From: a virus
Strand: one strand, 5' to 3'
Length of the DNA: 55,682 nt
IMG/VR virus record: IMGVR_UViG_3300036850_000029
Span: 1-55,682 of that record
Shown: positions 1 through 55,682 of the stretch, piece by piece
How the letters are laid out: each line of letters begins with the position of its first letter
Numbering within the stretch: position 1 is the first letter of the stretch
Made by a program: the position numbers and the translations under genes
The notes under the pieces: generated by a model
Databases searched by the model: none
Seen by the model: only the letters and a program-made list of their open reading frames with translations
Told to the model about the DNA's origin: nothing

Positions 1-215
1 TTCCACTTGTAAATGACGGATGCGATTCCAGGTATCAACAGCGTCATCCGAAGCTTCGCATACTCGCCGCGTTGAACGATCTGTTGCTTAGAGAGCTTGC
101 CGATCTCCCGTCGTCAGACCCTCAGTCGTCTGCCTCAGACGCCCCCGCTAAAACACCGCATCAAAGCCGTCCTAGAACAACGGTCGTGCGGACAACGCTG
201 ACGACGGGAGCTTGA
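1..215 (+). CDS. 3' fragment of the gene complete at 55260-55670
   Basis: This is the left-hand copy of the C-terminal part of the 136-residue protein at the right end. It has no start here only because the circle was cut inside the gene. It should not be counted as a second gene. The single base difference from the right copy is in a third codon position and leaves serine unchanged. Confidence 0.85.
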   Translation, partial: PLVNDGCDSRYQQRHPKLRILAALNDLLLRELADLPSSDPQSSASDAPAKTPHQSRPRTTVVRTTLTTGA

Positions 216-227
216 TTATGGCCGTAT
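1..227. repeat. Terminal direct repeat, left copy
   Basis: These bases match 55456-55682 in the same orientation, with one difference (G at 128, T at 55583). The repeat covers the 3' part of one gene and the first two bases of the next start codon. It shows that the sequence closes on itself into a circle of about 55,455 bp. A replicated terminal redundancy should be identical at both ends, so the mismatch favours an overlap between variant molecules. Confidence 0.95.
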
Positions 228-462
228 GAACAAGTTTATCTCACAACGAAACCACGAAACTGGAGAGATAGAGCAGATTGAAACGTTTGAGCTATGCTGC
301 CCTAGCTGTTTAAGACCAATTCGATGCATCGTGGACAGGGACTCTCCGCTTCATAGCTGGAAGGAAGAAGCTGAGTATTACCGAGACTTTTCTCACCAGC
401 TTTCCAAGCGACTGGCCTTTTCAGAGATGTTACTGAGGACAAAATTTAAGGGATTCCAATGA
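226..462 (+). CDS. Small protein with one CxxC pair, 78 aa
   Basis: The start lies 10 bp after the stop of the preceding gene across the circle join. Residues 24-28 hold a CCPSC knuckle and a further Cys follows at about residue 34. This is too little for a full zinc ribbon unless it binds metal as a dimer or with other ligands. It overlaps the next start by 4 bp (ATGA), so it sits inside the coupled early operon. Function unknown. Confidence 0.65.
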   Translation: MNKFISQRNHETGEIEQIETFELCCPSCLRPIRCIVDRDSPLHSWKEEAEYYRDFSHQLSKRLAFSEMLLRTKFKGFQ

Positions 463-629
463 CCCCTGAACAAGAGAAGCAATACGCGGAGGTGTTTGAG
501 AAGGTGCAACAGAAGATAATGGAAACGCCTTGGATGCCACCGCTTCCTAAGTATCCGCCGCCCGGAGGCTGGATACAATTCGTCAATCCGCCTGAACCAC
601 CGAAAGAGGAAGGATCGCTTTGTGAGTGA
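459..629 (+). CDS. Proline-rich small protein, 56 aa
   Basis: The ATG overlaps the stop of the previous gene (ATGA), and the 3' end overlaps the GTG of the ATPase gene by 8 bp. The exact fit between neighbours is the main evidence that it is real. The N-terminal half is a charged helix. The second half is rich in proline, with PP repeats around residues 27-37 and 44-48. No family recognised. Confidence 0.6.
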   Translation: MTPEQEKQYAEVFEKVQQKIMETPWMPPLPKYPPPGGWIQFVNPPEPPKEEGSLCE

Positions 630-1587
630 CTTTGTAATCAAGGATGCAAGCCGACAAGGCGTTAAGCCGTTAATCGGCCTTTATTCAGAATCCGGCTGCG
701 GCAAGACCTATTCCGCGCTCTTGCTCGCCCGTGGGATTGTCGGGCCTTCTGGCAAGATCGTTCAGATCGACACCGAAGCAGGCCGTGGCGCTCTATATGC
801 CGACGTGATTCCAGGTGGCTACAAGACTCTTGAGATGAGCGAACCGTTCTCGCCCGCTCGCTACATCGCCGCTATTCAAGCCGCTGAACAGTCAGGAGCC
901 AAGATCGTCGTCATAGACTCAGCATCGCACGAATGGGAGGGTTTGGGAGGCGTGTTGGACATGGCTGCCGAAAGCGAGGCAAGGAGCGGTAAGGCTGGGC
1001 TTCACAACTGGAAGATTTGCAAAATGGAGCATTCAAAGATGATGCTCAAGCTGCTGCAATCACCATTGCCAATGATCGTTTGTTTGAGGGCAAAGTATAA
1101 GACTCGGCAGACAAAAGAAAACGGAAAAACGGTGATCGTGAAGGACGAGAACACGAGTCCCATACAGGATGAATCGTTCATCTTTGAGATGACAGCGCAC
1201 GCTGAGATTTTACAGGACCATTCCATTCGACTTACCAAGTGTTCGCATCCGGCGCTACGTTCCTGTTTCCCAGAGAAAGGGCCACTCACTGAGAAACACG
1301 GGGAAGCGATTGCAGCTTGGTGCAACGGTGGATCGAAGCCACAGGCTGCTGCGAAGGAACCTTCCGCAGCAGCCCAAGCCACCGAGAAGACACGCGCATG
1401 GGCGCTCGATCAATTGAAGGCTTACGATCCGGCGTTGTTGCAATCGTATTTCGAGCAAGTGGGATGGATATTGCCAACGGTCGAGACGGTGAACGAATGG
1501 CCTTTGTCAAAAGTCCCCACCAGCAAAGCTGCGATCACAGAGTTGATGGGTAAGATCGAACAATTCAGAGAAACAGGGAGCGTATGA
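622..1587 (+). CDS. AAA/RecA-type ATPase (phage recombination ATPase, AAA_24 or Sak4-like)
   Basis: GTG start, 321 aa. A P-loop at residues 22-29 (SESGCGKT) is followed by IDTEAGRG at about 49-56 and a Walker B strand IVVID at 95-99, with Glu at 104. This arrangement is typical of phage nucleotide-binding proteins of the AAA_24 group, which include Sak4-type annealing or recombination ATPases. The C-terminal ~100 residues after an Ala-rich linker are probably a separate small domain. The gene overlaps a RecE-like exonuclease by 4 bp, so the two probably act together on DNA ends during recombination or repair. The ATPase assignment is strong. The exact role is inferred from the neighbour. Confidence 0.85.
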   Translation: MSDFVIKDASRQGVKPLIGLYSESGCGKTYSALLLARGIVGPSGKIVQIDTEAGRGALYADVIPGGYKTLEMSEPFSPARYIAAIQAAEQSGAKIVVIDSASHEWEGLGGVLDMAAESEARSGKAGLHNWKICKMEHSKMMLKLLQSPLPMIVCLRAKYKTRQTKENGKTVIVKDENTSPIQDESFIFEMTAHAEILQDHSIRLTKCSHPALRSCFPEKGPLTEKHGEAIAAWCNGGSKPQAAAKEPSAAAQATEKTRAWALDQLKAYDPALLQSYFEQVGWILPTVETVNEWPLSKVPTSKAAITELMGKIEQFRETGSV

Positions 1588-2537
1588 CTGAACTCAAGAA
1601 CCCGTTCACGAACGCGAAGGTGATCGGCGCGAACACGGACCCTGATGCGTATCATCGTCCCAACGCCAAGCGCGGCGATCCTCAACTGTCCATGTCTCGA
1701 AGCGATCTGTGCGAGTTTGCTCGTAATCCGATTCGCTGGAGAAATGGCTATCGCTCTGAGGAAACCGATTCGACCTCGTGGGGTGGCCTGATTGATTCGT
1801 TGTTGCTCGAACCCGCCGACCGATTCGCCAAACGCTACGCCATCACGCCGCGCACCTACCCGGCACCGAAGACCCACGCGAAGGTCAAGTCCGGCGAGAT
1901 CAAGGAAGGCGATCCGCTCGATTGGACCGGGAACGCGACGTACTGCGCGAACTGGAAGGCTGCACAGAGCGGCAAGGAATTCGTCAAAGAGGACGATTAC
2001 GAAAGGGCTAAAACGGCTCGTGAAACTGTCTTCGAGCATGAATCTGTGGAAGACGTTTTGTTCGACGCGGATCTTCAAGTCATGGTCGTCGCCGAATACC
2101 ACGACAAAGACACCGGAATCCTTGTTCCCGTCAAGGGACTGATCGACATCGTGCCATCACTATCTGACACAGCGACAGGCAAGATGTTGATCGACTTCAA
2201 GACCTGCACCAATGCCGCAATGCACGTTTGGGAAAAGTCCTGCTTCACCTACGGGTATCACGTTCAAGCCGCGATGTATCTCGACCTTTACACGGCTGCC
2301 ACTGGCGACGATCGAAACACGTTCGCTCACATCATCCAGGAATCGTTCGAGCCGTTCCATGTCGAGAAGCGCATTCTATCGCAGGAATTCGTTGAGCTTG
2401 GACGCCACCAGTATATCACCGCGCTCAAGCAATACTGTCAGTGCCTCAAGACGGGCGAGTGGCCCGGTTATCCGGCGAGGACTGTGATTAACGGTTGGGG
2501 GCTTACCGAACCGGCTGCGTGGATGCTTGGCGTATGA
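1584..2537 (+). CDS. RecE-like PD-(D/E)xK exonuclease
   Basis: 317 aa, ATGA overlap with the ATPase gene. The catalytic layout of the PDDEXK exonuclease VIII-like family is visible: Asp188 in GLIDIVP, Asp204-x-Lys206 in LIDFKT, and Gln228/Tyr232 in YHVQAAMYLDLY. An N-terminal segment with SRSDLCEFARNP and WGGLIDSLLLEP is also typical. The family degrades double-stranded DNA ends to leave single strands for annealing. Paired with the upstream ATPase this forms a recombination module. Frame is intact and length normal. Confidence 0.88.
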   Translation: MTELKNPFTNAKVIGANTDPDAYHRPNAKRGDPQLSMSRSDLCEFARNPIRWRNGYRSEETDSTSWGGLIDSLLLEPADRFAKRYAITPRTYPAPKTHAKVKSGEIKEGDPLDWTGNATYCANWKAAQSGKEFVKEDDYERAKTARETVFEHESVEDVLFDADLQVMVVAEYHDKDTGILVPVKGLIDIVPSLSDTATGKMLIDFKTCTNAAMHVWEKSCFTYGYHVQAAMYLDLYTAATGDDRNTFAHIIQESFEPFHVEKRILSQEFVELGRHQYITALKQYCQCLKTGEWPGYPARTVINGWGLTEPAAWMLGV

Positions 2538-2833
2538 CCCCTATCCAGACCGTCAAGAAGGTTGTCTGCAAGAGATACGGCGTGACTGATGCGCAGTTGT
2601 GCTGGAAGACGCGAGGGCCGAAAGAATGGTCGTGGCCGCGACAGGTTGCCATGTGGATTTGCGTGAGACAGGAACTTGGCAGCCACGAAGAAATCGCCAG
2701 TTCGTTCAACAGAATATGGAACGACACGGTGTATGCCTACAACAAGGTTCAGTCCGACGTGATGAACTACCCGTTCCTCAGAAAAGAAGTCGATGACGTG
2801 CTGAATTTGGCAATCAACGAAATGGAATTATGA
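2534..2833 (+). CDS. Stand-alone DnaA domain IV-like DNA-binding protein, 99 aa
   Basis: The start at 2534 is chosen because it overlaps the exonuclease stop (ATGA). Residues ~4-95 follow the bacterial DnaA C-terminal domain: VxxxYxVxxxxL, then PRQVAMW, then a helix pair with FNRIWNDTVYAYNKV in place of the GGRDHTTVxHAxxKI signature. DnaA domain IV binds 9-mer DnaA boxes. This protein lacks the AAA+ ATPase part, so it may occupy origin sites, compete with host DnaA, or regulate genes. Family resemblance is seen in the sequence. The role is inferred. Confidence 0.72.
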   Translation: MTPIQTVKKVVCKRYGVTDAQLCWKTRGPKEWSWPRQVAMWICVRQELGSHEEIASSFNRIWNDTVYAYNKVQSDVMNYPFLRKEVDDVLNLAINEMEL

Positions 2834-3102
2834 TACCAGCGAAAGATTTTGCGGAACATATTTTAGGGCTTTGTTCGGCTGGAAACATGAGCGATTTGTT
2901 GCTTCCAGAACTCACTGTTTTAGTGCAGCGGATTCAACAGGACGCCCTTGATAAAAACGGCGCGATGACAAAATGCTCCGTCCAAAGACTGGAAGCGTGG
3001 ATGAAGGAAATAACAGACGTTCTGTGTTACCAACCAGACATCCCAATGGATCACAAGACGTGCATAGTTAATGCGCTTAAACTATTCCAAAACGAGATAT
3101 GA
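2830..3102 (+). CDS. Small helical protein, paralogue of the next gene, 90 aa
   Basis: ATGA overlap with the DnaA-like gene. The protein shares a pattern with the product of 3099-3458: an N-terminal (E/D)HI-GL segment and a central ELxxxVxRIQxDAL helix. The two adjacent genes therefore look like a tandem duplication. No known family recognised. Position beside replication and recombination genes suggests an early function. Confidence 0.7.
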   Translation: MIPAKDFAEHILGLCSAGNMSDLLLPELTVLVQRIQQDALDKNGAMTKCSVQRLEAWMKEITDVLCYQPDIPMDHKTCIVNALKLFQNEI

Positions 3103-3458
3103 AACCTGCATCTGAATGGACCGATCATATATCTGGCTTGATAGATTGCTTTATTCCGACACACATGGTGGGTATCTATAACGAGGAACTTGCGAACATC
3201 GTTCGCCGTATTCAAGAGGACGCGCTGAACACCGAAGCTGCGAATCACACGAGTATGATTCGTTGCTGCAATCACACAGCGTTGCTCGATTGGGCGGCTG
3301 GTATTTGCGAAGGCATAGTCTCCGTGCAGGTCGGAAGTTCTGTTACTTTGCATCAGGCCCAAGAATGGTTGCGGTCTTACCATTACGAAAAGGATCGTTA
3401 CGTGGTTGTTACGCAAAAAGGTTACACACATGAAACCAAGACGATGGAGATCAAATAG
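3099..3458 (+). CDS. Small helical protein, second tandem paralogue, 119 aa
   Basis: ATGA overlap with its paralogue. It contains DHISGL at residues 9-14 and ELANIVRRIQEDAL at about 31-44, which match the preceding protein in order and spacing. The copy has an extra C-terminal ~30 residues rich in basic and aromatic residues. Function unknown. Confidence 0.7.
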   Translation: MKPASEWTDHISGLIDCFIPTHMVGIYNEELANIVRRIQEDALNTEAANHTSMIRCCNHTALLDWAAGICEGIVSVQVGSSVTLHQAQEWLRSYHYEKDRYVVVTQKGYTHETKTMEIK

Positions 3459-3702
3459 ACGAAAACCGCCGCGTCCTGCGTGGTACGATATACGCGATTT
3501 ACGCACTGGCGAGATTTCTTTTGCAGTTTGGATGCGTAACTCGTTCTGGATTCCAGAAAAAACAGGAATGTACAGCTACCTCATCACTGGCCTTTCCGAT
3601 TATCATTGGCGCGGCCCAATTCGTGGGATCTCGGCAGACGACAGGAAGAACTATCCGTTTTTGAAACCCAAACCAACATTCATCGTGAAGTTGGGAATGT
3701 GA
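3430..3702 (+). CDS. Basic, aromatic-rich hypothetical protein, 90 aa
   Basis: The ATG at 3430 is preferred over an upstream in-frame TTG at 3406. It overlaps the previous gene by 29 bp. The N-terminus is strongly basic (KPRRWRSNRRKPPRP), followed by a compact region rich in Trp, Tyr and Phe. The basic arm suggests nucleic-acid binding, but no family is recognised. Confidence 0.6.
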   Translation: MKPRRWRSNRRKPPRPAWYDIRDLRTGEISFAVWMRNSFWIPEKTGMYSYLITGLSDYHWRGPIRGISADDRKNYPFLKPKPTFIVKLGM

Positions 3703-3706
3703 CGCT

Positions 3707-3892
3707 ATGAAGATCAAAAGCGCAGGAGAAAACGCAGACCACCGAGAGTGCGTTGTATATTACATAGTGTTCGATAGCGTAGGGCAGATTCCAATCGCCA
3801 TGTTCCTTGAACAGGAAGACGCCATTAATTGGGTGAACAAGCAACAACCAAACTGCTGGATCGACGCGTTCGCTTTGAACGTGAAAGTGTGA
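3707..3892 (+). CDS. Hypothetical protein, 61 aa
   Basis: It starts 4 bp after the previous stop. It is a short alpha/beta-looking protein with a YYIVFDSVGQIPIAMF strand pair followed by an EDAINWVNKQ helix. The next gene (3896-4069) has the same strand-then-EA-helix order, so the two may be distant relatives. Function unknown. Confidence 0.6.
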   Translation: MKIKSAGENADHRECVVYYIVFDSVGQIPIAMFLEQEDAINWVNKQQPNCWIDAFALNVKV

Positions 3893-3895
3893 CCT

Positions 3896-4069
3896 ATGTA
3901 TTTCGCGATGATCATGTGGAAGGACAGAGAAGTCGGCCCTGTCACGCCCGAAAACGGAGATGGCGCGAAGCTTTGGGCCACTCGACAAGAGGCAGAGAAA
4001 GCTATCAAAGAAATGCCGCTATCAAAGTCCAAAGAAATCCGAATCTTCGACTTGGACAACTGCGAATGA
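3896..4069 (+). CDS. Hypothetical protein, 57 aa
   Basis: The ATG lies 3 bp after the previous stop, and the 3' end overlaps the next ATG by 4 bp. The protein begins MYFAMIMWKDREVGPV, then has LWATRQEAEKAIKEMP and a short acidic tail. The pattern of strands followed by an EA-x-KAI helix resembles small phage proteins of unknown role. Confidence 0.6.
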   Translation: MYFAMIMWKDREVGPVTPENGDGAKLWATRQEAEKAIKEMPLSKSKEIRIFDLDNCE

Positions 4070-4323
4070 TCGACGTGCCACATATTGCAAAGAACGCGGA
4101 CGGGTTCCCGATGGAAGTTCCTTGTTGGGATACCGTCAAAGAGTCTAGAAGCCAGTTCAAAGCGTTACTCTGGTGCTCGCGTGGTCACGTTTGTACGATC
4201 TGTGGTCATGAACACACGATTTCAGATGACGGAACGGTTTCTCCGTCGTGCGTCTGCCCTAGAGAAGGTTGCACGTTTCACGAATTTGTAAGGCTCGTTG
4301 GGTGGGAGAATCGAAATGAATAA
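4066..4323 (+). CDS. Zinc-ribbon-like protein, 85 aa
   Basis: The start at 4066 overlaps the previous stop (ATGA). A longer reading from 3829 would run through two other genes and is rejected. The C-terminal half has a CTICGH knuckle (~residue 46) and a CVCPREGC cluster about 20 residues later, with His residues nearby. This looks like a four-Cys metal site. It is one of several small zinc-binding candidates in the early operons. Confidence 0.65.
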   Translation: MIDVPHIAKNADGFPMEVPCWDTVKESRSQFKALLWCSRGHVCTICGHEHTISDDGTVSPSCVCPREGCTFHEFVRLVGWENRNE

Positions 4324-4522
4324 TCGAGTCTGTATTGTTTGCGGTGCCAGGGTGACGAACATGAACCCAAAGGCAAATACATGCTCAAGTCGATGCACGC
4401 GCAAACGCGATGGTAAGCCCGATCTGGAAATCATATTCAATCACTGTTTGGTCTGCCAAAGTCCGATTGAGGATAATGCAACACATTGCAATTCCTGTGG
4501 GGCAAATGATTTTGAACAATGA
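4316..4522 (+). CDS. Double zinc-ribbon protein, 68 aa
   Basis: The ATG at 4316 overlaps the previous gene by 8 bp. It carries four cysteine pairs in order: CIVC, CSSRC, CLVC and CNSC. This fits two zinc knuckles or one double ribbon, the second in the style of C-terminal zinc-ribbon domains. It is small and basic in the middle, so it could bind nucleic acid or act as an adaptor. Role unknown. Confidence 0.68.
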   Translation: MNNRVCIVCGARVTNMNPKANTCSSRCTRKRDGKPDLEIIFNHCLVCQSPIEDNATHCNSCGANDFEQ

Positions 4523-4704
4523 AAATTAAATTTGAACCTCGCGACACCTGGGTGGGTATCTTTTGGGATCGAGCCGGGCGCGTCACGACACTGGAAACAG
4601 ACAGACAGTATTATCGAGTGTATGTCTGCATCGTGCCATGTCTCCCGATAATCTTCACGGTGTCTCGAAACATCCCAAAACACCGAAGATATGAAAACTG
4701 GTAG
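4519..4704 (+). CDS. Hypothetical protein, 61 aa
   Basis: ATGA overlap with the zinc-ribbon gene. The protein has WVGIFWDRAG, a Tyr-rich strand (YYRVYVCIVP) and a basic tail. This resembles a small beta protein found in many phage early regions, without known function. It is the last gene before a 130-bp gap. Confidence 0.6.
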   Translation: MKIKFEPRDTWVGIFWDRAGRVTTLETDRQYYRVYVCIVPCLPIIFTVSRNIPKHRRYENW

Positions 4705-4817
4705 GAGGAATGAAATCTCCGATCATGCACACGATAATTTGGTTGTAACCCAACTCGAATCTGTTAGCGTCTGATCTACTGTTACTGTTTGTAGGCTGCC
4801 AAGCCGCTGGACACGGC

Positions 4818-4823
4818 TATAAT
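4818..4823 (+). promoter_or_regulatory. Possible -10 element
   Basis: A perfect TATAAT lies in an A-rich stretch 12 bp before the small ORF at 4835 and about 130 bp before the initiator gene. No good -35 box is present at the normal distance. The rest of 4705-4834 shows no gene of useful length. Confidence 0.25.
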
Positions 4824-4834
4824 AAAAAACACTC

Positions 4835-4954
4835 ATGCGAGTTAATCAAATTCCCAAAGCACGACTGGAAGAGGGGTTTTCGATGCGCCGCCCGGCGTCG
4901 TCGGCTTTTTCCCTGTCCAATCCGGTCGTGCCTTGGGGCTTTGATTATCCATGA
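4835..4954 (+). CDS. Leader-like small ORF, 39 aa
   Basis: A short frame that ends in an exact ATGA overlap with the initiator gene, the same coupling used elsewhere in the operon. The product is basic (RVNQIPKARLEEGFSMRRP) with a hydrophobic end. A weak GC hairpin followed by TTTTT lies within it near 4884-4913. It may be a coupled leader rather than a functional protein. Confidence 0.4.
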   Translation: MRVNQIPKARLEEGFSMRRPASSAFSLSNPVVPWGFDYP

Positions 4955-5727
4955 AACTCTACAGAATCCGAGACTGGCAGGAGTTGTACGAGAACAACCG
5001 ATCACGCACTGTTAAGGATCTTTCGTGGGTGGCGATTCCAAATCGGCACGACGGCGAGAACTACACCATGATTATGAGCCACAAACGAGGCTCAGAAATC
5101 TTCTCCGCGTTCATCCTCATGGTCGAAGTAGCCTCCAAATGCAGGCCCAGGGGAACCCTCATCCGAGACAACGGAAAACCCCATAACCCGATCAGTCTAT
5201 CACTCAAATGCAGGTGCCCGGCATCTTGGTTTGAAATCGCCATCGAATATCTGTCTGAGAACACAGATTGGCTTGAATTTGAGGACATTGCATCAGGGTG
5301 TCAGGAGCCTGTCAGCGCCCTGTCAGCGTCCTGTCAGGCAGGTGACGAAGAAGGGAAGGGAATGGAAAGGAAAGAATTGAATGGAAAGAATGGAACGTAT
5401 CCGCCCGAAAGCCGCGTCGCACTTTACTTCCTCAATGAGCAATCAGGACGCAACTTCAGAGAGACGGCTGAGAACCTTGGGTTCATAACAGCAAGGCTTA
5501 AAGAGGATGGGGTGGACATCGAAGGGGTTAAGAAGATGATTGTTCGTCAATGTTCCATTTGGAAAGGGACGGCACAGGCCGAATATCTACGTCCGCAGAC
5601 GCTCTTTAACGCCACCAAATTCGATGCCTACTACGCAGCCAAGGATGTTCCCGTTCAAACCTCGTTACCGATCCAGAAAACTGAATCCAAACAAATCCAG
5701 GAAACCATCAACGTTCCAACCTTATGA
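4951..5727 (+). CDS. Replication initiator (Phg_2220_C-type C-terminal domain)
   Basis: 258 aa. Residues ~150-235 (VALYFLNEQSGRNFRETAEN, then LKEDGVD, then EYLRPQTLFNATKFDAY) match the conserved C-terminal domain of phage replication proteins of the DnaD/O type. The N-terminal ~115 residues probably form the DNA-binding part. The gene ends in an ATGA overlap with a DnaC-like loader, the classical O/P-style pair. The linker codes for repeated S-A/C-Q because the DNA there consists of four 11-bp-spaced TGTCAG boxes, so the gene appears to contain its own origin. Confidence 0.8.
   Translation: MKLYRIRDWQELYENNRSRTVKDLSWVAIPNRHDGENYTMIMSHKRGSEIFSAFILMVEVASKCRPRGTLIRDNGKPHNPISLSLKCRCPASWFEIAIEYLSENTDWLEFEDIASGCQEPVSALSASCQAGDEEGKGMERKELNGKNGTYPPESRVALYFLNEQSGRNFRETAENLGFITARLKEDGVDIEGVKKMIVRQCSIWKGTAQAEYLRPQTLFNATKFDAYYAAKDVPVQTSLPIQKTESKQIQETINVPTL
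5299..5339 (+). repeat. Iteron array: four TGTCAG boxes at exact 11-bp spacing (candidate origin)
   Basis: TGTCAG occurs at 5299, 5310, 5321 and 5332. The last three lie in a longer repeat CCTGTCAGCG (CCTGTCAGGC in the last). The 11-bp period places every copy on nearly the same face of the helix. A purine-rich tract follows (about 5347-5395) with repeated ATGGAAAG, which could unwind. Iterons plus a skewed tract inside an initiator gene is the layout of the lambda O gene origin. Confidence 0.65.
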
Positions 5728-6440
5728 ATGAAATCGTTACCCCAAGCGAAGTCCTTGATCCGTTCCTCGCGAAGATGAAGGCAATCGAAGATTCCATGAC
5801 GCCTGAACAAAGGGCCGCTCGCGAGGCTCGATATGAGGAGTCCAAACGGCGTGATTATGAAATGAAGGTGAACCAGTTCAGGTACGATTGGGGCGCTCCT
5901 AAGCGGCACGTTGAAACTGCCACGGTCAAAGAAGGGCCGTGGGGTGAGAAATACAGATCCATCGCCGCAATGCTGGGCAGCGGGTTCATGATCGCCCTGA
6001 TTGGTGGCCGTGGCAGCGGGAAAACCCAAATGGCTGTGCAATTGATGAAGCACGCAACCGCCAAGCTCACTTCAGCCAAGTTCATCACCGCCGTTCAGTT
6101 CTTCATGGAAATCAAAGAAACCTACAAACGCGACTGCGATAGCGCCGAGAACGACATTCTCGAAAAGTTCTCACGCCCGTCACTGCTCGTCATCGACGAA
6201 ATCGGCAAGCGCGGCGGGTCCGACTGGGAAAACAACCTTCTCTTTGAACTTCTGAACCGACGTTACAACGACATGAAAGACACCATCATGATCGACAACC
6301 GCTCAAAAGCTGACTTCATCGAAACCATAGGGCCATCAATCGCCAGCCGTATGTCCGAAAACGGCGGTATCATCGAGTGCAACTGGCAATCCTTCCGTAA
6401 CCCCGAAGAATCAAAGAAAACCCCGCAAATCCATTCCTGA
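5724..6440 (+). CDS. DnaC/IstB-like helicase loader ATPase
   Basis: 238 aa, ATGA overlap with the initiator gene. Walker A at 94-101 (GGRGSGKT), Walker B LLVIDEIG at 154-161, a sensor-1 strand ending in Asn (TIMIDNRSK) and a SRM arginine motif near the end. This is the AAA+ core of DnaC-type loaders, which place the replicative helicase at an origin. No phage helicase or polymerase is present, so the target is likely host DnaB. The N-terminal ~70 residues are charged and may bind the helicase. Confidence 0.85.
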   Translation: MNEIVTPSEVLDPFLAKMKAIEDSMTPEQRAAREARYEESKRRDYEMKVNQFRYDWGAPKRHVETATVKEGPWGEKYRSIAAMLGSGFMIALIGGRGSGKTQMAVQLMKHATAKLTSAKFITAVQFFMEIKETYKRDCDSAENDILEKFSRPSLLVIDEIGKRGGSDWENNLLFELLNRRYNDMKDTIMIDNRSKADFIETIGPSIASRMSENGGIIECNWQSFRNPEESKKTPQIHS

Positions 6441-6445
6441 GTCGA

Positions 6446-6910
6446 TTACGGCCCATTCCTACGCCTCGCCGCCAACCGATCAAACGTCCCCTCATCCCCA
6501 CGCTCCATGGCCTTCACCGCCGCCGCCTCACCGTTCAGCGGCTTCCCCCGCTTCCTCAATCGCTCTTTCCTCTTCGCGTCCCGATTATATGCCCTCCTGG
6601 CTTCCTCGTCCCTGATCGACCGATAATGCTGGTAGTTCGTGATAATCCAACCCCAGTCCCGATGGCTGTCCAAAACCATCAACCGCCTTCCCTCGTGCGC
6701 GTGTGACCGGCTTCGTGGATCTGGCTTCATCAACTCAATCAAACAAGCCTTCACCTTCGGCAACGGTAAATTGATCCTCCGCGCTATCGCTTCCGGCGTC
6801 ATGTCCACCACCCCGTCCACGTCCGCCAGCTTCAGCATGTCCTCAAAAAAATGGCGCACCTCGTAATTCTCGGCAATGCTGGAATCGAAGATTTGCGCGA
6901 ACACTTTCAC
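6446..6910 (-). CDS. Helical DNA-binding protein of phage replication/regulation type
   Basis: A GTG at 6910 is preferred because GGAGA lies about 6 bp upstream. An ATG at 6916 has no usable ribosome-binding site. The protein begins KVFAQIFDSSIAE, then has an EDMLKLADVDGVVDMTPEAIARR stretch that looks like a winged-helix domain, then RDWGWIITNYQHYR. This layout is common in phage replication and hypothetical proteins. The C-terminal ~50 residues are very basic. It is transcribed toward the replication genes, and its upstream region carries a cluster of TGACA/TGTCA boxes. That would suit an autoregulator or an accessory initiator. Confidence 0.65.
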   Translation of the reverse strand: MKVFAQIFDSSIAENYEVRHFFEDMLKLADVDGVVDMTPEAIARRINLPLPKVKACLIELMKPDPRSRSHAHEGRRLMVLDSHRDWGWIITNYQHYRSIRDEEARRAYNRDAKRKERLRKRGKPLNGEAAAVKAMERGDEGTFDRLAARRRNGP

Positions 6911-6925
6911 GAACATTCTCCAATG

Positions 6926-6980
6926 TTGACAGCCACTTCATCCATTTGTCAATGACAAGTTTGACAGTCAGCAATGTCAG
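6926..6980. promoter_or_regulatory. Operator-like cluster of TGACA/TGTCA boxes
   Basis: Within 55 bp lie TTGACAG (6926-6932), the perfect odd palindrome TTGTCAATGACAA (6946-6958), TTGACAG (6961-6967) and ATGTCAG (6974-6980). The cluster sits just upstream of the minus-strand gene starting at 6910. The core matches the TGTCAG boxes in the initiator gene. It may be an operator for that protein or a second set of initiator sites. Confidence 0.5.
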
Positions 6981-7310
6981 CCCATGCAGAAGGAGAAGAA
7001 GAAGGCGAAAAAAACGAACTCCAAAATTCCAGATTTCTTCAGAGAGGCGTATATCGTAGCACCCAGGTATTCGTGCGGGCCTACCGGGTGCACCCCGTGG
7101 GGACGGTCCAGGAAAAAAGGGGGGTCCAAGGCCATTGATGCGCACAATTCACAATTATATTCAATTCATAACGTTGTGGTTACAATGACTTACACAACTT
7201 GTGCTTTAGTGAACGTTAACGCAAATCGGGATTCGGATCGGAAACACCACAAGACGCCCCATGGCGAGCCGGGATGAAGATCCGCCACTGGATGGTGGTT
7301 TGGGCTTGAA
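6981..7310. other. Noncoding stretch with AT-rich segment and palindromes
   Basis: I see no convincing gene here. An open plus frame (6984-7277) gives a low-complexity Lys-rich then random-looking product. The segment 7143-7200 is AT-rich. It is followed by a DnaA-box-like TGTGGTTAC (7175-7183), a perfect CACAACTTGTG palindrome (7193-7203) and CGTTAACG (7214-7221). It may hold promoters for the helix-turn-helix gene or DnaA-type sites. Confidence 0.4.
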
Positions 7311-7877
7311 ATGTGGCTTCTGGGGCCTATCTTGGCGCAAAGAATGGCACTCCTGATGGAAGATCAAACGACAGTTGCGCCTCGTGGTTGGGATATGGCG
7401 ATTGATCCAGCGATTTGGGCTAAGGTCAGAGAGAGATACGTGAAAGGCGATAGACTTACTGTACTTTCGGACGAGTTTGGGTTGAAATACGGGACGGTAT
7501 CGAAGAAGGCGCAACAGGAGGGTTGGCGGAAACTACGCGAGGAATACGAGGAGAACAGCCGGAAAGCGGTAACAACGCCAGAGATTGAATTGCGCAATCG
7601 AGCAACGATTGAGAGGGCCTTGGGGCCGCAAGACGATTACATTGAGCAGGTATCGAACTATCGGGCGTCTGCTGAGGTATTGAGACGGGAGTTTGAAGCG
7701 ACGCAAGAGGAGTTGAAAGATCCACCGGCGGATGTGAAAGATCGAGTAGCGTTGAGACGAACATTGATTCAGTTGCACGAGCGGATTCAAGAGGCTCTAT
7801 CCATCCCATCTGTGAAGCCTGTTGAACTTCGGCAATCTGGCAGTGAGAAGCGAACACCGGCGATTCCTCTTGGCTGA
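7311..7877 (+). CDS. Helix-turn-helix protein, candidate small terminase subunit
   Basis: Up to 188 aa. The start is uncertain, with in-frame ATGs at 7344, 7356 and 7392. The motif LTVLSDEFGLKYGTVSKKAQQEGW (split by position about 46-69) is a HTH of the type seen at the N-terminus of phage small terminase subunits. It is followed by a long helical, charged region (~95-165) suitable for ring formation. No other small-terminase candidate sits beside the large subunit, so this role is possible. A transcriptional regulator is the alternative. Confidence 0.6.
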   Translation: MWLLGPILAQRMALLMEDQTTVAPRGWDMAIDPAIWAKVRERYVKGDRLTVLSDEFGLKYGTVSKKAQQEGWRKLREEYEENSRKAVTTPEIELRNRATIERALGPQDDYIEQVSNYRASAEVLRREFEATQEELKDPPADVKDRVALRRTLIQLHERIQEALSIPSVKPVELRQSGSEKRTPAIPLG

Positions 7878-7879
7878 TT

Positions 7880-7904
7880 CGAGCATACTTATTTGTTATG
7901 CTCG
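7880..7904 (+). terminator. Hairpin after the HTH gene
   Basis: CGAGCATA (7880-7887) pairs perfectly with TATGCTCG (7897-7904) across a 9-nt AT-rich loop, 3 bp after the HTH stop codon. There is no T-run, so it may stabilise the 3' end or work with a factor rather than act as an intrinsic terminator. The following bases up to 8079 show no gene. Confidence 0.4.
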
Positions 7905-8079
7905 GATGATGGACTTCGTTTGTAATCTTCAATGATGACGGCCTTATGCTGAGTATTAGTCTCACGAATGGGCTGTTTTTTGGACACACTGACAAAATAA
8001 GTGATTGCGTTGCGTTCTGTGTCGTGTATGGTTGCATCACTTCGAGGATGAACTTCGGGGTGAACAACGGGAACAAATT

Positions 8080-8277
8080 ATGAGAACAAAAACAGAATGG
8101 AAGAAGATTCCGAGCGTGACCAGGCCGGGGAGATATTTCTACCGGTCGGGCAAGGTGACAGTTCGACAGTCGTTCATGACTGGGGATTGGAGTTATCAAC
8201 GGGAAGGGTCAATTGAGGTGGGAGGTTTTAAGACTCCCGATGAAGCTAAGGCTGCGGCGGATTTGATGGCGCAGTAA
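8080..8277 (+). CDS. Hypothetical basic protein, 65 aa
   Basis: The ATG at 8080 follows GGGA at a normal distance. A longer reading from 8005 adds a segment without ribosome site. The protein has an N-terminal strand-rich part (GRYFYRSGKVTVRQSF) and a C-terminal TPDEAKAAADLMA helix. Function unknown. It is the first of a run of small plus-strand genes. Confidence 0.55.
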   Translation: MRTKTEWKKIPSVTRPGRYFYRSGKVTVRQSFMTGDWSYQREGSIEVGGFKTPDEAKAAADLMAQ

Positions 8278-8313
8278 TTTGGGCAGTGAAACAAGAACAA
8301 GGAAATGGAAACT

Positions 8314-8661
8314 ATGAGAACGACAAAAGACGACCGGCGGTTTTACGATGAGCAGCTAAAAATGGCTCGTCAACTATTGGCTCGGAAGGGGTTGGATGGG
8401 CTGGAAAATCCGCACGCAATGACGGGTCGGAAATGTGGCTGCGGGGATTGTTTTTGTTGCGCGGCGCTTGCTGTATTCAACGCGGCGCATGGCAGCCCGA
8501 AAATCTACTGGCGGGACCTTGACGCAAGCATTGATGTGATTGCGCGTGGAGCAGAATACCGAACAACAGGGGGAAGTCTGGTGTTTTGGATGGGGCATGA
8601 GGCAACGGAGGCAATGAACTATCTGGACGGGCGTACGGCAGAAAGGAGCGCAGCACGATGA
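8314..8661 (+). CDS. Cys-cluster hypothetical protein, 115 aa
   Basis: The ATG at 8314 has AAGGAA nine bases upstream. The ATG at 8305 touches that site and is less likely. Residues ~36-46 hold the dense cluster CGCGDCFCC, which could bind zinc or an iron-sulphur centre. The rest is helical with an aromatic YWRDLD segment. It overlaps the next gene by 4 bp. Family not recognised. Confidence 0.6.
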   Translation: MRTTKDDRRFYDEQLKMARQLLARKGLDGLENPHAMTGRKCGCGDCFCCAALAVFNAAHGSPKIYWRDLDASIDVIARGAEYRTTGGSLVFWMGHEATEAMNYLDGRTAERSAAR

Positions 8662-8879
8662 AAAATCCTAACTGTGACGGAGAGCATTGTATTAAACAGC
8701 GCGGAGAGGTTCGCGTGCTGCCGACTGGGGGAGATTCAAGCGCGATACTGTGCCGCGAATGTTATTGGCGCGAAATGATGTTCCGGCACGTGCGCAACGA
8801 GAAGTTGAGCGACGATTGCAAATTCTCCATCCCAACTTGGGAATCGTTGCGGGTTTACGGCGCAGAGCAACCAGCCTGA
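8658..8879 (+). CDS. Zinc-ribbon-like protein, 73 aa
   Basis: AAAGGAG ribosome site and ATGA overlap with the previous gene. Cys residues at 6 and 11 (CDGEHC) and at about 32 and 35 (CREC) form two pairs around a beta hairpin, a likely single zinc ribbon. The C-terminal part is polar. No known family. Confidence 0.6.
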   Translation: MKNPNCDGEHCIKQRGEVRVLPTGGDSSAILCRECYWREMMFRHVRNEKLSDDCKFSIPTWESLRVYGAEQPA

Positions 8880-8892
8880 TCCCCTGACCCAC

Positions 8893-8911
8893 GCTCCCGT
8901 GACAGGGGAGC
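8893..8911 (+). terminator. Short GC hairpin between small genes
   Basis: GCTCCC (8893-8898) pairs with GGGAGC (8906-8911) over a 7-nt loop, downstream of the gene ending at 8879. No T-run follows, so termination is doubtful. Confidence 0.3.
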
Positions 8912-8951
8912 CCAGTCAGCGGATTAACTGCTGAAGCGAAAGGACGAAATT

Positions 8952-9116
8952 ATGAGACTGACAAAAAGGTACTTGGAGACGTGTGTAAAGTTGGGTTTTC
9001 GTGCAGACACTAAGTTTGTGACGTTGCGCGGGAATGTGATTGGTTTTACGTGTGGGAAACCCGACGAATTGAGAAGGCTGGCGCGGGCCGCGATTGCGAA
9101 AGCGAGGGGAGCATGA
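8952..9116 (+). CDS. Small basic protein, 54 aa
   Basis: A clear AAAGGA ribosome site and a 4-bp overlap with the next start support this short gene. The product has two strands (FVTLRGNVIGFTCG) and a basic C-terminal helix (ELRRLARAAIAKARG). Function unknown. Confidence 0.58.
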   Translation: MRLTKRYLETCVKLGFRADTKFVTLRGNVIGFTCGKPDELRRLARAAIAKARGA

Positions 9117-9322
9117 GCGAGCAGCGACATTACAGGCCGATTTTGGCACTCGGCTATCAGAGCGGCGACGGAACGATCCAAGTCACGGATGTTTTGTGTA
9201 ATAATTTTCCTGACATGACAAACGCAGAAATGGCGGCTCTATCGTGGAATCTCACCATTTGGGCGGGTGACTTGCGCAGGCCAGCGCGGGCAGAACTGGC
9301 GAGGAAGGAGAGCAAGGAATGA
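9113..9322 (+). CDS. Hypothetical protein, 69 aa
   Basis: The ATG at 9113 overlaps the previous stop (ATGA), so the longer reading from 9050 is not used. The protein has an N-terminal strand region and an acidic helix (MTNAEMAALSWNLTIWAGDL). It ends in an ATGA overlap with the next gene. No family recognised. Confidence 0.58.
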   Translation: MSEQRHYRPILALGYQSGDGTIQVTDVLCNNFPDMTNAEMAALSWNLTIWAGDLRRPARAELARKESKE

Positions 9323-9531
9323 ATCGAGGAATCATCATGGACGCGGCCACGGGCGAACCTGTCACCGAATCAGAACGTTCAAGACTCTGGATCATAGCCG
9401 CAATCTCGTATTTGGAATCAGCCAAGGCGTGGTCTGAAACCAGTCGCCGGAATCGTAAAAGCAAAGTCGATTACTATTTGAGTAGTGCCAGCGATGCCAT
9501 TGCGCTTGCGAGGAAGGAGCCGGGGGCATGA
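9319..9531 (+). CDS. Small helical protein, 70 aa
   Basis: Coupled at both ends by 4-bp overlaps. The sequence is mostly helix with a polar middle (ETSRRNRKSKVDYY). It is similar in size and style to other short phage proteins of unknown role. Confidence 0.58.
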   Translation: MNRGIIMDAATGEPVTESERSRLWIIAAISYLESAKAWSETSRRNRKSKVDYYLSSASDAIALARKEPGA

Positions 9532-9866
9532 AAGCATATCCACAAATTGAAATCGTGAATTGGCAGGACAAAGGTTTTTTCGGGATCGTGTGGTTGGATG
9601 AAAAGCACAACCGAACAATTCCACACGCAAACCTGAAATGTCCCGAGGAACTGTACGCAACCGAGGCCGAAGCAAATGCGGCATGTCAGCTTTACGTTGA
9701 AAGGATTGTTGTGTTGAACAATAACACGGCTTTGACTCCGTGTTCTGCTGGAATGGCCCTTGATGCTGCTGCGAACATAATCGCAATGGTTGGCACAACG
9801 GGGATTGAACATGCACACAAGCAGGCGGAGAAGTGGCTTAGACTCTATTATCCTGCACGCTTATGA
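9528..9866 (+). CDS. Hypothetical protein, 112 aa
   Basis: ATGA overlaps on both sides. The N-terminal half looks like an alpha/beta fold (EIVNWQDKGFFGIVWLDEKH) followed by an EAEANAACQLYVER helix. The C-terminal half is helical. No motif identifies a function. Confidence 0.58.
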   Translation: MKAYPQIEIVNWQDKGFFGIVWLDEKHNRTIPHANLKCPEELYATEAEANAACQLYVERIVVLNNNTALTPCSAGMALDAAANIIAMVGTTGIEHAHKQAEKWLRLYYPARL

Positions 9867-10066
9867 GGTTCATCGAGTTCAAAAAGAATGTCCAACACGG
9901 TGACGATCTTCCGGTTCAACTAATCATAAAGGGCGGCTTGTTGGTGGACAAGGAAACGGGTGAATTCGTTAGATTCGGTCTGCCAGATGGAACGGAAGTC
10001 AACGTAATGCCGCACGAGCATTTGAAGCGTCGTCTTGACGAAGCTTATCTATGGCGAAAACAGTGA
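9863..10066 (+). CDS. Hypothetical protein, 67 aa
   Basis: Coupled to the previous gene by ATGA. The product is strand-rich with a GGLLVDKETGEFVRFGLPDG hairpin-like centre and a basic C-terminal helix. Function unknown. Confidence 0.55.
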   Translation: MRFIEFKKNVQHGDDLPVQLIIKGGLLVDKETGEFVRFGLPDGTEVNVMPHEHLKRRLDEAYLWRKQ

Positions 10067-10078
10067 AAGGAAAACAAC

Positions 10079-10201
10079 ATGAACACCTACAAGCAGACAG
10101 TCCGTGATTGGATGGAGCAATACGCGCAGACAAAAATGAACCTGCGTCAACTGAGGCGATTGTTTCGAGCGTGGATGCTGCGGAACTCTACAGGCTCTTA
10201 A
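10079..10201 (+). CDS. Very small basic protein, 40 aa
   Basis: An AAAGGA site lies at normal distance before the ATG, and the next gene starts 10 bp after the stop. The product is a highly basic amphipathic helix (LRQLRRLFRAWMLR). It is supported only by position and ribosome site. Confidence 0.45.
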   Translation: MNTYKQTVRDWMEQYAQTKMNLRQLRRLFRAWMLRNSTGS

Positions 10202-10211
10202 AGGAGGCGGA

Positions 10212-10433
10212 ATGAAAGACGACATGAGACAATACCGGGAGCATCTAAAGGTGAAACATTCAGATGGCGGAGCGAGATGGAAAACACTCGATGAAGTGTG
10301 TGTTGAATCGCCGCTGATGAGGGAATTGCGAGCCGAACATTCCAAGCTGGATCGGCTGTTGATATGGCAGGTAATTGGGGTGACAGGCTGGCTGGCGTTC
10401 CTGGCGGTGATTGTGGCAACGGCAATGAGATGA
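10212..10433 (+). CDS. Small membrane protein, 73 aa
   Basis: A strong Shine-Dalgarno (AAAGGAGG) precedes the ATG. The first ~48 residues are polar and charged, and residues ~50-71 (LLIWQVIGVTGWLAFLAVIV) are a single membrane segment. Topology suggests a C-terminal tail anchor with the charged part in the cytoplasm. It is the last gene of this run, so it could help lysis or superinfection exclusion, but nothing proves either. Confidence 0.6.
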   Translation: MKDDMRQYREHLKVKHSDGGARWKTLDEVCVESPLMRELRAEHSKLDRLLIWQVIGVTGWLAFLAVIVATAMR

Positions 10434-10443
10434 CTAGCTTTAT

Positions 10444-10508
10444 CCCCGCCGCTTCCGCGTTTCCCCACACGCGGCTGGCCCTCATAATGCCAGTCCTTAG
10501 CGGCGGGG
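10444..10508 (+). terminator. Branched (three-way junction) RNA structure, terminator-like
   Basis: An outer 10-bp stem CCCCGCCGCT/AGCGGCGGGG (10444-10453 with 10499-10508) encloses two hairpins: CCGCGT/ACGCGG (10455-10460 with 10469-10474) and CTGGC/GCCAG (10475-10479 with 10489-10493). A broken U-rich stretch (TTTCGATTT) follows. It lies between convergent genes, so termination of the plus-strand run is the simplest role. The branched form is unusual for a plain terminator. Confidence 0.5.
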
Positions 10509-10604
10509 GTTTCGATTTAAGCCCTCGCAATTCTCCCCCATGTAAGGACAGCGGACGGTCAATCAAAGTGGCTTAAACGGAGTCCTGAGACGATTTCTGA
10601 GGCT

Positions 10605-10832
10605 TCAGGTAGGCTTGCCCGGGCTTTGATAGTGTTTCACAGCCCATTCAGCGGTCAACATGACGTTCCACCAATCCTCCATCGTGATACCTGTAATCAA
10701 GACGTGTTCACGCTGGTCAATGACGAGGACTTGAGCGCGGGCGGTGGCGAGAATCCTGCCAAAATCGAGCGCGGACAGAGAGGGGACTTCGGGTGGAACG
10801 GGCAATGGGTTGGATGGGGGTTGGTCGATCAT
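10605..10832 (-). CDS. Hypothetical protein, 75 aa
   Basis: An isolated minus-strand frame between plus-strand genes. The N-terminus is proline-rich. The middle has an RAQVLVIDQREHVLITGI strand pair and a MEDWWNVMLTAEWAVKHY helix, which looks protein-like. A plus-strand frame on the same bases (10626-10844) looks random. No family recognised. Confidence 0.5.
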   Translation of the reverse strand: MIDQPPSNPLPVPPEVPSLSALDFGRILATARAQVLVIDQREHVLITGITMEDWWNVMLTAEWAVKHYQSPGKPT

Positions 10833-10892
10833 GGCTACCTATAAGTAGGAGAACAGGCTTGTAAGGTCAAGGCGGATGGCCTAGGGTTGGGT

Positions 10893-11495
10893 ATGAGATT
10901 CCTCGTCTGTCTTCTGCTTGTTTTCACGGTTGGATGCACTTCTGGTTTGTTCAACAAACGATCTGAAAAACAAGCGATGGATTCGGCTGAGAAGCTGAAC
11001 AGTCAGTCACAGGCGAACCTTGAGCGAGTGATTGAAGGGCAGAAGGAACAGCCAAGGCCGAACATCTCACCGCAGATAGACATCAAAGGATCGAGCAACC
11101 AAGTTGACATCAAGATCCAAGCTCCTCTGCCACCTGAACCAGTTCAACCGTATCGAGAGTTCACTGGGTACGGAACGAGGACGAATCAGAAGGTAACGAC
11201 ATCGCAAAGTTGGTGGTCGGATTACAAGAACACACTGCCGCTTGGAATCTCGATGCTGGCGATTGCCATTGGTGGTTACGCAATCATTGTGCTGTTGAGG
11301 AAGGCTCGACAATCGAGCGCGGCGTTCAATTCAATGGCTGGTATGGTGGACGGTCAAATGGCACATTGGCTGGATGAATTGAACGATCAAATGGCAAAGG
11401 AAAAAGACTCAGACGCACAGGCTAGGATGGCTGTGGACAGGGCGGCCATGGAAAAGTTCCGAGGGAAGTTAGCTGAAATGAAGCCAAAGAAATAG
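10893..11495 (+). CDS. Lipoprotein with internal membrane segment (u-spanin-like candidate)
   Basis: 200 aa from the ATG at 10893, with AGGG upstream. A hydrophobic N-terminus ends in a lipobox-like FTVGC with Cys15. About 95 polar, Gln/Pro-rich residues follow, then a membrane segment near 116-135 (LPLGISMLAIAIGGYAIIVL) and a 65-residue charged helical tail. A lipid anchor plus a later membrane span joins outer and inner membranes, the layout of unimolecular spanins. Their cytoplasmic tail is usually much shorter. The next gene encodes a small two-helix membrane protein, consistent with a lysis pair. Inference only. Confidence 0.55.
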   Translation: MRFLVCLLLVFTVGCTSGLFNKRSEKQAMDSAEKLNSQSQANLERVIEGQKEQPRPNISPQIDIKGSSNQVDIKIQAPLPPEPVQPYREFTGYGTRTNQKVTTSQSWWSDYKNTLPLGISMLAIAIGGYAIIVLLRKARQSSAAFNSMAGMVDGQMAHWLDELNDQMAKEKDSDAQARMAVDRAAMEKFRGKLAEMKPKK

Positions 11496-11522
11496 GCGCG
11501 ACAATCGTTAGACTGCCGCGCC
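11495..11522 (+). terminator. GC hairpin after the lipoprotein gene
   Basis: GGCGCG (11495-11500) pairs with CGCGCC (11517-11522) across 16 nt, starting on the last base of the stop codon. No T-run is present, so this may be a weak or factor-dependent terminator. Confidence 0.35.
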
Positions 11523-11672
11523 TTGAGCACTTCCACGAGAACCATACCAAGCCTAGCCATTGCTAGCCTCTGCGGATCAGAGCTTGCCACGCCATACCAA
11601 TGCCCCAAGCTATCGGAATTAAGTCGGTTTTCAAGCCTTGATTCCGTCCTTCCATCAGTTACGATTCCAGCC

Positions 11673-11822
11673 ATGAGCACATTTCTATTAGGCAGTTTTT
11701 TGATTTTGTTCGGCTTTACACAACTGGTGAACACATCAATCCCCGCATGGGTGATCGGCTTGCTGGCCTTGGCTGCCGGTGTGGCAACGATCATTGGGAA
11801 GTTGTTTCCGCGGTTGAAATGA
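11673..11822 (+). CDS. Small two-helix membrane protein (holin-like), 49 aa
   Basis: The ATG at 11673 is chosen because the sequence before it lacks membrane or protein character. The product is almost wholly hydrophobic: two membrane helices (about 3-19 and 24-40) and a basic end (GKLFPRLK). Size and charge fit a minimal holin or a small inner-membrane protein. The neighbouring lipoprotein supports a lysis role. No classical endolysin is adjacent. Confidence 0.5.
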   Translation: MSTFLLGSFLILFGFTQLVNTSIPAWVIGLLALAAGVATIIGKLFPRLK

Positions 11823-11963
11823 TTCGACGATCTTCAGAGCATCCCCTTGTTTCGTAACCCCGTGATCCCCACGGTACCAGTAATCGCCGTGCAAATGCAC
11901 CCAGCGAGCGAGAACCAGTTTTGACAGGTTGATTTCTGGTTCAGTCACGTCGGTATCCTCCAC
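11736..11963 (-). CDS. Hypothetical protein, 75 aa
   Basis: The start overlaps the end of the previous minus-strand gene by 19 bp, in keeping with the operon. Its last 87 bp run antisense to the holin-like gene, so one of the two may be shorter than drawn. The centre (RWVHLHGDYWYRGDHGV) looks protein-like. No family recognised. Confidence 0.4.
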   Translation of the reverse strand: MEDTDVTEPEINLSKLVLARWVHLHGDYWYRGDHGVTKQGDALKIVESFQPRKQLPNDRCHTGSQGQQADHPCGD

Positions 11964-12148
11964 AACATCACAACGAATTCCTGAGTCATCTTAAGCTTCT
12001 TCCTGTCCTTCTTCATCTGTTCAGTGATTTGATCGAGCAACAGTCTGGCATGTTCAGACCCCATGCACACAGGATGATCGGTTGCATGGGCACACTTGCC
12101 ATCGGCTGCGACGATCAGAATGTATGGGCGAGCTTGAATTGTTAGCAT
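11945..12148 (-). CDS. Hypothetical protein, 67 aa
   Basis: Its start overlaps the previous stop by 7 bp. It has a strand-rich N-terminus (LTIQARPYILIVAADG), a Cys/His segment (CAHATDHPVC) that could bind metal, and a basic helix. It is one of the last genes of the long minus-strand operon. Confidence 0.55.
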   Translation of the reverse strand: MLTIQARPYILIVAADGKCAHATDHPVCMGSEHARLLLDQITEQMKKDRKKLKMTQEFVVMLWRIPT

Positions 12149-12570
12149 GATTCCTTCGGCGGTTCATGTTTCCCGAGTGTGTTTCTGGCGAAATCCATTC
12201 TCAAAAGCAGTTCGCCGTCTTCTGGCATTTGGACTGCCCTTGGAAGGCTAAACGCTTCGGAGCTTGCCAGTGTTTTGAGAGCCTCTCTGAGCGCGGCGAC
12301 TTCCTTGCGCAGAGATTCGACTTCAGCCTGGGCCTGCTTCCGCTCGTCACGTTCAGCGACGAAAAACTGTTTGTAATCGCGGAGTAGTTCAAGCTCGGCT
12401 CGTGCGGCGGCTTTTGATCTGATGCCGATTTCACTCCCACTGGCATACTTGACATCGGTGGAACTGATGCAATCAACCGCATAATCGAGCCACGAATCGT
12501 ATCCGGTCGGCGGGGGAAGGGGTTTTGGGGTCACGTCAATGATCTCTGGATTCTGGTTGGTCTTGCTCAT
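12142..12570 (-). CDS. Coiled-coil protein, 142 aa
   Basis: The ATG at 12570 has AGGGA upstream and overlaps the previous stop (ATGA). A long charged coiled coil spans about residues 58-108 (RAELELLRDYKQ, then QAEVESLRKEVAALREAL). The flanks are polar. It probably acts as an oligomer or a bridging factor. Function unknown. Confidence 0.62.
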   Translation of the reverse strand: MSKTNQNPEIIDVTPKPLPPPTGYDSWLDYAVDCISSTDVKYASGSEIGIRSKAAARAELELLRDYKQFFVAERDERKQAQAEVESLRKEVAALREALKTLASSEAFSLPRAVQMPEDGELLLRMDFARNTLGKHEPPKESC

Positions 12571-12737
12571 ACAGGTCCCTTGTGATTCCAACATTTCACG
12601 CGGTCGCGGCATTGAGCGGCGGATGCAAAGTCGCCACGGCGAACGTAGTGCTTCATTGCTCGCCAATTCAGACGTCGCACGTCTCCACGCAGAACATCCG
12701 CGTAGATCGCTGCGAGTTGGTTGGTTCTCTTGCTCAT
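12567..12737 (-). CDS. Small basic protein, 56 aa
   Basis: GGAGGGAC precedes the ATG and both ends overlap neighbours by 4 bp, a strong sign of a real gene. The product is basic (VLRGDVRRLNWRAMKHYVRR) with two late Cys residues (QCRDRVKCW). Function unknown. Confidence 0.6.
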   Translation of the reverse strand: MSKRTNQLAAIYADVLRGDVRRLNWRAMKHYVRRGDFASAAQCRDRVKCWNHKGPV

Positions 12738-13111
12738 TGTCCCTCCTTCAAGGCGTCGCGCAGCCCGTTCAGCCGTGTGTGGCTGAACGGGCCGCCGCCA
12801 CGCGAGGTTTCGACAAGATCCCTCGCCGCCTGCTCCACGCGCTGCAATCTCTCGATTTCTTTTCGCAGGTAGTCGATCTTTTCAGTCATGTGGGTGGTTG
12901 CGATTCCAACGAAGTCATGGAACGATTCACTGTCCGCTAATAGCTTCTTGAACTCGTCGGCGGGGACGATGGCGACTTCTTTGAACACGATGTTGCCGCT
13001 CGCGTTGAATAACGATCCTCGGTCTGCGTGAACAGTGATGCGCGGCTGACCAGTGCTATCGTCGCCCGCTTCGACGCACTTCCCGAACACGGCGGTTTTG
13101 GTGTTGTTCAT
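12734..13111 (-). CDS. Hypothetical protein with C-terminal coiled coil, 125 aa
   Basis: ATGA overlaps on both sides. The first half is strand-like, with ADRGSLFNASGNIVFKEVAI. The second half has a likely coiled coil (EKIDYLRKEIERLQRVEQAA). No enzyme motif seen. Confidence 0.6.
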   Translation of the reverse strand: MNNTKTAVFGKCVEAGDDSTGQPRITVHADRGSLFNASGNIVFKEVAIVPADEFKKLLADSESFHDFVGIATTHMTEKIDYLRKEIERLQRVEQAARDLVETSRGGGPFSHTRLNGLRDALKEGQ

Positions 13112-13476
13112 TTGAGCAGTTTGGCTACGCGCTCGGTTAAATAGCCGTTGATCTGAGCGGTTGCCTCGTGATGTTTCTCATCAAAATTCAATTCGGCCCA
13201 CTCGGAGATGCGATGCGTCAGATGGAAGATTTCATGCGCTATGATCTTCGCGGTTAATGAATGGGATTCAAAGAAGATCCCGAAATGGCACCCGTTGCCA
13301 TAAGAGCACAGCCCGTTGTAGCCGCTATATTCACAAACTCCGAATAAATGGTTGAACTTTGCTCGTGCGGCTTCTATGTCTGGATCAACGACTAACCACA
13401 CTTCAGCATCATAGATAGGCACAGTGAATTTACGGCGTAGCTTTCTAACGGCGATTGATTTTACGGTGGGGGTCAT
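13108..13476 (-). CDS. HExxH metallopeptidase-like phage protein, 122 aa
   Basis: The start at 13476 overlaps the preceding stop (ATGA). Residues 81-85 are HEIFH inside TAKIIAHEIFHLTHRI, with a downstream Glu at about 104 in HHEATAQINGYL as a possible third ligand. Earlier GLCSYGNGCHFGIFF is typical of the same small phage family. HExxH binds zinc in metallopeptidases. No protease activity has to follow, since many such phage proteins are uncharacterised. It sits in the accessory operon, so a host-takeover role is possible. Confidence 0.68.
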   Translation of the reverse strand: MTPTVKSIAVRKLRRKFTVPIYDAEVWLVVDPDIEAARAKFNHLFGVCEYSGYNGLCSYGNGCHFGIFFESHSLTAKIIAHEIFHLTHRISEWAELNFDEKHHEATAQINGYLTERVAKLLK

Positions 13477-13655
13477 TGTGGATTTCCTGTTTCGGTTTCC
13501 ATCAGAAAACATCCGACGCAGATATTTCCAGCAGACGTAGCGACCCAGTTGTGTTGTTGACTTTCTTCTCCGTAGAGCCTTTGGCCACACATTCCACATC
13601 GCCCCTTGTGAACCATCGTCAACCACCGCCAGACTGATATTAGCAGCCTTTTCAT
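13473..13655 (-). CDS. Zinc-ribbon-like protein, 60 aa
   Basis: Coupled by 4-bp overlaps on both sides. Two pairs, CGMC (about 20-23) and CVGC (about 46-49), are separated by a polar hairpin, the pattern of a single zinc ribbon. The N-terminus is basic. Role unknown. Confidence 0.62.
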   Translation of the reverse strand: MKRLLISVWRWLTMVHKGRCGMCGQRLYGEESQQHNWVATSAGNICVGCFLMETETGNPQ

Positions 13656-13885
13656 TTCGTTTCCTCCAAAGCCTTTCGCGTCACTTCCGCAACCTCGAAC
13701 GATTGGCTTTCAAAGGTCATGCCGGTCAGTTGATTTATGTTCTGAATTTCCGTCAGCGCGGAGCGAAGGCGGGTGATCTCGTCGAGGCATTCGTGGAATG
13801 CTTCCGAGTATGGTGTGAGATTCGCCGCTATAGCCAAATCATCAGCAACGTTTTTCCTAAGCCAGTCAATGCGTTCCTTCGTCAT
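13652..13885 (-). CDS. Small helical protein, 77 aa
   Basis: The ATG at 13885 has a perfect GGAGGG site and overlaps the previous stop. The protein is helical throughout (ERIDWLRKNVADDLAIAAN, then ECLDEITRLRSALTEIQ). No known domain. Confidence 0.6.
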   Translation of the reverse strand: MTKERIDWLRKNVADDLAIAANLTPYSEAFHECLDEITRLRSALTEIQNINQLTGMTFESQSFEVAEVTRKALEETK

Positions 13886-14250
13886 TTGCCCTCCCTCAGA
13901 TTGTCGATGGCGTCGCGAAGCGTATCCCCACTGGCCTGCGCGTATTCGGGTCCAAAGAAATACCACGCTTTCGACGCTTGCACTGGCGGACCGATTGTGA
14001 CTTTTGGATTACTGAGAAGTTTCTCCAGCTTGTTCAAGCGCTCCGTGTCAGGATGCGGTGCGCGGGTGTTCCATGCGCCGATGGCCTCGGCTTCTTTGGA
14101 CTCGTCGAATGTGTGGTTGCCTGGGCAGTTGGAGCTTTCGCATCCGAAATAGATGCGCGTCCGGTCGTGTTGGTAGCGGTGGCGGCGAGCCAGAGAACCG
14201 CAGTGTGGACACGGCTTCAACACCGGCTCAGGTTTCGCGTCGGGGGTCAT
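13882..14250 (-). CDS. Lar-like restriction alleviation zinc ribbon protein
   Basis: 122 aa. Residues 10-65 have the Lar pattern: LKPCPHCGS with Cys14/Cys17, a second pair Cys37/Cys42 in GCESSNCPGN, and the closing AIGAWNTRAP. Rac prophage Lar modulates type I restriction-modification in E. coli. Many phage relatives have unknown targets. A C-terminal ~55-residue part is extra. It may protect phage DNA from host restriction. The domain call is good, the activity is inferred. Confidence 0.7.
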   Translation of the reverse strand: MTPDAKPEPVLKPCPHCGSLARRHRYQHDRTRIYFGCESSNCPGNHTFDESKEAEAIGAWNTRAPHPDTERLNKLEKLLSNPKVTIGPPVQASKAWYFFGPEYAQASGDTLRDAIDNLREGK

Positions 14251-14576
14251 TTGTTCCTTTCGTCATCCGCGCACGGCACGCAAAGCCCGCCGACGCTTGC
14301 CCCGTAGGTCCGTTTTTTGCACTTGTCGCAACAAGGGCGAAGTGTGTTTGGGATTCCCAGTTCTAGGAGGATATCCGCAGCGATGCCAACTCGTCTCTGG
14401 TCGAGTTGATAATCTGTATACGTCAACCGGCTGATACCGTAGAAGGTTCTCCTCTCAACCTCCTCGGCAAACCAGCGCAGCACGGCGCGGTATTCTTCGA
14501 CGCGCATGTCGGTCCCTTTGCGGCTCGTCGTAGCCCGCTCAGCCGTGTCGCGCAGTTGTTCGATGGCGGTCATCAT
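14247..14576 (-). CDS. Protein with C-terminal zinc ribbon, 109 aa
   Basis: The start at 14576 overlaps the previous stop by 4 bp. The first ~80 residues are helical and charged. Residues ~82-105 carry CCDKC and CVPC pairs, a likely zinc ribbon. The combination suggests a nucleic-acid or protein adaptor. No family recognised. Confidence 0.62.
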   Translation of the reverse strand: MMTAIEQLRDTAERATTSRKGTDMRVEEYRAVLRWFAEEVERRTFYGISRLTYTDYQLDQRRVGIAADILLELGIPNTLRPCCDKCKKRTYGASVGGLCVPCADDERNK

Positions 14577-14740
14577 TGTGACAGTTTTCTTCTGAGACTC
14601 AGGAATCGTTTTGAACGCCTTATCGCCTTGCGATATTCCGGGTCTGATTTCATGTGCGAGTACGACTCAGCTATTGTCCACTCCCATTCGCTGGCAAGAA
14701 ATAGAGCGGCAAGTATTGTTTTGCGATCTCTGACGTTCAT
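14573..14740 (-). CDS. Small basic protein, 55 aa
   Basis: The ATG at 14740 is fixed by its 4-bp overlap with the previous stop. The N-terminal part is helical (KTILAALFLASEWEWTIAES) and the C-terminus is strongly basic (KAIRRSKRFLSLRRKL). Function unknown. Confidence 0.58.
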   Translation of the reverse strand: MNVRDRKTILAALFLASEWEWTIAESYSHMKSDPEYRKAIRRSKRFLSLRRKLSQ

Positions 14741-14964
14741 GGCTTCAAAAGTAATTGTTTTGCTCTCCGTGCGACGGCGAGCCACATCTTGCGCGTTATC
14801 ACGCATCCGAAATTGTCTGCGAGTTGGTCAGCCAACTCCTGATCCGTGATCTCCTTGCGCGGCTTGTGGCGCTTCACGACCTTCTTCCACTTGCCACTTT
14901 TCTGAAGCGCGTAATGGAACGTGATGAAATCGACTGTCGGGAGTTTGTGAGGTTTGCGTTTCAT
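14737..14964 (-). CDS. Small basic protein, 75 aa
   Basis: Start and previous stop share one base (TGATG). It is highly basic, especially residues 20-37 (KSGKWKKVVKRHKPRKE), with a TDQELADQLADNFG helix that could be part of a DNA-binding fold. Function unknown. Confidence 0.6.
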   Translation of the reverse strand: MKRKPHKLPTVDFITFHYALQKSGKWKKVVKRHKPRKEITDQELADQLADNFGCVITRKMWLAVARRAKQLLLKP

Positions 14965-15164
14965 CAGTATGGTTTGATTTTCACCGGCAACGATTTGCGC
15001 CCAATCATTTCCGTCCGGCTGTTCTCTGTCTCCATGCCGTGCAACCTGTCCTGTTCATCTTCCTTGGCCAAGGATCTCACCAACAGCCTGAGTTCGTCCT
15101 TTAACTCTTTGATGCGCTCGATACGACGCGCACGCTCTCTTTGACTCATTGGCTTGTCGCTCAT
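14964..15164 (-). CDS. Small charged helical protein, 66 aa
   Basis: The ATG at 15164 overlaps the nuclease stop by 4 bp and has AAAGGA upstream. The sequence is a long charged helix (RERARRIERIKELKDELRLL), a probable coiled coil, with a basic end. Role unknown. Confidence 0.58.
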   Translation of the reverse strand: MSDKPMSQRERARRIERIKELKDELRLLVRSLAKEDEQDRLHGMETENSRTEMIGRKSLPVKIKPY

Positions 15165-15658
15165 GGAAGTATCCTTTGCTCCTGCCAACCCTGTTTCGTC
15201 TTCCTCGCCAGCCACCAGTTAATCATACGGTACTTGGCCGCTGCCGTCTTCAGCTTCACAATCGAATCGTCGCGAATAGGTCCCGCACCCTTCACTTCCC
15301 ATGCTTCAATCAGACCCCCGCTATAGAATACGATGAAATCAGGGCGATACCGGCATCCGTTCGCCAGTGTGAAGTTTATGGCTTGTGCGTAGATCGTGTC
15401 GTCCGGCCTGATCTTGCGCGTCATAATATCGAGCCATTCCCGCTCTGTCTTGTTAATCGCTGGCTTATGTGACTGCCGGATGATCTGCGGCATCTTCGCC
15501 TTCCAGATTTCCTTGTCAGCATCGTGATGCTCAGGAACGTGGATCTTGAACAGATGCGGGTTACGCTTCCGTGTCGCTTCCGAAGGATTGTTCGGCAGGT
15601 TCATTTTCTCTTTGAATAGACGACGCGCACGGATTGTTGCGGCTTCGCGGGAGGTCAT
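15161..15658 (-). CDS. PD-(D/E)xK nuclease (DUF1064-like)
   Basis: 165 aa. A nuclease core is seen at residues ~90-123: YRPDFIVF (Asp107) and IEAWEVKG (Glu121-x-Lys123), preceded by a TEREWLDIM helix that can supply an upstream Glu. DUF1064-type proteins of phages share this order and are thought to cut branched or damaged DNA. The basic N-terminus fits DNA binding. Coupled to an HNH-like gene, so the pair may act in recombination or host DNA breakdown. Confidence 0.7.
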   Translation of the reverse strand: MTSREAATIRARRLFKEKMNLPNNPSEATRKRNPHLFKIHVPEHHDADKEIWKAKMPQIIRQSHKPAINKTEREWLDIMTRKIRPDDTIYAQAINFTLANGCRYRPDFIVFYSGGLIEAWEVKGAGPIRDDSIVKLKTAAAKYRMINWWLARKTKQGWQEQRILP

Positions 15659-16056
15659 GCGATGGGAATCAGTTCCATTGTTCCATTCGCACGCTTCCGT
15701 TCTCTCGTTGCAGCGGCGTTCTTCATGTGGCGAATCGTGTCGATTCTAAGGTGACATCTCTGGCACATAGCTTTTAGATGGTCCATTCGACCGCACTTCC
15801 TTCCTGTTTGTTCTTCGCAGTCGCACGGGCCACCGGGATAATCGAGATGCGCGATTGTCAGGATCACAGTTCCTTTCGCCCACTTCGCTTTTGAGCCGTG
15901 CATTTCACAGCAACGCCGTGGCCCTCCCGTTGTTCGATGCAATCCGCATTCTCCCGAGCACTCGCAGCGACAATCCGAACGGATCAGGATCTCGGACCGA
16001 ATCTCTGACCAGTTGGCCGGGTAAAGGTGCGACTTCGTTTTGTGGGGCTTGCTCAT
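15655..16056 (-). CDS. HNH-like endonuclease, Cys-rich, 133 aa
   Basis: Residues 15-27 (NWSEIRSEILIRS) open the usual HNH N-terminal helix. TIAHLDYPGG at ~67-76 supplies the first His. HLKAMCQRCHLRID at ~93-106 resembles the closing L-x-C-x-x-CH-x-x-x-D. An unusual extra cluster of about eight cysteines lies around residues 29-50 and 78-88. The central Asn of HNH is not obvious. It probably binds metal and cuts DNA, but a regulatory role is possible. Confidence 0.65.
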   Translation of the reverse strand: MSKPHKTKSHLYPANWSEIRSEILIRSDCRCECSGECGLHRTTGGPRRCCEMHGSKAKWAKGTVILTIAHLDYPGGPCDCEEQTGRKCGRMDHLKAMCQRCHLRIDTIRHMKNAAATRERKRANGTMELIPIA

Positions 16057-16286
16057 AGCAGTCTTTCGACTCCACTCTTTGTCACAATGGCAAACACCTT
16101 TCCAAGTGATTCAAGCATCTCTTTGTCGTCTGTGATCCCAAGGCTTCCATACGATGCCGTGTCGCAAATCCGAAACGCGATGCCTCCAACGTAGAGCGTT
16201 TTCTTCCGGCGCTTCACTTGGCTCTGAGCGTCTTTGATTGCTTCCTCAACAGCCTTGCGCGGATAGATGACAGCGGGATTACTCAT
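16053..16286 (-). CDS. Hypothetical protein, 77 aa
   Basis: 4-bp overlaps on both sides. It has a basic helix (AIKDAQSQVKRRKKTL), a strand pair (YVGGIAFRICDT), then a helix and a strand. No recognised domain. Confidence 0.58.
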   Translation of the reverse strand: MSNPAVIYPRKAVEEAIKDAQSQVKRRKKTLYVGGIAFRICDTASYGSLGITDDKEMLESLGKVFAIVTKSGVERLL

Positions 16287-16453
16287 TCCTTCGCTTCCTC
16301 CCTTGCTCCAATTTTCACAGGCATCTGGCCAAGCTTAGCCTGCAACTCCAAAAACAGTTGCCACGCTTCATCTCTGTCCAGTGTGATAATGCCACCATCG
16401 CACTCGATCCGCATGAGCGCACCGGCTGGATGGTCGATGACTTGGACGGTCAT
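16283..16453 (-). CDS. Small protein, 56 aa
   Basis: The ATG at 16453 overlaps the previous stop. Strands (LMRIECDGGIITLD) are followed by an EAWQLFLELQAKLG helix. Function unknown. Confidence 0.57.
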   Translation of the reverse strand: MTVQVIDHPAGALMRIECDGGIITLDRDEAWQLFLELQAKLGQMPVKIGAREEAKE

Positions 16454-16635
16454 TTCGTCTCCTCCCTCGCGACGCGCTCGCACTCGTGGATCAGTGCATT
16501 GGCTATCATCACCGAGTTTTGTATTGCATGGTCCATTGACATCTCGGGGTCAAGTTTGCAAATCGTTGAGTACATTACCGGCGCGATCCTCTCCAGCTTC
16601 TCGCGCATAACTTGTTCGGGGGTGGGGGTGGTCAT
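16450..16635 (-). CDS. Small helical protein, 61 aa
   Basis: First gene of the chain of overlapping genes. No good ribosome site is visible. The protein is helical (EQVMREKLERIAPVMYSTI) and acidic toward the end. Between it and the lysozyme-like gene are 82 bp in which GCTTGTGAT occurs twice (16642-16650, 16696-16704). Confidence 0.55.
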   Translation of the reverse strand: MTTPTPEQVMREKLERIAPVMYSTICKLDPEMSMDHAIQNSVMIANALIHECERVAREETK

Positions 16636-16717
16636 GATCGTGCTTGTGATGAAATAAAACGTTCTGCAAGAAACTTGGAATAGGCTGGTGGAATCGCTTG
16701 TGATAGCTCTGCACGCG

Positions 16718-17110
16718 TCACCTAGAGTATTGATTATACGACGCGCTCAGATTGTAAATGTTAGCCGTCCTTTGAGCGTGCGAATCCGGCTTCCACTTCC
16801 TCCGTTTCGCCCCCGTGAATCCGTGGTGCCAGCAGAGCGCAACATTGGCGGCAGAATCGGCGACACCGGCCTTTCGCATCAGGGTGAGTTTGATGTCGAT
16901 CAGCCGGTGCGCCGGATCGCCCGTGCCTGATAAGCCGAGCCGGGCAAGCTCTCTGAAAGCGATCTTGGAGATTTGATGACGGCCAACTTCACCGGCTTTC
17001 CCGACGGCCTTTGGGTTGTCGTTCGATTCCACCAAAGCCAGCGCGTGCAGGAACCGCTCTCGGTCTATCGGTCCGCACAGCGCAAGGATTAGGAGGATGG
17101 TCGCGTTCAT
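16718..17110 (-). CDS. Secreted lysozyme-like (SLT-type) muralytic protein
   Basis: 130 aa from the ATG at 17110, which overlaps the previous stop. A hydrophobic signal peptide (residues 1-13) is followed by FLHALALVESNDNPKAVGKA with a catalytic-type Glu28 and GEVGRHQIS at 40-48, the signature of lytic transglycosylase folds. A conserved-looking ALCWHHG lies near 100. It could cut peptidoglycan in the periplasm and serve as endolysin, exported by Sec rather than by a holin. No other lysis enzyme is seen in the genome. Confidence 0.65.
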   Translation of the reverse strand: MNATILLILALCGPIDRERFLHALALVESNDNPKAVGKAGEVGRHQISKIAFRELARLGLSGTGDPAHRLIDIKLTLMRKAGVADSAANVALCWHHGFTGAKRRKWKPDSHAQRTANIYNLSASYNQYSR

Positions 17111-17346
17111 TTCGTGAATTCTTTCGGTGGCATTCCGTATCCAGCCTCTGTCGCCAGCCATTTTAGGCGGTCAGGATCTTGACTAAGTCCAGCACCTGCT
17201 ACGCTTCGGCACCATTTACCCCACGTCTCGCCATCTCGAAAATTCATCACATCCGAGATTGATATGAGACGCAGCGCGGAGAGCCTGCACCATTCCAAAC
17301 CGGGAGGAACTTCGGCGATTGTTTGCTTTGTCATTTCAGCTTTCAT
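17107..17346 (-). CDS. Hypothetical protein, 79 aa
   Basis: An in-frame ATG at 17334 is an alternative start. The protein has a helical middle (SISDVMNFRDGETWGKWCRS) and is rich in Trp. It is coupled to the lysozyme-like gene by a 4-bp overlap, which may mean co-expression. Function unknown. Confidence 0.55.
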   Translation of the reverse strand: MKAEMTKQTIAEVPPGLEWCRLSALRLISISDVMNFRDGETWGKWCRSVAGAGLSQDPDRLKWLATEAGYGMPPKEFTK

Positions 17347-17410
17347 TTCAAAATTGGCGGTGGCGAGCGCAAGGATACGCCCATAGGTGTAACGCTGTTA
17401 TGAGGCAGCG

Positions 17411-17605
17411 TCAGCACTTGCCACCATTCGTTTTGTGCGTCTTTCGATTGGAATAATGTTTGGAAACGTTTCCGGTTCTTAAAGCCAGCCAAAGGATCTC
17501 GTTTACCAGTTCATCCGCAGTAAACGATTGCACTTTTGCCTTTTTGCAGCGATTCAATTCGTCGTTCACAAGAGCGCGTATGGCAGGATGAAGTTTTATG
17601 TTCAC
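17411..17605 (-). CDS. Ribbon-helix-helix-like protein, 64 aa
   Basis: GTG start at 17605, overlapping the previous stop (GTGA) with AAAGGA upstream. VNIKLHPAIRALVNDELNR then SFTADELVNEILWLAL fits a strand followed by two helices, the Arc/MetJ type. A basic tail follows. Two RHH-type genes in a row suggest linked regulators, possibly a heterodimer. Confidence 0.62.
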   Translation of the reverse strand: MNIKLHPAIRALVNDELNRCKKAKVQSFTADELVNEILWLALRTGNVSKHYSNRKTHKTNGGKC

Positions 17606-17787
17606 GATTCCTTTAGTTCCTCCAAAAACTTCCTTCTCGCTCCTCCATACGATTTCCTGAGCGTCGGCAGTGATCGCTTCACGCACAGCCGCACAACGTC
17701 GCTGAACGACATCCCGATTGAAACTGATGTTGCATCAAGCTCCTCTCTTTCTTTCTGTTCAAACCTCACGGTCGTATTGATCTTCAT
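17602..17787 (-). CDS. Ribbon-helix-helix regulator, 61 aa
   Basis: The ATG at 17787 begins MKINTTVRFEQKEREELDAT, then SIGMSFSDVVRLCVKRSLP, the strand-helix-helix order of Arc/CopG proteins, which bind DNA as dimers. It is the first gene of the minus-strand accessory operon, and its upstream region has an inverted repeat overlapping a promoter-like sequence. It is likely an autoregulated repressor of this operon. Confidence 0.68.
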   Translation of the reverse strand: MKINTTVRFEQKEREELDATSVSIGMSFSDVVRLCVKRSLPTLRKSYGGARRKFLEELKES

Positions 17788-17793
17788 GCCGCG

Positions 17794-17822
17794 AGAATGC
17801 ATCGCAACCGAACACGTTGCAA
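17794..17822 (-). promoter_or_regulatory. Promoter with overlapping inverted repeat
   Basis: On the minus strand TTGCAA (17817-17822) and CATTCT (17794-17799) are 17 bp apart. An inverted repeat GCAAC/GTTGC (17804-17808, 17816-17820) lies in the spacer and touches the -35 box. This is where an RHH repressor would be expected to bind. The -10 match is weak. Confidence 0.4.
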
Positions 17823-17857
17823 GCGGTGATTTGGTGGGAGGGAAGAATTAAGGCTGG

Positions 17858-17879
17858 CTAATCTTCGTGATTAGTTTTT
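17858..17879. terminator. Hairpin at the end of the large virion gene
   Basis: CTAATC/GATTAG (17858-17863, 17869-17874) forms a 6-bp stem with a 5-nt loop, followed on the plus strand by TTTTT. On the minus strand it overlaps the stop codon of the 1,491-residue gene, with the A-run before it. It may separate the virion and accessory operons, though its T-run faces the other direction. Confidence 0.4.
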
Positions 17880-20800
17880 CTTTGGAAACCCTTTTTGAGC
17901 TTCCTGAAACAGTTCCTTCAACGGCAATGTTCTGCCGATTTCCTGAGCGCGTTTGTAAACGTGTTCGGTGACTTTCTGAGGAATGTAGCGACCTTCGTAA
18001 ATGGATTTGGCTTCTCCCTTTGGCAAACCACGAGCCATTAGAATCCCAGCCGCTTCACTTGGTTTCACGCCACGTCTCAGCGCAGCCAAGTAATCCGCTC
18101 TCATCTCCTCCCAGTAAGCGCGACGACGAATCTCTGATTCTCGATAAGCCTCAACGATCTGTTCCGGCGTAGTCGTTTGAGTCCTTGTCGCCACCTGACG
18201 AAACACATCTTCCGCCGCATTGCTGTTCTCCATGTAGGATCGGACTTTGAATCCAAGAGCCGTCTTGAAATTGAACTTCTCAACAGCGATGCCTGTCACT
18301 TCACGAGCAATTTCCTGAGCCGGTTCCAGCTTTCTTCCGAAACGTGGCTGCTCATCTTTCAGTGCCGGGATGATTCGTTTCTGAGCGCGTTGAAGTGTTC
18401 CCGGTTCAAGAGAGGTTACAACGTGAGCCAGACGCTTGCGTGTCTTTACCCAGTCTGAATCGGTTGGATTGAACAGATCACGGCCTGTATCAGTCTTCCC
18501 GTTCCTTGCCTCAGCCGTAGCCTTGATCAACATCTGTTCACTGTACCATGGGCGGAATGTTTCCTTTCCTATCTCGGTCACAATATCGACGACGTCCTTC
18601 CCCTGTCGTATCCCGCTAATAACTGGCGTTGCCAAGTCCGTGACGCCAGCATAGGGATCAAGACGTGATGCGTTGATGTAAGTGATCTCACCTGTCTTCG
18701 GATCTTTGCCCGTGAATATGAGGCGCGAGTTCTTGTCATACGGCGCAAGGAATCGGCGCAGATCATCTTCCTCTTGTGCCGTGATTCCGAGCATCAACTT
18801 TGATACTTCCTGCAATGCCAACGGAGCCGATGCAGCAGCCACTTGTAAGCCCAACCGTTTCCAGCCTGTTTCACGCTCAACAGGATTGGTTGATCGAATC
18901 TCATGAACCGATCTTGCAATGCCGTTCACAACATTACGCCAGACTTGGTAAGGGAAGTTCACGAATGGCCCAACCACGATGTTCTTTCGGAACTCTTTCA
19001 CAATGACCGGCGCTTCCGAGTAGGTTGGGTAAATGTCGCGAACGATTGAAGCGGCTTCAGTGTCAAGCTGTGCATCCGTCCAATCGGGATGAATCCGCTT
19101 TTGCGTGGCTCGCTCATTCAGGAACCCAAAGATGTTACCGAACTCATCAGTGAGCCGGTAGATCTCACCCGGCACTTTCACCAAGGAAGTCTTGAGCGCA
19201 CGCATCAAAGACCAAGACGTTAGTTCGGCTGGTGCCACGTCTTGAAGGTTCGCATCCTTGAATATCTCCCGAAGCTCAGACGCTCGGGCTGTATCCCCGA
19301 TCACGCCGAGCTTGTAGAGTCTGTTCAGGAATGGACGCCATGTCTTGTTGGAGCTTGCGAAGTCGGACCAGACCAGCTTCAGGGCTTGGCTCGCGTATCT
19401 TGGATCAACGTGGCCAGCATGGATTGCCATTGGGACACGGGAAAGCAAGTTGCGCGAATGCGTCATCAGGCTTTGCGCTGTGTTCGCAAACTTAGTCCAC
19501 GCATTGAGCATCAAATAACCGCGAACAAGTCCGCCAATCATTCCCTTCCTCACGACCGGGGTATCCATCGACTTGAACGCATCTGCAATATCCTGACTCG
19601 TTCTCAGTCCCGACAGCGGCGACATGGATTCAGAACCTTCGGCTGCGATTCGCGCATTGAATCCTGGCGGGTTCGATCCTTCCTCGAACAGATAGTTCCC
19701 CATCCCCTTTGCCTTCACTTCCTCAAGGAACTTCTGTTTGGCGACAAACTGAGCCATTTTGCCAACGCTCTTGGCGTAGTTGATGAGTGGATTGCGATAC
19801 TCACCAAGGACAGCGCGTAGTTCTTGCGGTATGTCCTTTCGACGCAGGAACATTGTCAGATCCTTTGATCCGAGCTTACCGCCTGTCCCGAATGACGATT
19901 CGTCCCGAAGATCGCTCAACCAGTTCAACAGTTCCCGTTGGGCTTGTTCCGGTGTGATACCGCGTGCAGTTGAGAGATACTGTTCCGCCCTGATCCTGTC
20001 GCCTATCGGAACCTTCTCATAGAAGTCTGGAGCCGGTGTCTTTTCATCGAAGAACCTGTACGACCGATGAACATACACGTCCATGTTCTTCTGGATTGTC
20101 TCGATCAGATCTCCAAGGCTCTTGGCTTTGGCGCTGTCAGGCTCAAGTCGATTCAATTGCTCAGTCAGCGTGTCGATTGTTTTCTGTGACCATCCTTCAA
20201 TCTGAGAACGCATGGTGTCGAGTTGTCCTCGAATAACGGGTGGAATCTTGGCAGTTTGTTCAGGCGTTGTGCGTCCATGCAGATACTCGTCCATCAGCTG
20301 AACGTCTTCCGGTGGAATGCGCCGTGTTCCGCCACCAGCTCGTTGCGCCCTGCTCAATCCGTAAACATCTCCAAGCGTGTTCAGGAAGTCGCGTTGCGTC
20401 ATTCGGATGTCGAATTCAGCCGCCCTCCGTTGGCCTTCCATGACAGTTTGGAGTTCGTGAACCTCGCGTGGCAACTTTCCAGACACGGTAAAGGCCTGTC
20501 TGGTTTTCTTCATGAACTTGCCAACGGCACCTGTCGGAATGGATGGAGCAGATGGCGTGATGCCCATGGTTGATCCGCGTTCTGACTGCAATGCTTCTGG
20601 TGAGAATGGCGGGGTTACATGTAATTCACCTTTGGCGGCTTCTGGAATGACACTCCCGCGTGGCAGAACTCCTTCGCCACTTTCAGGGGCGGACACTTGC
20701 CCTTGGCCTTCTTGCGCGACTTCTGGCTGGCGCACAGACACATCAGGCGGTGTTGGGCTTTCGATTTGCTGGGCACTTGGTCCTCCTTTGGCTTCCAACT

Positions 20801-22346
20801 CAGTTAGCCTTGTTGTTTGTTCAGGCGTTAATTCAAAACCCGAATCTCGAATCGTCTGCAACGCGTCCAGTTCACTAGCCGTTGACGGTTTCGGTTGCGC
20901 CGGTGCTGTGACTTTCGATGGCTCAGCAGGCGGAACTATTAGTCCGCTATCAATCGGCTCAGTTTTAATAGTTGGAGCTTCCGCTGTCGGCACAGCCGAA
21001 GGTTCGGTTTTAGGAAATGCCACGTCTCGAAACACCCGCGCTTGTTCCCTTGTTAGCTTGGCATCTGGAAAAAGATCCTGAATCTTTTTGATGGTATCAG
21101 CCCGCGCTGCCCGAATTTCTTCAGTAACAACAGTGCGAGGTTCGGCTGGGGTTTCTGGAACAGTCGGCTTTGGCGGCTTGATAACCTCACCCACCAACTC
21201 CCGGGCAGACATTGGCAGCCCTGACCGTGCGGCATCGACAGCCACTCCGATAGTCTGTTGTTCAACCGTTGGTTCAGGCGGAACTAGGGCCACCCCCATT
21301 CGTTGTGCTCTTTGGGCTTCATAACCCCTTAGTCGCGCCAGTTCGGCAGGTGGAATAGGCGTAGTCCCCTGCATTCTGGACTGCGCTTGTTGAGCCACCA
21401 AAAGATTGTCAATGCCGCGCTTATATTCTGGGCTTCCGAAATAGGCATCAACCCTGTCCTTGGCCATCACCTGCCTGACATTGGCCGCAAGATGAGGAAC
21501 CTCAAAGGCTAGGTTCATTCCAACGATTTTGAGCAATTCGCGCTTATACTCCTCTGGATCGTTTTTAAGCAGTTCAACCAACTCGGGAGCCGCGCTGGCC
21601 GTCAAAAGCCCTCCAACGAGCGATTGTGAGCCAACCAGACGCCCTGTAGCTTCCAATGCTCTCGTTGCAACTTCACCGGCACCCATCCTTCCAGCCACCC
21701 GCTGCGCCATGAGTTCCCCTCCAGCCCTTCCAGCAGAACCAACCCCGGGGATCACCGCTCCAATCGCCCCGGCTTTTGCAGCAGCTACCGGATCTCCCGT
21801 CTCAGCGAAGGTTTGAGCATAGAATGGGGCAGCAGTTGCAACGGATGGCGGCACACCGGCAGCCGTTAAGGCAACAGATCCAGCAATCGTCGGGGCTAGC
21901 CGTGCCATCTCAGTCGGTATGACGTTGAGAAGGCTTTCCTTTTGTCCAAACGAAAGAGGCTCTGGCCCAAGTCCAAACTTGGAGATGGCTTCTGCCGGTT
22001 CTCCGCGCATAAGCCGCGACGTAGCACCAGCTAAAGCTTCTCCCGCTGCCGCGAGAGGCTTTCCAATAATCTGTCCCGGGCTTTCTGGCTCTGGATCTCC
22101 CAATGCGGCAGCTACCAATCTTCCCGGTATCCCCAATGGATCGGTAATATCCCGCTTCAGGCTGCTACCAAGTTGCTGTTGTCTGCTAATCAGCGTTGCT
22201 GGATTGTGAGCCAATGGAACCTGAAGCTTGGCTTCTTCCTCTGGAGTGATTGGAGCCTCGAAGCCTTCTTCGTCCTCAACCAATGGGGCATCCTTCCAAG
22301 GTTGGGACGATTCAACTAACGGAGCACTTTCATAAAACTTGGGCAT
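17871..22346 (-). CDS. Large internal virion / ejection protein, 1,491 aa
   Basis: The largest gene. The N-terminal ~350 residues are rich in Ala and Gly with small hydrophobic stretches (RLAPTIAGSVALTAAG, AGAIGAVIPGVG). A low-complexity Pro/Glu/Thr segment follows (~390-600). A long helical region then ends in a conserved-looking part (~1,120-1,330, with FVNFPYQVWRNVVNGIA and LIFTGKDPKTGEITY) that resembles domains of phage polyvalent proteins. Podoviruses eject such large proteins with DNA to form a channel. No lysozyme motif is clear. It is the last gene of the virion operon. Confidence 0.65.
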   Translation of the reverse strand: MPKFYESAPLVESSQPWKDAPLVEDEEGFEAPITPEEEAKLQVPLAHNPATLISRQQQLGSSLKRDITDPLGIPGRLVAAALGDPEPESPGQIIGKPLAAAGEALAGATSRLMRGEPAEAISKFGLGPEPLSFGQKESLLNVIPTEMARLAPTIAGSVALTAAGVPPSVATAAPFYAQTFAETGDPVAAAKAGAIGAVIPGVGSAGRAGGELMAQRVAGRMGAGEVATRALEATGRLVGSQSLVGGLLTASAAPELVELLKNDPEEYKRELLKIVGMNLAFEVPHLAANVRQVMAKDRVDAYFGSPEYKRGIDNLLVAQQAQSRMQGTTPIPPAELARLRGYEAQRAQRMGVALVPPEPTVEQQTIGVAVDAARSGLPMSARELVGEVIKPPKPTVPETPAEPRTVVTEEIRAARADTIKKIQDLFPDAKLTREQARVFRDVAFPKTEPSAVPTAEAPTIKTEPIDSGLIVPPAEPSKVTAPAQPKPSTASELDALQTIRDSGFELTPEQTTRLTELEAKGGPSAQQIESPTPPDVSVRQPEVAQEGQGQVSAPESGEGVLPRGSVIPEAAKGELHVTPPFSPEALQSERGSTMGITPSAPSIPTGAVGKFMKKTRQAFTVSGKLPREVHELQTVMEGQRRAAEFDIRMTQRDFLNTLGDVYGLSRAQRAGGGTRRIPPEDVQLMDEYLHGRTTPEQTAKIPPVIRGQLDTMRSQIEGWSQKTIDTLTEQLNRLEPDSAKAKSLGDLIETIQKNMDVYVHRSYRFFDEKTPAPDFYEKVPIGDRIRAEQYLSTARGITPEQAQRELLNWLSDLRDESSFGTGGKLGSKDLTMFLRRKDIPQELRAVLGEYRNPLINYAKSVGKMAQFVAKQKFLEEVKAKGMGNYLFEEGSNPPGFNARIAAEGSESMSPLSGLRTSQDIADAFKSMDTPVVRKGMIGGLVRGYLMLNAWTKFANTAQSLMTHSRNLLSRVPMAIHAGHVDPRYASQALKLVWSDFASSNKTWRPFLNRLYKLGVIGDTARASELREIFKDANLQDVAPAELTSWSLMRALKTSLVKVPGEIYRLTDEFGNIFGFLNERATQKRIHPDWTDAQLDTEAASIVRDIYPTYSEAPVIVKEFRKNIVVGPFVNFPYQVWRNVVNGIARSVHEIRSTNPVERETGWKRLGLQVAAASAPLALQEVSKLMLGITAQEEDDLRRFLAPYDKNSRLIFTGKDPKTGEITYINASRLDPYAGVTDLATPVISGIRQGKDVVDIVTEIGKETFRPWYSEQMLIKATAEARNGKTDTGRDLFNPTDSDWVKTRKRLAHVVTSLEPGTLQRAQKRIIPALKDEQPRFGRKLEPAQEIAREVTGIAVEKFNFKTALGFKVRSYMENSNAAEDVFRQVATRTQTTTPEQIVEAYRESEIRRRAYWEEMRADYLAALRRGVKPSEAAGILMARGLPKGEAKSIYEGRYIPQKVTEHVYKRAQEIGRTLPLKELFQEAQKGFPKKN

Positions 22347-22349
22347 AGC

Positions 22350-23132
22350 TCATGGCTTGCGTCGTTGTTTGCCTTCTGGATCAACGAAGATCGTTCCGCT
22401 TGGCAAAGCATCGTATTGTTCAGCCGTTGTGATCGTCGGCATGGAAGCTTTCCTGTCTGTCTCTCCAATCTGCGCCCTCAAATTGATTACCTTCGATCTC
22501 AACGCTTCAACTGGATCTGCCCCAGTTCGGAACGGATTTGCTGGAGTATCCCGAGCTATTAACTCAGCGGCAGCAAGCTCTGCTTCAGCGCCTCTCAGTT
22601 CACGTCTCAATCGCTCCTCTGCTGTATCCTTCGATGTCGTTGCTCTCACCCCAGCCGCTTCAACCGTAGCTTTGTTGCGTTCACTGGCTATCTTCTCCCT
22701 CGACGCAATCCCTGCCGCTGCATCTTCCGCCCTTCTCTTCCGTTCAAGATCGGTCAGTTTATTTTTTTCTAACGCAATCTCACGGTCGAGATTCAACTTT
22801 TGACCGAATTGAAGCACCTTCTGATCTGCCTCAAACTTGTCCTGAAGCGCCCTCTGAGCGTCCCTACCAGTCTGGCTTGCGGCCAACTCCCGCCGTATCG
22901 CCAATTCCTGTTCCCTTGCATCTTGTTCACGGGCGAATTGTTCAGCCGCACGTTCAGCCGCTTGCTGTCTCAATGCCAATTCAGCCGCCTGTGTATCCCG
23001 TTGGATGGCGATCTGTTGCCCCCTCATGGCGTTATCGGCAAGAATATTTCCGATCTGCGCACCGCGCATGGCGATCTCAGACGGCTTAACCGTCTCAGTC
23101 AGCCACGGCGGTAATTGTCCGAATGTTGCCAT
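22350..23132 (-). CDS. Coiled-coil virion protein, 260 aa
   Basis: It is 3 bp upstream of the 1,491-residue gene. Residues ~35-195 are an almost unbroken Ala/Arg/Glu/Gln-rich coiled coil. A conserved-looking end, ITTAEQYDALPSGTIFVDPE, resembles the C-terminal tag of many phage structural proteins. It is likely an internal or ejected protein partnered with its neighbours. Confidence 0.6.
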   Translation of the reverse strand: MATFGQLPPWLTETVKPSEIAMRGAQIGNILADNAMRGQQIAIQRDTQAAELALRQQAAERAAEQFAREQDAREQELAIRRELAASQTGRDAQRALQDKFEADQKVLQFGQKLNLDREIALEKNKLTDLERKRRAEDAAAGIASREKIASERNKATVEAAGVRATTSKDTAEERLRRELRGAEAELAAAELIARDTPANPFRTGADPVEALRSKVINLRAQIGETDRKASMPTITTAEQYDALPSGTIFVDPEGKQRRKP

Positions 23133-24313
23133 TATTCAAACGGGTTCGGGCCAAGGAAAAAGTTCATGACATCATCCACGGACTGGGATGACGGCGGCGA
23201 ATAATCAATCTCGCCAAAGTTGAAGTCGAATGGGGTGGCCGCTTGGGCGGGAGCCCCGTAATTAAAATCCTGAATACCAGGTCCGTAATCAATCGGAGAC
23301 TGTGTAAATCCAGTCCCCATGTCAAACATCGGACTCAAAGACGCTCCCCCGAATGAAAATGGCGCTGTGCTGGTAGCCGGAGGAGTAGCGTATGGCGGCT
23401 GATATTGAGCTACAGACGGGGTGAATGATGGACCTGAGAAATTGGGAACAACTGTAACAGCCAGTCCCGATTGCGATTGCTGAGGCGGTGGCGGTCGATA
23501 TCGCGGTCCACCGGGCGCAAATGGACTTTCGGCAGTTGATGTCACCGCATTCCACCCTGGCCCTGTGCCTGTGTCTGTCGTTCCTTTGCCTGGCGTACTT
23601 GGTCTGACCCCCGGCACCCCTGTTGTCCCCGCTGGAGGCACGATGCCTGCCGCCCTCGCCAATTCCGCCATCTCCCTTGCCAAAGCTTCCTCGTACCGCC
23701 CTCGCGCTACTGGATCTGGTGCCGATGCCACCAAGCTCGCGTACAAATCCCGTTGCGTCTGTGCTTCAGGCGAAATGAATGACGTGGCAGGATTCAGGAT
23801 CGGTGACGTGGCAATGCTCGATCTGTTCGCCAACGTCTGATTCGCCAGTTGCGCCCCCTGATTCATGTACTCAAGCGCGTTCAACCCCAGGTTCCTCAAC
23901 CCTTGATTCGCTTGAAACCCGCTGCCAAGCGTCCCCGAAGACACACCGTAGGCAGCCGATTGTTCCTGTAATGCCCTCAAGACTTCAGGCGGAAGCCTGC
24001 CGTTGAGCATGTCCAGAATGTTCGCGCTCTGTTGTGCCGTAATCGCATCATAACCCGGCACAGCGCGGCGTAACTGTTCCAACACTTCACCCTGATTGAA
24101 CTGATTCGTGCGTCCCGATAGATTCGCTATGTCCCCGAAATTCCCAAGGTTCGCCAGAATGGCGTCCAGTTGTGACTGTTGAAGATTTGGCGTGGCAGGT
24201 TTGCTCCCGAACACATCCGATCCGGCCAACCCTCTGTTTGCGCCAATGCCCGTGCTGGTTGAGCTAAAGCCACCAGTCGAACCTCCGCCTCTCAAGATAT
24301 TACGAATTGCCAT
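23132..24313 (-). CDS. Gly/Ser/Pro-rich virion protein, 393 aa
   Basis: The ATG at 24313 has GGGTGAG upstream. An in-frame TTG at 24325 is rejected. The N-terminus is Gly/Ser-rich, residues ~45-215 are helical (Gln- and Asn-rich, with SAAYGVSSGTLGSGFQANQG), and the C-terminal ~170 are low-complexity Pro/Gly/Ser/Thr. Such proteins occur next to ejection proteins in podoviruses. Role inferred from position. Confidence 0.6.
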   Translation of the reverse strand: MAIRNILRGGGSTGGFSSTSTGIGANRGLAGSDVFGSKPATPNLQQSQLDAILANLGNFGDIANLSGRTNQFNQGEVLEQLRRAVPGYDAITAQQSANILDMLNGRLPPEVLRALQEQSAAYGVSSGTLGSGFQANQGLRNLGLNALEYMNQGAQLANQTLANRSSIATSPILNPATSFISPEAQTQRDLYASLVASAPDPVARGRYEEALAREMAELARAAGIVPPAGTTGVPGVRPSTPGKGTTDTGTGPGWNAVTSTAESPFAPGGPRYRPPPPQQSQSGLAVTVVPNFSGPSFTPSVAQYQPPYATPPATSTAPFSFGGASLSPMFDMGTGFTQSPIDYGPGIQDFNYGAPAQAATPFDFNFGEIDYSPPSSQSVDDVMNFFLGPNPFE

Positions 24314-24317
24314 AGAC

Positions 24318-25316
24318 TCACCCAATGTTAAATGCGTGCCGATTGTCTATCCTGCCATCACCGAAGATTGGCACATTAATGCTGATCCTGTCCCCAGTAT
24401 GAGTGCGCAGTTCATGGTTCAACTCACGAATCGCAGCCTTCTCCAAAGCCAACGATTCAAGCTCCAGATTATCCTCCCGCTTCTTCATAGACTGAATCAT
24501 TGTCCGAATCGCTTCAAGGTTTGGGATAATCAGATAATCCGTGTCCACCCGAGCCGGGATGTATTCGAGCTTCACGATCACGTTCACCTGTTTATCCGAA
24601 CAGCCGCAAGAACCGCACGCTGTCGGCAGATTGCTCAGATACGACCGCCGATACCACGGCTTTGTCTCAGTCGGTTCATAGACGCCAAGCGGCAATTGAT
24701 CTCCGCTATCTGAGTCCACCTGAAACAATCGCACCAACCCATCCGTCAACGGCTTTTGAATCCCCGTGATTCGTGACACGGTAAATGTGCTTTCCACGAA
24801 CGGATCAGCAAGCGTCATTTCAAACCCGTCGCTCATCACCCCGCCGATCACGGTTCGGATGAACACATTGTTTTCGTCGTAACCCTGAACCAAAATCGTT
24901 TTACCGATGTCCGTTGCCTCCGTGTAATACAGGCGCAGTTTTTTGTTCGTGCCTGAGATATCCGCGAATGTCACTGCCATGCCTCGATCAACCATTCTCA
25001 GAGAACATGAACAATCGCTTGGCTGTAATCCAGCCGAGTTGCCCATAAACTCCCACCACTGATTGTGCATTGGCACGGGAGCCTTGCACACGTCCACCAT
25101 TTCAATGGTTGCAATGTGTCGCGGCCAAGTCAGACAACCGTTGCTGACACAGAGTTGTTCCCGAACAATTGTCCCGCACCAACGCCCACGATCAAGCAAC
25201 GCCTTCTGAGCGCGATTCACGTAACCAGTGAAACGAGCATCGGCAGGACAGATCCCAAGAACGGTTTGAATCCCGCTCGACGGATCTTTCGCATCGGCAA
25301 GAGTAGTTCTAATCAT
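24318..25316 (-). CDS. Head-tail connector or tail tube-like protein, 332 aa
   Basis: It begins TTLADAKDPSSGIQ, then ARFTGYVNRAQKALLDRGRW, the opening helices seen in podovirus adaptor/tubular proteins. The middle is beta-rich with a CGSCGCSDK Cys cluster (~240). A C-terminal helical part follows (LEAIRTMIQSMKKREDN). It overlaps the next upstream gene by 4 bp. A neck or tail role is likely, but not proven. Confidence 0.6.
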   Translation of the reverse strand: MIRTTLADAKDPSSGIQTVLGICPADARFTGYVNRAQKALLDRGRWCGTIVREQLCVSNGCLTWPRHIATIEMVDVCKAPVPMHNQWWEFMGNSAGLQPSDCSCSLRMVDRGMAVTFADISGTNKKLRLYYTEATDIGKTILVQGYDENNVFIRTVIGGVMSDGFEMTLADPFVESTFTVSRITGIQKPLTDGLVRLFQVDSDSGDQLPLGVYEPTETKPWYRRSYLSNLPTACGSCGCSDKQVNVIVKLEYIPARVDTDYLIIPNLEAIRTMIQSMKKREDNLELESLALEKAAIRELNHELRTHTGDRISINVPIFGDGRIDNRHAFNIG

Positions 25317-25849
25317 TGTGGAAACCTGTAATGAGTACGAGCCGTACGCCGGATAAAGTTTACGCCTCTGGCTTCAAGAGTTGCGGCACTTGCAATCACG
25401 GCTGAGTTTGCGTTCAAAGCAAGAACCCCGGCTCCCTTCGGAATCCTGTCAACCCATGCAGCCACAATCTCCCACATAGGACCGCTCGTTGCCGTGACTG
25501 CCTCATCAGACCCTCCATCATACGTTTTAATCGCAGTCGCGTCCCCGTCGTAAAGCGTGATGATGTTCGCCGTTGCGTCCTGTTGCAGCCAGTGAGCCTT
25601 TGCCCAAACCCCATTGAAAAACGAATAATCCCCATCAGGACTCAGATCGCCGTTCAATCTGAACCACGGCTTATCCTGATCGGCTGGGTCCGGCACGCCA
25701 CCCGAAAAGAAACCGTAATTCCACACTGTCAGATCGCCGGGAATGCTGCCGGAAATCGTCTGTTGCATTCCTGTCCACGCCTCTTGTTGGTTGGCAGGAC
25801 AGAAACCTTCCGGCAAAGGTGTGAAGCTAAATTCAACTTGTAGCGCCAT
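25313..25849 (-). CDS. Structural protein, fibre/collar-like, 178 aa
   Basis: Overlaps the connector gene by 4 bp. It has a core of TVWNYGFFSGGVP, DKPWFRLN and GDYSFFNGVWAKAHW, a pattern rich in Trp, Phe and Gly that resembles phage tail and collar proteins. It is probably an all-beta virion surface protein. Exact role unknown. Confidence 0.52.
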   Translation of the reverse strand: MALQVEFSFTPLPEGFCPANQQEAWTGMQQTISGSIPGDLTVWNYGFFSGGVPDPADQDKPWFRLNGDLSPDGDYSFFNGVWAKAHWLQQDATANIITLYDGDATAIKTYDGGSDEAVTATSGPMWEIVAAWVDRIPKGAGVLALNANSAVIASAATLEARGVNFIRRTARTHYRFPQ

Positions 25850-25861
25850 TGGTTTACTTTA

Positions 25862-26098
25862 TCAGGTTACAGGTTCGGCACAAGTCTTGCATTCTTCGGT
25901 ATTTCCAAGCGTGACTCTCACCTTTTGTTTCCTCCACTCAGGATCGTACATATCCTTCAACATCTCATAGTCTTTCCGCTCAAAATGTATCCTGCCGTTA
26001 ATCACAGACCCCACCTTCAACACAGCCGACAAATAACCAATCGGTCGAACCCTCACCTGCTGACCGATCTGGTTAATTGGAAATGAGACGTAACTCAT
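25862..26098 (-). CDS. Small virion-region protein, 78 aa
   Basis: ATGA overlap with the upstream adhesin gene. Beta-rich N-terminus (QQVRVRPIGYLSAVLKVGSV), then a charged helix (KDYEMLKDMYDPEWRKQ) and a Cys pair near the end (CKTC). Possibly a tail accessory protein. Confidence 0.55.
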   Translation of the reverse strand: MSYVSFPINQIGQQVRVRPIGYLSAVLKVGSVINGRIHFERKDYEMLKDMYDPEWRKQKVRVTLGNTEECKTCAEPVT

Positions 26099-28278
26099 GG
26101 CGGGGTCAAAGGCGTTAAGTCAAATGTAGCATTACAAGCACAAGGCCCAGGCGGGAACGGAAGCGAACCGTTTTGCACTGTCAACGCGATTGTATGAGTG
26201 CCAACCCCCGCTGGAATCAGATGTGTGACAATGTCGCCACCACCTGAAATTCCAGTGCATACTCCGGGTGGACCTCCCGTACCTTGGGTTTGTGAAAACT
26301 CAGAAATCCCGTCCACAACCACGCTCACAAAACTTGCCGCAGATGGCCCATCTATGGCACTCGTTGTTGCGACAGCCCACGTCACCACTTCAATCGACAG
26401 CGTGTATTCATTGCAACTGCCGATCAATGTTGTAGACGCTTCGCAGTTGCCGGGTGGAATATCTGCCGCTACATCCAGACTCACCGTTCCGCCTGCTCCA
26501 GATGAACTGCCACAATCCCCCGTCATCGTCCACACCAAGTCTTGAACTGGATGGTTCACGCACGATTGACATTGAGCATCTGCCATTGCTTGAGCGTCGG
26601 CTAAAGCCTGAGAGTCCGCGTCCGCCTGAGAGACACACGACGAATAACTTCCCGCAGGCACGGTGAATGGACCGCCCGTCTCGCCAATGGGGCATTCCAC
26701 CGTTTGTTCGGAATTTAGAAAGGTGCATCCATTGCAGATGTACATCGTGCAATCGTCGTAGTCAGCTCTCGGCACGAAGGTCCTTCCATCCAAGGACGCC
26801 GGTTGTCCAAGACCGTCTCCGGCCAGAGAACCAAGCGCAGTTCGTTTGCAGGTTATCGTATTGGATGAAGCCTGAATGAAGACCACATTGTTTGATGCCG
26901 CCGAGTTGTGGATCACCAGCAAATCTTCATCCTCATTGATGTCCAAACTCGCAAGGGCAGAAGATGCTTCCGAGACGCTCGCAGTGATGGTGTTTGTTGC
27001 GGGATTGATTACTTTTAGTCCCGGCGTAGCTGAATCTCCCGCCAATCCCAACACATACACTTTGTCCTTGGACTCGAAATAGTAGGACAGACAATTAGTG
27101 CTGCTAAACGCATCCCCATTCGAGATCACTATCTCGTCCACCTCGGTCCCGGAAGGATTGTACACTTTGACGCGATATTCGTTGTTCGCTCCGTCAACTA
27201 GATCCGTGAACGCATACCACGCATAAATGCGATCGTTTGTAGTTGTGTGGGCACAGCGCAACCCAAACCCATACGAATCAACCCCGGGAGTTCCAAGAGG
27301 CAGAGCAACCAAAATCGTTACCGTGTCCGTAAAAACATCAATCTGAAGAATATTTCCATCAGACACCCCAGCCTCCTCCGCCGGGATGTAAACCTTGTCA
27401 TTAATTGTATCCAAACAGAAATGCCTTCCGCTAAGATCCGCAGCCGTCACGGCACCCGGTAAAGTTAATGGTCCCGTCACTCCAAACGTTGTCGGATCAA
27501 TCACGAATAAACCTCCAACGGCGTTTACGTAAACCTTGTTCTGCAACGGGACAAAGATCAGGTTTCGAGGGTCCGATCCAATTGCAATCTGAGTCAATTC
27601 AGTCTCCGTGGCGAAATCAATCACACTCACTGTACCCCCCGCGTTATTCGCCACAAACACATAATCCTCGAAACCGCTCCCTGAAATCGGAGCCATGGCA
27701 GCCGCAGATGGAAAGTCCCCAACGATCACCCGACCATCAGGACTCAAACAACCTTCACAGGAAGATGCCACACAACCCGCCGCAGCCAATCCTTGCGCTA
27801 TCGTTAATGCTTCAGCATTTGCATCTGCCTGAGAAATCATGGAAGCCACGGCATTAGCTGGCACAATGAATGGCCCTCCCGCAAAGCCTTCGGGACAATT
27901 CACTGATTGCTCTACGTTGTAGAAGATAATTGGCCCTCCAATCGGAGTCTGTGCATTAGCCGAATCTTGAGCGCACTTGAGCGCCGCCGCATTGGCTTCA
28001 GCTTGTGTCGCCCCCGTGAACGGTCCCTCGCACGGCGCAGGGCCAGGTGGAAATGCCGGGGTCGGTGGATTGTTGGTGGCTGGTTTGTTGGCATTCGCTG
28101 GGATTGTTACCGTAACCGGTGTGCAATTGTAATTTGGAGGACATTGCGACGTGTAACTGACTTCCTGATTGAAAAACACTTCCACGTCGCTGCCTGCTGC
28201 CGAGTAATTCTCAAACGAATCTTCTCCGCAACAGATCAACGCTTTGCAGGCCGGTTCTGTGTTGCAAACAAGTGGCAT
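26095..28278 (-). CDS. Beta-propeller receptor-binding candidate with DUF5977-like repeats, 727 aa
   Basis: Several short units of the form C-P-x-G-x-x-GGPF, then SQADANAEAL and AQ-x-LA-x-A-x-C, lie near residues 83-165 and 520-575. They resemble DUF5977 repeats known from bacterial and phage surface proteins. Between them (~205-500) are repeated VFVANNAGGTVSVID-type blades typical of YVTN/NHL beta-propellers. A beta-sandwich-like C-terminus ends the protein. With the tail genes around it, a host-recognition protein is the best guess. Confidence 0.62.
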   Translation of the reverse strand: MPLVCNTEPACKALICCGEDSFENYSAAGSDVEVFFNQEVSYTSQCPPNYNCTPVTVTIPANANKPATNNPPTPAFPPGPAPCEGPFTGATQAEANAAALKCAQDSANAQTPIGGPIIFYNVEQSVNCPEGFAGGPFIVPANAVASMISQADANAEALTIAQGLAAAGCVASSCEGCLSPDGRVIVGDFPSAAAMAPISGSGFEDYVFVANNAGGTVSVIDFATETELTQIAIGSDPRNLIFVPLQNKVYVNAVGGLFVIDPTTFGVTGPLTLPGAVTAADLSGRHFCLDTINDKVYIPAEEAGVSDGNILQIDVFTDTVTILVALPLGTPGVDSYGFGLRCAHTTTNDRIYAWYAFTDLVDGANNEYRVKVYNPSGTEVDEIVISNGDAFSSTNCLSYYFESKDKVYVLGLAGDSATPGLKVINPATNTITASVSEASSALASLDINEDEDLLVIHNSAASNNVVFIQASSNTITCKRTALGSLAGDGLGQPASLDGRTFVPRADYDDCTMYICNGCTFLNSEQTVECPIGETGGPFTVPAGSYSSCVSQADADSQALADAQAMADAQCQSCVNHPVQDLVWTMTGDCGSSSGAGGTVSLDVAADIPPGNCEASTTLIGSCNEYTLSIEVVTWAVATTSAIDGPSAASFVSVVVDGISEFSQTQGTGGPPGVCTGISGGGDIVTHLIPAGVGTHTIALTVQNGSLPFPPGPCACNATFDLTPLTPP

Positions 28279-28280
28279 GG

Positions 28281-30032
28281 CTACCTTCCATACTGCGCTT
28301 CTTCAAACGGTTCGCAATGGGCAATAAACCCATCAATCCGAGCGTGCCCGGTTATCTCAATCCTGAACTGTGCCTCGAAAAAGTTCCTGAACGGAGTTCC
28401 CGAAATCGGATCACAAACATCTGGCGGCTGTGTCAGGATGAGTCTTGTCCGGTATTGCTCGCGATAATCTTGAAACATGAAACAGCCCTCAAGCGGGTCA
28501 GGATCTTCGCATGCGTTCTTCGGGGCGCATTCATCCCACTCTTGCCAATCCAGCCAGCAAGGGTAATTGTCGGGTCGATATTGAACCTTGATATGAACCG
28601 TGCCAGACAACCGCGAAAGATACAGATCCGCTGTGTCGAGTTTCTTCAGGCTGAATGGATTGTTCCAATCAAATCGAGCCGTTTCAACCGTGCTGACTAT
28701 CCGGTTTACTTCATTGTCAAACCGTCCCTCCATCGTCAACTCCCACAATTCGATCTGATAATCCGAGTTCAGAACAAACGCAAAGCAACGATCTCTGCCG
28801 CCAAAATCGGCTGTCACAAGCTTCAACACATTCAACCCTGTCCATGCTCCGTCCCATGCTGGCGGTAGTTTCTCGCCAATGCTGGAGATAAGATCGTAAT
28901 CGAGAACGGCAAGCGCACGATGCATCACGCCGAAGTTGGTTCGCAACGGGCTGATTGTTCCGATGAACCGATTGTCGAACAAGGTGGCACTACCGAATTC
29001 CAGCAATGCCCGATCATCCCGTTCCATTGCCCGATTCATTTCCTTGCTGATCGGTGTATTTCCCCATGCGAGGAATTCACGCTTGGCCATGAACAACGTT
29101 CGGAATCCGTCCTTGCTTCGATAGAACACGTCGCCGTTCACGTCCACAACACTGTCCTGAGCCGTGCTGCCGAAGTTGTGCATGATGATGCGCTGGAGAG
29201 GTTCAGTCAAAGCAGCCCAATCAGTTCGCAACGGTGGCACACGCACGGAATAAATCGTGTTCCTTGTCATCACCAACAATTCACCCTCGCCAAGAGCCGA
29301 ATCGTTATTGATAGTCTTGTGGACAGACGTGATGTTCCCGGCATTGGATGGCACTGTGAACACGCCGCCACCAGCAAGGAACGTGTTCTCTATGATCTTC
29401 AGAATTGCATCACGCCGATACGGCAGGATGGTTCCGCTTGGACCTCCAACAATATCACCGGCAATGAAGAACCTTCCTTGAGCAATCCAGATCCGGCCCA
29501 TGTAATACTCCATCATCTTCCCTGTCTTCAGTTCATTGGCAGGATTAGCGCGTCGGCTGGTTGTTCCATCGAAGATGATTGGCAACGAAAAGCCGTCTTG
29601 AAGTATCCAATAGTTCTCACCTTGAATTGACCAGTTCGGAATCAGGTTCGGTGGGTTTGGATCACCGGGAATGCTGATATCCTCAACCGAATAATCCGTG
29701 GTGACATTGATCTTGTGCATCACTCCACCAACAACCGCGATCAAAAAGGTGTCGCCGCTGTCTGGATCGTAATAGTCCGCATGTTGAAATCGTCCAGTGA
29801 GCCATGCCGCTTCCAAGTCGGGATCATTCCACACCAGCGTTCGTCGCACCCAGGCAGGCCGAGTCTTGAGTGACCCGCCTCGAAACGTCGTGTTCAGAGC
29901 ATACGATGATTGAGTGCGCTTAAGTCCATTGGGGTTGCGTACGGATTGAATGCCAGGATTCTTGCCGGAATCTATCCCCGCGCTTTGTTCTCGGAATCCG
30001 TCTGAAATACGTTTGAGCGCGCGAACACTCAT
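28281..30032 (-). CDS. Tail hub/tubular or stabilisation protein, 583 aa
   Basis: Mostly beta structure with repeated short blades: WVRRTLVWND, GRIWIAQGRFFIAGD, GDVFYRSKDGFRTLF and RNTIYSVRVP. The order resembles podovirus tail nozzle/tubular B proteins or DNA stabilisation proteins that plug the tail. The C-terminal ~120 residues carry a Cys-rich patch (CAPKNACEDPDPLEGC). It overlaps the membrane protein gene by 4 bp. No enzymatic motif. Confidence 0.6.
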   Translation of the reverse strand: MSVRALKRISDGFREQSAGIDSGKNPGIQSVRNPNGLKRTQSSYALNTTFRGGSLKTRPAWVRRTLVWNDPDLEAAWLTGRFQHADYYDPDSGDTFLIAVVGGVMHKINVTTDYSVEDISIPGDPNPPNLIPNWSIQGENYWILQDGFSLPIIFDGTTSRRANPANELKTGKMMEYYMGRIWIAQGRFFIAGDIVGGPSGTILPYRRDAILKIIENTFLAGGGVFTVPSNAGNITSVHKTINNDSALGEGELLVMTRNTIYSVRVPPLRTDWAALTEPLQRIIMHNFGSTAQDSVVDVNGDVFYRSKDGFRTLFMAKREFLAWGNTPISKEMNRAMERDDRALLEFGSATLFDNRFIGTISPLRTNFGVMHRALAVLDYDLISSIGEKLPPAWDGAWTGLNVLKLVTADFGGRDRCFAFVLNSDYQIELWELTMEGRFDNEVNRIVSTVETARFDWNNPFSLKKLDTADLYLSRLSGTVHIKVQYRPDNYPCWLDWQEWDECAPKNACEDPDPLEGCFMFQDYREQYRTRLILTQPPDVCDPISGTPFRNFFEAQFRIEITGHARIDGFIAHCEPFEEAQYGR

Positions 30033-30316
30033 TTAGCCGCCTTCATGGATTTAATTTCGTGAATCAACTGGTTAAGAACGTCCCGCGTGTTTTCTTTCGG
30101 AAACAAAGTGTCTTTCCCTTGAACTTCCCACCACACAAATACGGCTGCAAACACTCCAGTAGCCCAGATCACCTTATTCTCAAGCTTCTTTACCCGATCG
30201 TCCATATCGGAGAAGCCCTTCCCCATAGCGGCCTCAATCTTGCCCATCCTGTCATCGCCCTGCTTTAAGACAGCAATGATGGATTCATTTACCACTTCCT
30301 GACGATTCTTCTTCAT
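30029..30316 (-). CDS. Small coiled-coil membrane protein, 95 aa
   Basis: Residues ~18-48 are a charged coiled coil (DMDDRVKKLENK). A single membrane segment (~49-64, VIWATGVFAAVFVWWE) follows, then a polar helix. It resembles XhlA-like or holin-associated small proteins. Its start lies inside the receiver-domain gene (32-bp overlap) with no strong ribosome site, so a later start is possible. Confidence 0.55.
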   Translation of the reverse strand: MKKNRQEVVNESIIAVLKQGDDRMGKIEAAMGKGFSDMDDRVKKLENKVIWATGVFAAVFVWWEVQGKDTLFPKENTRDVLNQLIHEIKSMKAAK

Positions 30317-30740
30317 TCAGTTTTTGCAGTTCAAACAAAGCCCGTTTGGCTCTCAATCGGTTGGTGGCGTGATGCCGCTGCCAAGCGTGCTTTAGAATAC
30401 GAGTGAAGCATCGGTCTTTAAGATGCGATTTCAAGACGTAATCTTCCGCCCCAGCGTTGAAGCATCTGGCTTCCAGAACGTCGTCGTCTTCCTTTGTTAG
30501 AACCACAATGGCGCTATCCAAACTCATCGAGAATATGGATCGAATGGTTTCGTCTGGAGAAACTTCAAGGTGCAGATCCAGAAGCGTGATGTCTGGACGC
30601 ATCGTATGCACCATCGGCTGCCCTGCCATCAGGCTGTTGTAAGACGTAACCTTGAACAGCAACCCCACGTAATCGTCCGAGAACCGCTCATTGACGAGCG
30701 TTTTTACGATTGGATCATCATCTATCAGAATGACCGACAA
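30285..30740 (-). CDS. CheY-like receiver domain protein (orphan response regulator), 151 aa
   Basis: Residues 1-120 match the REC fold: acidic pocket IDDDP (D7-D9), phospho-acceptor Asp55 in ITLLDLHL, Thr82 in VVLTKEDD, and Lys104 in AEDYVLKS. The full set of conserved residues suggests a working phosphorylation site. The C-terminal ~30 residues form a charged helix, with no DNA-binding or enzyme output domain. No histidine kinase is encoded here, so phosphate would have to come from the host. It sits in the middle of the virion operon, which is unusual. Confidence 0.8.
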   Translation of the reverse strand: MSVILIDDDPIVKTLVNERFSDDYVGLLFKVTSYNSLMAGQPMVHTMRPDITLLDLHLEVSPDETIRSIFSMSLDSAIVVLTKEDDDVLEARCFNAGAEDYVLKSHLKDRCFTRILKHAWQRHHATNRLRAKRALFELQKLNEEESSGSGK

Positions 30741-30755
30741 TGTGCGTCTCAGACA

Positions 30756-31160
30756 TCATTCCTCGATTATAGGTTCGAGAGCAGCCAGCACCCCGGCAGG
30801 AATGGCGTTCGTCGGACACGAATCAACTCGTTGACCGTCTGGCGTAGTCACCTTATCCGTTCCATCACCAACACGCAACTCTGCCAGCTTCAGCTTGTGC
30901 GGCTCAAACTCAGTCGTGCCGTCGAGCAACGCACCCCATTCCTCCAGATACGCCCTGCCCTCGTCTGAGTCCTGAGCCAGTTGTTTGCTGCCATTGGCGT
31001 GCTTGGCGATCAACTTCTGTTGCGCCGTCTTCAGATCACCGGCTGCCGTACGCACCTTGCGCAGATTCTTGGCGAGTTTCCACGTTGTCACGCCATCAAA
31101 TTTGAACGTGTCCAGAGAGTTCAAGGCTTTGTCCAGTGCGAGCAGGTCCAGGTTTGTCAT
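30756..31160 (-). CDS. Helical virion-region protein, 134 aa
   Basis: Helical N-terminal ~80 residues (ALDKALNSLDTFKFD, then AKNLRKVRTAAGDLKTAQQK) followed by an acidic, strand-like C-terminus. It resembles conserved hypothetical proteins of phage structural regions. The start is preceded by a 19-bp sequence also found before the gene at 36938. Confidence 0.58.
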   Translation of the reverse strand: MTNLDLLALDKALNSLDTFKFDGVTTWKLAKNLRKVRTAAGDLKTAQQKLIAKHANGSKQLAQDSDEGRAYLEEWGALLDGTTEFEPHKLKLAELRVGDGTDKVTTPDGQRVDSCPTNAIPAGVLAALEPIIEE

Positions 31161-31176
31161 AGGTTATGGGTTTGTG
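31158..31176 (-). repeat. 19-bp repeat at a gene start, copy 1
   Basis: cataggttatgggtttgtg on the plus strand is identical at 36936-36954. In each case it spans the start codon (cat) of a minus-strand gene and the 16 bp before it. The flanks differ. It may be a copied regulatory leader or a recombination scar. Confidence 0.7.
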
Positions 31177-31255
31177 TTCTCGAATCGTTCAGACAATAGG
31201 CATGGTAGGGCAGAAGGTCAATCCTCCCACACGTTGTAGTATTATCCCCTGCATG

Positions 31256-31444
31256 TTAAGCCGTCGCAGGGATCTCCCAGTCCAGATACGTTCGTGTCAA
31301 CGTAGTTTTCATGGTGTCCCGGTCCTCCGTGAAGGTGTAGCCTTCAAGGTTTCCATTCGGAAAACGAGTTTCAAGAAACGCTTTGACTTGATTGCAATCA
31401 TCCGTGTTCTGGCATTCGATGATGTATGTTTCCGTGACCTTCAT
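31256..31444 (-). CDS. Small protein, 62 aa
   Basis: A strong AGGAAGGA ribosome site precedes the ATG. It has an alpha/beta-like order: VTETYIIECQ strand, CNQVKAFLETRFP helix, then two strands. Function unknown. It follows the third fibre paralogue by 12 bp. Confidence 0.57.
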   Translation of the reverse strand: MKVTETYIIECQNTDDCNQVKAFLETRFPNGNLEGYTFTEDRDTMKTTLTRTYLDWEIPATA

Positions 31445-31456
31445 AATGTTCCTTCC

Positions 31457-32092
31457 TCAATCTCCCACGGCGAAATATCGCCAGTTAAGGGCCAAGTTGG
31501 TTCCGGCAGAATATTCGACGATTGTCGCATTAGTTTCCGTCACTGAAAAGGAATGCTTATGATGGTACTCAAACGACCTATCATGGGTATGACCTCCTCC
31601 GGCTGGCGTTGTTCCTGAAAACGGATCTAAGTCCACACTATGCACATGAGTGTAAATGTTAGAGCCAAGCGCGACTGCATCCACTCCACCTCCTCCTGAT
31701 ACGGGCGCGGACGACGTAGCCGATGGATGATCGTGATCAATGTTATGGAAATGACCGGACGGGGGAGTTTCTCCGGTGGCGAACTTAGAGGCTCTCACAG
31801 TCACACCGGACGGCTGTCCCGATACGTTTCCGATGGTGGCTTTGTCGAATCGATCTCTCATCACTTTAACGACAGCCTTTCCTGGGGCGAATGCTCCTGT
31901 CGTATCCTGGTTAAGAATGACCTCAATATCGTCGGCTGTCGTACCCGCTTCATCATAAATGGACAGGAATCTCAGGAAGCTGAAGGACGCGGATAGGTCC
32001 ACAAGGAACCCACCCGTGACATAGGAAGCAGGCCCCGTGACGCTTCCAGTCGCGATGATCGGAATTGTAACTGTATCGAGTATGGCTGCCAT
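31457..32092 (-). CDS. His-rich fibre/collar protein, paralogue 3, 211 aa
   Basis: Third of three tandem related proteins. N-terminal ~100 residues: TGPASYVTGGFLVDL, then AVVKVMRDRFD, a beta-sandwich-like domain. The second half carries clusters of HxH: HFHNIDHDH, YTHVHSVDL, HTHDRSFEYHHKHS. Similar HxH clusters bind metal in phage fibre tips such as T4 gp12. Likely a tail surface protein. Confidence 0.68.
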   Translation of the reverse strand: MAAILDTVTIPIIATGSVTGPASYVTGGFLVDLSASFSFLRFLSIYDEAGTTADDIEVILNQDTTGAFAPGKAVVKVMRDRFDKATIGNVSGQPSGVTVRASKFATGETPPSGHFHNIDHDHPSATSSAPVSGGGGVDAVALGSNIYTHVHSVDLDPFSGTTPAGGGHTHDRSFEYHHKHSFSVTETNATIVEYSAGTNLALNWRYFAVGD

Positions 32093-32093
32093 G

Positions 32094-32696
32094 CTATTCG
32101 GTGGCGCGGTAAAAGAAGGTCGCTCCAGAAAGGTTTATTGCTACGGTTTGCGCCGTGGTCCTGTCAGTCTCCGTGTTCGTCGCCGAATGTTGATGCTGGT
32201 AAATGTTGTCAAACGTATGCGTATGAGCTGAACCTGGTCCGGTATTTCCAACGAAGTTGGGAGGATCAAAGGAATGCGTATGTGATTCGATATTCGGTGA
32301 TCCGACAGCATCCAGAGTGGTTCCTCCTCCAGTGAGATTGTTTGCGCCAGAAGTCACGGCTGCATGATTGTGATCCATGTTGTGAGTGTGAGCCGATTCG
32401 TTGTCATATGTTTGTCCGGCTGTAAACTGTTCGGTCACTCCGGCTGGGAGTCCGGCCATTCCTTCGATGCTTAGGAGTGCCTCGTAATATCGTTGGTCCA
32501 TGTTTATGCTTACTTGGCCAGCAGCTGGCGAGTTCCTTGTCCACCGAAACACAGCGGTTGAAAGATTGGCTCCTCGAACGCTCACGAACAACTGGAAATG
32601 GTTTACGGTGGTCAGCCCCGTGGTGATAATAATTGGGGTGGTCTGGTCCAGATAGGCAGGTCCTGTGAACGAATTGGTTTCAATGCGAACACTCAT
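32094..32696 (-). CDS. His-rich fibre/collar protein, paralogue 2, 200 aa
   Basis: The ATG at 32696 overlaps the preceding stop (ATGA). It has the same order as its neighbours: FTGPAYLDQTT, a strand-rich middle, then HTHNMDHNH, SHTHSFDPPNF, HTHTFDNIYQHQH. The next gene starts 1 bp after its stop. The three copies have diverged enough to be separate specialised parts rather than a recent duplication. Confidence 0.7.
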   Translation of the reverse strand: MSVRIETNSFTGPAYLDQTTPIIITTGLTTVNHFQLFVSVRGANLSTAVFRWTRNSPAAGQVSINMDQRYYEALLSIEGMAGLPAGVTEQFTAGQTYDNESAHTHNMDHNHAAVTSGANNLTGGGTTLDAVGSPNIESHTHSFDPPNFVGNTGPGSAHTHTFDNIYQHQHSATNTETDRTTAQTVAINLSGATFFYRATE

Positions 32697-33358
32697 AACT
32701 TCACTCCGGTGGCGCACAGATACCATGTGGTTGCGCTGAGATTGGTAGTGCTTCCGAGTTCTACTAGCGCGAATTTCAGAAAATCATGAATGACATCATG
32801 AGAATGTTGATAAATGGAGTTGTCCCGGTGATAATGGTTTTGGTCAGGAACGCTGGATGTCCCGGTTAAATTGGGAATGTCCAATGTGTGCGTGTGGGAT
32901 GATAGATTAGGACCTGCGGCGTCCAGAAGGACTGATCCCCCTCCATTGTTGTTCACTCCAGAACTGAATGAACCATGATTATGGTCAATCGAGTGGGTGT
33001 GTGACCCCTCTGGACCTGACTCAGCCCCGAGCGCGTCCAGCGTGAGAACCAAGATTGGAACATCGGTTGGGTTTCCTACGGAGACACGATTGTAACGCTT
33101 TCGCACAATTTTCACCTTGGCCTTTCCAGAAGAAGGAGCGTTCAGTGTGATTTCATAAAGCACAGCGGGAAGGTTCGGACCGCGCGACCCTTTCTTGACA
33201 ACAAGCTCCAAGGAATTAAGCGAAGAAAAGGTTTTGCTGAGATCGACGGTGAACCCTCCAGTCGTATAGGACGCCGGACCTGTAAATTCATCAGCGATTG
33301 TGTGCTGATTGAATGTTGCAGCAACTCCACCGCCTCCAAATGGTCCGTAATAAGCCAT
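32693..33358 (-). CDS. His-rich fibre/collar protein, paralogue 1, 221 aa
   Basis: First of the triplet, 1 bp after the repeat-rich fibre gene. FTGPASYTTGGFTVDL at about 25-40 and HTHSIDHNH, SHTHTLDIPNLTG, HYHRDNSIYQHSH in the second half show the shared architecture. The Gly-rich N-terminus (GPFGGGG) differs from the others. Likely part of the adsorption apparatus. Confidence 0.7.
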   Translation of the reverse strand: MAYYGPFGGGGVAATFNQHTIADEFTGPASYTTGGFTVDLSKTFSSLNSLELVVKKGSRGPNLPAVLYEITLNAPSSGKAKVKIVRKRYNRVSVGNPTDVPILVLTLDALGAESGPEGSHTHSIDHNHGSFSSGVNNNGGGSVLLDAAGPNLSSHTHTLDIPNLTGTSSVPDQNHYHRDNSIYQHSHDVIHDFLKFALVELGSTTNLSATTWYLCATGVKL

Positions 33359-33359
33359 G

Positions 33360-35168
33360 CTATGCGTAGTCGATGTTCACAACCAAAGCTGTTGCTGGGG
33401 CTGTCCCGCCTCCCGGCGTCGTCGTGGCTGCAATTGATATGGCCGTTGAAAACTGAATCCCCACGCCAAATGATGTGTCAACTCCCACTTGCGATGTTGC
33501 ATTGGATTGCAACGCCACGCTGCGTGTTGGAACAGTGGTTCCCACGACAACGCTTCCTGAAGCCAAGTCGTAGAAATGCAGGTAAGCCAAAGCCACTCCG
33601 GGGTTGAAGATATTGTAACTCCACACTTTCCCAGCAGCAGCTTTCACAGCAACCGCTGTATTTGTCACGGCTGCATTCCGAAACGGTGTTGCGCCGCCTG
33701 TGGTTCCAACCACAGGAGCCACAGTGGAACCTGAAACATCCACTTTATCCGTTGCAAATACCAAGTTTCGGATGTCCAGATCCGTCGCTGAAACAACCCA
33801 CGGCGATGTTGATTGCGTCACTGCAACAGTGCCGGTGATTGTAGTGGACGTGAGAGATACCACCCAAGGGCTTGTTCCCTGAGTAACGGTGGTTGTTTCC
33901 AGAGCCGTCAATGTGGCCGAATCCAAGGCCACAACAGAACCGCCCACGTCCACCTTATCAGTAGCAAAAACGAGATTTCGTATGTCCAGATCAGTTGCCG
34001 ATACGACCCATGGACTGGTTGATTGAGTCACTGAGACTGTCCCGGTTATCGTAGTTGATGTCAGCGAAACAACCCACGGACTGGTCCCCTGATTTGCCGT
34101 CACCGTTCCGATAACTGGCTGAGTTGCAGGGAAATTGCTTACCGACACAGATGAACCAGAAGCATCAACTTTGTCTGTGGCGAATACCAAGTTCCTGATA
34201 TCCAGATCCGTAGCGGATACCACCCACGGGGAAGTTCCTTGAAGAACGGTAATCGTTTCAAGAGCCGTCAACGTGGCAGCATCCAGAGCCACTACACTTC
34301 CGCTGGCATCGACTTTATCCGTGGCAAACGCGAGATTTCTGATGTCCAAATCCGTCGCCTGAACTGTCAGCGTGATCGACGAAACGATATTCACGTCTTG
34401 GGTGCCAGAGGGAATAGTTGTCACCGTCCCCGATACTGTCCAAGGCGACGTTCCTTGCAGAACAGTGATCGTCTCTAATGCCGCCAATGTTGCAACGTCG
34501 AGTGCCACTATGCTCCCGCTCGTATCCACCTTGTCTGTTGCAAAGGATAGGTTACGAATGTCGAAATCGGTTGCGGCAACAGTGAGTGTGATCGAACTGA
34601 CAATGTTTACATCCTGAGTACCTGACGGTGTAAACGTTCCTGAGACAACCCAAGGTGAAGTGCCCTGTAGGACCGTGATGGTTTCGAGGGCGGTAAGTGT
34701 GGCTGCGTCCAAAGCCACGACTGAGCCCGACACATCGACCTGATCTGTCGCAAAGTCCAAGTCCCAAGTCCTGCCCACGCTCCAGACGCCGCTTTGCGTC
34801 ACTGCAACTGTAGCAGGAAAGTTGCTGACACTGACAACCCATGGGGAAGTTCCTTGGTTAACCGTCACTGTCCCATCAACCGTCCATGGGTTTGTGCCTT
34901 GTAGAACCGTAATTGTTTCAAGGGCAGCGAGGGTAGCGGCATCGAGGGCAATCACTGATCCGCTGGCGTCAACTTGGTCAGTGGCAAAATCAAGTGTCCA
35001 TGTCCTCCCAAGATCACCTGATACAACGAGAGGAACTGAACTGACAATGTTAACGTCTGTGAGTCCGACTGGAGGAATGCCGCTGGAAATACCTTCGGCA
35101 ATGAGCGCGAGAAGCTGCCTGTCACTCAGGCATGTGTAGCAACCGGCTGGTTGAGGAGTGTCAGCCAC
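33360..35168 (-). CDS. Repeat-rich tail fibre protein, 602 aa
   Basis: The N-terminus has CYTCLSDRQLLALIAEG, similar to the CFxCLPxxQ motif in the small proteins at 50305-50815. Most of the chain (~50-490) repeats two units: LETITVLQGTSPWVV and ATDLDIRNLVFATDKVD-x-SGS. About eight copies of the first are seen. Such beta repeats form extended fibre shafts. The C-terminal ~110 residues look like a globular beta domain. DNA repeats here are coding and could recombine. Confidence 0.68.
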   Translation of the reverse strand: MADTPQPAGCYTCLSDRQLLALIAEGISSGIPPVGLTDVNIVSSVPLVVSGDLGRTWTLDFATDQVDASGSVIALDAATLAALETITVLQGTNPWTVDGTVTVNQGTSPWVVSVSNFPATVAVTQSGVWSVGRTWDLDFATDQVDVSGSVVALDAATLTALETITVLQGTSPWVVSGTFTPSGTQDVNIVSSITLTVAATDFDIRNLSFATDKVDTSGSIVALDVATLAALETITVLQGTSPWTVSGTVTTIPSGTQDVNIVSSITLTVQATDLDIRNLAFATDKVDASGSVVALDAATLTALETITVLQGTSPWVVSATDLDIRNLVFATDKVDASGSSVSVSNFPATQPVIGTVTANQGTSPWVVSLTSTTITGTVSVTQSTSPWVVSATDLDIRNLVFATDKVDVGGSVVALDSATLTALETTTVTQGTSPWVVSLTSTTITGTVAVTQSTSPWVVSATDLDIRNLVFATDKVDVSGSTVAPVVGTTGGATPFRNAAVTNTAVAVKAAAGKVWSYNIFNPGVALAYLHFYDLASGSVVVGTTVPTRSVALQSNATSQVGVDTSFGVGIQFSTAISIAATTTPGGGTAPATALVVNIDYA

Positions 35169-35182
35169 ATTAAATCACAACG

Positions 35183-35377
35183 TTAAAACTGTTTCATTCT
35201 CAGCGTCATCTGTCGCCTTGTTTTGCAGTCTTCGATCGTGACTCTATGAATCAGCCCGTAATCCCTGAATGTGTAGATAAAACGGGACCGATCATCAATC
35301 TGCATCTCGCTTCCGGTAATTGAACGTTGCCACGATCTGAGTTTCTTTTCATTTTCTCCATTAATCGCAAAGTCCAT
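35183..35377 (-). CDS. Small protein, 64 aa
   Basis: Start and previous stop overlap (TAATG). The protein is strand-rich and basic (SRFIYTFRDYGLIHRVTIED). It may be a virion accessory part. No family recognised. Confidence 0.57.
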   Translation of the reverse strand: MDFAINGENEKKLRSWQRSITGSEMQIDDRSRFIYTFRDYGLIHRVTIEDCKTRRQMTLRMKQF

Positions 35378-36123
35378 TATATGACAGCGTTAGCGTTCAG
35401 TTTCACCCATGCACCAGCCGCATTGAAAACACCACGAAACGCCACATCCGTTCCACCTATAACCGATGTGTAGGTGAACAAGAGCGTTCCTCCAGCCACG
35501 TCGTTATGTACTTCCACGGTTGGGTTGGTTGAGGCAGGCATGAGAAACAGTATGTTGATGATGTCGCCCTCGTCTGCGTCTGTCAGCTTGAGCGAATATG
35601 TCGCCGTGTAAGGTCCAGCCCCGGCATCAACCGTGGCAATCAGAGAATGTTCAGTTGCCGTGGCACCAATCGTCACGTCCACATTACCAGCCGCACCAAT
35701 CGTTGATTCAGCGTAGGTGTTCGCTCCACCGGCTGCCCCTGTCGTTCCTGTATCACCCTTGAGTCCAGCCGCAGATACTTCCGCTCCCGAAGGAATCACC
35801 ACAGCCGGTGCCGCATTGCCTGTGTAACCAAGGTTCTTCAGCACAACCTCTGTATCCAATGGCTTGCTGATGACCTCGTAATAACCGCCTGTCTCAATGA
35901 AGACAATCTGACCGGGAGAAATCCAAACGGAACTATCAACTTCAGCCGTTACATTGGCATTCGCCGCAGGCTGAGTGAATGACGCTGAGAGATGAGTGAA
36001 AGCGTTTTCACCATCTGCACCGTCTGCACCGTCAATGCCATTCGGTCCCGGCACCTGAACCGTCGGTGTGTCTTCGCACGTCGTCGAGCAACAGACTTCG
36101 TTTGATGTTGAGGCTTCAGCCAT
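35377..36123 (-). CDS. Collagen-like fibre protein, 248 aa
   Basis: The ATG at 36123 has AAGGAAG at good spacing. A short collagen-like stretch (GPNGIDGADGADGENA, about 28-43) and a second GLKGDTGTTGAAGG near 125-140 flank a beta domain. The C-terminal ~110 residues look like a jelly-roll tip (VDVTIGATATEHSLIATVD). Cys residues sit near the N-terminus. Likely a trimeric fibre. Confidence 0.67.
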   Translation of the reverse strand: MAEASTSNEVCCSTTCEDTPTVQVPGPNGIDGADGADGENAFTHLSASFTQPAANANVTAEVDSSVWISPGQIVFIETGGYYEVISKPLDTEVVLKNLGYTGNAAPAVVIPSGAEVSAAGLKGDTGTTGAAGGANTYAESTIGAAGNVDVTIGATATEHSLIATVDAGAGPYTATYSLKLTDADEGDIINILFLMPASTNPTVEVHNDVAGGTLLFTYTSVIGGTDVAFRGVFNAAGAWVKLNANAVI

Positions 36124-36550
36124 GTGCTTCCTTCCAAACATGAGCCAGCTTGTCTGACTCGATCTTTTCCCTCATCGCTTGGCCGATCTCCATTGCGTTC
36201 TTTCCCGGCATCGCGTGAGCCACATCCATGAACATCGCCATACAGCCGAGCTTTATTCTGTCCATGTCTTGTGCGCGACCGGTGTCAGATAACGCCTCTC
36301 GAATCTTGCCGAACGTCTGAATGTCATCCCAACCATGCTCCATTGCGCTTGCGAAATAGTGGGGGATTGAAACGACACAGGACCGTTTCTCCGCTTCATC
36401 CATTGTGTTCGTCAATGGCAGCCCGTGTGTATCTGCCATCTGGAAAGCCCCACCAAGCACCATCCTGCCATCAGCCGTGAAACCACACAGACACAATGGC
36501 CCACTCAGTGGCACGGACAAGCTTGGGTGAGATGTATAGGCTTCAGCCAT
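36116..36550 (-). CDS. Hypothetical protein of the virion operon, 144 aa
   Basis: It begins MAEAYTSHPSLSVPLSGPLCLC and has a helical core (FASAMEHGWDDIQTFGKIREAL, split by a short loop, and RIKLGCMAMFMDVAHAM). It overlaps the collagen-like gene by 8 bp. It could be an assembly factor for fibres. No family recognised. Confidence 0.55.
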   Translation of the reverse strand: MAEAYTSHPSLSVPLSGPLCLCGFTADGRMVLGGAFQMADTHGLPLTNTMDEAEKRSCVVSIPHYFASAMEHGWDDIQTFGKIREALSDTGRAQDMDRIKLGCMAMFMDVAHAMPGKNAMEIGQAMREKIESDKLAHVWKEAHG

Positions 36551-36551
36551 G

Positions 36552-36938
36552 TTACGCGACTTTCACCGTACGGCGAGTGTACTTACGTTTCACTCTTGGT
36601 TGTTCGATTGCCACCGGGGGGATTGATCGTGCAGTCGGAACTGGCGGGATTGGATTAAGTTTGGGCCTCGTCACCACCAAATGCGGAATCTCACCCAACA
36701 CATTCCCGTTCTTCGTATCCACAACTTCCCTGATCGTTGGCGCTCGAAACAGCTTATCAATATACTGCCCCACATAAGGCAACACTTCCTTGGCAACGAT
36801 ATATTCGATCCCGTCAAACTTGCCTCGCTGATAATCAGCGAAAATCTTTCCTTGATGCTGGACGACAGCCTTGGCGTCCATGACAGAGTTGATACGCAAT
36901 TCGAGATAACGTTGAGCAGGTTTTGTTGGGGCAGGCAT
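36552..36938 (-). CDS. Hypothetical protein, 128 aa
   Basis: Helical N-terminus (QRYLELRINSVMDAKAVVQ), a central LPYVGQYIDKLFRAP, then a Pro-rich linker and a very basic end (RVKRKYTRRTVKVA). The basic tail suggests contact with DNA or another virion part. Start preceded by the second copy of the 19-bp repeat. Confidence 0.57.
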   Translation of the reverse strand: MPAPTKPAQRYLELRINSVMDAKAVVQHQGKIFADYQRGKFDGIEYIVAKEVLPYVGQYIDKLFRAPTIREVVDTKNGNVLGEIPHLVVTRPKLNPIPPVPTARSIPPVAIEQPRVKRKYTRRTVKVA

Positions 36939-36954
36939 AGGTTATGGGTTTGTG
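36936..36954 (-). repeat. 19-bp repeat at a gene start, copy 2
   Basis: Identical to 31158-31176. Here it also covers the last codons and stop (TAA) of the gene at 36942-37115, so this copy is partly coding. That makes this location the more likely source. Confidence 0.7.
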
Positions 36955-37115
36955 GGTTGTTCGCCCGGTTTCAATAATGGAAATGGGAAAAGATTTGGGT
37001 CCATCGGATCTGGGCGGTCATTAATGCTGAAAGTCCCACCATTCTTTTCCACCATCTTTCTGATGTGTTCCAGAACTTCTGGCGGTTTCAAGGGTTCTGG
37101 GAGTTCAGCATTCAT
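36942..37115 (-). CDS. Small Pro-rich protein, 57 aa
   Basis: The ATG at 37115 is chosen as the first with a protein-like product: a helix (EVLEHIRKMVEKNGG) between Pro-rich ends. It is the first gene of the minus-strand virion operon, divergent from the terminase gene with 42 bp between them. Function unknown. Confidence 0.5.
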   Translation of the reverse strand: MNAELPEPLKPPEVLEHIRKMVEKNGGTFSINDRPDPMDPNLFPFPLLKPGEQPTNP

Positions 37116-37117
37116 GG

Positions 37118-37146
37118 TTGTCCGAAACCTTGATACGCCATATCTT
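37118..37146 (+). promoter_or_regulatory. Candidate promoter for the terminase operon
   Basis: TTGTCC (37118-37123) and TATCTT (37141-37146) are separated by exactly 17 bp in the 42-bp gap between divergent genes. Transcription would begin about 5 bp before the terminase ATG, giving a nearly leaderless message. No Shine-Dalgarno is seen there. Confidence 0.35.
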
Positions 37147-37157
37147 CCAGTCACGCA

Positions 37158-38957
37158 ATGGAAAATGCCAACCAGCCAAAGCCGGACCTTAAACCCGGCC
37201 AGATTTTCAAATACGGCACCATCTGGCAGGCTCAGGATGATCTGGATATCGAGATGGCCGCATTTAGGGCAGGCGGTAAATGGAAGAATTCAAAGGGCGA
37301 AGATTGCGGAAACGGTTTGTTCTTTCATGCCAAGGAATTTCAGAAGCTCCTTTGGCCACACAAGAAATGGCACAAATGGAATGACCTTCTCCTGTCCAAA
37401 TACTGCGAGTACAGAATTGTTGGCGTCATGGGACCGGCTTCAAGCACCAAAACTCACGAAGCTTCTGCTTGGGCGCTCATTAATTATTTTGCTTACTCGG
37501 ATGAAATAACCATCCTCGTTTCCTCAACAGACAGCCGAGGCTTGGAACTCCGTGTCTGGGGTGAAATCAAGAAATACTGGTCTTTGGCCAAGGAACGATA
37601 CAGCAACCTTCCCGGGCACATCATGGACAGCCGAACCATGATTACCACCAATGGCCGGGAAATGGATGTTCGCGATTTCCGAAACGGCATTGTTGGCATT
37701 CCGTGCGTCGTCAATCATACCTATGTTGGAATCGGAAAATATGCCGGGATTAAGAACAAAAGAGTCATCCTGATAGGTGACGAATTACAGTTCATGGCAG
37801 GATCATTCCTTGAGGCGATTGCCAACTTGGACAGTAACCAGAGCTTTCAATGCATTGGCATGGGCAATCCAAAGGACCAGAACGACGCCCTTGGAAAGCT
37901 ATGTGAGCCATCCGATAAGGACGGAGGCTGGGAAGGCAGAGACATTTCTCCCAAGACAAAGACGTGGCGCACACGGTTTATGGATGGCATCTGCATTCAG
38001 CTTTACGGCACCGATTCTCCAAACTTTGATGTGCCAGAAGGACAACCCGCACCTTTCCCGTTCATCATAACCCGCAAGAAAGTTCAGAACGTCATCGAGT
38101 TTTACGGCAAGGATTCGATGCAATATTGGATGCAATGCATCGGGGACATGCCCGATGAATCCATTGGAAAACGTGTTCTGACTCGCGCTTTCTGCGTTAA
38201 ATTCCACGCCCTTGAAGAAGCTGTTTGGGACATCGAACCATCTCTCAAGATAGTAGGCTTGGACGCTGGTTACGGTGGCGACCGTTGCGTTCTCACGGAA
38301 CTGCACATTGGCCGAGACGTTAAAGGCAGACAGATCATGGCCTTTGCCGGTAAACCCGTGATTGTGCCTGTCTCTGTTGGTCGAGGAAACGATTTGCCGG
38401 AGGATCAGATAGCACGGTTTGTGATGAACTACTGCAATGACAGAGGGATTAAGCCGGAAAATGTCTTCTTCGATTCAACCGGACGCGGCACATTGGGAAC
38501 TTCATTCGCTCGCCTATGGTCCGCACAGGTTCAACCCGTCGAATTTGGTGGAGTCGCTTCGGACAGGCCGGTATCCGCTCAGATCCGAACACCGTGCAAA
38601 GATCATTACAGCAAATTTGTCACTGAACTTTGGTTCTCAGTCCGTCGCATAATTGAGTCAGATCAATTTCGTCAGCTACCCGAAGAAGTCATGGCTGAAG
38701 GCTGTATGCGGGAATACAAAATCGTCTCAAGAAATAGGGAGGAGATCGAGACTAAGGACGAAATGAAGTTGAGAATGGGAAGATCTCCCGACCTTTTCGA
38801 CTCGCTTTGTTGCGGGGTGGAAGGCGCCCGTCAACGTGGCTTTCAGATAGCTGGTTTAGGCGAACAACGCAAGGGTTCTGACCAGAAATGGCTCCGTGAT
38901 TTATTCGCCAAATCTCAAAGGTTGAATAAACGTGAGCAATTGATTTATACTCCCTGA
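37158..38957 (+). CDS. terL: Terminase large subunit
   Basis: 599 aa. The ATPase domain has a deviant Walker A at 92-99 (GPASSTKT, Ser/Thr in place of the usual Gly before Lys), Walker B VILIGDE at 203-209, and a CIGMGNP coupling motif at 232-238. The nuclease domain has acidic residues in VGLDAGYGG (Asp369), VFFDSTGRG (Asp439) and SPDLFDS (Asp545/Asp548). This is the motor that cuts and pumps DNA into heads through the portal. Length and order are normal. It opens the plus-strand head operon. Confidence 0.92.
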   Translation: MENANQPKPDLKPGQIFKYGTIWQAQDDLDIEMAAFRAGGKWKNSKGEDCGNGLFFHAKEFQKLLWPHKKWHKWNDLLLSKYCEYRIVGVMGPASSTKTHEASAWALINYFAYSDEITILVSSTDSRGLELRVWGEIKKYWSLAKERYSNLPGHIMDSRTMITTNGREMDVRDFRNGIVGIPCVVNHTYVGIGKYAGIKNKRVILIGDELQFMAGSFLEAIANLDSNQSFQCIGMGNPKDQNDALGKLCEPSDKDGGWEGRDISPKTKTWRTRFMDGICIQLYGTDSPNFDVPEGQPAPFPFIITRKKVQNVIEFYGKDSMQYWMQCIGDMPDESIGKRVLTRAFCVKFHALEEAVWDIEPSLKIVGLDAGYGGDRCVLTELHIGRDVKGRQIMAFAGKPVIVPVSVGRGNDLPEDQIARFVMNYCNDRGIKPENVFFDSTGRGTLGTSFARLWSAQVQPVEFGGVASDRPVSAQIRTPCKDHYSKFVTELWFSVRRIIESDQFRQLPEEVMAEGCMREYKIVSRNREEIETKDEMKLRMGRSPDLFDSLCCGVEGARQRGFQIAGLGEQRKGSDQKWLRDLFAKSQRLNKREQLIYTP

Positions 38958-38960
38958 GTC

Positions 38961-39677
38961 ATGCCTCTTAAGCTTAGAAAAGGTTTTCCTCCCGGTGGCT
39001 GGCAGTTCTTCCAACCCGAAACCGGCTGGAGCGCACCATTCCCATTGGCAGATGGCTTTGACAAGACAGTCAGCCGCATCATAAACCATCGTCTGGCCAA
39101 TCCTCGATTCCCTTTTGCCACCGATTACAACACGGTTGCCGATCAACTCGACAAATTCACCTGTCACCGGCTGAAATTCGATCCACATTACTGCGACGGG
39201 GTTGAAGCCGATAAAAAAAAAGACGTTCCACGCCGTATTCCACAAAACAGGCCATTAATCTCAGCAAGTTTGCAAACGCTCCAAAGAAAGTTTGTCGAAG
39301 CTGTAACAAACGTTAAACGTTCGGCAGTCGGCGCTCGGATTCTGAACGATTGGATCGGTCACGGCAGTCATCCTGTCGCGCAACCAATCGCTGAACGACG
39401 CGGCGCAACATGCGCGGCTTGTCCGCTCAATTCCAAGGAAGCAGATTGGATGTTTGGCATACCAAAAGCCGTGGCAGTTGCCATTCATGAACATCGCCGT
39501 GTGAAATCTCAGTTAGCCTTGAAAGTCAGCATGGAAGATCAGCTTGGAACATGCACCGCTTGCGGTTGCCAGAATGCACTGGCAGTGTGGGTTCCTATTC
39601 AGCACATTCGCAAGCTGACACCCAAGGATATTGCAGCCAAACTGGACAAGAATTGCTGGAAACTCAATGAACCATAA
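38961..39677 (+). CDS. Cys-motif protein next to terminase, 238 aa
   Basis: Starts 3 bp after the terminase stop. The N-terminus is GGWQFFQPETGW, followed by a helical middle. The C-terminal part has RGATCAACPLN, GTCTACGCQN and NCWK (around residues 150, 195 and 232), a set of about six Cys that could bind zinc or an iron-sulphur cluster. The family occurs in other phages near packaging genes but has no known function as far as I can tell. Confidence 0.6.
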   Translation: MPLKLRKGFPPGGWQFFQPETGWSAPFPLADGFDKTVSRIINHRLANPRFPFATDYNTVADQLDKFTCHRLKFDPHYCDGVEADKKKDVPRRIPQNRPLISASLQTLQRKFVEAVTNVKRSAVGARILNDWIGHGSHPVAQPIAERRGATCAACPLNSKEADWMFGIPKAVAVAIHEHRRVKSQLALKVSMEDQLGTCTACGCQNALAVWVPIQHIRKLTPKDIAAKLDKNCWKLNEP

Positions 39678-39682
39678 AGACT

Positions 39683-39874
39683 ATGAAATTCACAATGGCA
39701 GTATTATTTAGCGCACTAGCATTCGTGGCACTGTTTATTTTTGTGATAATCCCATTGATGGATTCATGGAACGCAAGGGCTGACGTAAAGGCGTTTTGCA
39801 CCGTATCTATAGTGCTTTTTCTGGCGTTCATGATGGGACACTTCGGACACAAAAAGTCAGGTAATTGGAAATGA
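39683..39874 (+). CDS. Small two-helix membrane protein, 63 aa
   Basis: Two hydrophobic helices (about 5-25 and 40-54) with a short loop and a basic C-terminus (GHKKSGNWK). Such proteins include holins, but this one lies among head genes. It is coupled by ATGA to the glycosyltransferase-like gene, so it might anchor or support that enzyme. Function unknown. Confidence 0.57.
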   Translation: MKFTMAVLFSALAFVALFIFVIIPLMDSWNARADVKAFCTVSIVLFLAFMMGHFGHKKSGNWK

Positions 39875-40662
39875 ACTTCCTCTGCATCATTCCGTTTCAC
39901 AAAGGCGATGCCCAGCTTGCTGAGGAGTTGTTGCGCTGGATAATTGAGCTTGGAGGTTGTCGCAAGCACCGTTGTCTGCTCGTTGCCGATGCCAGTGTGC
40001 ATCTGAACATGACAGATGCGCTTACCACGCTCGCAAGGGAAGCTTTCGGAAAGGCAACCATCGCTTACGTTGACGATATCAAGACTTCATGGCCGAAGGC
40101 GTCTAATCAGATGTTCAAACACGCCGCTATTCACGCTGCCAAATGGGAACATTGCCCGTTCTTCTGGTGCGAACCGGATTGCATCCCGCTCAGATCGTCC
40201 TGGTTGGATGAAATCGCCAATGAATACGCCCGATGCAACAAGCCGTTCATGGGCAAACTCGTTTCCACCGATCAACACGGGATGCCCGCCCTTCACATGA
40301 ACGGAAATGCCGTGTATCCGCATGATGTTGGCCTCCGTTTATCCACTGTTTTGAACGGCGATCAGGCTTGGGACATTGCTTCGGCTGATATCACTGTGAA
40401 AGATGCTTTCAACACGCCGTTGATCCATCATTTCTGGGGAAGGTTCGATTTGCCGCCGCATTTCGAGGACTACCGCACACGCCATAGCGCCGAGAACACG
40501 CTCACGTTGCAGAATATCCCAAAGAAAGCTGTCCTTTTTCACCGTTGCAAAGATGGGTCACTCATAAGAGTGTTGCGCCAACGCTTCAATAACGACGCTT
40601 TCACACCCTTAATCCATAACGCCGCTGGCAAGCAGAAGACAATTGCCGTGAATACAGATTGA
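39871..40662 (+). CDS. Glycosyltransferase-like protein (GT-A type), 263 aa
   Basis: The ATG at 39871 overlaps the previous stop. An in-frame TTG at 39865 is not needed. It begins NFLCIIPFHKGD, a GT-A-like first strand, and has FFWCEPDCIPLRSSWLDEI (about 95-113), where EPD replaces the usual DxD metal site. NPxLIHHFW-like parts follow near 185. It probably moves a sugar onto an acceptor, perhaps a virion protein, DNA or host glycan. Acceptor unknown. Confidence 0.58.
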   Translation: MNFLCIIPFHKGDAQLAEELLRWIIELGGCRKHRCLLVADASVHLNMTDALTTLAREAFGKATIAYVDDIKTSWPKASNQMFKHAAIHAAKWEHCPFFWCEPDCIPLRSSWLDEIANEYARCNKPFMGKLVSTDQHGMPALHMNGNAVYPHDVGLRLSTVLNGDQAWDIASADITVKDAFNTPLIHHFWGRFDLPPHFEDYRTRHSAENTLTLQNIPKKAVLFHRCKDGSLIRVLRQRFNNDAFTPLIHNAAGKQKTIAVNTD

Positions 40663-42917
40663 AATTTAACGACGCTGACAAGGTATCGGAAGTGGTGATG
40701 TACATGAAGCAAGCCGATCTTCCGCGCTCTGCCAATCGTGCGAAGATCAATCAACTGTTCAACGGCGACCCGCCTTACACCGAAGAAGAAGCTCTTGAGA
40801 GCAAGGTGCAGATCAACGTCAACTTTCTTGAAGCCGCCAAGATCGCTCACGACGCTCGTTCAGCCTACGAAAACGCTTTCCTGAAGCCTGGTAACTATTT
40901 CTCAGTCACGTTGGATTCAGGCCCTCAACACAAACGTTCTGCATGGGGGAAGATCATCACCAAAGCCATCAACCGTTGCATGAAGAAGTCGGCGGCTTAT
41001 ATGGACGTGATCCGATCAACCGGCGCGTCGTCTGTTCTTCACGGCATCGGCCCTGTTGTCTGGGATGATCGCAACAAATGGTGCCCGTGCGCCATTGGCG
41101 TCGAGGATGTCCTTGTTCCTTCCGGCACGCGAGTAAGCCTAGATAACATGAGCCATTTCGCTGTGTATCGGCAATACACACAGGCGCGGCTGTTTCGCAT
41201 GACACACGGGGACAAGCGAGATCCAGGTTGGAACATGGAGGTTGTAAATCAGGAATTGAAACGTGTTCGCACTCAAGACATGCAGACAACCAGTTATCGG
41301 GACCTTGAAAGCCCTGAGAAACTTGCCGAGTTATATCGTCAAAACCTTGGCTTTTACGAATCGGATTGCACCCCAACCGTGGATTGCTGGGAGTTCTATT
41401 TTCAGGATGACAAGGACGGTGAATGGCAACGGCGCATCGTGTTGGATTACGAATCCAAACAGGACACAACCAAGTTTCTCTACTCATCCAAGCGCATTTA
41501 CGCCAAGAACCTGTCGAACACACTGCATATCCAGTTTGCTGATGGCGCAAACGTGGCCCCGTTCAAATATCATTCCATCCGATCACTGGGTTACTTGCTC
41601 TACGCCGTATGCCGCATCAATAACCGGCTCAGGGGGCGTTTCCTTGAAGCCGCTTTTGAAGCGATGAAATGGTATTTCAGGGCTGCCAGCGCGGAGGATC
41701 GGGAACGATTGGAGAAGGTTGATTTATTCCATCAAGGCATCATTCCCATGGGCATTGAATGGGTGCCTGCCAATGAACGGTTTCAGGTTCGGGAACAACT
41801 CATTCAGGCTGCCATGTCTCAGAATCGGCAGAGCATGTCTGAGAACTCGTCCAGTTTCACTCAGGACGTGAACGATGGAACCGAAAAAGAACTGACAGCC
41901 ACGGAAACAATGGCCCGTGTGAATCAGGCCGCTGCGCTCGTTTCGTCCATGCTCAATCGCGCTTACAACTACCAGTATTTTCAGTATCGCGAGATTGGAC
42001 GCCGTTTCTGCATCAAAGATTCCGATGACGCATCGGTTAAGAAATTTCAGGAAGAATGCGAGAAAGCCGGTGTTCCCAAAGAGATCCTGAACGTTGAACG
42101 CTGGCACATCGAGCCCGAGCGCGTGCTTGGTGCTGGGAACAAATCACTCGAAATCGCCCAAGCCAACGCGCTAATGGCCGTCCGCAATCTTCACGATCCT
42201 GAACCTCAACGAAAAATCCTGCACATCTACGATATGGCAATGACGGACAACCCGGATCTCGCCGATAGTCTGGTTCCAGTTACACAGAAACAAGTCAGTG
42301 ACACAGTTCACGACGCCGAACTTTCCATTGGCACGTTGTTGCTTGGACTGCCTGTCTCGATCAAGACCGGCATGAATCACATCGAATACGTCGAGACATT
42401 GATTCGTGGCATCGCTGCCATGGTGGCTCGCATTGAGCAGACAGGCGGCATGGCTACGCAACAGGAGATCATCGGGCTTCAAAACGTGGCGCAGCACATC
42501 GGTCAACACGTTGAGATCATTGCTCAGGATAAAAACGAGAAGCAAAGGGTGAAACAATACGGTGATGCGCTTGGCAAGCTGATGAACATGGTCAAGGCGT
42601 ATGCGCAACGGTTGCAGGAACAGCAGCAGCAACAGGCTGGGAACGGTGGTTTGCCACCTGAAGCCTTGGCCAAGATCCAGTCAGCCACGATCCTTGCTCA
42701 GACCAATGCGAAGATCAAAGAAGCGAAGGCCGCGCAACAGATGCAGCATAAAGACGCTTCGTTTGCGGCTGGCGAACAGCGCAAAAACGTTCAGTTACAA
42801 CAGGATTTACAGCGTGACTTGGCACAAACAAACGTGGACATTGCAGCGCAAGACCTGACAACACAGGCTGAAATCGTCAGGCAAGGACGTAAACCACAGA
42901 AGCCACCGACACAATGA
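40659..42917 (+). CDS. Portal protein, 752 aa
   Basis: Start at TTG 40659, coupled to the previous stop. An ATG at 40698 is possible. Typical portal features: FNGDPPYTEEEAL then VQINVNFLEAAKIAHDARSAYENA in the N-terminal third, a central beta region (DVLVPSGTRV), and a long helical C-terminus rich in Gln (about 640-700). It forms the ring through which DNA passes. The length is at the upper end for podovirus portals. It lies between terminase and scaffold as expected. Confidence 0.78.
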   Translation: MKFNDADKVSEVVMYMKQADLPRSANRAKINQLFNGDPPYTEEEALESKVQINVNFLEAAKIAHDARSAYENAFLKPGNYFSVTLDSGPQHKRSAWGKIITKAINRCMKKSAAYMDVIRSTGASSVLHGIGPVVWDDRNKWCPCAIGVEDVLVPSGTRVSLDNMSHFAVYRQYTQARLFRMTHGDKRDPGWNMEVVNQELKRVRTQDMQTTSYRDLESPEKLAELYRQNLGFYESDCTPTVDCWEFYFQDDKDGEWQRRIVLDYESKQDTTKFLYSSKRIYAKNLSNTLHIQFADGANVAPFKYHSIRSLGYLLYAVCRINNRLRGRFLEAAFEAMKWYFRAASAEDRERLEKVDLFHQGIIPMGIEWVPANERFQVREQLIQAAMSQNRQSMSENSSSFTQDVNDGTEKELTATETMARVNQAAALVSSMLNRAYNYQYFQYREIGRRFCIKDSDDASVKKFQEECEKAGVPKEILNVERWHIEPERVLGAGNKSLEIAQANALMAVRNLHDPEPQRKILHIYDMAMTDNPDLADSLVPVTQKQVSDTVHDAELSIGTLLLGLPVSIKTGMNHIEYVETLIRGIAAMVARIEQTGGMATQQEIIGLQNVAQHIGQHVEIIAQDKNEKQRVKQYGDALGKLMNMVKAYAQRLQEQQQQQAGNGGLPPEALAKIQSATILAQTNAKIKEAKAAQQMQHKDASFAAGEQRKNVQLQQDLQRDLAQTNVDIAAQDLTTQAEIVRQGRKPQKPPTQ

Positions 42918-43186
42918 CCCTCTCCCCTAAATCTCGCTTCCTGAAGACGACCGAATCAAAAGCTCACCTTGATCTTGTGACTCAGGATTATTTCCAGACC
43001 GCCTTGACCGTTGCCTTGGCTGAGATGGAGATGAACATGCCGCCTCCCGGCAGCCCCACGAACGGCTGGGATAACGCCAGTCAGATGCAAGGCGCAAAAC
43101 GTTTCATTGAAGTTCTACTCAATTTGGCCGAACCTCCCGCACCGCAGAAGAAACCTGTCAGCGAAACCCTTAAACCCATAAACTGA
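42914..43186 (+). CDS. Small head-region protein, 90 aa
   Basis: ATGA overlap with the portal gene. One helix (HLDLVTQDYFQTALTVALAEMEM) and a second after a Pro/Gly linker (ASQMQGAKRFIEVLLNLA). It is found between portal and scaffold, so a head assembly role is likely. No family name known. Confidence 0.6.
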   Translation: MTLSPKSRFLKTTESKAHLDLVTQDYFQTALTVALAEMEMNMPPPGSPTNGWDNASQMQGAKRFIEVLLNLAEPPAPQKKPVSETLKPIN

Positions 43187-43187
43187 T

Positions 43188-44450
43188 ATGCCAGCCGCAC
43201 CCGCCGCTCCTCCGACTGAATCGGCCCCTGCCGCTCCCGCTCCAGCGGCCAAGCCAGATTCAGGGCCATTTGTCCCTCCACCACGGCCACCGGCTTCCGA
43301 ACGGTTCGCTGATGAATTTGCTGAGTTTGATCGTGTGGCTGCCGGTGATACTGCCAAGCCCGATCCCAAGCCCACGGAAAAGAAGGCTGAGAAACCTGCC
43401 AAGCCAGTTGAGAAACCCGCTGAGAAAGTTGAGAAGGCGGTTGAGAAATCAGAGGAGAAGGTTGCTGAACCGGTCGATCCAAAAGAACCGAATGTTGATC
43501 CGGCTGAAGCTGTAGAGACGCCTGACAAGAAATTCCAAACCGCCAGGGAGGTTCGGGAATGGGGCCAGTCGTTGCACCGTGAGAACGTCGCGTTGAAGAA
43601 GCAGATGGAAGAACTCAAGAACGCCAAGCCCAAGGACGATCCAACCAAAACGTATCAGGAAAAGCTCGCTGAGATGGAAAAGCGCCAGCAGCAGCTTCAG
43701 GAAGAACTGAAGTTCACCAATTACGAGCGCAGCGACGAGTACAAGCAACAATACATGGTGCCACTGCACAAGGCGTATCAGGCTGCATTCAACGATCTGG
43801 CCGAGATCACTGTTGAGGCTGATGACGGCACGACTCGTAAAGCAACCGAAGACGATTTCCGAGTTGTCACCCAACTGCCTCTTGGATTGGCCAAGGCCAA
43901 GGCTCGCGAGTTGTTCGGTGATCTGGCCGAAGATGTCATGGCACATCGTCGCCGTGTCATCGAACTGAACGAGGCACGCAAGGAAGCTCTCGAAACCTAC
44001 AAGACCAAGGGCGTTGAACGAGAACAACAGACCGCTGCACAACGCGAAGCTGCGCGTAAAGCGCGTCAGGAACTATTCGAGGCGTCCATCAAGGAAGCTC
44101 CTGAGAAGTTCCCTGAATACTTCGCGCCAATCGAAGGGGACGATGAAGGCAATGCACTTCTGGAATCTGGAAACAAACTCGCTGACATGGCGTTTAAAGG
44201 CGCTCAGGGCCTATCTGAAGAAGCCCTTGTCAAAGCTCATGCAGAGGTTCGCCTTCGCGCAGGCGCGTTCAGCCGTGAAGTCCTAAAGAACAAACGGCTT
44301 AAGGAACGAGTTGCTGCTCTTGAAGAAGAACTGAAAGCGTTCAAGGCTTCAGAGCCGACTGGAGGCGACACAGGCCGTGACGAGACTGCCCGTGAACTGT
44401 CCGTTGAAGAAGAAATCGACGCCATAGCCGCAGGAAGGAAAGCTGCCTGA
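43188..44450 (+). CDS. Scaffolding protein, 420 aa
   Basis: Highly charged and helical. The N-terminal ~110 residues are Pro/Ala/Lys/Glu-rich with repeats (EKPAKPVEKPAEKVEKAVEK). Residues ~120-180 are a coiled coil (LHRENVALKKQMEELKN). The C-terminal ~90 are a charged helix. These are normal features of internal scaffolds that guide capsid assembly and are later removed. The major capsid candidate is not next to it, but on the opposite strand 7 kb away. Confidence 0.68.
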   Translation: MPAAPAAPPTESAPAAPAPAAKPDSGPFVPPPRPPASERFADEFAEFDRVAAGDTAKPDPKPTEKKAEKPAKPVEKPAEKVEKAVEKSEEKVAEPVDPKEPNVDPAEAVETPDKKFQTAREVREWGQSLHRENVALKKQMEELKNAKPKDDPTKTYQEKLAEMEKRQQQLQEELKFTNYERSDEYKQQYMVPLHKAYQAAFNDLAEITVEADDGTTRKATEDDFRVVTQLPLGLAKAKARELFGDLAEDVMAHRRRVIELNEARKEALETYKTKGVEREQQTAAQREAARKARQELFEASIKEAPEKFPEYFAPIEGDDEGNALLESGNKLADMAFKGAQGLSEEALVKAHAEVRLRAGAFSREVLKNKRLKERVAALEEELKAFKASEPTGGDTGRDETARELSVEEEIDAIAAGRKAA

Positions 44451-44453
44451 TGC

Positions 44454-45272
44454 GTGAACACCACTGCTTTTACAATCGTTCTGAACGGCGCACTGACAAT
44501 CGAACAGTGCATCCGTCATCACGCGCCGTTGTTTGATCGGTATGTCGTGGTTGAAGGGGCGGCTATGCGTTGCAAGTCCCAGCCAAGAGGCGATGGCCGG
44601 TGGCTCACTGGAGGTAAGAAGAATTCAACAGACGGCACAGTTGAAATCCTTCAACGGCTTGAGGACGAGATTCCCAATCTGAAAGTCATCTACGCCAAGA
44701 AAGTGTGGAATGGGAAGTTGGAGATGTTTCAGGAAGCCCTCAATCACACCGATTATGGGCTTGTGTGGCAGATAGACTCCGACGAGTACTGGCGACCATC
44801 GGACGTGTCGAAGATGAACCGATACATGGAATCGGAGACACATTTCACTGACGCTGAGTTTTGGGCTTTTCACTTTTGGTCAAGCCCGTTTCTTCACACT
44901 GAACTTAAACCCACGGCTTGGGGAAACATTGTACCATGGAGGCGATTGTTCCGGTTTTCCAAAGGCGATTCAGCATTGTCACACGAGCCACCATTGATGA
45001 GGAGGAGGAACAAGGATGTTGTTGCTCGCAGAACTCAAACATCAAGCATGGGTGTCTATCTGTTTCATTACGGTTATTGTCTCAGAGAGCAATTCAGGCA
45101 GAGAGAGGTTTTTTACAATTTGAAAGAGGGAGAACTTACTCAAGAGTTGGATGCATTTTTAGGTGGATGCGGATCTCCACCGTGTGGGGCGCTCGTTGAA
45201 TACAAAAGACAGCACCCAATTTCGATTGACTTTCTTCTTGAAAAGCGCAACATGCTTGCGCATAGTCTATGA
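44454..45272 (+). CDS. Glycosyltransferase family 2-like protein, 272 aa
   Basis: GTG start with AGGAAGG upstream. The N-terminal FTIVLNGALTIEQCIRHHAP, TDGTVEIL and VWQIDSDEYW (D-x-D at about 105) match GT-A, family 2-like enzymes. A C-terminal Cys-rich part (GGCGSPPCGALVEYKRQHP) differs. It likely transfers a sugar to a protein or polysaccharide. Its place between scaffold and capsid genes hints at virion glycosylation, which is inference. Confidence 0.68.
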   Translation: MNTTAFTIVLNGALTIEQCIRHHAPLFDRYVVVEGAAMRCKSQPRGDGRWLTGGKKNSTDGTVEILQRLEDEIPNLKVIYAKKVWNGKLEMFQEALNHTDYGLVWQIDSDEYWRPSDVSKMNRYMESETHFTDAEFWAFHFWSSPFLHTELKPTAWGNIVPWRRLFRFSKGDSALSHEPPLMRRRNKDVVARRTQTSSMGVYLFHYGYCLREQFRQREVFYNLKEGELTQELDAFLGGCGSPPCGALVEYKRQHPISIDFLLEKRNMLAHSL

Positions 45273-45442
45273 ATGCAAAGGAAATCATCTCTGAACATTA
45301 CAGGCGTATTGGATCTTCCGGAGGAAAGTCCGGCATTGGGAAGGCGAAAGCGCGACCGTCATGGCAGGCTAAAATGGCTGCCGACGCGAGATGGTCTAAA
45401 TCCAAGAACGCGCGAGGGAGCCATATTAGACTTCAAGAATAG
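45269..45442 (+). CDS. Small basic protein overlapping the HNH frame, 57 aa
   Basis: The ATG overlaps the previous stop (ATGA). The product, with EIISEHYRRIGSSGGKSGIG then a basic Ala/Lys/Arg-rich part, looks more natural than the first ~50 residues of the HNH ORF in the other frame. Its C-terminus may be cut off by insertion of the nuclease gene. It suggests an older gene interrupted here. Confidence 0.48.
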   Translation: MNAKEIISEHYRRIGSSGGKSGIGKAKARPSWQAKMAADARWSKSKNARGSHIRLQE

Positions 45443-45884
45443 AGTATCAATTGATGCCGCTACAGGATGCTGGATCTGGATGGGTCATATAAGGCCAGAT
45501 GGATATGGGCGCTTCATGTTTGCTAATGAGATTTACGCGAACCGTGCCAGTTGGGCTTTGTTTAATGGTAGCATTCCTGATGGCATGATGGTGCTTCACA
45601 AATGCCCCAATGGACATAATCGGAGCTGTGTTAATCCTAATCATCTTTACCTTGGAACACATTTACAGAATATGGCCGACAAGCAATTGAACGGCACGAA
45701 CCGATCATCATACGGAGAAACTCACTATAGAGCGTTGTTAACCGATGAACAGGTTAAAGAAATAAGACGTGTTCATCGGAAAGGAATTCGTGGATTCGGG
45801 ATGAGGGCTTTGTCTAAACGATTTGGAGTCGCAGAATCGACTGTCTTTGCAATTATTCATAGAATAAACTGGAAGCACATTTAA
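45273..45884 (+). CDS. HNH endonuclease with C-terminal HTH (homing type), up to 203 aa
   Basis: The HNH domain covers ~62-137: GCWIWMGHIRPDGYGRF, ASWALFNG, VLHKCPNGHNRSCVNPNHLYLGT and NMADK. A C-terminal TDEQVKEIRRVHR and RALSKRFGVAESTVFAIIHR form a resolvase-like HTH that binds DNA. This is the layout of free-standing phage homing nucleases. The only ATG upstream is 45273, but that N-terminus is probably a shadow of the small gene. The true start is unclear, perhaps a non-standard codon near 45420. Confidence 0.78.
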   Translation: MQRKSSLNITGVLDLPEESPALGRRKRDRHGRLKWLPTRDGLNPRTREGAILDFKNRVSIDAATGCWIWMGHIRPDGYGRFMFANEIYANRASWALFNGSIPDGMMVLHKCPNGHNRSCVNPNHLYLGTHLQNMADKQLNGTNRSSYGETHYRALLTDEQVKEIRRVHRKGIRGFGMRALSKRFGVAESTVFAIIHRINWKHI

Positions 45885-45888
45885 TCCC

Positions 45889-46503
45889 ATGCACAACTCG
45901 CTTGAATTCGGCATAGCCATGAGCGGTTGCGCACCCGCTCTGATCGGTTGCATGTCGCCCATGATTGATCCAGAGAAACATTTCGTCTATGCCGAGATCG
46001 GTATAGCTGAAGCTCGCACCCTGGTTGCCGTTGCTTCGATCATTGAGACGATGACACCAAACTTCACCTGTCACGGTATAGACATTGAATCCGGCTGGTC
46101 GCTGAACATGGATGAAGTCAGGCAACGCACTGAACCGTTCGGGGACAAGATTAAGATTCACCTGAACGGTTCAACCGACTTCCTGAATTCATCACCAGAT
46201 CACTCGATTGACTTCCTGTTGATCGACGGTTGCCATGAGAAAGATTGTGCGGCAAAGGATTTTGAGGATGCCTGCACTCGGATAAAGTCGGGGGGCTACG
46301 TGGCTTTCCATGACACGGCAGATTTCATGCAGGGCGTGCAACCGCAGCCGCACAACAATCAACCGTGCAATGTTCTGGCCGCATTGGAATCGGTTGGATT
46401 GCTTCACGATCACAGACCGGGTTGGAAGCTGCACTGGGAAGTCAAAGGCGTTGAAGGCGGCGAGAACAACGGCATGATGATCTTCAAGAAAAATGGAGAC
46501 TAG
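45889..46503 (+). CDS. Class I SAM-dependent methyltransferase, 204 aa
   Basis: Rossmann features: VYAEIGIAEARTLVA (~33-47), GIDIESGW (~63-70), IDFLLIDGCHEK (~107-118) and GGYVAFHDTADF (~135-146). They fit Methyltransf_24-like enzymes, often found with glycan genes and modifying sugars. Located between two glycosyltransferases, so O-methylation of a sugar is plausible. The acceptor is unknown. Confidence 0.7.
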   Translation: MHNSLEFGIAMSGCAPALIGCMSPMIDPEKHFVYAEIGIAEARTLVAVASIIETMTPNFTCHGIDIESGWSLNMDEVRQRTEPFGDKIKIHLNGSTDFLNSSPDHSIDFLLIDGCHEKDCAAKDFEDACTRIKSGGYVAFHDTADFMQGVQPQPHNNQPCNVLAALESVGLLHDHRPGWKLHWEVKGVEGGENNGMMIFKKNGD

Positions 46504-47977
46504 CACCTGTCTTGTTAGCCTCGGTAGGGCGGGGGACGTATGCGGAAGCTTACGAGCCGTTCCGCTTCTCAATGCCAGGCATGGTGGACGCATCGCCATG
46601 ATGGTTGCGCGTCCGTACGTGGATTTGCTCGACGGCTGCTCCTACGTTGAAGCCGTCCCGTTTGAAGGTCCTTTCACTAAGATTCACGACGCACTTGCCA
46701 TTGCCAGATCGAAGTATCGCCATGTCATAAACGCAGCGGTGTACGGAGAGAATTACGGCACAGACAGAAAGGCAGAATCGTTCTGCATTGAAAGCTGGCG
46801 ATTGATGGGCTTGGAACATGCCTACTTCGATACACCCCTCATCTTCGACCGTCGATCCCCTGAACGTGAAGCCGCATTAATCGCAAACATTCCCACCGAC
46901 AAACCTTGGCTCCTCATCAATTGCAGCGGCCAATCGTCCCCATTCCCTTACACCGGTCAACTCAGGCAACAACTGCGCAAGTGGCGTGACAAATTTGAAA
47001 TCATCGACCTGTCACTGGTGAAGGCTGAACGACTGTATGACCTGCTCGCCTTCTACGATAAGGCTGCCCTGTTAATCACCACGGATACAGCGACACTTCA
47101 CCTTGCTGCCGCCTCCAAAGTCCCTACGCTCGCCTTCATCACAGACAAGCCGTCTATGTGGCACGGCGCAGCCCCAACGTGCAATTGCCCTTTGAAGATC
47201 CGTTACAGCGATTACCCGAATCGCCAGAAAGAAGTTGATGCATTGATCGGCTCCATTCGTCCAATTACTCCCATCATTCCCATCGTTCATTCCGGCCCTC
47301 GTCTTATTCATATCTGGTCTGAGTATCCAGCCACCGGGGATGACGCGAGACGTTATGCCTTCACCAAGACGACGTGGGAAGCCGAGTGGAAAACCGCCAA
47401 CTGGCAGCCTAAACCGCTCACGGATGATCTGTTCAAGCGGTCGTCAAAGAGCGAATTGAACGACGTGCATCCTCTGCCGTTCATTAAGGATATGATGGAT
47501 CTTGGTTGTGAAGGGGCAAACGATGACGACGTGATCGTGTTCACCAATCGTGATACATGCCTCATGAAAGGAATTGGAAAGGCGATCCTTCGCGACATTA
47601 AAAAGTCATCCTGCCTATGGGCGCATCGTTGGGACTTCGGACATCTGGACAAGCCGCTTGAACCGCATCAGCTATTTGACGGCGCTCTGTATGTTGGATG
47701 CGATCTATTCGCGTTCACTGTCGGTTGGTGGAAGAAACACAGAGACGAATATCCAGACATGGTTTCCGCGAGAGAGGCATTCGACTGGATGCTCCGCGAA
47801 TTGATGAAGCTAAGGGGAGGAGTGGAATGGCACACTGGCATTTATCACATTTCCCATGCGAGCTATTGGTATAATCCTCGCGTGAAGAACTCAAACCCAT
47901 CCCAGCTTCACAACAAACGGCTCGCCAGAGAATTCCTCACCAAACACAAGCTGCCGCAGGATGGGTTTAGTCGCTAG
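46493..47977 (+). CDS. Two-domain glycosyltransferase: GT9-like N-terminus fused to a second GT-like part, 494 aa
   Basis: Residues ~1-260 follow heptosyltransferase-type GT-B enzymes: LVSLGRAGDVCGSLRAVPLL, a PWLLINCSGQSS strand and LITTDTATLHLAAASKVPTLAF. Residues ~270-494 have DDDVIVFTNRDTCLMKG and FDWMLRELMKLRG that look like a different GT-A-like unit. The fusion suggests two sequential sugar steps. The final TAG overlaps the stop of the convergent tailspike gene in a shared CTAG. Confidence 0.66.
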   Translation: METSTCLVSLGRAGDVCGSLRAVPLLNARHGGRIAMMVARPYVDLLDGCSYVEAVPFEGPFTKIHDALAIARSKYRHVINAAVYGENYGTDRKAESFCIESWRLMGLEHAYFDTPLIFDRRSPEREAALIANIPTDKPWLLINCSGQSSPFPYTGQLRQQLRKWRDKFEIIDLSLVKAERLYDLLAFYDKAALLITTDTATLHLAAASKVPTLAFITDKPSMWHGAAPTCNCPLKIRYSDYPNRQKEVDALIGSIRPITPIIPIVHSGPRLIHIWSEYPATGDDARRYAFTKTTWEAEWKTANWQPKPLTDDLFKRSSKSELNDVHPLPFIKDMMDLGCEGANDDDVIVFTNRDTCLMKGIGKAILRDIKKSSCLWAHRWDFGHLDKPLEPHQLFDGALYVGCDLFAFTVGWWKKHRDEYPDMVSAREAFDWMLRELMKLRGGVEWHTGIYHISHASYWYNPRVKNSNPSQLHNKRLAREFLTKHKLPQDGFSR

Positions 47978-50286
47978 GCTTGGGTGATGGTCAAATCGTC
48001 GATATACCCGACAAAATTTGTCCCTCCCCACGCTTCGGCAAGTATCTCAACAACGCCAGCCTCCGTCGGCTGGAACGTAATCGTGATTTCTTCCCAGACG
48101 TTTGCACCAGCACTCATCGCCGCTGTCACATCATTCGGAATCCCGCTCAACTGAGCGCCTTTGCAATTCAATCGCAGAGTCAATCCTGTGTCCGTTCTTC
48201 GCAGCCAAGCCTTGAAAGTAACCAGCGCATTTGCTGCACAAGCCACCTTGGCAATGCTAAGATCCAACGGATACGTCGCGCTACGATTAGTGCTCGTAGG
48301 CAGCAACGCCCATGAAATTCCTGATGCTGTGTGACGAACGGTCGCCTCGCTACGGATCAATCCTCCGTCTGTGAAAATCTGATGGTTGTCAGCGATGCCG
48401 TCGTGTTTTTCGGAGAAGATGCGGGAGTTAGCGAAAGCTGTTTGTCCTGTTACTTCTGTGCCTTCTGACATGGTAAAGTTTCGGATGTAGTTTATTCCTA
48501 CAGTATTAGTAACAGAAGACGGATTTCCAGACGTTGATCCCGAATAAATAATGTTGTTGTTTCCCGGTATAGCACTTACTCCGTTGGTACCATTATTATT
48601 GGCCCCATTCAACGTCGTGATACTGTTTCTGGAACTGTTGAAGAATTGAACTCCGTTGCTACCGTTATTGTTTGCACCGTTCAAAGTCGTGATCTTGTTG
48701 TTGGAACTGCTTGAGATAAAAACGCCGTTGGTACCATTATTATTGGCCCTATTCAACGTCGTGATCGTGTTGCTGAATCCTGTGGACATACTTACTCCGT
48801 TGGTACCATTATTATTGGCCCCATTCAACGTCGTGATACTGTTTCCGTTCCCTACCCCAAAGTTGACTCCGTTGGTACTATTGTTGTTTGCCCCATTCAA
48901 CGTCGTGATCGTGTTGCTGAAGCTGCTTTGTGTAAAAAACATACCGTGGTTGTAACGTACCAATCCGAATTTATTAAGACTTACAAAGCTTTTTGAATTT
49001 AGCGTAATACCTCCATCCCCAAGCCCATTCTGACCATCGAACCAAGTCTCCAAGGTTTGTGTGCTCATGTCCGTTCGATCCCAACCACCTTCAAATGAAA
49101 TGAGATTGCCATCTGTTCCAGAATCCTGGACATCATTGACTGGCGCGGAGGCTACAGCCATGACTGTTTTGATAGTCTCTCTCTTGTAAGTCGTCACTGT
49201 CTCAGTCACGCCTGAATAACCACGCCAATTCGTATCAGTTGGAATTGTGTTAACCCGCATATCTAACACTACCCTTGTCCCATTTATCGACTGAATACCG
49301 TGCCATGTTTCCCCAGCCGTGTTCTTCCCAATCAAGCTTGTCAGCGTGAGACTGTCCGCGCTGCTGGATACCTTGCACGCTAGAACGTTTGAAATCAAAA
49401 ATGTCTGAGCGCCGTTGTCTGTGTTCACCACGAAACCGATAGACTCAATGGCTGCGCCCAAAGCTCCCGCCATATCAACCGTGATTGGCATCCATTGATT
49501 GAGAGCCGCGAAAGCAGGGATATTGATCGTGTTAACCGGAGTCACGCCTGCTGCATCAGAGCAAAGAGTCAGTGATGTGGAAGCCGCCAATCCAAGCGTG
49601 CCTGCCGTCTGCTTGATCCAGAACGATACCTGTTGCTTGGATGAAAGATCCAGCGTGCCAGTTGGAAAGTAGGCCGCCAGTCCGGTTGTGAAACCTACTG
49701 CAACCGCAATCGAGTCTGATACGTCGCTGCACTTGAAATCTGACGTGTTCAGTGAAGTCGTCACATTCGCGCTCGCTGTCCACGCCACCCGTCCTTCACC
49801 ACGATTCGCGAAGCTCGCAATGTTCTGCGTGAGTGCAGACGCCAGTGTCACCCGCGAGTTGTTTCTCAATCTTGCTGTCCCACTCGCGCCACCTATCCCG
49901 TTCCCAGTGCTACCAACCAACTCGAACGTGTTCGCCGCTACGCTCGCGACTTCCCATGTTCCATTCGCGTTCGTGTTTGTCGTGTGACCCGTGATGATGA
50001 TTGTGTCTCCGTTCGCGTAACCGTGGCCAGTGAGTGTTACCTCAATCGGAGCCGCATTCGTGCTGCTCACGATGTTCTGTGTAGGAGCAAGTCCTCCCAC
50101 TCGATCTGTCCATACTCCCGTAATCCCAAGCGAAGTCGGAGCAGGACTGCCCATCACTCGGATTACGTCGCCAGGGGCTATGCGTGCGGCTGTAGCTCCC
50201 GACGTGAAGGTTTTCCATCGGTTCGCAAAGGACAAACCATCTGCGGCGTCTGAACCGTCCTCGTACGATAAAAAGTAGGTGGCCAA
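47974..50286 (-). CDS. Beta-helix tailspike protein, 770 aa
   Basis: Start TTG at 50286 with GGAG upstream, since no ATG is suitable. The N-terminal ~60 residues (TYFLSYEDGSDAADGLSF) resemble tail-binding regions of phage spikes. The central part is beta-rich with ITTLNGANNNGTNGV units, five copies of 24 residues near 450-575, typical of a right-handed beta-helix turn. The C-terminus looks like a carbohydrate-binding jelly roll (ending VEILAEAWGGTNFVGYIDDL). It likely binds or degrades host polysaccharide. Confidence 0.72.
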   Translation of the reverse strand: MATYFLSYEDGSDAADGLSFANRWKTFTSGATAARIAPGDVIRVMGSPAPTSLGITGVWTDRVGGLAPTQNIVSSTNAAPIEVTLTGHGYANGDTIIITGHTTNTNANGTWEVASVAANTFELVGSTGNGIGGASGTARLRNNSRVTLASALTQNIASFANRGEGRVAWTASANVTTSLNTSDFKCSDVSDSIAVAVGFTTGLAAYFPTGTLDLSSKQQVSFWIKQTAGTLGLAASTSLTLCSDAAGVTPVNTINIPAFAALNQWMPITVDMAGALGAAIESIGFVVNTDNGAQTFLISNVLACKVSSSADSLTLTSLIGKNTAGETWHGIQSINGTRVVLDMRVNTIPTDTNWRGYSGVTETVTTYKRETIKTVMAVASAPVNDVQDSGTDGNLISFEGGWDRTDMSTQTLETWFDGQNGLGDGGITLNSKSFVSLNKFGLVRYNHGMFFTQSSFSNTITTLNGANNNSTNGVNFGVGNGNSITTLNGANNNGTNGVSMSTGFSNTITTLNRANNNGTNGVFISSSSNNKITTLNGANNNGSNGVQFFNSSRNSITTLNGANNNGTNGVSAIPGNNNIIYSGSTSGNPSSVTNTVGINYIRNFTMSEGTEVTGQTAFANSRIFSEKHDGIADNHQIFTDGGLIRSEATVRHTASGISWALLPTSTNRSATYPLDLSIAKVACAANALVTFKAWLRRTDTGLTLRLNCKGAQLSGIPNDVTAAMSAGANVWEEITITFQPTEAGVVEILAEAWGGTNFVGYIDDLTITQA
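48560..48915 (-). repeat. Five 72-bp tandem repeats within the tailspike gene
   Basis: Attcaacgtcgtgat-like blocks recur at about 48607, 48679, 48751, 48823 and 48895, exactly 72 bp apart. They encode 24-residue beta-helix rungs. Silent and amino acid changes between copies show they are not very recent, but they could still gain or lose units by recombination. Confidence 0.85.
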
Positions 50287-50304
50287 TTTATTTGTTCTCC
50301 GTGA

Positions 50305-50586
50305 TTAAGGGTCTGGTGCCGCAATAAACGGTTGTGCCTGCCATGCTACATCCATTCCGTCTGTGTCGATTGAATCTTTTGCAGTCACATTAACGAATGG
50401 TTGAGCCTGCCACGCGAAGTCCATCGTCTCAAGATCCGCCTTGTTTGGCAACGCGCCTTCAGGCGGCGGAACAGGAGCGTTCGCAATCTCACAAAGCAAC
50501 TGTGTCTTGATCGCCGCACGTTGTCTGGGTGGCAGGCAAACGAAGCATTTGCCGTCACTCAGCAATTGATTCACGTCACAAGCCAT
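50305..50586 (-). CDS. Small CFxCLPxxQ protein, 93 aa
   Basis: It starts ACDVNQLLSDGKCFVCLPPRQRAAIKTQLLCEIA, the same motif as the next upstream gene. The C-terminal half has an internal repeat, DFAWQAQPFV and DVAWQAQPFI. It is likely a virion part, perhaps linking spike and capsid. The motif is also seen at the N-terminus of the repeat-rich fibre. Confidence 0.6.
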   Translation of the reverse strand: MACDVNQLLSDGKCFVCLPPRQRAAIKTQLLCEIANAPVPPPEGALPNKADLETMDFAWQAQPFVNVTAKDSIDTDGMDVAWQAQPFIAAPDP

Positions 50587-50590
50587 GACG

Positions 50591-50815
50591 CTACGCCTCG
50601 CTTATCTCGCAAAGAAGTTGGCTTTGAACGGCGCTCTGTTGAGGCTCTGTCAATCTCATGAACGGTTCAGCCGCATCTATCAACTCATCAACCGTCTGCG
50701 TATTGCCAGCGATCTCTTTGAGAAGTTGAGTTTGAATCGCGAGGATCTGTTTGGTTGGAAGACACGAAAAACAGCCGCCATCAGCCAGGAGTTGATTAGG
50801 ATCGCACGATGCCAT
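50591..50815 (-). CDS. Small CFxCLPxxQ protein, paralogue, 74 aa
   Basis: Contains SCDPNQLLADGGCFSCLPTKQ and QTQLLKEIAG, matching the gene at 50305-50586, then a helical part with a second QSQLLCEISEA. It is coupled closely to its neighbour (4 bp). Function unknown, probably structural. Confidence 0.6.
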   Translation of the reverse strand: MASCDPNQLLADGGCFSCLPTKQILAIQTQLLKEIAGNTQTVDELIDAAEPFMRLTEPQQSAVQSQLLCEISEA

Positions 50816-50817
50816 AA

Positions 50818-51096
50818 TCAGTAATCAGCCGCCATTGCATCAATCTCTTTGTCAGCCGAATGTTGAACCGGCACATCCTCGTCATCGTTTGAAATGACTT
50901 TTTCGTTGGGCTGAACACCGCGCTCAAGGGGCTTGCCATCTATGTGTGTGATCGTAAAACGCTCTCCGATCTTGATCCACTTCACCATTGCCTCGCCCTC
51001 ATCCTGTCCCATTGCAACCGTTCCTTCAGGCGGAGTGAACTCGACGCCGGGATAGTTGTCGTGCATTTGCATAAGGATCGGGAGTGGCCAACCCAT
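50818..51096 (-). CDS. Capsid-neighbour protein, 92 aa
   Basis: 20 bp after the capsid gene, with GGGAG upstream. A beta-like middle (AMVKWIKIGERFTITHIDG) and an acidic C-terminus. It could be a decoration or joining protein. No recognised family. Confidence 0.55.
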   Translation of the reverse strand: MGWPLPILMQMHDNYPGVEFTPPEGTVAMGQDEGEAMVKWIKIGERFTITHIDGKPLERGVQPNEKVISNDDEDVPVQHSADKEIDAMAADY

Positions 51097-51116
51097 TGTC
51101 AGCCACTCCCGCTTGG

Positions 51117-52658
51117 TTATTCAAGGCCGCAAACAACGTCCAGTTCGACGCTGTTACACGTCGAATCGTCCAGCAGCAACGGATTGGCGTTTCCAACTGC
51201 GCTGAACGTGCCCAACGAGCCAACGTTCGCATTCAGCCAGACAACCAGCGCATCCATGTCTGCCAACGGTCCTGATGCGTCATGCACAATCGGCACACCA
51301 TTACAGGTAATGCTCTCGTCATCCGCACTGATCGAGTAGGTTTCCCCCTCGCCCAGTTCGCACAGAGTGAACGACATCTGCGGGTTCGGGCACGGATCAT
51401 TCGCGCTGTTGTAATCCTGCTCAACATAGCCAGGATCATCGGAGCAAGGCTCCTCACAGGCGATGCAAGAACGATCGCGCAGCGACAGAATCGCAATGAC
51501 CCATTCAGGCCGCACGTACTGTGTCGCATTCACGAAGTCCGCAATGAACTTGCCCTTGTTACGCCGGGTGTTCTCGATCACGCAACCATTCGAGTCCGCC
51601 CCGAGGTTGTCCTGAACGAACTGCCATTTGCCGCCAAAATCACGGGCTGCAAACGGCATCATCGGGTTGATCTGGGTGTTGCTGCGAACCAGCGATTTCA
51701 TCGCCATCCGGTTCCAGATGAAGTCGATCTGGTAATGGGCATTCACCCATTGATCGTTCACGACTCCCTTGATCCCTTGCGTCGCCGCCTCGTTCACATA
51801 CGGGTAAACGCGTTGAAGCGTCACGCCGTCGTTGAGCAACTGATACCGGATTGGGAACATGTCGATGCGGATACCGAAGTTCCCCACCGCGTCCGTGATG
51901 CCGTACTTATACAGCGCACCCCCCTTGACGAAGTTGTCGAACCGATACATCGCCTGCAACTCGGCATTGCCTTCGCGCAAGCGCCATGCCGTCTCGATGT
52001 CCGTCACAAACTCAAACATCGGGGGCATGTCAGGAACCGATCCGAGATAGCCGTTGAGCATCAGCGGAACAACGAATCGCTGAAGCATCTGAACGGTCAG
52101 CAAGCACGTCGGCAACACGCTCGGCACAATCTCCGTGCAATCACCGTTATCCGTGTAGGTGAATTCAGTCAGTGCCAAGCTCGAAACCACCTTCGTACCA
52201 GCCCCGCGAAATGCTTCCGTGCGGAACCGATCCGAGATGATGATATTCGTCGCCTGCTTCAACTGCTCGACGTACCCGGCAAACTGAGCTTTCGCCCGGT
52301 CCGCACTGAGAATCAGGTCGTAGCAGAAAAGCTGACTCTTGAACGATTTGCGCTGGAGACTGTAACTGTCCCTGGTCGTACCAAATCCAATCTCCGTTTC
52401 GTTGGGATCGCAAGGGGTGCCGATACAGGATTCAACCGTGACGTCTTCCCAGCAACCGGCGAGGTTAGGGAAAACACGGTTAATCCGGTCGAACGTATGA
52501 GAAACGCCATCCTGTGCCGGGAAGCTCCCGAGCATCACGTGGCCCACCCAACCGTCGGTTGGTGTGATGTCCTTGATTAACAACTCGTCGAGATGTTCCA
52601 CGCGACGAATGAGGATGTCCGAGAAAGCCTTACAAGAGAGACTGCCTGCTTCTGCCAT
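51117..52658 (-). CDS. Probable major capsid protein, 513 aa
   Basis: Length, location in a structural cluster and the long structured leader fit a major head protein. The middle part (~90-370) has FRTEAFRGAGTKVVSS, VTDIETAWRLREGNAELQ and VNDQWVNAHYQIDFIWNR, which read as a large alpha/beta fold. The C-terminal ~100 residues are Cys-rich (CIACEEPCSDDPG) and probably a surface domain. No HK97 motif can be named from the sequence alone. No other protein of fitting size and type is available. Confidence 0.58.
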   Translation of the reverse strand: MAEAGSLSCKAFSDILIRRVEHLDELLIKDITPTDGWVGHVMLGSFPAQDGVSHTFDRINRVFPNLAGCWEDVTVESCIGTPCDPNETEIGFGTTRDSYSLQRKSFKSQLFCYDLILSADRAKAQFAGYVEQLKQATNIIISDRFRTEAFRGAGTKVVSSLALTEFTYTDNGDCTEIVPSVLPTCLLTVQMLQRFVVPLMLNGYLGSVPDMPPMFEFVTDIETAWRLREGNAELQAMYRFDNFVKGGALYKYGITDAVGNFGIRIDMFPIRYQLLNDGVTLQRVYPYVNEAATQGIKGVVNDQWVNAHYQIDFIWNRMAMKSLVRSNTQINPMMPFAARDFGGKWQFVQDNLGADSNGCVIENTRRNKGKFIADFVNATQYVRPEWVIAILSLRDRSCIACEEPCSDDPGYVEQDYNSANDPCPNPQMSFTLCELGEGETYSISADDESITCNGVPIVHDASGPLADMDALVVWLNANVGSLGTFSAVGNANPLLLDDSTCNSVELDVVCGLE

Positions 52659-52682
52659 AGTTTTCGTGCTCCAAAGTGTTAT

Positions 52683-52698
52683 GGACGCAAATGCGTCC
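52683..52698 (-). promoter_or_regulatory. Hairpin in front of the capsid ribosome site
   Basis: GGACGCAAATGCGTCC is a perfect self-complementary stem of up to 7 bp, ending 24 bp before the capsid start codon. It would form in the mRNA next to GGAG and could protect the message or control translation. Confidence 0.5.
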
Positions 52699-52777
52699 GG
52701 TTTACTTCGTAGCGGGCGTTTGACTACGGCAGCTCGAACATTTCCGAGAAGCCTCGACCCTTCTTTCAGAGTCTCCC

Positions 52778-52839
52778 AAAAGTTGCGGATGGCAGCTTTT
52801 AGAGTGGCTTAACACTTGAACCCAGAATCGCCGCAACTT
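52778..52839 (-). promoter_or_regulatory. Mutually exclusive stems (attenuator-like)
   Basis: On the minus strand AAGTTGCGG (complement of 52831-52839) can pair with CCGCAACTT (52780-52788). The same downstream segment can instead pair with AAAAGCTGC (52792-52800), giving a stem that ends in TTTT. The two pairings cannot coexist. This is the logic of an attenuator. Confidence 0.45.
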
Positions 52840-52901
52840 GGCCAACCTGAATTCGCCTCCGTAGCAAGCCAGAGGACTTTACCGATACATTGCTGAATGG
52901 A

Positions 52902-52930
52902 CGGATACGCTCACGCCTTGAACTTGTCAA
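52902..52930 (-). promoter_or_regulatory. Candidate promoter for the capsid operon
   Basis: On the minus strand a perfect TTGACA (52925-52930) lies 17 bp from TATCCG (52902-52907), a weak -10. Transcription would start about 240 bp before the capsid gene, leaving the structured leader. Confidence 0.42.
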
Positions 52931-52963
52931 GCAGATCGAGTTGGTTCATAAAGGGTTCAATTA

Positions 52964-53908
52964 TTAGACATCAAGTTCACACGATTTATCAAAAGCCCGT
53001 TCAGCACAAGAACATGGAATGTCAGGCTCGGAGTTCGCCGGTTCATCGAAGAGGTCTTTTTCATTTGCGAGTTGCTCGATTAGTTCGTAAGGCTCTCCTA
53101 GCCTAAAGTGTTTTCCGTTTCGGGTCTCTCCGTTTGCAGATTTCTTGGATTCCCACCCCTTCCACCACCCAAGCAATCCCGGATTCTCTTTGACCAGCTT
53201 CACTCGTTTCCATTTCGCTTTCAAAAAGCAAAGATCGCAGTTTCCTTGGTAACTCTTCAGCCTCAGATCGAAACAATTCTCCTGCCAGAACTTAATTACG
53301 TCCGCTTCGGTCACGCCCCACTCAACCAAAGGAAAACGTGGGTGCTCGAAACTGTCGCAATTAGCGAGGATCTGGATTGATCGGTGGCTTTCGTCTTTTC
53401 TGATTCCAATGATGCTTGCGTATTCTTTCAGCCCGATGGAGAACAGATACCGCATCGCCGTGCGTATCTTGAGTTGGATGGAGCATCCTCGACTTACCAC
53501 ATTCGGAAGCACGGTCATCCAGTTAAGCAGTTCATCGAATGGCTCCCCACGCCTGCTGGCCGTTTCATAGGTAACGATTTTGTACCAGTGAACAGTCTCT
53601 CCGATGGCTGCGGCTTTTGCGAGATTGGCGTTTCTTCTCGCCGTAGGGAAAATGCCATCAGGAATATCAGATGCCAGTTTTCGGGTGTACTCTACCCATA
53701 CAATGGGAACCTCCCATCTGGTCTGGACTTCATTGACGAAATCGAGTGTTTCCGGCATCTCCTTGCCTGTGTTGCAGAATATCGTGACATAATCATCCCG
53801 ATAGTGTGGATATGCGTCGAGCAACTTACGAAGCATGAACCCACTTGTTCTTCCACCGGAAAAGAGCACAGCGGGTTGGGGGGCCTTAATGTGAATTGGT
53901 TCGCTCAT
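52964..53908 (-). CDS. PP-loop / PAPS reductase-like enzyme, 314 aa
   Basis: The ATG at 53908 begins a normal N-terminus. A longer form to 53986 is not needed. SGGRTSG at 17-23 is the PP-loop of adenine nucleotide alpha hydrolases, then VTIFCNTGKE and CDLCFLKAKWKRV. The end has a CSCAERAF Cys cluster with another Cys after it. Relatives include PAPS reductases and DndC. DNA phosphorothioation or tRNA and cofactor chemistry are possible, but no dnd partners are seen. It is followed by the capsid leader. Confidence 0.75.
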   Translation of the reverse strand: MSEPIHIKAPQPAVLFSGGRTSGFMLRKLLDAYPHYRDDYVTIFCNTGKEMPETLDFVNEVQTRWEVPIVWVEYTRKLASDIPDGIFPTARRNANLAKAAAIGETVHWYKIVTYETASRRGEPFDELLNWMTVLPNVVSRGCSIQLKIRTAMRYLFSIGLKEYASIIGIRKDESHRSIQILANCDSFEHPRFPLVEWGVTEADVIKFWQENCFDLRLKSYQGNCDLCFLKAKWKRVKLVKENPGLLGWWKGWESKKSANGETRNGKHFRLGEPYELIEQLANEKDLFDEPANSEPDIPCSCAERAFDKSCELDV

Positions 53909-54021
53909 TGTAATAAAACGACCCCAGCATCCAATGGCGTGATCGTCGGGCTTTGAAAACCCTAGAAACTCAGATGCCGGGGCCAAGATTTATTGTGTTC
54001 GATCACGCGCCTCAAATCCTA

Positions 54022-54050
54022 CTGACAATCCTTGGTGAATCAAGCATAAA
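54022..54050 (+). promoter_or_regulatory. Candidate promoter for the early plus-strand operon
   Basis: CTGACA (54022-54027) and CATAAA (54045-54050) are 17 bp apart, between divergent genes. Transcription would start at or very near the ATG at 54057. Confidence 0.38.
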
Positions 54051-54056
54051 TGGCTC

Positions 54057-54347
54057 ATGCCCGACTTGGCGATGAAACTGAAACCGGATCGAATGAGGAT
54101 TGAGAATTACGCTGATCTGACCAATTTACCTGAACCTGGCCGAATCGTGACGATTCTTGGGATACGCGAGATTCATTTTTTCGATGACAAGACACATCGA
54201 GCGTATTGGGTGGCAGCGTGGTTGAAAGTGCCTGAGACGGCTGAATTGTTCATTCAGGAATGCAATCGAATTTTCGCCGGTGTCCATTTCGAGAAATGGG
54301 AATACGGGACGAAACGATTCGAGGCCGAAGGGATAAAGATCGGTTGA
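54057..54347 (+). CDS. Hypothetical protein, 96 aa
   Basis: First gene of the plus-strand early block. Beta strands (GRIVTILGIREIHFFDD, HRAYWVAAWLKV) and a helix (AELFIQECNRIF). An in-frame ATG at 54072 is an alternative. No clear ribosome site. Function unknown. Confidence 0.57.
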   Translation: MPDLAMKLKPDRMRIENYADLTNLPEPGRIVTILGIREIHFFDDKTHRAYWVAAWLKVPETAELFIQECNRIFAGVHFEKWEYGTKRFEAEGIKIG

Positions 54348-54474
54348 GCTTCATGCAGGCAGGACACGCGCATGGGAGATCGTCGTTGATGGGAAGCTTC
54401 CCGATCAACAGACCGAACCCGCCGCACACAGGGCACGCTGCATTGATCCAATTTGGCTTCATCATTAGATTCAC
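54250..54474 (-). CDS. Possible zinc-ribbon protein, up to 74 aa
   Basis: ACPVCGGFGLL and CACPACMK form two CxxC pairs as in small zinc ribbons, and in-frame ATGs at 54465 and 54462 would also work. The last ~98 bp run antisense to the gene at 54057-54347, and that part does not look natural. The Cys pattern is the only support. Confidence 0.33.
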   Translation of the reverse strand: MNLMMKPNWINAACPVCGGFGLLIGKLPINDDLPCACPACMKLNRSLSLRPRIVSSRIPISRNGHRRKFDCIPE

Positions 54475-54712
54475 TTAACCATAACAAGTAGACTTCCTGA
54501 AAACTTTCGTCAACGGGATTTTCGGAATGACAGGGGAGCGGGAGCGGGATTATGGTGGCGGGCGTGAGCGTGAGACCGATTACGAGGTTATGGGAGATGA
54601 GTAGCGTCATCCGGTGCCCTGCGTGCCGTGAAACACCCCTACGCTGGCGATCCGAACGCGGGTGAAAACCCCGCCGCGCTCACACTGAACCCAACCCGAA
54701 CTGGATAACGCC
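54475..54712 (+). other. Stretch with no convincing gene
   Basis: A 25-codon plus frame beginning near 54526 is very Gly/Arg/Glu-rich and probably not real. A hairpin GCGGG/CCCGC (54658-54662, 54670-54674) with loop TGAAAAC lies before the GTG start at 54713. Nothing else stands out. Confidence 0.4.
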
Positions 54713-54910
54713 GTGAAAACCCTAATCTTGAACGAATCACTGGTTGAGGCGCTGACAATCCTGCAAGCGAGATACGATGTGGACAAGCGAATGGATGATT
54801 TCTCAAAGCGCGAAACAGGTGAGAAGTTCATCGGCAAAGGAGAGCTTGAGTTATGGATTTCCAAGCAAGTAATGGAGACGTTCAACGCGGCAACCAAAGA
54901 AACACCATGA
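54713..54910 (+). CDS. Small helical protein, 65 aa
   Basis: GTG start, then ATGA overlap with the next gene. It has helices (SLVEALTILQARYDVDKRMDDF) and a charged tail. Function unknown. First of three linked genes that lead across the circle join into the recombination module. Confidence 0.55.
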   Translation: MKTLILNESLVEALTILQARYDVDKRMDDFSKRETGEKFIGKGELELWISKQVMETFNAATKETP

Positions 54911-55263
54911 CCTGTAAAGAAATCAAAGCAGGGATGAGGATCGCCGTTGTCACTGTTTACGAGCTTCATCCTGTTGAAGATGAAGACAGGGTTTTAAACG
55001 GTGAAATGGATGCCTGTGGAGAAGTTATAGTACACGAAGGCCAAAATAAAATGTGGGGCAAACAAATCTGGCCTATACCGTGGTCTGAAAGAGAAAAGAA
55101 GAAGCAGTTGTTTTGCTTCGATATTTTCGGGTGCGAGGGGCAGTTCGAGTTGTTGGATTCAATAGCCAACAACATATCAGCGATGCCTCAAATGTCTTCG
55201 CTGACGCCTCCTTATGAACACATCTCCTACAAGGAATTTTTAGACAAGAAAGAAACACCATGA
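54907..55263 (+). CDS. Hypothetical protein, 118 aa
   Basis: The ATG at 54907 is set by the 4-bp overlap. A strand-rich N-terminus (GMRIAVVTVYELHPVED), a Cys pair near the middle (CFDIFGC) and an acidic C-terminus. It ends in an ATGA overlap. No family recognised. Confidence 0.58.
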   Translation: MTCKEIKAGMRIAVVTVYELHPVEDEDRVLNGEMDACGEVIVHEGQNKMWGKQIWPIPWSEREKKKQLFCFDIFGCEGQFELLDSIANNISAMPQMSSLTPPYEHISYKEFLDKKETP

Positions 55264-55670
55264 CCAAGATCCAGACAATCGAACATTTCATTCAAAAGTT
55301 CACGGCCATAAGCGACGATCAATGGTGCGAGAACAGTCTGCAAGATGCTTTTGGACGACGATGTGCCCTTGGCCATTGCCTGATAGACACCAGCCTGCCG
55401 ATCAAGGACTGTGAATCTGAACGGTTAACCGCACTGTTTCGACATTGCTTGTCCGTTCCACTTGTAAATGACGGATGCGATTCCAGGTATCAACAGCGTC
55501 ATCCGAAGCTTCGCATACTCGCCGCGTTGAACGATCTGTTGCTTAGAGAGCTTGCCGATCTCCCGTCGTCAGACCCTCAGTCTTCTGCCTCAGACGCCCC
55601 CGCTAAAACACCGCATCAAAGCCGTCCTAGAACAACGGTCGTGCGGACAACGCTGACGACGGGAGCTTGA
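55260..55670 (+). CDS. DUF6197-like hypothetical protein, 136 aa
   Basis: The first ~95 residues run FIQKFTAISDDQWCENSL, then GRRCALGHCLID, LTALFRHCLS, NDGC and HPKLRILAALNDLLLRE, the order seen in small proteins of the DUF6197 type found in phages and bacteria. The C-terminal ~38 are Ser/Thr/Pro-rich. Its 3' part is the terminal repeat and reappears at 1-215. Function unknown. Confidence 0.68.
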   Translation: MTKIQTIEHFIQKFTAISDDQWCENSLQDAFGRRCALGHCLIDTSLPIKDCESERLTALFRHCLSVPLVNDGCDSRYQQRHPKLRILAALNDLLLRELADLPSSDPQSSASDAPAKTPHQSRPRTTVVRTTLTTGA

Positions 55671-55682
55671 TTATGGCCGTAT
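55456..55682. repeat. Terminal direct repeat, right copy
   Basis: Matches 1-227 with the single change T at 55583. The copy includes the complete end of the DUF6197-like gene and the first bases of the next. Removing one copy gives the circle. Confidence 0.95.

Follow-up and report, generated by a model that had tools for sequence, protein, structure and literature searches.

What is the task of a bacterial signalling receiver which stands alone in the late operon of a virus? The question is raised by the open reading frame at positions 30285-30740 (minus strand) of the window, as we call the whole stretch of DNA analysed, a complete IMG/VR record of 55,682 bases. The reading frame codes for 151 aa from a TTG start. 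Its product matches the Pfam family PF00072 (Response_reg) over residues 3-111 with E = 6.6e-10 (39.6 bits, the cut-off being 30.2; positions 1-106 of the 111 of the profile) as well as PHROG 731 (8.4e-14). The first-pass annotation had proposed an orphan receiver with the active-site residues D7-D9, D55, T82 and K104, and we find all of them at exactly these positions; Y101 occupies the aromatic switch position. Since a serine takes the place of the usual proline after K104 and the loop after D55 is without the common MPxxxG motif, the receiver is divergent, yet judged by its residues it is complete. An output domain is absent: PF00072 is the only family above the Pfam cut-off, with no C-terminal DNA-binding domain of the PhoB/OmpR or NarL type, and the chain stops at 151 aa. 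The protein is a receiver alone with nothing added, that is, a single-domain response regulator. As already stated in the first-pass annotation no kinase gene was seen in the phage, and no chemotaxis genes were recognised among the window proteins scanned.

The predicted structure agrees with this assignment. An AlphaFold2 model built on an alignment of 12 receivers (mean pLDDT 78.7) adopts the CheY fold that had been claimed from the sequence, and 352 PDB entries match the model at E <= 0.001, WspR being the first. The last helix of the model, alpha5, is extended and spans residues 104-148 like a stalk, predicted with moderate confidence (block means of pLDDT 66-77 across residues 111-150). 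Nothing but this helix follows the receiver, which bears out the missing output domain. The closest solved structures, 3i5a (1e-8) and 3bre (8e-8), both of WspR, are matched via receiver and stalk. The closest viral fold is gp30 of the Alteromonas phage V22, which is matched over its full length with a TM score of 0.82.

The receiver gene closes an adhesion block within the late operon. On the late minus strand (30029-35168) a fibre-like protein is followed by three smaller ones, after which come a protein of 134 aa, the receiver and finally a protein of 95 aa. The fibre-like repeat protein (33360-35168) and the three smaller proteins make up the adhesion-type block proper (31457-35168, minus strand). 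The earlier statement that the gene lies between tail genes is thus only partly right, the immediate neighbours being different ones. Directly upstream is the 134-aa protein (30756-31160, minus strand), whose family is not recognised and which is without transmembrane (TM) segment. On the other side follows the 95-aa protein (30029-30316, minus strand), small and of coiled-coil type, whose single TM segment is weak, and the start of its gene overlaps the 3′ end of the receiver gene by 32 nt. The start codon of the receiver, TTG, is uncertain. At the end of the 134-aa gene there is an overlapping ATGA (30756-30759), but its ATG is not in the reading frame of the receiver. Translation thus begins at the TTG, unless the contig contains an indel at this point. 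The candidate endolysin, a transglycosylase-SLT-like protein of 147 aa with a hydrophobic N-terminal segment (16718-17161, minus strand), is located 13 kb from the receiver, and its match to PF01464 (2.9e-4) is slightly under the cut-off. We assign the terminase to 37158-38957 by weak matches to annotated terminases and call the protein at 40659-42917 portal-like from its size and position.

Some further features of the window may be mentioned. Near the portal-like gene, among the head genes, there are glycosyltransferase-like and methyltransferase-like proteins, recognised by eye (39865-40662, 44454-45272, 45889-46503 and 46493-47977). Homologues are kept in the relative L005; a scan of three of the proteins against PHROG gave no match. 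The protein at 52964-53986 has a PAPS-reductase domain (PF01507, 1.9e-8) and shows 38% identity to part of Phage C72C1 that bears the annotation PAPS reductase. The 727-aa protein at 26095-28278 combines DUF5977 (2.9e-14) with a YNCE-like propeller. The terminase-side and head proteins (35377-47977) are almost without PHROG matches, despite relatives in IMG/VR, and it looks as if the virus belongs to a little-described group.

Is the receiver a regular component of this virus group? The first-pass annotation had advised to search for the family in related phages. When viral contigs were searched with the window receiver itself, no direct relatives were found. A search with an alignment of the portal-like protein returned seven loci related to the window virus, four of them long (45-59 kb; G001, G004, G006 and G007, the last two nearly identical over the stretch read). 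None of the four long relatives has a match to PF00072, the gene being absent as a whole rather than present with Asp55 lost; stand-alone receivers turned up in eight phage lineages other than this one. The homologues of 28281-30032 and 35377-36141 abut directly in G001. There the fibre/exit block has another location, with an XhlA-like protein present and the receiver absent, and the adhesion-type block (31457-35168) occurs at a different place in L005. From this junction, the displaced block and the lack of a receiver in the relatives we conclude that the block has moved between relatives and that, on the sequence evidence, the receiver is an accessory gene. As it is missing from relatives of the virus, it is not essential to lysis. 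Searching with the fibre-like protein (33360-35168) yielded 76 loci, among which L005 is the only one with further proteins in common with the window; the others match just this repetitive protein and were rejected as relatives. Searches with the 583-aa neighbour and with the protein at 51117-52658 gave no match, and from bacterial genomes the alignment of the portal-like protein retrieved no relative.

The eight other lineages were collected by sequence searches blind to gene context: V22/L097, A5/L103, R9Y1/L091-L094, R8W together with H4/4, PB15, L098-L101, L131 and L136. In six of the eight a gene recognisable as that of a holin, XhlA, spanin or endolysin lies at most two genes from the receiver. 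The neighbour is an Rz-like spanin in V22 (7e-6) and in A5 the protein gp12, homologous to the V22 spanin, with the endolysin three genes further; in R9Y1 it is a GH108 lysozyme (5e-24). R8W and H4/4 have a class II holin by annotation two genes upstream of the receiver. PB15 offers a hemolysin/XhlA-type protein (1.8e-16), an M15 peptidase (2.7e-13) and a holin with three TM segments (3e-16), and L131 a cell-wall hydrolase (6.5e-18) and an Rz spanin (4.8e-11). The receivers of L098-L101 are accompanied by an XhlA-like protein and a two-TM protein, neither of which matches a family. In L136, finally, no lysis gene adjoins the receiver, a protein of 165 aa (5878-6375) with a lipoprotein-like gene on one side and GIY-YIG and portal-like genes on the other. 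A random gene would be within two genes of a lysis gene in about one case in ten, a rough estimate rather than a measurement, so that six of eight is unlikely to be due to chance. The pattern was noticed post hoc, after looking, and the lineages are not fully independent because five of them infect Alteromonas. Adjacency may also arise without function, since accessory genes in general tend to be placed in the stretch from fibre to lysis genes.

A number of candidates were not counted. Komp_PAO1_1 carries a longer NarL-type regulator at the end of a Mu-like phage. The phoP-like gene of Bhz63 is followed by a sensor-like gene; it is a full-length regulator or cellular DNA and was left out, as were L095 (OmpR-like), L102 (hybrid kinase), L133, L134 and L137 for being full-length regulators or cellular DNA. 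The match in OQ658365 lies beyond the integrase and outside the prophage. Many of the records named as Listeria, Staphylococcus or Acinetobacter phages or as coming from faeces resemble bacterial contigs, and these were likewise excluded from the count. With the phage-type alignment 80 loci were found in bacterial genomes, and 4 of the 44 examined were stand-alone. The best of these four, on the contig L138 (PBFM01000045.1), which is filed as Candidatus Neomarinimicrobiota, has its receiver in the same setting as the R9Y1-type phage record L091, and both contigs measure 42,718; L138 is probably a phage contig inside a MAG.

In the 95-aa protein of the window, next to the receiver, the charged N-terminal half resembles a coiled coil, and there is a single weak TM segment. 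It is under every family cut-off (best Pfam match DUF7201, 0.0049; no PHROG match), and in a pairwise test it matches the XhlA-like 137-aa protein of L005 over 20 residues (6e-5). With the single exception of L136, the other lineages (seven of eight) have next to the receiver a small protein with one TM segment and a coiled-coil-like part, the coiled coils being assigned by eye; in V22 and A5 the TM segment of this protein is likewise weak. The TM/coiled-coil genes before the receiver in the Foturvirus H4/4 and in R9Y1 are homologous (2e-10), and thus the pair of receiver and partner is common to a podovirus and a siphovirus. The partner in L131 gave no such match. The XhlA-like proteins of L098 and L005 are also homologous (2e-12). 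According to the charge bias the coil of the partners with an N-terminal TM segment is cytoplasmic, opposite to the Rz controls; for the 95-aa protein of the window the count is ambiguous (4 versus 3 basic residues).

The window protein is a phage single-domain response regulator in a late-operon block for adhesion and exit. As to its function we tentatively favour a phospho-switch which influences cell exit by touching the membrane protein beside it, a reading to which we would give somewhat less than an even chance. D55 would be phosphorylated by histidine kinases of the host or by acetyl phosphate; as no phage kinase was seen, any model requires a phosphate donor from the host. Phosphorylation could then alter the alpha4-beta5-alpha5 face together with the stalk, the stalk might touch the coiled coil which the neighbouring membrane protein would expose to the cytoplasm, and this contact could tune the exit machinery to the state of the host. 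The action would be direct, as that of EpsW on a membrane enzyme in Myxococcus, and would not involve DNA binding. A wider version, which we regard as doubtful, is that a receiver phosphorylated by the host has been recruited several times, by phages not related to each other, as control of their exit machinery, its stalk docking on the coiled coil of a small membrane protein and tuning the triggering of the holin. Phage lysis would then be under two-component control exerted on proteins, with the activity of host kinases or the level of acetyl phosphate as signal. Several points speak against the contact model. The partner in the window has a weak TM segment and is under the family cut-offs, with the likely endolysin 13 kb off, and the receiver of L136 adjoins a portal-like gene without a neighbouring lysis gene. 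To these come the absence of the receiver from relatives of the virus and the reservations stated above on the lysis pattern.

A close rival, nearly as plausible in our view, is that the receiver is a moron or auxiliary gene which interferes with two-component or chemotaxis signalling of the host, either as a phosphate sink or as a mimic of a host regulator; the proximity to lysis genes would then merely reflect where accessory genes land. An intact receiver in a phage where no kinase was seen fits this explanation, as does a gene that is absent from the relatives and sits in a mobile block, which is expected of an accessory gene. In the literature the receivers of V22 and A5 are counted among the class II auxiliary genes, a phosphate sink is known in DifD, and the L136 receiver is not beside lysis genes. 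However, from interference with the host one would expect neither the recurrent pairing with a coiled-coil/TM protein nor the homology of the partners between unrelated phages, and the late operon, judged from gene position, comes late for a reprogramming of the host.

Rather improbable, but still to be weighed, is a regulator of another late step than lysis, such as superinfection exclusion or control of the envelope or of polysaccharides, again exerted via the neighbouring membrane protein. The 95-aa partner is only a putative holin under the family cut-offs, EpsW acts on a membrane enzyme of polysaccharide synthesis, and the block includes adhesion-type genes. Against this, where a function can be recognised for the neighbours in the other lineages, it is in most cases lysis.

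The first-pass annotation had also considered a repurposed structural part, and the gene indeed lies in the virion operon. Nevertheless a virion component which has kept the receiver fold without its chemistry appears very unlikely to us. D8, D50, D55 and K104 are invariant across the aligned receivers, a set that takes in one domain of the full-length regulator L095, and position 82 is always S or T. Five sampled pairs within lineages gave dN/dS values of 0.04-0.20, indicative of purifying selection, and in two of them dS is near 1.5 so that the estimate is rough. Structure alone does not need the fixation of D, D, S/T and K. As far as sequences can tell, this conservation argues for a working phospho-chemistry, and thus supports the phospho-competent receiver proposed earlier. 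A chance reading frame or a newly captured, decaying host gene, for which the TTG start, a ribosome site that is not clear and the lack of a relative in this virus group could be cited, is hardly credible in view of the Pfam match, the fold, the full catalytic set and an open frame of 151 codons packed tightly among co-oriented neighbours.

Phage receivers have so far been filed singly, as auxiliary genes or as PhoB, and no paper joining phage lysis and response regulators was found in the open-licence literature, outside of which most subscription journals lie. Viewed as a set they are short and have an intact catalytic site, selection on them is purifying where this is measurable, and most are adjacent to exit genes. 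The window receiver may let its phage sense the state of the host when leaving the cell. If lysis is indeed controlled in this way, phages would read the two-component signalling of the host to tune their release, which is testable in the cultured Alteromonas phages. If not, the set still is a clean panel for studying how viruses tap host phospho-signalling.

How does the window receiver compare with known systems? Stand-alone phage receivers are already known from Alteromonas phages, and the window adds one in a different virus group. V22 gp30 (149 aa) and A5 gp11 (147 aa) are described as CheY-like and classed by the authors as class II auxiliary genes (PMC7289586, PMC10579305). Like the window protein they are single receivers of about 150 aa in a fibre/host-recognition module before spanin- and holin-type genes, and V22 gp30 even has the same overlap of 32 nt with the next gene. 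The phages are unrelated, however, and the receivers are 23% identical over 123 residues; moreover, V22 and A5 have the coiled-coil/TM gene upstream and a spanin downstream, whereas in the window a protein resembling an XhlA-like one is downstream. R8W gp48 (4501-4962 of L088) resembles the window receiver in standing alone (153 aa) and in lying in a late-operon block that includes a holin, but comes after the annotated class II holin and a TM/coiled-coil protein. It bears the annotation PhoB and has been treated as a DNA-binding regulator (PMC8228385). With 153 aa the protein is too short for a DNA-binding domain, so this label looks wrong, and it does not transfer to the window receiver. WspR (3i5a, 3bre) shares the receiver fold and a long helix continuing alpha5, with an alignment that covers the full model, but continues into a GGDEF output domain where the window chain stops after the helix. 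The cellular EpsW, DifD and CheY likewise consist of a receiver only with intact phospho-acceptor. EpsW of Myxococcus, a single-domain regulator, acts by direct contact on a membrane enzyme of polysaccharide synthesis (PMC12802240). These proteins work with cognate kinase systems in the cell, whereas the window receiver is borne by a virus and has no kinase of its own.
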